A stretch of DNA of 39,177 bases from Flavobacteriales bacterium. Lineage in GTDB: Bacteria > Bacteroidota > Bacteroidia > Flavobacteriales_C > GCA-002722245. The position numbers were made by a program, and so were the translations under genes. Below are positions 1-39,177 of the stretch, piece by piece. The stretch lies in assembly GCA_029251005.1 (NCBI GenBank), contig JAQXEE010000047.1, positions 1 through 39,177 on the forward strand, written 5' to 3'. The notes beneath the pieces are model-generated. The model was given only the letters and a program-made list of their open reading frames with translations, did not search any database and had not been told where the DNA came from. Position 1 is the stretch's first letter. Each line of letters begins with the position of its first letter.

Positions 1-72
1 AAAAGAAGGCATACAGAAATAGGAAAAGTCCCGCCAAATGAAATATTTTATCAAAAGGCAATTGCATGCTAA
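1..72 (+). CDS. C-terminal end of an unidentified protein (partial)
   Basis: Frame 1 is open from the first base to a TAA at 70-72 and encodes 23 residues ending in PPNEIFYQKAIAC. The start lies outside the window. I do not recognise the family from so short a piece. It is in the same direction as uvrC, 198 bp upstream of it, so it may be the previous gene on that strand. It could also be a chance open frame, although a stop-free stretch reaching the edge next to a GC-richer intergenic segment favours a real gene end. Confidence 0.4.
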   Translation, partial: KRRHTEIGKVPPNEIFYQKAIAC

Positions 73-92
73 ATAATTAAAAGTAACTTAAA

Positions 93-149
93 CCTGTCCT
101 ATGGATGGGGAGTACCATAGTGTTTCCCAATTGTGCTTGAGAGGAAAGG
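93..149 (+). ncRNA. Possible structured RNA or leader element upstream of uvrC
   Basis: This stretch is visibly richer in G and C than the flanking AT-rich DNA. CTATGG (99-104) pairs with CCATAG (115-120). The GGGA in its loop (108-111) can pair with TCCC (125-128), which would make an H-type pseudoknot. CCTGTCCT (93-100) can close the whole with AGGAAAGG (142-149), leaving a 2x2 internal loop; this competes with S1 for bases 99-100. It matches no riboswitch class I know. It could be the 3' UTR of the upstream gene, a uvrC leader or a small RNA. The strand is assumed from the neighbouring genes. Confidence 0.25.
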
Positions 150-270
150 CTAAAAATTAAACTTACTATTAATAATCGTAATTATTAAATAATTCATTTG
201 GTGTTAGTTTGGGTTTATAAGTAACAATTTACTTATTATTGTTGTTATTTGAAAATGGTTTTATTGCCTT

Positions 271-2067
271 ATGCGTAAAAAAGTTTCTGAACATATTCAA
301 AGAATTCTTAACACTTTACCTAAAAATCCTGGTGTTTATCGGTATTATAACGACGAAGGCAAAATTTTATACGTTGGAAAAGCAAAAAATTTAAAAAACC
401 GTGTAAAAAGCTATTTTACGGGTAAAGTATTTGGTAAAACTAAAGTACTGGTAAATAAAATAGCTGATATAAAATTAATTATTGTCCCTACTGAGCAAGA
501 TGCGTTACTTCTTGAAAATAATTTAATTAAAAAATATCGTCCTCCTTATAATATTCTTTTAAAGGATGATAAAACATACCCTTGGATTTGTATAAAAAAA
601 GAAGCCTTTCCGCGCGTGTTTATCACACGTAAAGTAATAAAAGATGGTTCAGTATACTTTGGACCTTATACATCTGTTAAAATGGTTTATACCCTATTGA
701 AACTAATTAACGGTTTATTTAAATTAAGAACTTGTAATTATCTTTTAGATGAGAATAATATAAAAAAAGAAAAATTTAAAGTCTGTCTTGAATTTCATAT
801 TGGAAATTGTCTTGGAGGTTGTGAAGGTCACGAACTAAGAGAAGATTATGATAAGAAAATAAATCAAATAAAAAACATTTTAAAGGGAAATATTAAGCAG
901 GTAAAAGATTTTCTTATAGAACAAATGAATAATTTTTCAGATAAATTAGAATTTGAAGATGCTCAATTAATGAAAGAATCTTTATTGCAAATTGAAGATT
1001 ATCAGAATAAATCAACTGTTGTCTCTAACACAATTAATAATGTTGATGTCTTTGGATTATATTCTGATGATGAGCGTTATTTTGTTAACTTTTTTAAAGT
1101 TATTGATGGAGCCATTATACAAAGTCATACTGCGGAGGTAAAAGCAAAATTGGATGAGTCTAAAAGTGATATATTAATTTACTACATACTTAGTTTAAGA
1201 GAAGAATTTAATTCCAATAGTAAAGATGTTATTATTCCTTTTGAATTAGATGTTCAACTAGATGGTATTAAATTTCTAGTTCCTAAAGTTGGGGATAAGA
1301 AGAAATTAATAGACTTATCTGTAAGAAATGCCAAATTTTATGGTTTAGAAAAAAAGAAGTCTGATATTACTCCACAAATTCCGAACGAGCGAATTTTAAG
1401 CGATTTAAAAAAGAAGCTCCATTTACAAAATTTACCTAGGCATATAGAATGTTTTGATAATAGTAATATTCAAGGTTCTTATCCTGTTAGTGCTTGCGTT
1501 GTTTTTAAAGACGGAAAACCTTCTAAAAAAGATTATCGTCATTTTAATATTAAGACAGTAGAAGGTCCAGATGACTTTGCCAGTATGGAAGAAGTTATTG
1601 AAAGAAGATATACAAGGATGTTACAAGAAGGATTGGATTTACCAAACTTAATTATTATTGATGGTGGTAAAGGTCAGCTAAGTTCATCTGTTAAGTCTTT
1701 GGAAAAATTGGGTCTTTCAGGCAAAATACCTATTGTCGGTATTGCTAAACGTCTAGAGGAAATTTTTTTTCCAGGGGATCAGTTTCCTATTTATATAGAT
1801 AAGAGAAGTGAATCTTTAAAATTAATACAATTTCTTAGAAATGAAGCACATCGTTTTGGTATTACGCACCATAGAAATAGGCGAAGTAAGGCAATGATTA
1901 TTTCCGAATTAGATAGTATTGTTGGTATTGGAGTTAAAACAAGAACAGATCTTCTTTCTATTTATAAGAGTGTTGATAATATTAAAAAAGCAGGTATTAA
2001 TGAAGTAACAGAATTAGTTGGTCATAGTAAAGCAAAAAAAATCTTTGATTTCTTTAACTCTAAATAA
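271..2067 (+). CDS. uvrC: UvrABC system protein C (excinuclease subunit)
   Basis: UvrC makes the dual incisions 5' and 3' of a lesion in nucleotide excision repair, after UvrA and UvrB have loaded. At 598 residues the protein is full length. The N-terminal GIY-YIG nuclease shows GVY (21-23), YVG (34-36), R44 and E82. Four cysteines (155, 172, 180, 184) match the conserved iron-sulfur cluster region of the family. A UVR motif that contacts UvrB lies near 200-245. The RNase H-like second nuclease has D396 (in ECFDNSN), D464 (in IIIDGGKGQ) and H527. Helix-hairpin-helix DNA-binding motifs finish the protein (about 550-595). The ATG at 271 is the first in frame, at the usual distance from the GIY domain. 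It has no clear Shine-Dalgarno, as is usual in Bacteroidota. Its 3' end overlaps the convergent HTH gene by 8 bp. Confidence 0.97.
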   Translation: MRKKVSEHIQRILNTLPKNPGVYRYYNDEGKILYVGKAKNLKNRVKSYFTGKVFGKTKVLVNKIADIKLIIVPTEQDALLLENNLIKKYRPPYNILLKDDKTYPWICIKKEAFPRVFITRKVIKDGSVYFGPYTSVKMVYTLLKLINGLFKLRTCNYLLDENNIKKEKFKVCLEFHIGNCLGGCEGHELREDYDKKINQIKNILKGNIKQVKDFLIEQMNNFSDKLEFEDAQLMKESLLQIEDYQNKSTVVSNTINNVDVFGLYSDDERYFVNFFKVIDGAIIQSHTAEVKAKLDESKSDILIYYILSLREEFNSNSKDVIIPFELDVQLDGIKFLVPKVGDKKKLIDLSVRNAKFYGLEKKKSDITPQIPNERILSDLKKKLHLQNLPRHIECFDNSNIQGSYPVSACVVFKDGKPSKKDYRHFNIKTVEGPDDFASMEEVIERRYTRMLQEGLDLPNLIIIDGGKGQLSSSVKSLEKLGLSGKIPIVGIAKRLEEIFFPGDQFPIYIDKRSESLKLIQFLRNEAHRFGITHHRNRRSKAMIISELDSIVGIGVKTRTDLLSIYKSVDNIKKAGINEVTELVGHSKAKKIFDFFNSK

Positions 2068-2085
2068 CCTTTATTTTTAAGAGTT
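2056..2085. terminator. AU-rich hairpin spanning both convergent stop codons
   Basis: AACTCT (2056-2061) plus AAATAA (2062-2067) pairs with TTATTT (2071-2076) and AGAGTT (2080-2085). The loop is CCT and there is a 3-nt bulge at 2077-2079. The hairpin covers the stop codons of uvrC (+) and of the HTH gene (-), so it may end both transcripts. No strong T-tract follows on either strand, so it may act by pairing or Rho-independent pausing only weakly. Confidence 0.35.
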
Positions 2086-3061
2086 GTTTATCAATAAATT
2101 TACGATTATAGGAAAAGAATTTAGTCCTATCCTTTTCATTTACACTACTTATTAATGTTGATTTTTGAATAACGTTGGTAAATATTGATTTGTTGAATTC
2201 TGAGTATTGCTCATTATCTGTAGTCATGTAATTTAGCACAATGTGCGGAAGGAAAGATTCTTTAATATCAGCATATTCTGCATAAATTGAATTGTCTGTT
2301 GCTATTATATCATTGGTATAAAAATGATAATTTTCTTCAGTATTAAATGGCGCCTCATTCATAAAGAACTTATTTGATTTTTCACATTGTTTTTCAAAGT
2401 GTAGTGAAAAATCTTTTAATGTGTTTTGAAGTTCGATTGCTTGACTCTCATCAATTAAACCTAATTCGTAATAGTATGTAATTTGGTTAGAAGTTCTTGT
2501 AAGCGTTTCTAAATTCCATATCTCATGTGTTTGAATTTGAGCGTATATAGTGTAAATCTGTTTTGTCAATTCAGCTAATTTTGCTGGTATGAAATCGTAA
2601 TTAAATTTTTGTGATATTAATTCACTATCATTATTCATAACATTTAACCAATAGTGAAATTTAAAGGCTAAAAGTTTTTTATTTTGAAAAAAATGGAAAA
2701 TCGGAATATCTTTAGCTGAATAATACATCGTACCTTTATTATCTTTAATTTTTCTAAGGTGATTAAGTATTTTCAGGAAGTATTCTTCTAAATTAAATGA
2801 ATTCGTTTTAAATGGAAATGAGAACAGTACTGACTCAGATGAATTACTTGTAATTAATTGATCCAATGAAATATTATAATTGTTGGATATTTTAATGAGT
2901 TCGTCAAGCGTAAATGTTTTTTCTAATCTTATTCTTCGGTACGCACTATCAGAGCTTATTGATAAAGTATCCATTAATTCATCAACTAATTTATTTTTAG
3001 AATTTTTATCAATTTGATTCAATATATCTTGCTGAATATCTAGATAGTTTCTTTTTGCCAT
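2060..3061 (-). CDS. Helix-turn-helix domain protein, probable transcriptional regulator
   Basis: I place the start at the ATG at 3061 (MAKRNYLDIQ), giving 333 residues. The open frame continues 19 codons upstream to an ATG at 3118, but that extension merely translates the two parS-like sites (MFHVEQ, VPRGT) and is unlikely to be protein. The N-terminal 70 residues look like a short HTH: LVDELMDTLSISSDSAYRRI, then FTLDELIKISNNYNISLDQLI. The sensor-sized C-terminal part (about 260 residues) is predicted helical and resembles no enzyme I know. No ligand can be named. The gene is downstream of mnmG on the same strand, with a 61-bp gap holding both ParB sites, so ParB binding could affect its expression. 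That it is a DNA-binding regulator is moderately supported. Its target is unknown. Confidence 0.7.
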   Translation of the reverse strand: MAKRNYLDIQQDILNQIDKNSKNKLVDELMDTLSISSDSAYRRIRLEKTFTLDELIKISNNYNISLDQLITSNSSESVLFSFPFKTNSFNLEEYFLKILNHLRKIKDNKGTMYYSAKDIPIFHFFQNKKLLAFKFHYWLNVMNNDSELISQKFNYDFIPAKLAELTKQIYTIYAQIQTHEIWNLETLTRTSNQITYYYELGLIDESQAIELQNTLKDFSLHFEKQCEKSNKFFMNEAPFNTEENYHFYTNDIIATDNSIYAEYADIKESFLPHIVLNYMTTDNEQYSEFNKSIFTNVIQKSTLISSVNEKDRTKFFSYNRKFIDKQLLKIKVI

Positions 3062-3067
3062 AAAATA

Positions 3068-3083
3068 TGTTCCACGTGGAACT
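3068..3083. other. parS-like ParB binding site 1
   Basis: TGTTCCACGTGGAACT contains a perfect 14-bp palindrome (3069-3082). It matches the chromosomal parS consensus known from Pseudomonas (tGTTCCACGTGGAACc) at every core position, and B. subtilis parS closely. It lies 6 bp upstream of the chosen HTH start codon. ParB bound here would nucleate the partition complex used for origin segregation. Confidence 0.75.
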
Positions 3084-3101
3084 TTAAAGTTTATATTTTT
3101 T

Positions 3102-3117
3102 TGTTCCACATGGAACA
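3102..3117. other. parS-like ParB binding site 2
   Basis: TGTTCCACATGGAACA has both half-sites intact and one central change (CA for CG), so it is a near-perfect second parS. Its centre is 34 bp from that of site 1. It lies 5 bp beyond the mnmG stop codon. Paired parS sites near mnmG (gidA) are expected close to the replication origin in many bacteria. Confidence 0.7.
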
Positions 3118-3122
3118 TATAT

Positions 3123-4994
3123 TTAATTTTTTTCTAAATAAATCAATAAATTCGAAATATCTGAAGGACTAACACCAGAAACCCTACTTGCTTGACCAAG
3201 ATTTAATGGTCTAATTTTTGTTAGTTTTTGAATTGATTCGGCAGATAAAGTTTTGATAGAGTTGTAATTAAAATTTGGATCAATTTTTATTGTATCTATT
3301 TTTTTAAGTTTATTAGCCATTTCTTGCTCCTTAAAAATATAACCTTCATATTTCATTAAAATCTCGGCTTGCTCTATTTCTTCTTGTGTTTTATTTGTCA
3401 ATAATATTTCTACATTAGGATCAGCCTTTAAATCATAAATAGATAGCTGCGGACGAAGAACCAGATTGTAAGCTTTCATTTTCTGCTTAATTTCGCTACT
3501 TGTTTTTTCTTGTAAAATTGGGTTAAGAAACTTAGGTTCAATACTTGTTTCTTTAAATTTATCAATAATTGTATTTACGTTTTTTTGTTTGATTTTAACT
3601 TTATCTAAGCGGCTTTTATCTGCTAAGCCTATATTGTATCCAATTTCAGTTAAACGATCATCAGCATTATCCTGTCTAAGTAAAATTCTATATTCTGCTC
3701 TTGAAGTAAACATTCTATAGGGCTCGTCAGTTCCTTTAGTTATTAAATCGTCTATTAATACTCCGATATAAGCTTGATCTCTTCCTAATATAAAATCATT
3801 ATTGGGATTATGAATACGCTTATGGGCATTTATACCTGCCATAATTCCCTGACCACTTGCTTCTTCATAACCAGTTGTACCATTTATTTGTCCAGCAAAG
3901 TATAAACCTTCAACCTGTTTTGTTTCAAGAGTATGTTTAAGTTGGGTTGGAGGGAAATAATCATATTCAATTGCATAACCAGGTCTGAACATTTTTGCAT
4001 TTTCAAAACCTATGATTTTTTGCATTGCTTTTTGTTGAACATCTTCCGGCAAAGAAGTAGAAAATCCATTTACATAAACTTCAACAGTATTCCAGCCTTC
4101 TGGTTCAACAAATATTTGATGCCTATCTCTTTGAGAGAAACGTTCTATTTTGTCTTCAATTGATGGGCAATATCTTGGTCCAATACCTTCAATTCGACCA
4201 GTAAACATTGGAGATTTATCAAAGCCAGTTTTTAAAATATCGTGAACTTCTTGATTGGTGTAAGTTAACCAACAACTTCTTTGTGAAGTTAAAGCTTTAG
4301 TATCGGTGTATGAAAAACGCGGTGGATTTGAATCTCCAGGTTGTTCTTCCATTTTAGAAAAATCTAAGGATCTTGCATCAACTCTTGGAGGAGTACCGGT
4401 TTTCATTCTTCCACTTTCAAAACCCAAGGTTTCTAAGGAAGCTGTTATACCAGTTGATGCTCGTTCTGCAGCTCTTCCACCACCAAAATTTTTGTTTCCT
4501 ATATGTATTTTTCCATTCAAAAATGTACCATTTGTTAGAATTACGGATTTAGCTCCAAATTCAATCCCTAACTGCGTCTTAATACCTATTATTTTATCAT
4601 TTTTAACCAAAACATCTGTTACCATATCCTGCCAAAAATCTACATTTAAGTTTTGTTCTAATTTCATTCGCCAAGATTCGGCAAACATCATTCGATCAGA
4701 TTGTGCTCTTGGACTCCACATTGCAGGTCCCTTACTTCTATTTAGCATTTTGGTTTGAATGGCTGTTTCATCTGTAACAATACCCATCATTCCTCCTAAT
4801 GCATCTATCTCTCTAACAATTTGACCTTTAGCAATACCTCCAACAGCAGGATTACAACTCATTTGGGCTATATTGTTCATATTTAAAGTAACCAAAAGAA
4901 CTTTACTTCCCAACTTTGCAGCTGCATGCGCTGCTTCACAACCAGCATGGCCTGCACCAACAACTATTACTTCGTATTCTTTGAAAAAACTCAT
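3123..4994 (-). CDS. mnmG: tRNA uridine-5-carboxymethylaminomethyl synthesis enzyme MnmG
   Basis: MnmG (GidA) works with the GTPase MnmE to install the carboxymethylaminomethyl group on wobble uridine 34 of several tRNAs, using FAD, NADH and methylene-tetrahydrofolate. The 623 residues are the normal length. The N-terminal Rossmann FAD site is GAGHAG (13-18). Family blocks NPAVGGIAKG, MLNRSKGPAMWSPRAQ and QINGTTGYEEASGQG are all present. The C-terminal helical domain ends with NLGQASRVSGVSPSDISNLL, the part that contacts MnmE and tRNA. It follows ybeY by 18 bp and is probably cotranscribed with it. Two parS-like sites lie directly after its stop. mnmG is origin-linked in many genomes. Confidence 0.97.
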   Translation of the reverse strand: MSFFKEYEVIVVGAGHAGCEAAHAAAKLGSKVLLVTLNMNNIAQMSCNPAVGGIAKGQIVREIDALGGMMGIVTDETAIQTKMLNRSKGPAMWSPRAQSDRMMFAESWRMKLEQNLNVDFWQDMVTDVLVKNDKIIGIKTQLGIEFGAKSVILTNGTFLNGKIHIGNKNFGGGRAAERASTGITASLETLGFESGRMKTGTPPRVDARSLDFSKMEEQPGDSNPPRFSYTDTKALTSQRSCWLTYTNQEVHDILKTGFDKSPMFTGRIEGIGPRYCPSIEDKIERFSQRDRHQIFVEPEGWNTVEVYVNGFSTSLPEDVQQKAMQKIIGFENAKMFRPGYAIEYDYFPPTQLKHTLETKQVEGLYFAGQINGTTGYEEASGQGIMAGINAHKRIHNPNNDFILGRDQAYIGVLIDDLITKGTDEPYRMFTSRAEYRILLRQDNADDRLTEIGYNIGLADKSRLDKVKIKQKNVNTIIDKFKETSIEPKFLNPILQEKTSSEIKQKMKAYNLVLRPQLSIYDLKADPNVEILLTNKTQEEIEQAEILMKYEGYIFKEQEMANKLKKIDTIKIDPNFNYNSIKTLSAESIQKLTKIRPLNLGQASRVSGVSPSDISNLLIYLEKN

Positions 4995-5012
4995 TATATA
5001 TTATATGAAATT

Positions 5013-5444
5013 TTAAAACTCACGCAAATTTAAATAAAAATCTTCTTTGGAGCTCATAACATTTTGGTCTTCAACGGTTTTGTCTTTATAACCGCAAAGA
5101 TGCATAATGCCATGAATCATAACACGGTGTAACTCTTTATCTAAAGAAACACTAAAGTCCTTAGCATTGTCTTTAATTCTATCAATACTGATGAACATTT
5201 CGCCATTTATTAAATTACCATGGCAATAATCAAATGTAATTATGTCTGTTAAGGTATTATGGTTTAAATACTTAACGTTCATTTTGTGTAAAAAATCATC
5301 TGAACAGAAAACGTAGGATATATCACCAGGAATTTTGTTTTCAGCTGTTATAGAATAAGAAAGCCAGCTAATAATAGCCGGCTTTTCATTTAATTGAAAT
5401 AAAATGTCTTCACTGCGAAAATCAAATTCACTTTGTATATCCAT
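5013..5444 (-). CDS. ybeY: Endoribonuclease YbeY (rRNA maturation and quality control)
   Basis: YbeY is a zinc-dependent endoribonuclease involved in 16S rRNA 3'-end maturation and ribosome quality control. The 143 residues match the short Bacteroidota form. The metal motif is HGIMHLCGYKD: H111 and H115 are kept, but the third ligand, normally His in HGxxHLxGYDH, is D121. I believe this D is usual in this phylum, so it is probably not inactivating. The family block NVKYLNHNTLTDIITF is also present. Its ATG abuts the stop codon of the upstream ATPase gene (TAGATG), so translation is likely coupled. mnmG follows 18 bp later. Confidence 0.92.
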   Translation of the reverse strand: MDIQSEFDFRSEDILFQLNEKPAIISWLSYSITAENKIPGDISYVFCSDDFLHKMNVKYLNHNTLTDIITFDYCHGNLINGEMFISIDRIKDNAKDFSVSLDKELHRVMIHGIMHLCGYKDKTVEDQNVMSSKEDFYLNLREF

Positions 5445-5894
5445 CTATGCTTTTTTTTCTTCTTCTTTTTCTTTTTGAACTTCTTGAAGTAGTTTATCTT
5501 CAAGGTTAAAGCTCATTGTTACTATAGCTCCTTCGTTGGCAAAATCAATGTTGTCTGCCAATTTTGTCATTAAAAAAACACCTCTACCGTGCGGTTTTTC
5601 TATGTTTTTCGGGTCAGTTGGGTCAGGTAAGTTTTGATAATCAAACCCAGGTCCTTCATCCTCAACAGTAAATTTTAAAATTGAGTCTTCAGCATAAAAT
5701 CCTAAAGTAACATTTTTGTTAGGATTCGATTTGTTCCCATGGTGTATGGCATTATTAACTGCTTCAGTTAGTGCAATTAATATGTTACCGTAGTAATCCT
5801 CATTAACTTCATAGTTTTTACATACAGTATTTATTAAAACTTCAACTTGGTTTAGATTTTCTGCCTTTGAAGTAAAAGATATTTGCTGTCCCAT
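5445..5894 (-). CDS. RsbW/SpoIIAB-like ATP-binding protein (anti-sigma-factor-type GHKL kinase)
   Basis: This 149-residue protein consists of one HATPase domain of the anti-sigma kinase type. The N box is EAVNNAIHHGN (E44, N48, H51, H52), G1 is DEGPGFD (79-85) and G2 is GRGVFLM (103-109). There is no sensor or receiver domain. Family members phosphorylate an anti-sigma antagonist and hold a sigma factor. No antagonist (STAS) or sigma gene is next to it here, so its partner is unknown. A role in the envelope or in growth control is inference from the neighbours. It starts 9 bp after the DUF4175 gene and abuts ybeY, so it belongs to one operon. The C-terminus is a charged tail (KEKEEEKKA). Confidence 0.88.
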   Translation of the reverse strand: MGQQISFTSKAENLNQVEVLINTVCKNYEVNEDYYGNILIALTEAVNNAIHHGNKSNPNKNVTLGFYAEDSILKFTVEDEGPGFDYQNLPDPTDPKNIEKPHGRGVFLMTKLADNIDFANEGAIVTMSFNLEDKLLQEVQKEKEEEKKA

Positions 5895-5903
5895 GGATAA
5901 AAA

Positions 5904-8900
5904 TTATTCTTCAAATGTATTAAAATATTCGCTTATTTTCCGCTTGTAATATAAATTAAAAGACGCTGGAATCGAACGAATTTCTTCTTTGTTATTTGAT
6001 TTGAAACTTTTGTACGGAATAAAATCAACAGGGTTACGATTAAATGTATTTTTAGCTTGGTTAGATTTTCGTTTATCATCCAACTCCCTTTCTCTTACAG
6101 AGTTTTCGGCTTTTAAAAGTTTAGTCATTATTTCTTCTTGTCGCATAATTGTTTCGCGGGTAATGTTTTTATTAAGAATATCCCTTTCGGTTTCTTCCAT
6201 TTTTTGTTTAAGATCTTCCATTTCACCCAAACCACTATTGCCTTGTTTTTTTTGTTTTTGGTCTAGTTGTTTAAGCTGCTCTTTTATTGCATTTTGTTGA
6301 GCAGACATTTGAACCAGTGACTTCGCTAAACCTATTTTACCTTTTTGTCCTTTTTTACCTGGTTTATTACCATTTTCAAGCTCTTTTTTCATTTGTTTAA
6401 GCTGTTCGGCTAGTTTTTGTTGCATTTTGTTTAAGCTTGGCATTGGTTTAGGGCTTCCTCCTCCTGGTTTGCTGCATGAGCCTGAACCTGGTTTTTTGCT
6501 TTTCATCATTTCTTTTTGCATTTGTTGCAAAGATTCATCGAGTATTAAGGCAAGATTATTTGCTGATGTCATTACATATTGTTGTTTTGCTGCAGCGTTG
6601 CGTGTTTTTCGCTCTCTTAAAAAGTCGATAGATTTATTCATATTGAATTTAATGTCCAAAATTTCCTTATTAATGAGTGACTCTAATGCTATTTGTCTTT
6701 TTGACAAGGATAGCAAGGAGTCTTCAATAATTTTGGCGCTCTCTTTTAAATCACCTTGTTTGGTTGCCAAAACTGGAAATTGAGGGTCAAATTTATTTGT
6801 CTGTTTTATTTTTTGCATTAAGTCTTCTTGTTCAAGAGAAAGGGAAATTAAATTTTCGAGTATTTGCCTTAGGCTATTGATGTCCTCTAACTGTTGTTCT
6901 TCAAGCATTTCTTCTTGCATACTTTCCAGTTTTTTTGCCAACTCTTGCATTTTTGTAGCAGCGCTTTTTTTACTCTTTGCGGATTTTTTGCGATTGTTTT
7001 TTTCTAATTCATCGCTACTTTTTTCTTGCTCTTTTTTAATTTCCTCTTGTTGCTCCTTTGTATCCTCTATTGATCGTTTATTTTCAAGCTCTTCATTTTT
7101 TTTGTTTAGCTCCTCTAGTTCTTTTTCTAATTTTTTGAATTCCTTGTTAATTTCTTCTTGTTTTTCACTTAATGTCTCTTTGGATAATTCATTAATATTT
7201 TTTGTTTTTTCAGCTAAGTCTTCTTGTTTTTCAGCAAGGTTTTCCAATTTTTTAATTGCTTCATCCAGCTTTTCGTCAAACTCTATTTGTTTAAAAAACT
7301 CAAGGGTTCGATCTAATTCTTTTTCTATTTCTTCATTACTTAAGTTTAGCTCTTCAAGCATTTCTTCAGTACTCTCTTGATTAAACTGATCCATTAACTT
7401 CTCTAGTTCCTCATATAGTTTTTTGGTTTCTTCATCTAATAACTCATCAAATAGTCTATTAATCATTTCTTGTTTTTGCGCAATTTTTTGTTCTTGAGGA
7501 CTTAGTTTATCTTTTTGAAAATTGTTTTTTTCATTTTCAAATTGCAACTTTTCTAATTGTTTTTCAAAGCTCTTTTGATTTTTTAAAAAGTCTTCAACTC
7601 TTGCTTTATCTTCCCAGCCCATTTGTTTTTTATCGAGCATCATTTTTTTAATCTCTCTGAATTCCTCCTGTAAATTTTGCGCTTTATTTAAGTTTTCATT
7701 AAGTTGATCTTTTATGGCTTCAGTGTTTTCAGTTAATAATTCATTTATTTCATCCTCAGTTGGTATTTTAAATACTTTTTGGAAGCTTTTAGAAGATTTC
7801 GGTCCGTTTATGCCATCATTATCAAAAATCTCGAAATAATAAGAAAACTCGTCTCCTTTTTTAAAGCCAAGTTCTTTAACATTAATACCATGATTAAATT
7901 TATGCTGGTAGGATTTGGTAGGTATTCCTATTTGAACATTCCCAGTAGTATCTTTATTTTCGAAATGAAATAGTAATTTATTAAAACCATAATCATCGGC
8001 TATAATTCCTGAATGGAAAAGCATTAACGGATTAATGGAATCATGAAATTGATGAACTTTAATTTTAGGGAGGGCATCTTTTAAAACATTTACATAATAG
8101 TTCAAAGGATCCCCTTTAATTGTTGACTGAAGATGTGCGTTAATTTGGTATTTAAACGACTTGGCTGCGAGAATGCGAAATAGGACATCTTTGTTTCCTA
8201 GCAATTGGTGTGCTGTATCGTTTACAATAAAAATTAAGTGGTCGGCGTGTTTACTGTTAATTTTCCAGGTAATATTAGTTCCTTCTGGAACTAATAAATC
8301 TCCACTTTTATCAATAGTTTCGTCTTTTTTCTCCGTGTATTTTGGGTAATCAAGATCAATTGAAAAATTAGAAATAACAGGTTTTTCTAAAAGAGATAGT
8401 TTATAGTTTTGACTAAAAAAATTTCCTGTTTTAATTTTGAAATTAATATCATTTTGTACATTTCTAAATTTATATTCGTACTCAGAAATAGAGATTTTGT
8501 TTAAACGATATAAAGCGTTATTTGATTGAATATAAATGTTGTTGGGTACGTTGTCTCCTGTAAATTCTATTTTCAGCGTGAAGTTTTGATTTCTTATTAC
8601 TGATAATTGGTCGTTTTGAAGTTTAAATTTAAAAGGGTTTTCGGGTTTAAACTCTTGGTTATATTGAATTATTCTTTTAGCGCTGTTTGTTAGAACTTCT
8701 GCGTTCCAACCTGAAAAAATAACAACAATTGATATTGGTAAAATTGTCCAACGAACAAATTTGAAAACATCATTGAATGAGACCGCGTCTTTAAACTCAA
8801 AAGGAGTTATTTTTTTTGATTTCTGAGCAATGCTAGCTATTACTAACTCGTTTTGGGTTTTTTTATTTTGAAGCTGAAGGAGGTTTAAAAGTTGATCTTG

Positions 8901-9239
8901 AATTTCGGGGAAATGATTTCCGATTATCGCTGATGCTTTTTCGTTTGATATGGTGTTAAGAATCCCTAAAAGTTTAAATAATGGCCAGATTAAAAATTTT
9001 CCCACTGAAAAAACTAATATTCCGCTAAAAGACAGTAAAATAAATAGTCTAGAAGTTGAACTGAATCTTAAGAAGTATTCAGCTAAAGCAAAAATAAAGA
9101 TTAGAGAGATAGCTAAGGCTAAATTTATTATAGAACCTTTAAAGAGGTCTCTTAGGTAATATCTCTTAATAAAGACTTGAAGCTTTTTTTGAATTTCGGT
9201 TGAATATGTATTTTTCAAATTATTGTACACCGTAAGCAA
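5904..9239 (-). CDS. DUF4175-family membrane-anchored coiled-coil protein
   Basis: This 1111-residue protein has three N-terminal membrane segments (about 36-57, 63-86 and 163-179), a globular part rich in beta strands (about 180-490), and a long Glu/Lys/Gln-rich coiled coil (about 500-1060). The coiled coil includes a Gly/Pro/Lys-rich break near 915-935 (KKPGSGSCSKPGGGSPKP). The layout matches the DUF4175 family, which is widespread in Bacteroidota and has no settled function. The start at 9239 overlaps the upstream outer-membrane gene by 20 bp, so the two are likely coupled. The RsbW-like ATPase follows after 9 bp. A scaffold or envelope-tethering role is inference. The long antisense frames here are low-complexity shadows of the coiled coil. 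Confidence 0.85.
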   Translation of the reverse strand: MLTVYNNLKNTYSTEIQKKLQVFIKRYYLRDLFKGSIINLALAISLIFIFALAEYFLRFSSTSRLFILLSFSGILVFSVGKFLIWPLFKLLGILNTISNEKASAIIGNHFPEIQDQLLNLLQLQNKKTQNELVIASIAQKSKKITPFEFKDAVSFNDVFKFVRWTILPISIVVIFSGWNAEVLTNSAKRIIQYNQEFKPENPFKFKLQNDQLSVIRNQNFTLKIEFTGDNVPNNIYIQSNNALYRLNKISISEYEYKFRNVQNDINFKIKTGNFFSQNYKLSLLEKPVISNFSIDLDYPKYTEKKDETIDKSGDLLVPEGTNITWKINSKHADHLIFIVNDTAHQLLGNKDVLFRILAAKSFKYQINAHLQSTIKGDPLNYYVNVLKDALPKIKVHQFHDSINPLMLFHSGIIADDYGFNKLLFHFENKDTTGNVQIGIPTKSYQHKFNHGINVKELGFKKGDEFSYYFEIFDNDGINGPKSSKSFQKVFKIPTEDEINELLTENTEAIKDQLNENLNKAQNLQEEFREIKKMMLDKKQMGWEDKARVEDFLKNQKSFEKQLEKLQFENEKNNFQKDKLSPQEQKIAQKQEMINRLFDELLDEETKKLYEELEKLMDQFNQESTEEMLEELNLSNEEIEKELDRTLEFFKQIEFDEKLDEAIKKLENLAEKQEDLAEKTKNINELSKETLSEKQEEINKEFKKLEKELEELNKKNEELENKRSIEDTKEQQEEIKKEQEKSSDELEKNNRKKSAKSKKSAATKMQELAKKLESMQEEMLEEQQLEDINSLRQILENLISLSLEQEDLMQKIKQTNKFDPQFPVLATKQGDLKESAKIIEDSLLSLSKRQIALESLINKEILDIKFNMNKSIDFLRERKTRNAAAKQQYVMTSANNLALILDESLQQMQKEMMKSKKPGSGSCSKPGGGSPKPMPSLNKMQQKLAEQLKQMKKELENGNKPGKKGQKGKIGLAKSLVQMSAQQNAIKEQLKQLDQKQKKQGNSGLGEMEDLKQKMEETERDILNKNITRETIMRQEEIMTKLLKAENSVRERELDDKRKSNQAKNTFNRNPVDFIPYKSFKSNNKEEIRSIPASFNLYYKRKISEYFNTFEE

Positions 9240-9840
9240 AACTTAAGTTTAAAACCTTTGGAATTGTTCCGTTTTCGTATGTTAAACAATTACAAGGATC
9301 TTCTTTAAAGTTATTTAAATATCCAACAGTATAACTTACTCTAATTCCGACAGGGCGTCCCATGTATTTATACCTAACACCTGCACTAACCATTGGTCCA
9401 AACGAACTTGATTTAGCTTTGAAACCAAACGAATCTGAATACACAGCATAGTTATATCCAAACCCTCCACCAACATAACCACCAATATAGTAATCGGCTC
9501 CTGTGGTGGCTCTTTCACCGAAGTTTAATGTTAGTTCAGCAGGTAAATCAATAAAATATTGAATTATCGAACCAGCATTAGAGGCAACAAAATCAAATCC
9601 TCCGTTAAAAGGAGATCCAACAGCTAGGCTCAAGTAGTTGTTTTGCGCTAAAAAATTATATCTAGGGTATATACCAAAACCATAAAAAGGTATGGTTAAA
9701 CCATTTCCAGGTTGATGGTTAAATTGATACGTTGCAAATAGCTCCGTACTCACTCCGTTAAAGTCAGGGGCAATATTGTTGTCTTGAGCGTTAAGGTTGG
9801 AGCTGAAAATAATTAATATTATGTAAAGCGTTTTTTTCAT
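9220..9840 (-). CDS. Predicted outer-membrane beta-barrel protein
   Basis: This 206-residue protein has a signal peptide (MKKTLYIILIIFSSNLNAQ, cleavage after about residue 19). The rest alternates hydrophobic and polar residues and is rich in Gly, Tyr and Phe (for example YYIGGYVGGGFGYNY and GVRYKYMGRPVGIRVSYTVGY), as in small 8-strand barrels. It ends at AYGVQ, without the usual terminal aromatic. Size and pattern fit the outer-membrane beta-barrel domain proteins common in Bacteroidota. No ligand or function can be given. It is the first gene of the minus-strand block and overlaps the DUF4175 gene by 20 bp. Confidence 0.75.
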   Translation of the reverse strand: MKKTLYIILIIFSSNLNAQDNNIAPDFNGVSTELFATYQFNHQPGNGLTIPFYGFGIYPRYNFLAQNNYLSLAVGSPFNGGFDFVASNAGSIIQYFIDLPAELTLNFGERATTGADYYIGGYVGGGFGYNYAVYSDSFGFKAKSSSFGPMVSAGVRYKYMGRPVGIRVSYTVGYLNNFKEDPCNCLTYENGTIPKVLNLSFAYGVQ

Positions 9841-9908
9841 GTTTTAAAAGGTAGTTAGGTAAAACTAAAAACATATACAGCTATTGTGTTTTAGTTTGTT
9901 ACTTAGTT

Positions 9909-9916
9909 CAAATTTA
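9909..9916 (-). promoter_or_regulatory. -7 box (TAAATTTG) upstream of the outer-membrane protein gene
   Basis: The minus strand reads TAAATTTG, a perfect Bacteroidota TAnnTTTG -7 box, about 69 bp before the ATG at 9840. I find no TTTG at the right distance for a -33 box, so the call is tentative. The motif also arises by chance in AT-rich DNA. Confidence 0.35.
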
Positions 9917-9964
9917 ATTAATCATTTAATTAAAAGGTATTTTCGGCAAAATAAACTTAAAGAT

Positions 9965-9972
9965 TATATTTA
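9965..9972 (+). promoter_or_regulatory. -7-like box (TATATTTA) upstream of gltX
   Basis: TATATTTA matches TAnnTTTG at five of its six fixed positions and lies 18 bp before the gltX ATG. No clear -33 TTTG is present. It would give a very short leader. Confidence 0.25.
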
Positions 9973-9990
9973 CACTACAAATTTTAAGAG

Positions 9991-11520
9991 ATGTCAAAAG
10001 TAAGAGTTAGATATGCGCCAAGCCCAACAGGCCCTCAACATGTTGGTGGAGTTAGAACTGCCTTGTATAACTATTTATTTGCCAAGAAATTAGGAGGGGA
10101 TGTGATTCTTCGAATTGAAGATACAGATCAAAAACGATTTGTACCTGGAGCAATAGAATATATTGTGGAAAGTGTAAAATGGTGTGGATTTGACTTTGAC
10201 GAAGGCGTCCATAAAGGAGGACCGTTTGGACCATATAAGCAATCGGAAAGAAAAGAAATTTACGTAAAATACGCTCAGCAGTTAATTAAGGAGGGAAAAG
10301 CTTATTACGCTTTTGACACACCTGAACAATTAAATGAAAAAAGAGCAGAAGCAGAAGCAGAGAAAAGGACATTTAAGTACGATTTCTCAACAAGAACATC
10401 AATGAACAACTCATTGGTTTTGTCCAAAGAAGAATCGAAAGCATTACTTGATTCCAATATTGAATATACGATTAGGTTTAAAATGGAGCCAGATCAAAAT
10501 ATTTTAGTTAGAGATTTGGTTAGAGGAAATGTTAATTTTAACTCATCAGAGTTGGATGATAAAATAATCTTCAAAAGTGATGGAATGCCAACGTATCATT
10601 TAGCAAACATTGTTGATGATCATTTAATGGAAATTTCTCATGTTATAAGAGGAGAAGAATGGCTTCCGTCAGCACCTTTACATGTTGCGCTTTATAATGC
10701 TTTTGGCTGGGATATTCCTTTATTTGCACATTTACCATTGTTAATGAAACCAACGGGGAAGGGTAAATTAAGTAAGCGTGATGGTGATGCAGGTGGTTTT
10801 CCTGTTTTCCCATTAGAATGGATAGATCCTGAAACAGGCGATGTTTCCAAAGGATATCGTGAAGAAGGATATTATTCAGATGCGTTTTTAAACATAATGT
10901 CTTTATTGGGCTGGAATTCAGGAACAGAACAAGAAATATTTAGCTTAGATGAATTAGTAGAAGCTTTTGATATAAGTAAAGTGGGTAAGTCAGGGGCTAA
11001 ATTTGATCCAGATAAGGCTAAGTGGTTTAATCAACAATACCTTTGGAAAAAGTCTGATGAAGAATTAGCAATTGAATTAGCAAAAGACCTTGTTAAAAGA
11101 AATATAACCACCACTGTAGATTTATTAAAAGTGGCTGTTCAAATGAAAGAACGCGTTGTTTTTGTAAAAGACATTTATAATTCGGGAAAATACTTTTTTG
11201 AGTCACCAGTGGAATTTGATCAAAAAACAGTTAAAAAGAAATGGAAAGAACAATCAGCAGCAATTGTAGCTGATATTCTTAACGTTTTTGAAAAATCTGA
11301 ATCTTTTACGTCAGCAGTTTTAGAAGCAGACTTTAAACAATATTTAGAGGAAAAAGAATTAGGCTTTGGCGTGCCGATGATTGCATTAAGATTAAGTATT
11401 ACGGGAGTAGGAGGAGGTCCTTCACTTTTTAATATTGTTGAAATTTTAGGAAAGAATGAAACACTTAAGCGTTTAAAGAATAATCCAAGTAAAATAGAAG
11501 CTTTTAAAGCTGCTATCTAA
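9991..11520 (+). CDS. gltX: Glutamate-tRNA ligase
   Basis: GltX charges tRNA-Glu (and possibly tRNA-Gln in organisms without GlnRS) with glutamate. The 509 residues are the full family length. The class I signature HIGH is in SPTGPQHVGG (11-20). The second signature KMSKS appears as KLSKR (259-263). The family block HVIRGEEWLPSAPLH is present. The C-terminal anticodon-binding half runs from about 330 to the end. The ATG at 9991 places the HIGH motif at the usual distance. The gene is transcribed divergently from the outer-membrane protein gene, with a shared 150-bp promoter region. It appears to be monocistronic. Confidence 0.97.
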   Translation: MSKVRVRYAPSPTGPQHVGGVRTALYNYLFAKKLGGDVILRIEDTDQKRFVPGAIEYIVESVKWCGFDFDEGVHKGGPFGPYKQSERKEIYVKYAQQLIKEGKAYYAFDTPEQLNEKRAEAEAEKRTFKYDFSTRTSMNNSLVLSKEESKALLDSNIEYTIRFKMEPDQNILVRDLVRGNVNFNSSELDDKIIFKSDGMPTYHLANIVDDHLMEISHVIRGEEWLPSAPLHVALYNAFGWDIPLFAHLPLLMKPTGKGKLSKRDGDAGGFPVFPLEWIDPETGDVSKGYREEGYYSDAFLNIMSLLGWNSGTEQEIFSLDELVEAFDISKVGKSGAKFDPDKAKWFNQQYLWKKSDEELAIELAKDLVKRNITTTVDLLKVAVQMKERVVFVKDIYNSGKYFFESPVEFDQKTVKKKWKEQSAAIVADILNVFEKSESFTSAVLEADFKQYLEEKELGFGVPMIALRLSITGVGGGPSLFNIVEILGKNETLKRLKNNPSKIEAFKAAI

Positions 11521-11658
11521 ACATCATTAGAAATAAGAACAGAAGATGGCTTGTTGTAAAGCGAAATAAATTTGTTTTAGTCAAGTTTCAAGTTCTTTAT
11601 AATATCGCAAGTGTTATAGAATCATTTTGAGCTGATAGATTGAAAAAATGTAATAAAC

Positions 11659-11685
11659 AACAAAGGTCCATATTTTCCTTGTTTT
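11659..11685 (+). terminator. Weak terminator-like hairpin after gltX
   Basis: AACAAAGG (11659-11666) pairs with CCTTGTT (11677-11683) with one bulged A, followed by TT. It lies 139 bp after the gltX stop. The stem is short and the T-run poor, so function is uncertain. Confidence 0.25.
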
Positions 11686-11775
11686 AATATAATGTATTGT
11701 TAAACAGGTTTATATGATTGGTCTTCGGTTGTTTTTCTGTTAGCTTAAAAGATGATGAGCACAATATTTACGCCC

Positions 11776-11804
11776 TAGGTTATTCTAAAGACCTATGTTT
11801 TTTT
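11776..11804 (+). terminator. Possible intrinsic terminator
   Basis: TAGGT (11776-11780) pairs with ACCTA (11791-11795) around a 10-nt loop and is followed by TG and seven T (11798-11804). The stem is only 5 bp but the T-tract is good. It would end transcripts coming from gltX. Confidence 0.35.
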
Positions 11805-11969
11805 GCGTGCAAAATGTTTTTAAATTTTAGCTTCAAATATTTAGACCATCAAATAAGAGGAGAACTAGACAAAATAAAGTCAACTTTTTAATGTGGAACA
11901 CTAAGCTGTTCTGAAGTTAAGTTTGATTAAAAAAGTGGAAGATATAATTATGCTTATTTACGCGCTTTA

Positions 11970-11977
11970 TAAGTTTG
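11970..11977 (+). promoter_or_regulatory. -7 box (TAAGTTTG), candidate promoter for the paralog operon
   Basis: TAAGTTTG is a perfect TAnnTTTG. No -33 TTTG stands at 17-23 bp upstream. If used, it gives a leader of about 170 nt that includes the palindrome at 12064-12090. Confidence 0.3.
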
Positions 11978-12063
11978 CTTTTAAAAGGAACTATTTTGAT
12001 GATAATAATTTTAAAAAAACATATTAATTTTTTTAAAGATCTTATTTTTATGTAGTTATGTGG

Positions 12064-12090
12064 TTTTACGTCTATTTAATAGACGTAAAA
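12064..12090. repeat. Perfect 27-bp inverted repeat upstream of the T9SS paralog operon
   Basis: TTTTACGTCTATT (12064-12076) and AATAGACGTAAAA (12078-12090) are exact reverse complements around a single T. The arms are 13 bp long, and as RNA about 11-12 bp would pair. Neither side has a U-tract in the right position, so it is not a standard terminator. It may be an operator for a dimeric regulator or a stable hairpin in the leader of the gene at 12152, 61 bp downstream. Confidence 0.7.
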
Positions 12091-12151
12091 AATAAAATTT
12101 ATAATTTTTATTTCTTTCAACCTTCATTTTATTATTTATATTTTGTTTTAA

Positions 12152-13207
12152 ATGGGTAAAATAAAATTCTTAATTCTACTGATTATATTATTTGTTATGG
12201 GCGAAAAATTGCTTGCTCAAATGAATCCTAACCCGTGCGGTTTTCCAAATATTATTTGCGCCAAAAGTGATGAAAACGCGATTATAAACTCTTTTGGAAC
12301 AGATGAAGTTGTGTATTCTTCAGTAGGAACATCTATGCCTTTTTGGTTTGCGATTGGCGACTCTATCTCGGGAGTTATAGATACTACAGTAACAACAAAT
12401 CTTTTTAATCTGACAAAATTGTCAGGTCCTGGAGCAATGTTAGGTGTTTCGGGAACGCTTCCAGGGTATTATGGTTATTTAAATGACATTTCGTTTACTC
12501 AAAGTGGGACTTATGAGATCAAGGTTTCTACAAGTGGAACAGACTTTAGTTTTGAAGATGTTTTAACTTTTGTTGTTCCGCCTGAAGTTGATTTTTGCCC
12601 TGAAGCTCCTGAGGGAGGATGCGATAAAATAATGGGGAATAAATTATTTGCACAACGTAGGTCTATTGGTGTAATACCGGTGGATGCGGTTGTTCCTGTT
12701 AGAGTGGGTGTAGTCGATTCTTTATCGGGTTTAATAGACTCATCCTATTCTGGAACGATTTACGCCAATAAACTAAGTGGACCGGGATTGCTTTATGGTA
12801 CTTTAAGCATGAGCGGTAAAAAATGGTTTGATTTTACTAATTTACGTCTTAGTGAGGAAGGTTTGTATACAATTAGGTTTTATGAAGCAAACCCTTCTTT
12901 GTATAGAGAGGACACTATAAATGTTATGGTTTTTGGAGCACTTACAGGGTTAAAATCGATTTTGATGGACGGGTTTAAGGTGTATCCAAACCCAGTAAAT
13001 GATGTGTTTACAATTTCCTCCAAAAAGGATCTAAAGGGATCTGTTATCAACATTTTCAGCTCTTCGGGTCAAAAGGTTCTGTCTCAAGATATAACAGAAA
13101 ATGGGTTTAAAGTTAGCGTTAATTCAAGTTTTTTACCGAGTGGTTTTTATTTGGTAAACATAAAAGGTTCTGCAATTGAGAATCACATTTTTAAAATTGT
13201 GAAATAA
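12152..13207 (+). CDS. T9SS type A sorting-domain secreted protein (paralog 1)
   Basis: This 351-residue protein has a signal peptide (about 1-23, ending LLAQ), two related beta-rich domains and a C-terminal type A sorting domain starting at VYPNPVNDVF (about 276) and ending IFKIVK. It is therefore exported across the outer membrane by T9SS and anchored or released. The two inner domains share the pattern SGPG-x-x-x-G, then F-x(5)-F and a closing G-x-Y-x-I (about 90-140 and 205-255), so they look like an ancient duplication of an Ig-like fold. Cysteine pairs occur in CGFPNIIC and CPEAPEGGC. It is clearly homologous to the next gene along its whole length (PNPCGFPN, SMPFWFAIGD, PVDAV). No enzymatic motif is visible and the function is unknown. 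Confidence 0.85.
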   Translation: MGKIKFLILLIILFVMGEKLLAQMNPNPCGFPNIICAKSDENAIINSFGTDEVVYSSVGTSMPFWFAIGDSISGVIDTTVTTNLFNLTKLSGPGAMLGVSGTLPGYYGYLNDISFTQSGTYEIKVSTSGTDFSFEDVLTFVVPPEVDFCPEAPEGGCDKIMGNKLFAQRRSIGVIPVDAVVPVRVGVVDSLSGLIDSSYSGTIYANKLSGPGLLYGTLSMSGKKWFDFTNLRLSEEGLYTIRFYEANPSLYREDTINVMVFGALTGLKSILMDGFKVYPNPVNDVFTISSKKDLKGSVINIFSSSGQKVLSQDITENGFKVSVNSSFLPSGFYLVNIKGSAIENHIFKIVK

Positions 13208-13215
13208 TAAAAAGT

Positions 13216-14262
13216 ATGATAAAAAAATTACATCCACTTTTGGTATTATTAATTTTTGTAATTAGTCCAAAAGTGAATGCTCAAGCTACTCCTAACCCTT
13301 GTGGTTTTCCAAATGTTACGTGTAATGAAAACGTAAGAAATGGTATAGTTAATTCATTTGGATCAAGTACAATTAATTACGCCTCTGCTGGAAGATCAAT
13401 GCCTTTTTGGTTCGCAATTGGTGATACTGTAACCAACGCAATTGATACAACTACTAATGCAATTTTTCATATGTTTTTAATTAGTGGACCCGGTGAAATA
13501 AACGGCATTAAGTTTACTGGTCAAAATACACATGAATATTACGATAGTATTGTTTTTAATTTTCCCGGAACTTATTACCTCCAAGTAAATGAGGGTTTTT
13601 CTAAGTTGTTGGATACCTTAACTTTTATAGTTCCCTCAGAAGTGAGTTTTTGTTCACAAGTTCCCGGTGGGGACTGTGACTCAGTAAAAGGGAATCAAAT
13701 TTTTGCATTTCGCCAGTCTAGTACTATAATTCCTGTAGACGCCGTTTTGCCAATTACTGTTGGAGTTATTGACTCGGCATCAGGATTGTTAGACACTTCT
13801 TTTGTTGGGACCATTTATGCCGAATTGGCTAATGGACCAGGTGTATTGTATGGATCTCTAAGTATGACAGGAATCCGATGGTTTAATTTCACGAATTTGC
13901 GTTTTAGCGAAGAAGGATTTTATACGGTAAGATTTTATGAAGAAAATGAATCAAAATACGCGGACGCTTTAGTTGATGTGGAAGTAATTGAATTCTCCTC
14001 GGGAATACAGGTTGTAACATTAAATGGATTTAAGGCGTATCCAAATCCAATTAATAATCAATTTATTATTTCGTCAAAAAGCGATTTGAATGGAAGTTTA
14101 ATTGAAATTTTTAGTGATTCAGGAAAGCGGTTTTTATCAAAAAAAATAAACGATTCTGGAAATGAATATTTGATGAACACTACAGATTTAAAACAAGGTG
14201 TTTATTTGGTTAGGATTTCAACTAAAAATATTATCCATTCAATTTTTAAAATTGTGAAATGA
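13216..14262 (+). CDS. T9SS type A sorting-domain secreted protein (paralog 2)
   Basis: This 348-residue tandem paralog of the preceding gene starts 8 bp after its stop. It has a signal peptide about 1-23 (ending VNAQ), the same PNPCGFPN opening, the same two-domain layout with SGPG and NGPG marks, and a sorting domain from AYPNPINNQF (about 273) to IFKIVK. The cysteines are conserved in number and place (CGFPNVTC; CSQVPGGDC). The middle of the first domain differs most from paralog 1, which suggests divergence of a binding surface. Its stop codon overlaps the next gene by 4 bp (ATGA), so all three genes are one transcription unit. Confidence 0.85.
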   Translation: MIKKLHPLLVLLIFVISPKVNAQATPNPCGFPNVTCNENVRNGIVNSFGSSTINYASAGRSMPFWFAIGDTVTNAIDTTTNAIFHMFLISGPGEINGIKFTGQNTHEYYDSIVFNFPGTYYLQVNEGFSKLLDTLTFIVPSEVSFCSQVPGGDCDSVKGNQIFAFRQSSTIIPVDAVLPITVGVIDSASGLLDTSFVGTIYAELANGPGVLYGSLSMTGIRWFNFTNLRFSEEGFYTVRFYEENESKYADALVDVEVIEFSSGIQVVTLNGFKAYPNPINNQFIISSKSDLNGSLIEIFSDSGKRFLSKKINDSGNEYLMNTTDLKQGVYLVRISTKNIIHSIFKIVK

Positions 14263-15773
14263 AAAAACTTCACGACTTAATTAACAGTTTAAACCAAGGA
14301 GAAAAGCGATACGTTAGAATTCGTTTAAAAGGCAGCAAGTCGTCGAGTTTATTAAATGCTTATTTTGACTTTTTAAGTAAGCAAAAAAAGTATGATTTTA
14401 AGGATGTACAAAACGCTGTAAATCAATCTAAAACGCACACGCAGTCCAATTTAAGCTTATTGTATGAGGTTGTTTTAACCCATCTTTGTAGCCGTTATAG
14501 AAATAATAATTTTGAGTATGGTTTGAGGGGTAATTTATCTACAGTCAAGATTTTAATGGATAAAGGTTTTGTTACTGAAGCGAAAAGTCGTTGTAAAAAA
14601 CTAATTCAAAAGGCAGAATCTAAAGAAGAATTTGAAGTATTAAGATCAGCCTATAAAGAGTACTGGAATTTACATTTACTGAACGGTGAATTGGACTTTG
14701 AATCTAATCATGAAATTCAATCTGAGTTAAAGTTAATAGGCGAAAAGGAGGAAGAACTTACTAGTTTAGAAGATAGTTACCGTTTAGTAGCGACATTGTA
14801 TTATGACTATTTTTTTAAAAAAAGGGATTCGAAATGCCGCGAACAAATCAAACAAACTACAAAGCAACTTGATGATTTAAATCTAAATTCAGACAAGGCG
14901 AAACATGTATTGTTTGAAATAAAATCCATCGAATATATCGTTCATAATGATTTAGATAATCACCATGAAACACGCAAACAGCAATTAAAAAATTTGATTA
15001 ACTCCTCTGTTTTTGAGACAGAGCACCTATTGCGATTAATGGTTTTAAGTAACTTGTTCACGAAGTTAAAATCTCAGGCACTTGTTAACGAGCTTAAGGC
15101 TTACTTAGTATTTACTGAGTCCTATTTTAAGCCTGTGTTAGAGGGAGATTCCGATAGTGTTTTTATGGAGAAATACTACGATATTTATTTTTCTAATCAG
15201 AGTTTTATTCAAACATGGTCGCCAAATCAAGAGCAATTAATGAAGTTATTGGACCAGTTTAAGTTTGTAATCTCAAAAAGATATTTATCCAATCCTATAT
15301 TGATTGGAAGGATTTACTTGAGTTTAATAGAGCTTCAAATTATTGTAGAAAACTTCAAAGAAACAAACCCTTTATTAATTGATTTTTTTAGGATATCTAA
15401 AAAGAAAAAGTATTCTAAACATCATATTTCCGGTGATTTATTATTTTTATTGGAAAGCTATTTGCAGCGTAAAACAGATACGTTTCATAATGCAATAGGA
15501 TCTTTAAATAGGAAAATTCGGAGGTACGAAATAGAACTGGATCAAGACCAAAAAACACTATTTGAATTGCTCAACGATCTTCACAAAGGGCGCTTTAAAG
15601 ACGCCAAGACTTATATTGATAGAATTAGCAATAAACAAACCTATAAGCTATTTATTTATATGCTTACAAGTACGGAGTCTGTAACAGAAACCAGAGCAAA
15701 ACACTTCCCTATTAATGATGCTGATTATGATGCTGATCGAGATAAATTTCTTATTTCATTATCGAAGTATTAA
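14259..15773 (+). CDS. Helical-repeat (TPR-like) cytoplasmic protein of unknown function
   Basis: This 504-residue protein has no signal peptide or membrane segment. It is almost wholly alpha-helical by composition, with paired helices such as TEAKSRCKKLIQKAESKEEF that recall tetratricopeptide units without matching the consensus well. The opening (LHDLINSLNQGEKRYVRIRL) resembles a Bacteroidota family of large helical proteins starting with an L-I-x-L-x-x-x-E-K-R-Y block, whose role is not established. The ATG overlaps the stop of paralog 2 (ATGA at 14259-14262), indicating translational coupling. A cytoplasmic partner or regulator of the two secreted proteins is inference from this coupling only. 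Confidence 0.75.
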   Translation: MKKLHDLINSLNQGEKRYVRIRLKGSKSSSLLNAYFDFLSKQKKYDFKDVQNAVNQSKTHTQSNLSLLYEVVLTHLCSRYRNNNFEYGLRGNLSTVKILMDKGFVTEAKSRCKKLIQKAESKEEFEVLRSAYKEYWNLHLLNGELDFESNHEIQSELKLIGEKEEELTSLEDSYRLVATLYYDYFFKKRDSKCREQIKQTTKQLDDLNLNSDKAKHVLFEIKSIEYIVHNDLDNHHETRKQQLKNLINSSVFETEHLLRLMVLSNLFTKLKSQALVNELKAYLVFTESYFKPVLEGDSDSVFMEKYYDIYFSNQSFIQTWSPNQEQLMKLLDQFKFVISKRYLSNPILIGRIYLSLIELQIIVENFKETNPLLIDFFRISKKKKYSKHHISGDLLFLLESYLQRKTDTFHNAIGSLNRKIRRYEIELDQDQKTLFELLNDLHKGRFKDAKTYIDRISNKQTYKLFIYMLTSTESVTETRAKHFPINDADYDADRDKFLISLSKY

Positions 15774-16191
15774 GTAGATTTTATTTTTGGTAGTAAATTT
15801 AGTTAGGAGCGAAAGTTTAAGTAATAAATTCGGGGTTAAAGAGGATTAAGCAAATTACTAGCTTAAGATATTTTAAACAGCTTCAAATTAATATTGATAA
15901 GAAATTTTCCCCGTAAATATGGCGCCTTATCCAGTGTTTTACAATTTGTTTCAGAAAAAAATTAACATTGGAAAGGGAGGATGCGATTGAGCTTGAAAAT
16001 ATTGGTTTTTACAGAAGTTCAAACAAATAAGTTAGTATTTGATTTTGGGTCACATTAAGTGTTATTTGTGGACTACATTGATGCGTTTAAAAAGTGATGA
16101 ATAAATTCAGTATTTTATTGAAAACAAAGCTGAAACGAGTAACATTTGATTTTTTGGAAAAACTGTTCAAATTGGGTTTTTTTGTTGATTT

Positions 16192-16213
16192 AAGGGTTCA
16201 CTAAACCTTTTTT
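16192..16213 (+). terminator. Intrinsic terminator candidate downstream of the paralog operon
   Basis: AAGGGTT (16192-16198) pairs with AACCTTT (16204-16210), seven pairs including one G-U, around the loop CACTA. The T-run extends to 16213. It lies 418 bp after the helical-repeat gene, so it may end read-through or an unseen RNA. Confidence 0.4.
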
Positions 16214-16309
16214 CTATTGATAAGTTTGTCGAAAGATTGCGAACCATTAATAACAATAAAATGATAGTCTGTTAAGAAGTAACTATTTTTTAAAACACCT
16301 TTTTTGTTC

Positions 16310-16326
16310 TATTAAGTAGCTTAATA
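16310..16326. repeat. Short perfect hairpin/palindrome
   Basis: TATTAAG (16310-16316) and CTTAATA (16320-16326) are exact reverse complements around TAG. It sits about 60 bp upstream of the candidate -7 box of the giant gene, so it could be an operator. It is short enough to be chance in AT-rich DNA. Confidence 0.3.
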
Positions 16327-16386
16327 ATAAGTGTTTATTAATATTTAATTTTTTTAAAAAAACGTAAAAACCAATTTTAATGATTT

Positions 16387-16394
16387 TATTTTTG
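16387..16394 (+). promoter_or_regulatory. -7 box (TATTTTTG) upstream of the giant surface protein gene
   Basis: TATTTTTG is a perfect TAnnTTTG and stands 80 bp before the ATG. No -33 TTTG is seen at the expected spacing. Confidence 0.3.
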
Positions 16395-16474
16395 CTGTTT
16401 TCTTCTTAATTTACAAAGCCTTACACAATTTGCTAGCGAAACTTGTAGGGTAATTATCAGTACACTAAAGTCTT

Positions 16475-19400
16475 ATGATGCGCTCAGTTATTACTAGTTA
16501 TTTAATTGCACTTCTTTCCTTGGTTTCTTTTGGAGTTGAAGCTCAAACAGTTAACGATGGGTTAAACCCAGGATCTGCTTTTACATCTTTAGAAGAAGCT
16601 CTAGAGGTTCCTGCTGCAGGTGTATACTGGTTTGATTTTGGCGGATTTGCTTTTTCAACTTTTGTAGATGCAAACGGTTATGTCCAAGTTGCCTTCGATC
16701 AAGGCGATGGACTTGGAGCTTTACAAGAAATGCCATTTCTAGACAACAATATTAGCGGTGTTTTATTAGATTTTATTTTATTAAACATCCTTGATATTGC
16801 TGAAATTAGAATATCCCATTCTGGTGGCTTATTAGATGTTTCTACTCAAAATACAGATTTAATAAGTAAATTAAAGAACAACCAACCATTGAATAATGGT
16901 TTGGTTGATGAAGCTTTTAATCGTGAATGGGTAGGAGTTGGTGCAGATGCGATGAACAGAGCTTCGGGTGTTGCAGCTTGTCTTGGGGAAGCCACATCAA
17001 CTCTCTCTGAAACAATATTTTTTCCTTGTGGTGATACTGAAGGTATGCATTGGGAACCAAGTAAGGGCATACAGCGCCTTGAGTTTAGCGCTGGTGAAAT
17101 AGGTAATACTGAAAGCTTTACGCTTTGGGTAAAGGCCGAACAATCAAAAGGATGTAATGACAACGATGATGATGGCATTTGTGATTATATAGATTTAGAT
17201 GATGACAACGATGGCATTTTAGATGCAGATGAATGTCCAAATACATTGGTAAGTAAGTCATTTGAAACAAGTGGAGGAACAACAACTACTTTTTTAGCAC
17301 CAAGCGCAGACGGAGGGTTTAGGTTTGATATTTTTAAGCTAGATAATTCGTTTAATTTAAATGTAAACGGAAGCGATGTGGTTACGAACCAAATTCAATG
17401 TGAAGGAGGCGGGGCTTCCGGTGAATCGCTATTGGTTTTTTCTGCTGATAATACTGGATTTGGACAAGGAGGTAATGATAACGTTTGGGTCATTAATGGA
17501 GATGCTAATGAACCTGTAGTGAGGCTAATAATTGGCCCTAATGGGGAGGTTTCTTTTCAAGGGAAAAGAAATTCAGGAAGAGGTTTAGAGTCCATGGAGA
17601 TTTTGAGCGGAGATCCCCAACCAATTAATGTTACTTGGAACACTTCTGGTAATAATACTGTTGTTTTGTCTCAAGCAGTCAAAGGAGCTACTAATATTTC
17701 AGGAGAAGGGAATGGAGTAGTACTTTGTGTCACTGATACAGATGGCGACGGAATTTTAAATTCTTTCGATAGTGATAGTGACGGCGATGGATGTCCAGAT
17801 GCAGTTGAAGGAAGTGCTGATTTTAAGTTAACGGACGTTAATGGTGATGGTCTTCTCGTTGGAGCAATTGATGCAAATGGAGTTCCTCTAGTTGGAAATG
17901 GAGGTCAGAATGTAGGGTCGAGTGTAGATGAAAATATAAAGTCAAACGAATGTGGCTGTGATGATAGTGACAACGACGGAGTTTGTGATGATATAGATTT
18001 AGATGATGACAACGATGGGATTTTGGATGTTGACGAATGTATGGAAAGTAATTTTCATTGGTCATCTCAACCTGCGGTCAGCGGTAAAACAGCCACAGGA
18101 ACAATTAATGGGGTTGGGTATACATATACTTCATCAATAAATATTGAAACTACCCCTTCAATTTTTCAATATGAAACCTTTCCAAGTTCATTTGATATTC
18201 CTAATATCACAGTAATAAAAAATAGATTTGCATCAGAAAATACAATTGTATTTGATACGCCAATACAAAACCCAACCCTTCTTTTTTCATCTATTGGAGG
18301 AGGAAATACAGTTCCTATAAATTTTGCGCAACCCATTGAAGTTCTGTTTGAAAGCGGACCTTTAAATGTTATTTCAGCCAACCAAATATCAGGTAAAGAG
18401 GTTGATCTTATAGTTAGGTTAAATGGTACTTATGAAAGTATTTCGTTTGATTATATGGCTGATGAGAATTATGTGAATTTTACTTTTGGTGCTGATTTTG
18501 CAACTTTTTGCGACACAGATAACGATGGAACACCTGATTATCTTGATACTGACAGCGACAATGATGGCTGTACAGATGCAGTTGAAGGAGATGCAGGTTT
18601 CAAGTTAACAGATGTAAACGGTAATGACATACTTGCAGGTGCTATAGATGCTAATGGAGTTCCTGTAGCTGCTGCAGGCGGACAGGGAAAAGGATCGAGT
18701 GACGATGCAGCTATTGAAGCTTTAGTTTGTGCTGCTTGCGACGTTGAAAAACCAGCCATTAACGGTGTAGATGGTCAGGCATTTCATAGCTTTTATTTTG
18801 ATGCTGATCAACTGCTAAATGAAACAGTAAATGGGTTAGCTGCTGGAGAGAAGTATAAAGTAAAAGTTACCGGAACTTGGAGTATTTGGAGTAGTGATCC
18901 CACTAAAAATGTTTTAGATGCTGCTTACAGATACAAGCAAAAAAACGCTAGTGCTGATATTGTTCCGATAGCTGGAATTTCTTGGCAGATTAATGGTGCA
19001 TCACCAAGCCGACCAGTTCCTGATGTTTATAATGCTGAGCATACATACTTTTTTGAGCCAATTGCAACAGGAAATGGAGAGGTTTTCTTTTTTTCAGATA
19101 ATAATTATGGTGATAATGGTGGCGGGATGAATTTCGAATTTTATAAAATTTTGGATACCATAAGAGTGTGTGCGTCAAATACGAATACACTATTAACTGA
19201 ATATGCAGATGGGCAAGATTTAAAATGGTATAGCTCTGAAACGAGTAACGACGGTACAGTAACTGTTCCAAATATTGATAATAACGTACCTAGATTAAGT
19301 GAATATTGGGTGACCCAAACAATTAATGGTTGTGAAAGCGATAGAATTCAAATTCTTTATTTAGTAAAACCACTACCTGTTGTTGAATTGGGTGTTGATA

Positions 19401-22400
19401 TCGATCTTTGTTCTGGGGAGTCGGTTATTTTAAACGCTGGTAACCATGCAAGTTATTTATGGAATACAACCGCGATTACTTCAGATATTGAAGTGGCTAC
19501 AACGGGGAGTTATTCAGTTGAAGTAACTAACTCTAAAGGCTGTAAGGCAACTAGTGTTATAGAAGTTACAGTAGCTTCCTGTACCATCAATTATATTAAA
19601 ACTGATACGCTTTATGTTTGTGATGAAGATTCAATATTAATTAATGCAAACGAAGTAACTACAGAAGTTTGGGGTGGTGATGAAGGATTTACGTTAGTTA
19701 ACGATAGTACAATAAAAGTTTCGCCCACTGTAAATTCATATTATTTTATTGGAGATAAGGGCGGTAAATCAATAGGCGAGAATCTTATTGTAAATGGTGA
19801 TTTTGAAAATGGTAATACTGGATTTACAACCGAATATCAGGAAAAATGTACTCCTACTCAAGGACCTGGTAAATTTTGTATAAATAATAATCCGAAAAAT
19901 GTCCACGGAGGTTTTTCCGCCTGTGGAGATCACACTTCAGGAACGGGTAATATGTATATAGCTAACGGCGCACCTGTAGCTGGACAAAAAGTTTGGTGTC
20001 AGACAGTTGCAACCGAAACCAATAAAGAATATGAGTTTTCTTCTTGGGTAGCAAGTGTTGTTGGGCAAAATCCTCCAAATTTTGAATTCCGTGTAAATGG
20101 AGTTTCAATAGGAGCTTTAACAGCTAATGTAGGAAGTTGTCAATGGGATCAATATGCAGCTATATGGGAATCTGGAAATACAACATCCGTTGAGATTTGC
20201 TTAACTAATGAAAATACTGTGGGGTCTGGAAACGACTTTGCTGTGGACGATATCTCATTTGCACCAATTCACTACACTGCATCAGGAGGGGATTCAGTTT
20301 TTGTAATTGTGAGCGAAAATCCAGTTGTTAATTTAGGAAGTGATACTGCTATTTGTGACGAAGAAACGTTAAAAATTAATGCTGGTAATTATGCAAGTTA
20401 CTTATGGAATACAACTGAGACTACATCAAATATTGAAGTGGCTGCAACTAAGACTTACTCTGTTGAAGTAACAGACTCTAAAGGTTGTGTTGGACGTGAT
20501 ACTTTAAGTGTTGTTGTAGAGCAATGTCAAGAGCGATTATGTGGTGGCGATATTAATTTTAACACATGGGCTCAATCGGGATTATCAACAGATGGTAATT
20601 GGGTGGTTTCTAGCGATGGGAGTAGTGTAAATCAAACTATTAACGGAGTTCCAACTTTTTATAATGGAAAAAAGGATTACTTGAATGTTAAGTTTTCCGG
20701 TAAAATGAGAACTGATTTTACAGGTGATGATGATTTTATGGGAATGGTATTTGGATATCAGGGTGATGTATTATCTGCGAATTATCCAATCCAATTAAAA
20801 ACTTATGTTTTCGGCTGGAAGCAAAAAAACCAAGTTGTATTCGGTAATGATTGGCCAGAGGGTTTTTCTTTGATAGAGGTAAATAAAACAGTTAATACAA
20901 AGCAAGAATTTTATGAAGCGTTCACTGCCCCTTTTACTGGTTCAACAGTTTTAGCTTCTGATTATGGATTAGGCAAGGGATATACAACAGGTATTGATTA
21001 TGATGTTTCTATAGAATTTACTTCTACGAAAATAAAAATATATGTTGACAATAATTTAATATTCGACGTTGACGGTTGTTTTGACTCAGGTAAAATAGGG
21101 TTTTATAACTTTAGTCAACCAGATGTTACTTATTCGGATTTTGAATATCAATTTATTAGTGATATTGCTGTTTCTGATGACACTCTGTGTATTGGTGAAG
21201 AAATTGAGTTGGATTTAACTTGTAATCAAACAAATTTCTATCCAGACGGAACAATCTTTAGTTGGGATTTAGATGACGGTACAAAATCAAATTTAGAGGA
21301 AATTGACCATACATACCAAACTCCCGGCGTTTATGATTTAGAGCTTATTGTTTCCGATGGAATAGGGTGTTCTGATACTGCTACACAAAAAGTTTATGTA
21401 TCTGCTTATCCGATTAGGCAATTAGGTAATGATACTACTATTTGTGCGGATTCATTAATAACCTTAGACGCAGACGGCAAAACAGGTAATACTTATTTAT
21501 GGAGTACAAATGAAACTACAAAAAAAATTACGGTAAATAATACAGGTGAGTATCGTGTTAACGTAGTTAATTGGGCTGATTGTATTATTAAGGATACCAT
21601 CAATGTTACAAAGCAAGGATTGCCGATAGTTGATTTAGGTAACGATACTACTATTTGTGCGGATTCTACAATATTATTTACTGTTAAAACAGGTGCAGTA
21701 TGGAGTTGGAGTAACGGAGTTAAAACACAAGTTACAACAGCGAATTCAACAGGAGAATACAGTGTAATTGTAGAGGATGAGATAGGTTGTACTAGTTATG
21801 ATACAATTCACCTTGAGCTGCAAGATCTTCCAATTGTAGATTTAGGAAATGATACTACTATATGTGCTGATTCATCCATAACATTTCATGTAAAAGAAGG
21901 GGTGTATTGGAATTGGAGTAATGGTGACAAAACCCAAAAAACATCAGGGATAAGCAGTAATGGAGAATATAGCGTAGTTGTAATAGATGATATTGGTTGT
22001 ACTAGTTATGATACTATTGAGCTTGCCATTCGAACGCTTCCACTAGTTAATTTAGGTAATGATACAATAATTTGTGATGGAGAATCAGTTGTTTTGGATT
22101 CCAAAAATGAAGGGTTAAATTATTTTTGGAATACTGGTGAAACTACTGAAGAAATAATATTAAAGACAACTGGAGTTTATGGCGTTGAAGTAACCGATGA
22201 TATTGGATGCCTAGGAAGCGACTCGATGGAGTTAACTGTAAATTCAATGCCACACGTTAACTTAGGGAACGATACCGCTATTTGCATTGGAGAATCTGTC
22301 ACTTTAAATGCTCAAAATCCAGGGTTTAATTATTTATGGAGTAATCGCGACAATCAGCAATCAATTACAGTATTTCAAACAAGTATAGTTTCCGTTGAAG

Positions 22401-23395
22401 TATATGATGAAATAGGTTGTAGTGACCAAGATGAAATTAGTATAAACGTACATCAATTGCCTTTGGTGAGTTTAGGTAATGACACTGTGCTCTGTAAATA
22501 TCAATCGTTGATGTTGGACGCTGAAAACATAAGTTTAAATTTCAGTTGGAATACTTTGGATAAATCACAAACAATTACAGTGGATGAAGAAGGAGGTTAC
22601 AGTGTTGAGGTTACGGATGAAATAGGTTGTTTAGGTAGCGATGAAATTTATGTTACTAAGGAGATCTTACCTGATCCATATTTCGAAAAAGATAAAATAA
22701 TATGTGAAGGAACTGCAATTACACTAGCTCCGGATGCCGGTTTTGAAAGTTATGATATTTACTGGTTGAGCAATGTTGCTTCTTTTGAAATTGAAGTAAC
22801 CGAAACAGGTGCTTATTCAAGTGTTATTCAAAGCGAGTTCTGTAAAGATACCTTTGTGGTTAATGTCGCTAAGATAGATACTCCTGACGCTGTAATAATT
22901 GATTTGTACGGAGATGGTGTTTATTGTTTTGATTTAGAGTCAACAGCGCTAAGAATTGGTAGTGAAGAACCAAACATAAGTTATGACTGGATTGATTTTG
23001 GAAGAGTTGAGGAGGTTGAAATTGTTGCGGCAGGAGAATATCATGTAACAGCGTCAAACGATTTTTGTACTTCGAATTACACACAGTCTATTCAAGAGCA
23101 TTGCGCGGGTAGGTTGTTTATTCCTAACTCATTTACACCTAATAATGACGGTATTAATGACGTATTTAAACCGGTATCCAACGGTCACGTTGATGACTTC
23201 GATTTCAGAGTATACGACCGTTGGGGAACCCTAATTTTTCAAACAAACAATTTAGATGAAGGTTGGGACGGTAGATTAAGAAACAATATTGTTATGATCG
23301 ATGTTTTCGTTTATAAAGTAAGCTACGAATACCTTTCCGAAAACGGTGGTTTCGAAAAAGAAGAGTTAGTAGGAACGGTTACAGTTTTAAAATAA
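16475..23395 (+). CDS. Giant multidomain surface protein with T9SS type B (gliding-motility-type) C-terminal domain
   Basis: This 2306-residue protein has a signal peptide at about 1-24 (ending VEAQ). The modules I can see, in order, are: a fibrinogen-like N-terminal region (GVYWFDF, about 25-220); two copies of a block with thrombospondin type-3 Ca-binding runs such as DLDDDNDGILD (about 227-490 and 493-755); an Ig-like repeat (about 967-1039); a carbohydrate-binding-like jelly-roll starting NGDFENG (about 1102-1268); a second Ig-like repeat (1282-1351); a domain resembling the thrombospondin C-terminal or L-type lectin fold (about 1353-1559); a PKD domain (about 1562-1646); six tandem 70-residue Ig-like repeats and two degenerate ones (to about 2210); and the type B sorting domain from IPNSFTPNNDGINDVF to the end. 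It is likely a secreted adhesin. The gene is monocistronic. MM at the start leaves the exact first codon open by one residue. Confidence 0.88.
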   Translation: MMRSVITSYLIALLSLVSFGVEAQTVNDGLNPGSAFTSLEEALEVPAAGVYWFDFGGFAFSTFVDANGYVQVAFDQGDGLGALQEMPFLDNNISGVLLDFILLNILDIAEIRISHSGGLLDVSTQNTDLISKLKNNQPLNNGLVDEAFNREWVGVGADAMNRASGVAACLGEATSTLSETIFFPCGDTEGMHWEPSKGIQRLEFSAGEIGNTESFTLWVKAEQSKGCNDNDDDGICDYIDLDDDNDGILDADECPNTLVSKSFETSGGTTTTFLAPSADGGFRFDIFKLDNSFNLNVNGSDVVTNQIQCEGGGASGESLLVFSADNTGFGQGGNDNVWVINGDANEPVVRLIIGPNGEVSFQGKRNSGRGLESMEILSGDPQPINVTWNTSGNNTVVLSQAVKGATNISGEGNGVVLCVTDTDGDGILNSFDSDSDGDGCPDAVEGSADFKLTDVNGDGLLVGAIDANGVPLVGNGGQNVGSSVDENIKSNECGCDDSDNDGVCDDIDLDDDNDGILDVDECMESNFHWSSQPAVSGKTATGTINGVGYTYTSSINIETTPSIFQYETFPSSFDIPNITVIKNRFASENTIVFDTPIQNPTLLFSSIGGGNTVPINFAQPIEVLFESGPLNVISANQISGKEVDLIVRLNGTYESISFDYMADENYVNFTFGADFATFCDTDNDGTPDYLDTDSDNDGCTDAVEGDAGFKLTDVNGNDILAGAIDANGVPVAAAGGQGKGSSDDAAIEALVCAACDVEKPAINGVDGQAFHSFYFDADQLLNETVNGLAAGEKYKVKVTGTWSIWSSDPTKNVLDAAYRYKQKNASADIVPIAGISWQINGASPSRPVPDVYNAEHTYFFEPIATGNGEVFFFSDNNYGDNGGGMNFEFYKILDTIRVCASNTNTLLTEYADGQDLKWYSSETSNDGTVTVPNIDNNVPRLSEYWVTQTINGCESDRIQILYLVKPLPVVELGVDIDLCSGESVILNAGNHASYLWNTTAITSDIEVATTGSYSVEVTNSKGCKATSVIEVTVASCTINYIKTDTLYVCDEDSILINANEVTTEVWGGDEGFTLVNDSTIKVSPTVNSYYFIGDKGGKSIGENLIVNGDFENGNTGFTTEYQEKCTPTQGPGKFCINNNPKNVHGGFSACGDHTSGTGNMYIANGAPVAGQKVWCQTVATETNKEYEFSSWVASVVGQNPPNFEFRVNGVSIGALTANVGSCQWDQYAAIWESGNTTSVEICLTNENTVGSGNDFAVDDISFAPIHYTASGGDSVFVIVSENPVVNLGSDTAICDEETLKINAGNYASYLWNTTETTSNIEVAATKTYSVEVTDSKGCVGRDTLSVVVEQCQERLCGGDINFNTWAQSGLSTDGNWVVSSDGSSVNQTINGVPTFYNGKKDYLNVKFSGKMRTDFTGDDDFMGMVFGYQGDVLSANYPIQLKTYVFGWKQKNQVVFGNDWPEGFSLIEVNKTVNTKQEFYEAFTAPFTGSTVLASDYGLGKGYTTGIDYDVSIEFTSTKIKIYVDNNLIFDVDGCFDSGKIGFYNFSQPDVTYSDFEYQFISDIAVSDDTLCIGEEIELDLTCNQTNFYPDGTIFSWDLDDGTKSNLEEIDHTYQTPGVYDLELIVSDGIGCSDTATQKVYVSAYPIRQLGNDTTICADSLITLDADGKTGNTYLWSTNETTKKITVNNTGEYRVNVVNWADCIIKDTINVTKQGLPIVDLGNDTTICADSTILFTVKTGAVWSWSNGVKTQVTTANSTGEYSVIVEDEIGCTSYDTIHLELQDLPIVDLGNDTTICADSSITFHVKEGVYWNWSNGDKTQKTSGISSNGEYSVVVIDDIGCTSYDTIELAIRTLPLVNLGNDTIICDGESVVLDSKNEGLNYFWNTGETTEEIILKTTGVYGVEVTDDIGCLGSDSMELTVNSMPHVNLGNDTAICIGESVTLNAQNPGFNYLWSNRDNQQSITVFQTSIVSVEVYDEIGCSDQDEISINVHQLPLVSLGNDTVLCKYQSLMLDAENISLNFSWNTLDKSQTITVDEEGGYSVEVTDEIGCLGSDEIYVTKEILPDPYFEKDKIICEGTAITLAPDAGFESYDIYWLSNVASFEIEVTETGAYSSVIQSEFCKDTFVVNVAKIDTPDAVIIDLYGDGVYCFDLESTALRIGSEEPNISYDWIDFGRVEEVEIVAAGEYHVTASNDFCTSNYTQSIQEHCAGRLFIPNSFTPNNDGINDVFKPVSNGHVDDFDFRVYDRWGTLIFQTNNLDEGWDGRLRNNIVMIDVFVYKVSYEYLSENGGFEKEELVGTVTVLK
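17153..18740 (+). repeat. Duplicated thrombospondin type-3 module inside the giant gene
   Basis: Two diverged direct copies of about 800 bp (17153-17950 and 17957-18740) share the order: Ca-binding run with LDDDNDGILD, a variable domain of about 150 residues, a second Ca-binding run with DSD-x-DGC-x-DAVEG, then FKLTDVNG and GAIDANGVP. The ends are the most similar at DNA level, while the central domains differ. Confidence 0.75.
21415..22680 (+). repeat. Tandem array of six ~210-bp Ig-like repeats inside the giant gene
   Basis: The mark LGNDT recurs at about 21423, 21634, 21842, 22052, 22262 and 22472, a period of 208-211 bp (70 residues). Each unit runs from LP-x-V-x-LGNDT through an ICxxxS block, a W(S/N)-containing strand and a closing Y-x-V-x-V-x(4)-GC. 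The second and third units are the most alike. Two looser units follow the array and two stand alone upstream (about 19380 and 20325). Confidence 0.85.
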
Positions 23396-23549
23396 GCAGT
23401 GTTGAGAGGGCTAGTTTTGGAAGAAATTGAGTTTGTATAGACCTCATTCTTTAGTGAATAGTATAGAGATTTTGATTAATGTGCTTTGTACTGCTCTTTC
23501 ATTTGAAAAAGTATTTGAATTCCGAAGCATGAATTACTTAATATAACTC

Positions 23550-23592
23550 TAACACACGGCAGCTGCTCGCCAGTGGGCGTGGTTAATTTTTT
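23550..23592 (+). terminator. GC-rich hairpin with T-tract after the giant gene
   Basis: TAAC (23550-23553) and CACG (23555-23558) pair with CGTG (23578-23581) and GTTA (23582-23585), with one extra-helical A (23554). The 19-nt loop is GC-rich and T6 follows (23587-23592). As read, this is an intrinsic terminator 155 bp after the giant gene, in the convergent gap before the next minus-strand gene. Its base composition is strikingly richer than its surroundings, and the TAAC/GTTA ends with a bulged base also recall integron attC sites or dispersed palindromic repeats. Confidence 0.5.
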
Positions 23593-23692
23593 AATTTGAT
23601 CTCAGAGTATAATTAAGGTCACGCACATTTGCTTTAAAAAGTATACTTGTTCTTAAGTCAATAATTATATAAAAATACTTCTAATTAAAGTG

Positions 23693-24877
23693 TTATTGCA
23701 GCACATAATTAAACCCCCAACCAACTTGAACATCGGGAGCGTTATCTACAAGAAAATCTTCTCGGAAGAAGGTGGATATTGTAAATTTATTTACTTGGTA
23801 GCTGAATACGAATGTCCAACCTTGAACACCCCTGTTGAGGTGGCTCACTGCCATGTGGCCGTGAGAGCTTAGTCGGTCGCTTTCGATAACGTTGAAGTTA
23901 CGTTCATTCATTTTGTGGAAAGACGATTGTCCGTGAAAGTTAATTCCCACTATAAACCAATTCGATTTGTGTGGATAGAAGTAGTTAGCCTGAAACTCTA
24001 GGCTTCCTATCCACCGTTTATTGTTGAAATTGAACGGTATTTTTTGAAAAACCGAGGGAGCTATTATCCCTGTAGAAACTCCTAAATCAAACTTTCGTTT
24101 TTTAAGGTGCCATTGTTTAACGATTGACGCACTTCCACCAAGATTAAACAAATAGGTTTTATCGGCTTTAGAAACGCCAGTGTGAATTAATGTAGATGAT
24201 TTAAAGCCTTTAATTTCTGTTTTCGGATACCAATTCCAATCAGCACTTATTTCGCTTAAAAACAAACTATTGTTGTCGAGTTTAATTTCATTTTTATATT
24301 CGTCTTGATAGTAAAATCCGCCCAATCCAAATGTTTTTGTTCTTCGTCCAAACGCATCATGTCCGCCTGCTAGATTAGAATGGAACCATTCGATTGCTTC
24401 ATCGCTGGTTAAAAACGCTATTGGAAATTTTCCGCCTGTGATGCTGTTGAATTTTAAGTTGAATTTAGCATCCCAATTATTAGCAATGGGTTGATGAAGT
24501 TGGAAATAATAGCTCGAGAAAATACCATCTGCTTCGAGGGTACGTGTTTGAAAATCAGTGATGTTTCTGCTGGTGATTTGGTAGTTTCTATGGTGCCATT
24601 CGTATGTTGATAAAATATCTCTATCTGTCTGATGAACCGGTATTTTATTGGTGGCGATTGGTAGCCATACATTTCCTCTTGAAATGGTGAAGGAGATGTT
24701 TTGTTTTTGGGTTGCTTGCAGGCTAAAATTGTGATTAATCCGCGAAGTAAACATTCCAAAAGGATGATTCGACAGTAGATAAGGTTTAAATAATGAAGTA
24801 GAGTCGTTTTGTGCCCTTACAGTTATTTGTAAAGCGACTGTCAATATTAATAAGGAAAGCTTTAGTTTTAAAAACAC
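23693..24877 (-). CDS. DUF3187-like outer-membrane beta-barrel protein
   Basis: This 394-residue protein has a signal peptide (about 1-22, ending VRAQ), then alternating strands rich in aromatic residues with W, Y and F every few positions, ending FNYVLQ. Blocks such as QTDRDILSTYEW, SITGGKFPIAFLTSDEAIEWFH and GHMAVSHLNRGVQGW recall the DUF3187 family of outer-membrane proteins, whose function is not known. The assignment is by recollection of pattern and should be treated as moderate. It is the last gene of a minus-strand set with the VanW-family protein, 67 bp downstream of it. Confidence 0.6.
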   Translation of the reverse strand: MFLKLKLSLLILTVALQITVRAQNDSTSLFKPYLLSNHPFGMFTSRINHNFSLQATQKQNISFTISRGNVWLPIATNKIPVHQTDRDILSTYEWHHRNYQITSRNITDFQTRTLEADGIFSSYYFQLHQPIANNWDAKFNLKFNSITGGKFPIAFLTSDEAIEWFHSNLAGGHDAFGRRTKTFGLGGFYYQDEYKNEIKLDNNSLFLSEISADWNWYPKTEIKGFKSSTLIHTGVSKADKTYLFNLGGSASIVKQWHLKKRKFDLGVSTGIIAPSVFQKIPFNFNNKRWIGSLEFQANYFYPHKSNWFIVGINFHGQSSFHKMNERNFNVIESDRLSSHGHMAVSHLNRGVQGWTFVFSYQVNKFTISTFFREDFLVDNAPDVQVGWGFNYVLQ

Positions 24878-24944
24878 TTTGCAAAGTTAACATTTAAATT
24901 TTTCCGGTATTTACAGGTATAAAATTAGCACTTACCGAAAAAAT

Positions 24945-25667
24945 TCAAAGAGCTGAAGTGCTTGGTTTTTTATAATTTGATTGACAAACAATGTTCTTTC
25001 CTACGTGTGTTGAAATGGTAACTTTTTCAGCTGATTGTTTGGTGATTACAAACTTGGTTATTTGTTTTGAGATTTCAAATGTGCTCTTAATGCAAATTGT
25101 TATTTGGTGATTTTGAACAAGAAACTCAAACTTTATGGGTGACTCAAGGGTGTTTCGAATTCTTAAATCTTTATAACCATACACAACAGTTGAGTCGGAA
25201 CCTAGAGGTGCATATCGATCAATTTCGTTTTCGTAAATATCAACCGAATGATGATGTCGCTCAATGATTTCCAAACCAGCTTCTAAAGAGCTGTGATAAA
25301 TTATGCTAGACAACTGGCAGAGTCCTCCGCCGGTTGAGGGGCTAAGTTTTCCGTTTATGATTGTCCTGCTTTTGGAAAATCCGTTTCTCAAATTGGGAGC
25401 GCCAACAGTTTTCCAAAAAGAAAATATTTCTTGCGGATAAATTATAATTGATTGTATTTTTTTAGCGCCTAATTTTAGATTGTTTACTTTGGATTCTAAT
25501 GTTTCGGAAGGTTTTATTTCCTGTGTTTTTTTCAGACTGAAATTAAGCTTCTCGTTTGTTACGGTTGTCTTAGCAAATCGATCGTTTTTAAAATCAACAA
25601 AATCTGCCATTCCCCGCTTAAAACGGCTTAAGTTTCTTTTAAAAAAGGGAGGAATTAGTTGTTTCAT
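24945..25667 (-). CDS. VanW/YoaR-like family protein
   Basis: This 240-residue protein contains the VanW-like core: IYPQEIFSFWKTVG (about 77-89), STGGGLCQLSSIIYHSSLEAG (about 111-131), HHHSVDI (138-144) and PLGSDSTVVYGYKDLRIRN (about 154-172). VanW accompanies VanB-type glycopeptide resistance in Gram-positives, but its biochemical role is not established, and members occur in many bacteria without resistance. The Cys in GGGLCQLS and the His run could form an active site (inference). There is no clear signal peptide and a basic N-terminus. It overlaps the methyltransferase gene by 4 bp, so the two are translated together. Confidence 0.82.
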   Translation of the reverse strand: MKQLIPPFFKRNLSRFKRGMADFVDFKNDRFAKTTVTNEKLNFSLKKTQEIKPSETLESKVNNLKLGAKKIQSIIIYPQEIFSFWKTVGAPNLRNGFSKSRTIINGKLSPSTGGGLCQLSSIIYHSSLEAGLEIIERHHHSVDIYENEIDRYAPLGSDSTVVYGYKDLRIRNTLESPIKFEFLVQNHQITICIKSTFEISKQITKFVITKQSAEKVTISTHVGKNIVCQSNYKKPSTSAL

Positions 25668-26335
25668 TTTTTGCTAAGGGTAAATATAAGGTGAGAAGAA
25701 AATTGCTTGAAAATACTTCTACAAAGGAAATTATCAAGCTTTAAAAGGTGTTTACGAAGCTTGGTTGGGAAGTGGTGAATAGGAAAAAAAGCAACTCCCC
25801 TGTAGTTTACTAATTCCCAATTGTTTTTAATTATTTTATGAATATCAGATGTGCCTATTTGGGTTCCGCCGTGCCAAGAAGCTGCTTTATATCTCGTGAT
25901 TTTCCGTCGGCTTTTTGATGGGAAATCAAACGTAAATGTTCCTCCTTTTTCGAGTGTTCTACCCACTTCGTTTAAAATTTGGGAGAAGTGATTTATCTCT
26001 AGGTGCATAAAGAGGTGAAAGGAATATACTTGTTTAAAAAACGAATTTTTGAAAGGTAAACTTCCGCCTTTGCTTACTTGTAGATTGTGATTCGGATATT
26101 TTCCTGTTGCAATATTAATCATGTTTGGACTGTTATCAACGCCATATTTTGCAAATTGAAGTAAGCGTCCGGTTCCGCAGGCAAGATCTAGGGTGTACTT
26201 AGTATTCTTTTTATTTAATGTTTCGTTGAGGTAACTAATTTCCTGTTGGTGAATGAATTTTCCGTAGGAATTTGCAAAGCGATTCTCATCGTAAGATGCT
26301 GCTAATTTGTTGTAATATGTAAAGATACTTTCCAA
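25664..26335 (-). CDS. Class I SAM-dependent methyltransferase
   Basis: This 223-residue protein has motif I LDLACGTGRLL (49-59), motif II around YGVDNSPNMINIA, a post-II SLPF block and motif III in GGTFTFDFPS, all typical of a small-molecule (Methyltransf_11/25-type) enzyme with a Rossmann fold. The substrate cannot be read from the sequence. Its last four bases overlap the start of the VanW-family gene (ATGA), which suggests a shared pathway. A methylation step on an envelope or secondary metabolite is inference. No promoter box of the TAnnTTTG type is evident before its start. Confidence 0.85.
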   Translation of the reverse strand: MESIFTYYNKLAASYDENRFANSYGKFIHQQEISYLNETLNKKNTKYTLDLACGTGRLLQFAKYGVDNSPNMINIATGKYPNHNLQVSKGGSLPFKNSFFKQVYSFHLFMHLEINHFSQILNEVGRTLEKGGTFTFDFPSKSRRKITRYKAASWHGGTQIGTSDIHKIIKNNWELVNYRGVAFFPIHHFPTKLRKHLLKLDNFLCRSIFKQFSSHLIFTLSKK

Positions 26336-26425
26336 TTGTAAGTTTTAGGTAAGTTCAAGTTAAACTAAAATACTGCTCTAATAACTGTTAGTTATTATTT
26401 GACGATTTTTATTAACTATTTGTAG

Positions 26426-26818
26426 CTATGAAAGTAATTTAATAATGTTATTTCGCGAGGTTATTAGCGAGAGCTTAAGTGAGAAAAAGAATAAAACAGC
26501 CAAACCTAAAAAGAGGGGATTTCCAAAAGACAAAATAACCGAATAAAGAATAATTCCAACAATAACGCAAAAGTAGGGAAGTGTAAAATGACAGATGACT
26601 TTAAGTTCAGATCCCTTTTTTGTGATGTCGGTAGAAACCCAATTTGTAAAACCAGAACCCGGAATTATAGTGAATGCTTTTTTAAGACCTAAGTTGTTAT
26701 TTTTATTGCTTGTAACAATAAAGTCATCGGATAATAGACCGTTAATTTTGGTTAACGACATGTTGGATTCAATTGTCTTCGTATTGGTTAGAGATATTAT
26801 TTTGGATATGAACTTCAA
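26426..26818 (-). CDS. Small membrane protein of unknown function
   Basis: This 130-residue protein has a polar N-terminal half and two adjacent hydrophobic segments (about 79-98 and 101-117: FCVIVGIILYSVILSFG and LFLGLAVLFFFSLKLSL) linked by a short turn. The family is not recognised. The first half (TIIPGSGFTNWVSTDITKKGSELKVICHF) could be a small soluble domain. It stands alone, about 90 bp upstream of the methyltransferase gene and 250 bp downstream of psd. The antisense frame at 26595-26825 is shorter and lacks coding character. Confidence 0.6.
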   Translation of the reverse strand: MKFISKIISLTNTKTIESNMSLTKINGLLSDDFIVTSNKNNNLGLKKAFTIIPGSGFTNWVSTDITKKGSELKVICHFTLPYFCVIVGIILYSVILSFGNPLFLGLAVLFFFSLKLSLITSRNNIIKLLS

Positions 26819-27066
26819 AGCTTAATGGTTTAGTTTTTGTGTGTTTCAATTCGAACTACTTTAACTCGCAAGGTGTCCAATATTAATCCAATCCACTATT
26901 TTGTAATTACCCCACAAAGTAAGTAAATTATGATTTGTGAATTTAAATTGATGATTTTAGTATGCCCAAGAGCTCAGCGCTCTATTAAAATCTTGGTGCC
27001 AATTAAATCGTCTAAAACTTCATAAACCAAAATGAATATGATTTTAAGAAATTAAATACGAAAAAA

Positions 27067-27945
27067 CTAAACTCCAATTTTTTCGCCCATTAAAACAGCT
27101 GTCTCAATTTTGTTCTTGGTATTTTCCAAAAGGTCAGAATCGATTTTTACTTTTGATTTGTCTACAAGCATAACCACTGTAGAGCCTCCAAAAGCAAAGT
27201 AACCCATTTCAGACCCTCTTTCAATTTGAGTGTTGGGCGTAAATGTTTCCAAAATACTTCCTACCATTGTAGCTCCAACTGGAGCAAGTAAAACATCCCC
27301 TTTGTCGGCTGTTGTAAGTGTGCAGTGCTCGCGTTTGTTTTCACAAAATACGGTAGCAAAATTACCAGCAAGGGCATAAGGTGAAACAGAGTAGTAACTT
27401 CCTTTAACTTTAGTAACGTTGGAGACTTTACCTGCATACGGGAAATGGAAACGGTGATAGTCGTTAGGCGCTAATCGTAAAATTATTAGTGCATCATTTT
27501 TATGCTTTTCGGCCAATACTTCACTATTTAAAAACTCAGCTAATGTAAATTTTCTTCCTTTTACAAAAAAGTTGTGTACTTCGCTAGGGCTTTCAAAGGC
27601 TAACAGTTTTCCATCTCCAGGAGATACAAATCCTTCGCCAATTGGACGAGCACTTGGTTTGAGTTTGCGGTAAAAAAAATCGTTAAATGAAGAGAATTCT
27701 GAAATGGACTTAACCGATTCAGACATGTCGATATTCATTTGGTTTACAAAGTTTTTGATTTTTTTAGTAGAGCTTTTTCTATACATTCTTTTTCCAACGT
27801 ACGAAGAAACGATTTTACGTTTTGCCAATGGTAAAATTGCTGTTTTTCCAAACGGATTATCATATAAGAATTTTAACAATCCTTCAGCAGGTGGGTTTTC
27901 AACAACCATCTTCCCTGTTTTTCTATCTATAAACTTTATCTCCAC
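27067..27945 (-). CDS. psd: Phosphatidylserine decarboxylase
   Basis: This 292-residue protein is the prokaryotic type I PSD, which converts phosphatidylserine to phosphatidylethanolamine at the inner membrane. The proenzyme cleaves itself at the GST motif. Here that is FGGST, with S255 becoming the pyruvoyl group, so a small alpha chain of 38 residues is released (beginning STVVMLVDKSKV). LGST is usual, so GGST is a mild variant. Upstream blocks SPGDGK, APNDYHRFHFP and GNFATVFCENKRE are family marks. It has its own complete promoter (27963-27993) and appears to be monocistronic. Confidence 0.95.
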   Translation of the reverse strand: MEIKFIDRKTGKMVVENPPAEGLLKFLYDNPFGKTAILPLAKRKIVSSYVGKRMYRKSSTKKIKNFVNQMNIDMSESVKSISEFSSFNDFFYRKLKPSARPIGEGFVSPGDGKLLAFESPSEVHNFFVKGRKFTLAEFLNSEVLAEKHKNDALIILRLAPNDYHRFHFPYAGKVSNVTKVKGSYYSVSPYALAGNFATVFCENKREHCTLTTADKGDVLLAPVGATMVGSILETFTPNTQIERGSEMGYFAFGGSTVVMLVDKSKVKIDSDLLENTKNKIETAVLMGEKIGV

Positions 27946-28336
27946 AAACTTGATATATTAAACAAAATTACGACATTAATTCACCTACCCAAATTCAAAA
28001 TCGTTAATATTAGAGATTGAATCCTAAACGATTGCCTTCTCAGATCTAAAATCTGATCATTTTATTTGGTCATCCGCCAAAGTTTAATCTTAAATTTAAA
28101 AGAAGTACTGATGCAAGGAATTCTTTTATAATTACAGTGCGTTTAAATGCAGCCATTCATTCTTTGTCTAATTGATGAATAAAGCGACATCAAATTTTAC
28201 TGACTTTTTTGATAAAATAGTTTCATCTTTAAAAAAGCTTAATTGTACACTTTGAATATTGAATAGAGCAATTTTCTATCTGTCCACCTTAAATTGAATC
28301 CTGTAGTATTTCTTTCTACCAAAAGAAATACAAAAA
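27946..28336. other. Intergenic region between the DEAD-box helicase gene and psd
   Basis: This 391-bp stretch contains the psd promoter (27963-27993) and a 6-bp hairpin TCAGAT/ATCTGA around CTAAA (28040-28056). The hairpin has no T-tract on the minus strand. I see no gene. Confidence 0.55.
27963..27993 (-). promoter_or_regulatory. Complete Bacteroidota-type promoter of psd
   Basis: On the minus strand, TTTG (27993-27990) is followed after 19 bp by TAATTTTG (27970-27963). Both match the phylum consensus (TTTG, 17-23 bp, TAnnTTTG). The predicted start of transcription is about 27958, giving a leader of roughly 13 nt before the ATG at 27945. Confidence 0.6.
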
Positions 28337-29692
28337 TCATCTCGATTTATTTTTATTTTTCTTGTTTAAATTTTGACCTTTATCCCCTCTCGTTCTATTC
28401 TTTTTGTACTTGCTAGCGATTTCACGGTGATAGCTTCCGCCTTGATTAGTTTTGCTGTTTTTTTCTGATTTATCGTGAAAAGCATCTCCACCGGTTTTTG
28501 ATTTTTCACGATTTCTCGATTGAACAATTCGAGTGCTTTCACGCTCTTCAAATATTAATTGATCAGTAACTTCAACATTACCGGGAAATGGAATTTCGGG
28601 AATTTCATACTTCATTAATTCCTCAATTTTCTCCTTCGCTTCAGTTTCTTTTTCGGTGTAAAAAAGCAATGAATTTCCTTTTTCTTCAGCTCTTCCTGAT
28701 CTACCAATTCTATGAATATAGTTTTCGGGATAAGTTGGAACATCAAAGTTGATAACGTGTGATACCTTGTCAAAATCTAATCCTCTTGCAATTACATCGG
28801 TAGCAATTAAAACACGGTAGTCACCTTTATCAAAAAGTTCTATAGTATCAATCCGGGAATTTTGTGATTTATCGGAATGAATTAATCCAAGTCCATTAAT
28901 TTCTAATTGTTCATACAAACGATTCGCTAATTTTTTACTAGATATAAATACAACTACTTTAGCAAACTCTTCCTTATCGCTTAAAACGGCTCTTAGTAGG
29001 TTTACTTTGGTAAGGTAATTTTTTACCTGATAACAGGCTTGGTTAATGTTTTTAAGCGGTTCCCCACTAATGGCAATCGCAATTTTTTTAGGTGCTCTAA
29101 AAAAGGTGTCGATTAAGTCATCAACATCTTTTGTCATTGTAGCCGAAAACATAATGTTTTGGCGATTATCGGGCAATAAATCAAACAAGTTTTTCAGTTG
29201 TGTTCTAAACCCTAAATCGAGCATAACATCAACCTCATCAATTACCAATTTTTTAATGTCTTTTAAAGGAATTGCAAAACTCACGGCTAAATCGAAAATT
29301 CGCCCAGGAGTAGCAACAACTACATCAGTTCCACCAATAACATCTTCTTTTTGTCCTTTAATATTTACACCTCCATAAGCACCGTAAACCCTTAAACTTA
29401 AATATTCAGCAAGCTTATTAACGGCATCTACAACTTGAATAACTAATTCCCGTGTAGGAACTAAAATTAATACGCGTGGTGAATGTTGTTTTGAGAAATT
29501 TAAATCTTGTAGTATTGGCAATAAGTAAGCAACTGTTTTACCAGTCCCAGTTTGTGAGATGCCTACAACATCACTTCCTGAGCGAACTACAGGAAAAGCT
29601 TCAGATTGTATTGGCGTTGGTTTTTCATATTCCAAATCAACAATGGCATTGTTTAAAAATTTGTTGAGTTTAAAATCGTCAAAGCTTTTCAT
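28337..29692 (-). CDS. DEAD/DEAH-box ATP-dependent RNA helicase
   Basis: This 451-residue superfamily 2 helicase unwinds RNA, in bacteria usually in ribosome assembly, mRNA decay or cold growth. The motifs in order are: Q motif PTPIQ (25-29), motif I SQTGTGKT (46-53), Ia PTRELVIQ (79-86), Ib ATPGR (127-131), motif II DEVD (152-155), motif III SAT (183-185), and motif VI HRIGRSGRAE in the second RecA domain. Motif II reads DEVD rather than DEAD. The two catalytic acidic residues are kept. The C-terminal 70 residues are rich in Lys, Arg and Asn, an RNA-binding tail of the RhlE/CsdA style. The gene stands alone between a terminator and psd. Confidence 0.93.
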   Translation of the reverse strand: MKSFDDFKLNKFLNNAIVDLEYEKPTPIQSEAFPVVRSGSDVVGISQTGTGKTVAYLLPILQDLNFSKQHSPRVLILVPTRELVIQVVDAVNKLAEYLSLRVYGAYGGVNIKGQKEDVIGGTDVVVATPGRIFDLAVSFAIPLKDIKKLVIDEVDVMLDLGFRTQLKNLFDLLPDNRQNIMFSATMTKDVDDLIDTFFRAPKKIAIAISGEPLKNINQACYQVKNYLTKVNLLRAVLSDKEEFAKVVVFISSKKLANRLYEQLEINGLGLIHSDKSQNSRIDTIELFDKGDYRVLIATDVIARGLDFDKVSHVINFDVPTYPENYIHRIGRSGRAEEKGNSLLFYTEKETEAKEKIEELMKYEIPEIPFPGNVEVTDQLIFEERESTRIVQSRNREKSKTGGDAFHDKSEKNSKTNQGGSYHREIASKYKKNRTRGDKGQNLNKKNKNKSR

Positions 29693-29708
29693 CGTTCGGA
29701 ATTTAAAA

Positions 29709-29716
29709 CAAATTTA
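29709..29716 (-). promoter_or_regulatory. -7 box (TAAATTTG) of the helicase gene
   Basis: The minus strand reads TAAATTTG, a perfect TAnnTTTG, 17-24 bp before the ATG at 29692. No -33 TTTG is seen at the proper distance. Confidence 0.35.
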
Positions 29717-29822
29717 CGCTTTTAGTATTGATTTATTTTTTTTTCCTGATGAAGTGTATCTTTTAGTAAATCAAACATTATGGTGGTAACAGAGCTTAAA
29801 TTTGTATTACCGTTTAATGATT

Positions 29823-29852
29823 AAAAAAAGGGCATCGTATAGATGTCCTTTT
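29823..29852 (-). terminator. Intrinsic terminator downstream of the DUF2339 gene
   Basis: AAAAGGGCATC (29826-29836) pairs with GATGTCCTTTT (29842-29852), 11 pairs including one G-U, around GTATA. On the minus strand the stem is followed by a run of seven T (the A-run 29823-29829). It is 271 bp past the DUF2339 stop and separates that gene from the helicase. It may also work weakly on the plus strand. Confidence 0.7.
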
Positions 29853-30123
29853 GTGTGCAAAAATCTTTTTAAAGTCAAATTAAGTTGAACATTTTTTAAT
29901 AATTAGTTCGGTGAGGAGAACGCCTCAGAATAAAAACGTAAAAGATAACGGCTGATTTTCAATGTTTAAAGCAATAAAGTATTTAACTAGTATTGTAAAA
30001 TCGGGTTTTAATAATCACCTTCTATGAACTTGTTCATTAACCGAGCTTATTGAAAAAACATTGATTAAATCAAGGAATTTATTTTTTAAAATTATCTTTT
30101 AATGGCATTAAACTAACTATTAA

Positions 30124-33108
30124 TTATCCTTTTTCAGTTAAGTCTAATTTGGGATGATTTTGATCAAATCGATCTTTTAGTTTTACATATAAGAATGAAG
30201 CACCAAGTAGTAAAACTCCGATTAGGATGAAAACTACAATTTTTTCAGACGTTTCAAATCCTCGAATATCGCTAATAACCACCTTTAAAAGTGCAATTAA
30301 AAACAAGATAATTGCTCCTTGATTAAAGACTTTTATTTGTTTTTTAAGTGCTCTAAAAAGTAATAAAACAGCGTGAAAAACTAGTGCGATTGAGTAATAC
30401 GGTCCGTCGATATCTAAACCTATTGTTTCCATTATTGCGGTGTAAGTTGATATGATTAAAAGTTGGTGAAAAATTAAGGTAGCAATCCATCTTGGTTGAT
30501 CAGATGGAAGGTTAAACCAGTTTTTCGAGTTTTGTAAGAAAACACTTATTAAAACAATATTTATGATAACAATAAACGGTGCCGCTTCTCCAGCATCAAT
30601 AGGACTCCCTATTGCCGAAGCTGCAATTGCGAAGAAACTTAGTATAATTGCAAACACGTTATGTGTTCTTCTGCAAGAATTAAAAACTGCTACTTCGTTT
30701 TTGAAATATGTAAATACAAGTAACTGGAAAGCAATTGAGCCAAAGAAAATTCCAAAATCCTGCAAAATTAAAAGTCCAAGTAAAGAAGTTATAACCGCAA
30801 TAACTGTTGGACTTATGACTAAAATGGGTTTAAAAATGCTTTTGGATAGAGGCTCTTCAAGATGCGATTTTTCTAGTATTGCAATTATCCCAATTACTAC
30901 CAATACCGTTAGTGCTCCAACTGCTTCGAGTGCACCAACATAAATAGGAGCAATTATTCCGCCGATGAATAATACAAATACTTCAATAATTAATGCTTTG
31001 TATTTTAGTTTCTTATATAGGAAATAGGTCGCTAGTACAGCAAACCACACTCCACTCACTAAGAGTTCAGGTAAGTGTTTATTGGTTTCATAAACGATTA
31101 GTAATGGAATTAAACAGAAAAATACGATCCGTAATTTATGGGCAATTGGAAAGAATTTGGATCCCTTAAATTTAATCTTTTCAAAGAAAAACTGGATTCC
31201 CCAAAGACTAATAAAGAACTCAATAATAGCAATTTGGGCAAACAATTCTTGCTGACTAAAACGTAAACTATTTACGTGAGTAGCCGAAATATTGAATGCT
31301 AAAAAGTAAAACCCAGAGAGTGCAAGGGCAACCATAACAGATGTCTTTGTATTTAAGACTTTCTCCCAAAAAATTAATCCGAGCATTGGTATTATGGTTA
31401 AGTTCAACACCCAAACTCCAATAAAATGATAACCAGAAATCATAAAAATACTGGTAAGCCAAACGGGTGTTAACTCTTTGAAAATGGTAAATAAACGGGT
31501 TTCAAATTTTGTGAAATCGGCTTGAAATTTTTTACTAAAAAACCACAAAGCAGAAATCACTAATCCTAATGTAACGAAGTTTAAAAAGCCTTCATGCAAT
31601 AATCCATTGTCCCATTCTTCTATGATTATGAAGGAGCTGTAAACCAATTTTGAAAGTGCGATTAGTAAAATTAGATAGCCTTCTTTTCGAATACCTGGCA
31701 TTGCAAAAACAAACCCTACCATGATTAGTCCAATTGCCTCTGCCGACCAAAATAAACCCATTAAAGCTTGTCCGAATAACGACGGAATAGCAAACCCTAG
31801 CAACATCCCAATTACTAGGAAAAAAGTGAATTTTATGTTTTTGTTTAAAGCCTTCCATTTTTTAATTAATGGAACACTTACTAAAACTGCATTAGCAAGT
31901 AAAATAAAGCCCAAATAGGGAAGGTTATGTTCGAATAAACAAAACAAATTAATAATGAAGAAACTAAGGTTGGTTGTTAAAATAACTAAATCTACTTTCT
32001 CCAGTTTTTCTTTTAAGGTCTTCTTTTTAAACAAGGCGATAAAGAAGAATAAGTAGGCAAATAAGTGGTAATATCCAGTGTAAAGAATAGGGTTTACATG
32101 ATCGTTAAAGACTGAATACTCAATTAAAATCATTGCCACGGTAAATGCTAAATGCTGTAGTGTTTTCCAATTTAATTTATATGCGATGAAACAAGATGCG
32201 GAAATAAGTAGCCATAAATAGAGGTAGTAAAACGTACCATCTTCTGTTGCGTTAAGGTAAAATGGTGCGAAAGCTCCTCCAATAAGTGAGAGTACACTAA
32301 TAATCTTAGTTTCATATTTAAAGGCAATGAAAATAGCTGCAGTAGTATTTGCTAGGATCAAAGTAAACCCTAAAATTGCCGAAGAAAGAACTGGGAAGTT
32401 TCCTAAATCAGATAGGAAGTAAACCATTAAATAATTCAGAATAATCGCTAAACTTATTAAGGAAGAACCAAACTCGTGATATTTTACATTTTTATGATAC
32501 AACTTAAATCCAATTACTCCGGCAATTATCGCACATAAAAACCCAGCTCCAACTTTTACCACATCGGCGTAAATACCCATGTATTGAAACGAATTTTGCA
32601 TCAGATACCCCATTCCAAAAAGAATGGCAATAAGCCCTGTAATTGTCATGAAGAAAATAGGCAATTTCCCTTCCGATTTATATTTGTTGTACGCTTTATT
32701 TGTAAATGAAAAAAATTGGTGTATCGGTGCTAAAAACGCTTGAATTTGTAATTCTAATTTAGAAGGTTCTTTGGGTTCAACTGGTTTTGGTGGAGAATAA
32801 ATTGGCGGTTTAACTGTTATAGGTTCTGGTGTAACTAACTTTCGTTCAACAACTGATTTATCAGGGGCGACCGGTTTAATAATTGGTTCAGGTTTTGCCT
32901 CTGTTTTAAATTGTAGTGACCTACTTAAGGTGTTGATCTCTTCTTTTAAAGATTGTATTTCTAAGGAATGCCTGTTTTCTATCTCTAGTTGTTTTTGCTT
33001 TAACCGTTCAACTATTGTTTCAATTTTCAATAATGGAGTATTACACTTAACACAGAAGGTACTAGATGTGTCGTTAAAATGATTGCAATTCTTACAACTT
33101 GAAGACAT
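30124..33108 (-). CDS. DUF2339 large polytopic membrane protein with zinc ribbon
   Basis: This 994-residue protein starts with a zinc-ribbon-like CKNC/CVKC pair (C5, C8, C19, C22). A coiled coil follows (about 28-64), then a Pro-rich linker (about 75-115), then more than twenty hydrophobic segments from about 152 to 980. This order matches the DUF2339 family of predicted membrane proteins, whose substrate is unknown. The TM part contains repeated patterns typical of the family. The C-terminus is charged and cytoplasmic by the positive-inside rule (inference). The gene stands alone, with the terminator at 29823-29852 downstream. No clear promoter box precedes it. Confidence 0.85.
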   Translation of the reverse strand: MSSSCKNCNHFNDTSSTFCVKCNTPLLKIETIVERLKQKQLEIENRHSLEIQSLKEEINTLSRSLQFKTEAKPEPIIKPVAPDKSVVERKLVTPEPITVKPPIYSPPKPVEPKEPSKLELQIQAFLAPIHQFFSFTNKAYNKYKSEGKLPIFFMTITGLIAILFGMGYLMQNSFQYMGIYADVVKVGAGFLCAIIAGVIGFKLYHKNVKYHEFGSSLISLAIILNYLMVYFLSDLGNFPVLSSAILGFTLILANTTAAIFIAFKYETKIISVLSLIGGAFAPFYLNATEDGTFYYLYLWLLISASCFIAYKLNWKTLQHLAFTVAMILIEYSVFNDHVNPILYTGYYHLFAYLFFFIALFKKKTLKEKLEKVDLVILTTNLSFFIINLFCLFEHNLPYLGFILLANAVLVSVPLIKKWKALNKNIKFTFFLVIGMLLGFAIPSLFGQALMGLFWSAEAIGLIMVGFVFAMPGIRKEGYLILLIALSKLVYSSFIIIEEWDNGLLHEGFLNFVTLGLVISALWFFSKKFQADFTKFETRLFTIFKELTPVWLTSIFMISGYHFIGVWVLNLTIIPMLGLIFWEKVLNTKTSVMVALALSGFYFLAFNISATHVNSLRFSQQELFAQIAIIEFFISLWGIQFFFEKIKFKGSKFFPIAHKLRIVFFCLIPLLIVYETNKHLPELLVSGVWFAVLATYFLYKKLKYKALIIEVFVLFIGGIIAPIYVGALEAVGALTVLVVIGIIAILEKSHLEEPLSKSIFKPILVISPTVIAVITSLLGLLILQDFGIFFGSIAFQLLVFTYFKNEVAVFNSCRRTHNVFAIILSFFAIAASAIGSPIDAGEAAPFIVIINIVLISVFLQNSKNWFNLPSDQPRWIATLIFHQLLIISTYTAIMETIGLDIDGPYYSIALVFHAVLLLFRALKKQIKVFNQGAIILFLIALLKVVISDIRGFETSEKIVVFILIGVLLLGASFLYVKLKDRFDQNHPKLDLTEKG

Positions 33109-33265
33109 ACTTATTAAGCTTATTATAAATAAAAGGAGAATTTAATGGATAAATATAAAAAAAGATAAGTCGCAGATAGTGTAATTTATCTTATACTGTG
33201 ATTAGAATATTAACCGTTTTATTAAAACGATAAATTACATTAGGGGTTCGAATGAGTTGATTGTT

Positions 33266-34426
33266 TTAGTTTTTTTGAAACTGAAATTTGCTAATTACAG
33301 GAGCTGCATACATATTCAAAAAATAGCTTTGTAATTCTTGATCTAAGCTTTGTAGTCGTTTTTCAAACTCTTCTCGTGCAGCGTTAATTTTTTTAATATT
33401 AACCCCCAATAAATTTAAGTCTGGTCCTATCGAATTGTTTTCTTTTTGAAGCTTTTCGTAAGCAAGATAATTTGAAGAATGTAGTTTATAATTTGTAATT
33501 ATTTGTTCATCAATTAAACCTGCAATTGATGCCGCATTTGAATCAATTGCGTTAATTTCGGCGCCAAAACTTAAGTGCATTTCACCTTTAAACCCTTCAA
33601 TTCCTTTTGCAATACTGTTAATATCACTTTTTTCAGATTTGGTAAAACTACCGTTTGTTTCTACTTCATAAAGCTCTTTAGCCTTATCTCTGTCACAAGG
33701 GTCGTACTCGTATGAAATAGATACAGGAATAATGTGTAACCCGTTTATAGCTTCTTGCAAGGATGGTCTGGGATCTTCATCTCTCTTTCCCATGTAAAGC
33801 ATTTTAATAACGGTAGGGTCTGTTACATCAATACCATTTTTTGCACGCCCTTCACGCTGGGCGATCCACACGTTATTTCCACCTTCTACAGCAGTATGGA
33901 TGTATTGTGATAATGTATTAGACGCCAATAGCTTTTCTCTTCCTTGTACCGATCGTTTCACTAAAAAGCTTCTGTTTAATCGCATTAAGTCCGATATAAA
34001 AGGCTTTTTTAATAAATTATCACCAATGGCAATTTCAATTGTACCGTGGTTTTCTCGGTGTAATAAATAACTAATTAACGCAGGGTCGAGGGCAATATCT
34101 CTGTGATTACTAATGAACAAGTAAGATTTATCTTTTGATAAATCATTTAATCCAGAAACGCTTACTCCAGTAGAAGATTTCTTAACAACCTTTGCAACAT
34201 AACCTGAAATAATATCCTGAAATTTTGCTACAGTATCTATTCCAGTTAGTTTTTTTGTTAAAGCTTTACGAATAACTTTTTTCGAGATTCTAGGCGCTAA
34301 TTTATTGAAACGTGGAAATTGAAAACCTGAAATAGCTGTGAAAAACTCATCGTTTTCAAGTAGAGCTTTAATTACATCAGCTACTTCATTATCATTATAA
34401 GGCCGTATATCGTTAAATATATCCAT
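33266..34426 (-). CDS. PlsC-like glycerolipid acyltransferase family protein
   Basis: This 386-residue protein carries an acyltransferase signature block at NHRDIALD (107-114) and EGRAKNG (192-198), with the intervening stretch (GDNLLKKPF, NRSFLVKR) typical of glycerolipid acyltransferases. In the classical motif H-x4-D, four residues separate the catalytic pair. Here H108 and D114 are five apart, or D110 follows H108 closely, so the catalytic pairing must be read with care. The enzyme probably acts in phospholipid or ornithine-lipid synthesis at the inner membrane. The C-terminal 140 residues extend beyond the core and are helical. It starts 6 bp after the desaturase gene and is almost certainly cotranscribed with it. 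Confidence 0.82.
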   Translation of the reverse strand: MDIFNDIRPYNDNEVADVIKALLENDEFFTAISGFQFPRFNKLAPRISKKVIRKALTKKLTGIDTVAKFQDIISGYVAKVVKKSSTGVSVSGLNDLSKDKSYLFISNHRDIALDPALISYLLHRENHGTIEIAIGDNLLKKPFISDLMRLNRSFLVKRSVQGREKLLASNTLSQYIHTAVEGGNNVWIAQREGRAKNGIDVTDPTVIKMLYMGKRDEDPRPSLQEAINGLHIIPVSISYEYDPCDRDKAKELYEVETNGSFTKSEKSDINSIAKGIEGFKGEMHLSFGAEINAIDSNAASIAGLIDEQIITNYKLHSSNYLAYEKLQKENNSIGPDLNLLGVNIKKINAAREEFEKRLQSLDQELQSYFLNMYAAPVISKFQFQKN

Positions 34427-34432
34427 TTACAA

Positions 34433-35161
34433 TTATTTCTTTAATCGAATAATTCTAAACCCGTGTAAAATTAAGATAATCATGTAAGATGGATCAAACT
34501 CAAACCATTTTTGAGCAAAGTTTGCTCTTGTTCCCATTTTGTGGTGATTGTTATGTAAACCTTCGCCCATCATTATAATTTCAATTGGAAATATGTTGGT
34601 AGAAGTATCTTCAACTTTGTGATTTCGATAACCTATTTTGTGTGCAAACCAGTTAATTATAGCTCCGTGAATTGGACTCATCATTAAATTGATAGGTAAG
34701 AATAACCACATCCACCATTCTGTTGCAAAAACGTAGTAAAAAGAAGCATAACCAAACGCCCATAATATTCTTGAAACCCAACCGTGTGCGAAATCGTCAA
34801 AACTTTTCCATGAAGGTAATTCTCCTAAAAAACGTTCTTCCATTTCAAATTCACCCTCATGAATTGCAGTATAAATATCTTTAGTTTTTATCATCATTTT
34901 CCAAAGAGATTTATCATGTTTTGGAGAGTGAACATCTTTCTCTGTATCGGCATAAACATGATGCATTCTATGCATTTTACCGTAAGTGTAAGGGGAAAGA
35001 TAAGATGCACCTTGGAAAATCCATGAACATAAATAAAAGAATTTTTCCCAAAATTTAGACATTGTAAACATTTTATGCGCCGAGTAACGGTGATGAAAAA
35101 AAGTTTGCATAAATAATGCTAAAAAATGTTGAGCTAATACGAAGGATACAATGTATAACAT
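34433..35161 (-). CDS. Membrane fatty-acid desaturase (acyl-CoA/acyl-lipid type)
   Basis: This 242-residue diiron membrane desaturase has the three histidine boxes: HRYSAH (24-29), HRMHH (64-68) and HNNHH (203-207). The hydrophobic stretches between them fit four membrane passes. It introduces a double bond in an acyl chain, probably at delta-9 (inference from family). The length is that of the short bacterial type without an electron-donor domain. It precedes the acyltransferase gene by 6 bp, so the two likely make or place unsaturated chains in membrane lipids. It has a candidate -7 box at 35189-35196. Confidence 0.9.
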   Translation of the reverse strand: MLYIVSFVLAQHFLALFMQTFFHHRYSAHKMFTMSKFWEKFFYLCSWIFQGASYLSPYTYGKMHRMHHVYADTEKDVHSPKHDKSLWKMMIKTKDIYTAIHEGEFEMEERFLGELPSWKSFDDFAHGWVSRILWAFGYASFYYVFATEWWMWLFLPINLMMSPIHGAIINWFAHKIGYRNHKVEDTSTNIFPIEIIMMGEGLHNNHHKMGTRANFAQKWFEFDPSYMIILILHGFRIIRLKK

Positions 35162-35530
35162 CTCGTTTTTATGTTTTGATTAGGACTACAAAGATACCGA
35201 TTTAATCCCTTACTGATTTACCTAACTGAACTAAATTATCACTTTTAATTTCTGTTCGTTGGGTTTTGATTTATGTATCATTGCTACAACAGTTAATCTT
35301 TCTAATGAGGGTACCCGTTTTAAGAACAGAACTTTACGGTTTATCCAATCACAGTGTTATCTTGGATGAAGACCTATGTAATAGCTTTGGAGGTTTATGT
35401 TAAAATCAACTGATGGATTCTTTAGAATATAAGAGGAGCTTTATTAGCTTACGATTAACGTAGTAAAATATTTCCCTTAGATACTCCTAAAAAAAACACA
35501 TCAAACTGTTTTTAATTAATATTGAGCATA
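35162..35530. other. Intergenic region between the flavoprotein and desaturase genes
   Basis: This 369-bp stretch contains the desaturase -7 box (35189-35196) and otherwise nothing I can name. The frames are closed on both strands. Confidence 0.55.
35189..35196 (-). promoter_or_regulatory. -7 box (TATCTTTG) of the desaturase-acyltransferase operon
   Basis: The minus strand reads TATCTTTG, a perfect TAnnTTTG of the form common in Flavobacteriales, 27 bp before the ATG at 35161. A -33 TTTG is not evident. Confidence 0.45.
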
Positions 35531-36724
35531 CTAAACACGCCTTCTCTCGTTTAAATGTTTTGCAATAGCAAACCCCATGCTAAAACAGCCTTGCAAAAGA
35601 TATCCGCCTGTGGGAGCATACCAGTTTAGCATTTCTCCTATTATGTAGGTATTGGGGATTTTACTGGCCTGTAAGTTTTCATTTACTTCGTTCAGGTTTA
35701 TTCCTCCTAAAGTCGAAATAGCCTTGTCTAATTCCTCCGCCGAATGAAGAATAACAGGTACAGCTTTGATGGTTTTGGCTAATAAATCGGGATTAAAAAA
35801 AAGGTCTTTATCGGTGAAGTGTTTTAAAATACTAATAGCAGTGCGGTCAAGGTTTAAATCCTTTTTTAAAATTTCGGTCGCTTTGGATAGTTTGGCTTTT
35901 TTGTACGTTGTTTGGATTTGCTCCGTTGTCATGGTTGGTTTTAAATCCAACTGAATAGTAACCGATTTTTGAGTGATGAATTGGTTTTGAATGCTTTCAC
36001 TTAATGCATAAATAGCATTCCCTTCTAATCCAAGTTTCGAAATTACTAATTCTCCTTTTGCAGAGTAATTATTAAACGATACGGCAATGTTTTTTAAGGG
36101 CTTTCCTTCGTGTGCAGTAATAAATTCCTTGTTCCAATTTACTTTAAAAGCACAATTAGCGGCTCTAAATGGTTGAACGGTTATGCCTTGTTTTTTAAAA
36201 AGCTCATTCCATTTACCATCAGATCCTGTTACCTTCCAACTGGATCCCCCTAATGCAAAAACAACAACATCGGATTCGATAGGTTCTAGCCCTTCAAAAC
36301 ATAACTGACCGTTCGTGTTCCAGCCCGTCCATTTTGTTTTGAGCACAAATTTTATATGCTTGCTTTTAATGTGCTCTATAATTCTATTGAGTACTTCAAT
36401 TGGTTTTAATTCCGGTTGAGGGAATACTCGGTTACTCGATCCAATAAATGTTCCTACACCCAGATTACTTAACCAGTTAATTAAATCATCGTTGGTAAAC
36501 ACGCGCAGAAAAGGCGCCATAAATTCATCGGGAGAATACTTACTAATTAATTCATTCAAGGGTGATTTAAAGGTTAAATTTAAACCGCCTTCGCCTGCAA
36601 CTAAAAACTTCCGCCCAACCGCTTTTTTTTGATCATATAAAGTGACTTTATATTGCCGAGTATCAATTTGCGCTGCAAGCATTAGAGCTGCAGGACCTCC
36701 TCCTATGATTGTTAAGTTTTTCAT
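35531..36724 (-). CDS. HI0933/BaiN-family flavoprotein (NAD(P)/FAD-dependent oxidoreductase)
   Basis: This 397-residue protein has an N-terminal FAD site GGGPAA (8-13). The family marks are VGRKFLVAGEGGLNLT (about 41-56), SSNRVFPQPELKP (about 96-108) and the C-terminal TGGYLLQGCFSMGFAIAKHL. It belongs to the HI0933 group (TIGR03862-like), whose best-known members are a bile-acid-modifying reductase and uncharacterised flavoproteins, so the substrate is unknown. The gene stands alone, with 192 bp before it and 369 bp after it. Confidence 0.85.
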   Translation of the reverse strand: MKNLTIIGGGPAALMLAAQIDTRQYKVTLYDQKKAVGRKFLVAGEGGLNLTFKSPLNELISKYSPDEFMAPFLRVFTNDDLINWLSNLGVGTFIGSSNRVFPQPELKPIEVLNRIIEHIKSKHIKFVLKTKWTGWNTNGQLCFEGLEPIESDVVVFALGGSSWKVTGSDGKWNELFKKQGITVQPFRAANCAFKVNWNKEFITAHEGKPLKNIAVSFNNYSAKGELVISKLGLEGNAIYALSESIQNQFITQKSVTIQLDLKPTMTTEQIQTTYKKAKLSKATEILKKDLNLDRTAISILKHFTDKDLFFNPDLLAKTIKAVPVILHSAEELDKAISTLGGINLNEVNENLQASKIPNTYIIGEMLNWYAPTGGYLLQGCFSMGFAIAKHLNERRRV

Positions 36725-36916
36725 GTAATTAACCCAAATGACAAAACATTGCGTGTTGGTAAGTTAATACAGGAGTTTTAAGGTTGCAAGTAAAAGCAAT
36801 GGCAATCATACTTAGTACTTGTAATGCTTGGGTGTAGTAGTTTGTCATTTATTTAAAAGTTACAAAACTGTTTACACCTTAATCACAATTCTAAAACTGA
36901 TACGGTATTCTATTAT

Positions 36917-37693
36917 TTACCAATAATTCATTAAATCGGAGTATTTAAACGTGTAGTTTAATAAATTCTTTAATTTTTCACTGGTTATTATTTTGTAATC
37001 ATTTAAGGATTCTTCATTGAATATAGGCTCAGGTTTGCCTAGTTTTTTAAATTCATTTTTATAAAAGTCTCTTCTCTTAGGATGTGAATCAGCACAGGCA
37101 TTTAGTGTTTGATTCCAAGCATTATGTTTAATAATTTTTTCAATTATTTCAATACAGTCATCTCTGTGGATAAAATTGATATAGCCTTCAGGATTTTCTA
37201 TTTTTTTGTCTTTTTTAAAGAAATTACCGGGTTGTCTGTTGTAGCCAAATAACCCTCCAAATCGGATAATTGTTGACTGAAAGAGTTTATTTTTCCTAAA
37301 TAAACTTTCTATTTCAGTTAACGGAGATGTATTAATAGGACTTTCCTCAGATGTAATTTCATTCGTGTTCGGATAAACCGAAGTTGAGCTAATAAATATT
37401 ACCTTTTTTATATTGGATTTTTCGATTTGGGTTATTAAACACTTAAAATCATCTATGCTCTTTGATGTAATACAAATAACTAAAACATCAGAAGTTAAAA
37501 ATTCTGAAACAACTTTTTCTCTTTGTTTAATATCAACAATAAAGGCTGGAATTGCCTTAATTTTTAGGTTTTCAAATTTGTTGCTTGAAGTAGTCGAACC
37601 CTTAACATTATAACCTTTATTAATTAAATTAAGAGCTAAATCTAATCCTAACCAACCACACCCTAGTATGCTAATTTTTTGCTTTAATATCAT
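36917..37693 (-). CDS. YeeZ-like NAD(P)-binding SDR-family protein
   Basis: This 258-residue protein is an extended short-chain dehydrogenase/epimerase-like protein. The N-terminal nucleotide site is GCGWLG (11-16). SSTSVYPN in the middle holds the Ser/Tyr of the SDR active site. The FINFIHRDDC-like block (YINFIHRDDCIEII) is typical of the family. It resembles E. coli YeeZ, whose reaction is unknown. The C-terminal part (about 200-258) is short, so the substrate domain is reduced. It has no close partner gene. A -7-like box (TTACTTTG on the minus strand near 37780) is a weak match. Confidence 0.82.
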   Translation of the reverse strand: MILKQKISILGCGWLGLDLALNLINKGYNVKGSTTSSNKFENLKIKAIPAFIVDIKQREKVVSEFLTSDVLVICITSKSIDDFKCLITQIEKSNIKKVIFISSTSVYPNTNEITSEESPINTSPLTEIESLFRKNKLFQSTIIRFGGLFGYNRQPGNFFKKDKKIENPEGYINFIHRDDCIEIIEKIIKHNAWNQTLNACADSHPKRRDFYKNEFKKLGKPEPIFNEESLNDYKIITSEKLKNLLNYTFKYSDLMNYW

Positions 37694-37883
37694 TTTTGTT
37701 TTTTTATCAATATTGACATTTTCGGTCCCGTATGTTGAGCGTTTAATTGTTTAAAATAAAAGACAGCATTGTACTGCTTGCAAAGTAAATAATTTGAAAA
37801 TAAAAAAGGTTTAATACTATTACAGTAATACCCATTAGGATTCAATTTATGTAACTTTACTCAAAAGTAATTTAAGGTTAATT

Positions 37884-38192
37884 ATGTCACAAGAAATTGA
37901 TAAAGTAAAAGAGCTGTTGCAGAAGTACAATGATATCTTAGTACACAGTATGAGTATCGCACTTACGGAAGATTTTATTAATTTAATTGTAGTAAACTCA
38001 GATGATGTAAATTTTGAATTACAGAAATTAACCAAAGATAAAAGTGCTTTCAGAGTTTTGATTACAAAGGAATTTCTTAAATTAAATTCGGGATCTGTAT
38101 TGTCAGAATTAAAAACAATGGATGAGGGTTTTACGTCTAATATGGAAAAGCGGAAAAACTTAAAATCTAATCAGAAAAAGTTGAATATTTAA
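37884..38192 (+). CDS. Small hypothetical protein
   Basis: This 102-residue helical, Lys-rich protein of unknown family begins with SQEIDKVKELLQKYNDILVH. A -7-like TAACTTTA (37852-37859) stands 24 bp before its ATG, and AAGG (37874-37877) lies 6 bp upstream. No signal peptide or membrane segment is present. It is the only plus-strand gene between 23395 and the right edge. A 62-codon antisense frame (37847-38035) is a shadow. Confidence 0.6.
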   Translation: MSQEIDKVKELLQKYNDILVHSMSIALTEDFINLIVVNSDDVNFELQKLTKDKSAFRVLITKEFLKLNSGSVLSELKTMDEGFTSNMEKRKNLKSNQKKLNI

Positions 38193-38367
38193 ACTCAATT
38201 ATTTTGTCAGTACAGTTGAGCTTTATGTAAAGCTTACCGTTTTATTTCTACAATAAAATATGGTTTGCTAAAGTCTTATTTAGTGTCTGTCATTTTAAAT
38301 ATACAATTCAATCTTACCTAGAGAACGAGTTGTTGGTTTTACATTACGACTTTTTACGGATGAGAAA

Positions 38368-39177
38368 TCATTTACTTACAATGAACCTTTTCGCTTCAGA
38401 AACGTTTTTACCGCGTATTGATAGTATATAGGCTCCCTTTGATAAGTTTGGAATACTAATTAACTTCCTAGTAAAGCCCTTAATTGTAAAATTTTCTTCC
38501 CTCAATATAATTTTTCCTGCCATATCAGTAACAGTAATGAAACCGGTTAAGTCACCTAAATTATTGTTTGTGAGTTGAAAGTTACCATCATTTGGATTAG
38601 GAGATAGTTTAATTTTTCGCCACGAAGTAGCGTTTATATTATAAGCCTCGCAATCAAAATTTAAATTATTTACCTCAAAAAAATCCATAAGGTGTTCTTT
38701 CATATAACAAGATCTGTTAAGTGCAAATTCATTTAAAGGTTCAATTTTGTTATACCAATCATCCATACTTTTAGGGTAACCCCATCTGTCTATATGTTCT
38801 TTCATTTCTGGATGAAGCAACGCTTTGAAATGATTAATAGAATCTTGTATATTGCTTGGTTTAAAAGCGTTTTCTAAATGGTATACAAAGCGATTTATAA
38901 ATTCTTTTTGAAATTCTTCATTTTCCAAAAGGGATCTGAACATTAAATTAGAGCATGAGCAGTGCGGCCATCCATTTTCTTCTTTCGCAGCATGCAGTAA
39001 GGAGGGAGTGTAAAAGCTAGATCTAGCATCATAAGCAAAAGATAAATCTAGGTCGTAGATTAAATGCCGCCATTTGGAATTTGCATCATTGGTTTTCCAT
39101 ATTTTGTAGTTGTTACAAGGCCAGTCGTAATTCGCATAATAAATTTCTGCAATATGATAATCAATGAAATTTTCAAT
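38368..39177 (-). CDS. CotH-kinase-family secreted protein with T9SS type A sorting domain (partial)
   Basis: The frame is open from its stop at 38368 through the ATG at 38943 to the window edge, so that ATG is internal and the protein continues upstream (269 residues visible). The upstream part reads YANYDWPCNNYKIWK, then SKWRHLIYDLDLSF, both marks of the CotH kinase family. YDLD probably supplies the metal-binding acidic pair. CotH kinases phosphorylate proteins, in Bacillus the spore coat. Secreted homologs are widespread. The C-terminus is a type A sorting domain (LSPNPNDGNFQLTNN to RFIVSK). The protein is therefore exported by T9SS and acts outside the cell (inference). Confidence 0.82.
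   Translation of the reverse strand: MENFIDYHIAEIYYANYDWPCNNYKIWKTNDANSKWRHLIYDLDLSFAYDARSSFYTPSLLHAAKEENGWPHCSCSNLMFRSLLENEEFQKEFINRFVYHLENAFKPSNIQDSINHFKALLHPEMKEHIDRWGYPKSMDDWYNKIEPLNEFALNRSCYMKEHLMDFFEVNNLNFDCEAYNINATSWRKIKLSPNPNDGNFQLTNNNLGDLTGFITVTDMAGKIILREENFTIKGFTRKLISIPNLSKGAYILSIRGKNVSEAKRFIVSK

Follow-up and report, generated by a model that had tools for sequence, protein, structure and literature searches.

We propose that the two palindromes lying between mnmG (gidA) and a gene for a helix-turn-helix (HTH) protein in the window, which is the whole 39,177-nucleotide stretch of DNA that was analysed, are the parS centromere of this Flavobacteriales chromosome. In this reading, to which we give a probability of roughly 0.93, they form part of a phylum-wide, mnmG-anchored arrangement located near the replication origin. 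Judging from sequence comparison, they are almost certainly the only ParB-binding centromere sites of the bacterium. The pair itself would be a canonical, origin-linked centromere, new only as an instance; the phylum-wide anchoring of parS to mnmG is apparently the unreported part. The host had been predicted to belong to the Bacteroidota, and the named relatives found through mnmG all fall in that phylum, except for a few with unspecific or doubtful MAG labels. The sites and the genes surrounding them are listed in Table 1.

Table 1. Positions of the parS sites and neighbouring genes in the window.
Feature	Position	Strand	Description
parS site 1, TGTTCCACGTGGAACT	3068-3083	.	Core 3069-3082, a perfect 14-bp palindrome; exact match
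parS site 2, TGTTCCACATGGAACA	3102-3117	.	Core 3103-3116; one change, at the central CG
mnmG (gidA)	3123..4994	-	TIGR00136, 854 bits, E=5.9e-257; stop codon ends at 3123
333-aa HTH protein	2060..3061	-	Start codon 3059-3061; match to a BetR-type HTH weak and under the Pfam cut-off; co-directional with mnmG and downstream of it
uvrC	271..2067	+	TIGR00194, E=3.6e-157; convergent with the HTH gene; contig end 270 bp beyond
ybeY	5013..5444	-	Upstream of mnmG; near mnmG in 58/80 named loci

The genome comprises 2.9 Mb in 161 contigs at 32.6% GC, in an assembly rated 100% complete, and the window corresponds to the whole of contig C141. Both 16-mers occupy the predicted places, with the core of site 2 starting 6 bp past the mnmG stop codon (in the mnmG reading direction) and the HTH start codon situated 7 bp beyond the end of the site 1 core. 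The proposed identity of the core with the Pseudomonas-type parS, GTTCCACGTGGAAC, is likewise borne out: measured against this palindromic consensus of 14-16 bp, site 1 is exact and site 2 carries a single change. The centre-to-centre distance is 34 bp as claimed, although the accompanying description of "about three helical turns" is loose, the value being ~3.2 turns and not integral. Nor is the motif scattered, since a scan of the whole 2.9 Mb genome for GTTCCACGTGGAAC with up to one mismatch returns only these two clustered sites, at 3068-3117. Raising the tolerance to two mismatches adds three further matches, all isolated. Within the window, three matches occur at up to three mismatches against 0.70 expected, a number reached by none of 100 shuffles, and base composition predicts only 0.0021 exact copies per 2.9 Mb genome. 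Comparison of relatives within the genus shows intact palindromes flanking a diverging spacer.

The genome encodes one ParB_N protein, the gene for which follows a ParA gene in the only parA-parB operon, on contig C155 (L006; parA 543-1397, parB 1390-2298). This ParB has the N-terminal sequence LGRGLGALL and the CTP motif GERRYR, and the closest solved structures to its DNA-binding domain are those of ParB/Spo0J and Noc. Alignment (Caulobacter numbering) gives it the recognition residues R173, N178, G201, and R204, together with Y179 and N184. Across 25 Bacteroidia ParBs, the C155 protein included, R173, N178, and G201 are invariant and the Noc-type Q173 and R201 are absent. R173 and G201 go with parS, whereas Q173, R201, and K179/K184 go with the Noc site (Jalal et al., PMC7383237). 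The C155 protein also scores highly with the Noc model, though under that model's cut-off; despite this we class the protein as ParB-type because it carries R173, Y179, N184, and G201. Identification of the palindromes as a Noc-binding site (NBS) was rejected on these same four residues, the single ParB having no Noc-type ones. The genome thus holds both a ParA and a chromosomal ParB with a CTP motif and a parS-type HTH, in agreement with the original prediction of a ParB homolog of matching specificity. The predicted nearness to the parABS genes did not hold: parAB lies on a different contig (C155), and parB and parS are separated by ~733 kb in the related chromosome G043 and by ~300 kb in G048.

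The strict motif GTTYCACGTGRAAC is present in 54 of 60 relatives, usually in one to three copies, and 2.38 Mb sampled from five genomes in scattered pieces of 20 kb contained strict sites only at mnmG. We combined site positions with mnmG positions in 63 Bacteroidia genomes that have a strict site. Such a site falls within 200 bp of mnmG in 54 genomes and within 3 kb in 56; in 54, no strict site is more than 3 kb away from the gene. In several exceptional genomes the sites and mnmG are on separate contigs, which may reflect contig breaks, and true separations of 25-88 kb occur in G304, G037, and G016. The strict site was not found in G107, G240, G387, or G085. At named Bacteroidota mnmG loci, a site is present within ~2 kb in 77 of 80 when a CA or TG centre is allowed (74 of 80 strict), and a reversed-motif control gave no match in 872,571 bases. 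On the 5′ side of mnmG, the commonest placement is 7-12 bp ahead of the start codon, and often another copy lies 24-47 bp upstream of the first. Sites on the 3′ side most commonly begin on the final base of the stop codon or 1-4 bp beyond (gap -1 to +4), and the family to which the window belongs has parS on this side, before the HTH gene. Helical phasing of the pair spacings gave a Rayleigh p of ~4e-4 over 49 spacings with relatedness ignored, and is not claimed as real. A literature search, which left out the Livny et al. 2007 parS survey, found no paper joining mnmG with parS sites.

Variant and expanded forms of the sites were also seen. Where the strict motif is absent, parS variants with a CA/TG or TA centre occur near mnmG (G059:C1 642558 and 644444; G051:C80 3294; L179; L203; L237), the change in the centre being of the same kind as in site 2 of the window. 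Expanded clusters at mnmG include eight strict sites in 2.5 kb (G364:C1 1001669-1004182) and four sites in ~430 bp, at -541 to -119 from mnmG (L181). In G042, which has 12 strict sites and in which TIGR00180 found no ParB, a 99-bp tandem array whose units each begin with TGTTCCACGTGGAACA lies after ybeY, where the contig ends (L010 1500-2121; G042:C24). The observation also takes in C40 53116-54173, C28 11274, and C43 71, and the mnmG contig of this genome has equally spaced parS copies. The arrangement suggests a satellite-like array of parS lying between ybeY and mnmG.

Five (near-)complete chromosomes were sampled for GC skew in stretches of 20 kb, and an origin was fitted to each. In four of the five (G043, G126, G364, and G244, but not G048) the skew origin is at parS-mnmG and not at dnaA, which in relatives is usually far from parS-mnmG. 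In G043, parS is at 1347 kb and the fitted origin at 1270-1327 kb; dnaA lies at 920 kb and parB at 2080 kb. Centring the sampling grid on parS limited the resolution to ~80-160 kb for G126, G364, and G244; within this limit, the fitted origins are 802-958 kb in G126 (parS 876 kb) and 847-1161 kb in G364 (parS 1003 kb), both with dnaA at the record start, while G244 (10 of 15 points) is best fitted antipodally by parS and poorly by dnaA. The skew of G048 is irregular, with a fitted origin at 1.83-1.90 Mb and with parS, mnmG, and dnaA all in the first 18 kb; an origin nearly opposite these three could stem either from recent rearrangement of the chromosome or from faulty assembly. Inside the 39-kb window, where 3 kb lies on one side of parS, the skew has mixed signs. 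The suggestion of an origin-proximal centromere is therefore favoured by the conserved linkage to mnmG and by the skew of four out of five relatives; by comparison, parS in this particular genome would also lie close to the origin. The window itself shows no oriC.

In the named loci, DnaA boxes (TTATNCACA) are enriched at a distance of 4-7 kb from the start of mnmG, with 51 found against ~12 expected. In L204, 2.6 kb past mnmG, six boxes at 9472-9832 fill an intergenic gap, L168 has eight at 9653-10187, and G048 (L089) has a cluster at 11561-11629, 4.2 kb past mnmG. When a cluster is defined as three or more boxes in 600 bp, the scattered stretches, 2.38 Mb in all, contain none but that of G048. 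These clusters 2.6-4.2 kb downstream of mnmG (L204, L168, and L089) are probable oriC regions. Three boxes are grouped more loosely in L215. At L168, no parS-like site was seen near mnmG. An oriC within the window itself was rejected, as the 39 kb contains one exact TTATNCACA against 2.9 expected and no dense cluster; an oriC beyond uvrC is possible because the contig ends 3 kb past parS.

Orthologues of the HTH gene are found at the same place in genomes of the same genus and the same family. A longer HTH reading frame, with its start at 3118, runs through both parS sites, but this start was dropped as it is not conserved, whereas that at 3061 is, and it is probably an artefact. More widely, an ATG overlapping parS can give the next open reading frame an in-frame N-terminal MFHVE(Q/H) extension, as at 3062-3118 of the window and at the mnmG starts of L204, L223, L233, and L236; this is probably an artefact of gene calling, and one that gives away a parS ahead of a gene. 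Elsewhere in the window, a 2306-aa open reading frame (16475-23395) lies near a pair of genes (12152-14262) that have type IX secretion sorting domains. Several relatives also conserve, upstream of rsbW-ybeY-mnmG, a 1111-aa protein (5904-9239) with only a sub-threshold DUF4175 match.

It is improbable that the palindromes are mainly a regulatory element at the mnmG-HTH boundary, whether as the operator of the HTH protein itself or as a transcript hairpin formed from complementary copies. The closeness of the HTH start codon to the end of site 1 (7 bp) would suit such a role, as would the RNA pairing of the two copies (-27 kcal/mol, z=-8.1) and the weak terminator-like matches that overlap both sites. 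However, the hairpin is trivial because it arises from two copies of one palindrome, and it is missing in G002, G003, and G005-G009, each of which keeps one site. Despite its strong fold, a regulatory hairpin was rejected in view of this loss in single-site relatives. An intrinsic terminator was rejected as well, since an A run and not a T run follows site 2 in the mnmG direction and the scan matches are weak. Moreover, other families have sites at mnmG where the HTH gene was not detected beside it, and the match is to the universal parS rather than to a lineage-specific operator.

Even less probable is a secondary role, in which the sites would be a ParB-regulated promoter element and the true centromere would lie elsewhere. 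Parallels exist, as parS-like sites lie far away from oriC in Pseudomonas and other bacteria, but here no further site with up to one mismatch occurs in the 2.9 Mb of an assembly rated 100% complete, and the position is conserved at the skew origin of relatives. Chance can be given almost no weight: an exact copy with a second copy of up to one mismatch within 50 bp has an expectation from base composition of ~8e-9, and sites at the same gene edge are conserved across the class, a comparison by which the chance reading is already refuted.

Taking the palindromes as the centromere, we propose that the single ParB CTPase from the contig C155 operon would nucleate on the two parS sites, close into a CTP clamp, and slide onto the adjacent DNA. 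ParA would then move the ParB-parS complex, resulting in the origin-proximal region being segregated first after replication. Each of these steps follows the ParABS mechanism as reviewed in PMC7333895, and the sequence evidence predicts both ParB binding at sites 1 and 2 and their function in segregation. In the phylum as a whole, one to several parS sites would be fixed at the ends of mnmG, near oriC, with parAB and dnaA having moved off. Plasmid ParBs silence neighbouring genes, whereas genes beside parS are not silenced by B. subtilis Spo0J at its native level (PMC7333895). By analogy, silencing of the HTH gene by ParB is possible in principle but would generally be unexpected at native ParB levels.

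Chromosome segregation in the Bacteroidota is little studied, and dnaA is misleading there as a marker of the origin. The mnmG-fixed parS pair is a simple marker by which the origin region can be recognised from sequence, fragmented genomes and MAGs included, and it gives the correct reference point for growth-rate and coverage-based replication analyses. It also makes the Bacteroidota ParB-parS complex directly testable, and with it the way in which the arms are aligned in a phylum where a Hi-C study of two Bacteroidetes detected no known condensin (PMC10197239).

Compared with the universal chromosomal parS (TGTTTCACGTGAAACA in B. subtilis, and the Pseudomonas-type motif), the sites described here share the 16-bp palindrome, clustering, a probable location near the origin, and a single cognate ParB CTPase with its ParA. 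They differ in that the genome has just two sites, one of them CA/TG-centred, fixed to the ends of mnmG with neither parAB nor dnaA adjacent. In Bacteroides caecimuris and Muribaculum intestinale, parS clusters and GC skew similarly place the origin, which is not always at dnaA; this Hi-C study used a consensus scan in two Bacteroidetes species, and in the portions of the paper considered here anchoring to mnmG is not reported (PMC10197239). The oriC of Prevotella intermedia is also far from dnaA, described as a common situation in the Bacteroidetes, and the corresponding excerpts of that paper give no link to parS or mnmG (PMC4755523). In the ancestral origin cluster gidA-gidB-parA-parB-dnaA-dnaN, gidA is a classical origin-linked gene (PMC2099444), as mnmG would be here, but in the Bacteroidia mnmG keeps parS while parAB and dnaA are usually elsewhere. 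It seems likely that the Bacteroidota kept mnmG and parS from this cluster as parAB and dnaA moved away. A more doubtful idea, which we raise tentatively, is that parS is more than a relic of an old neighbour and is held in place by selection on mnmG itself, a tRNA-modification gene, with ParB loading 7-12 bp before the start codon or at the stop codon coupling the expression of mnmG, or of the adjacent gene, both to the copy number of the origin and to segregation. Set against these systems, the window contains an ordinary, well-supported parS centromere from an understudied phylum, in which the conserved anchoring to mnmG has probably been under-reported.
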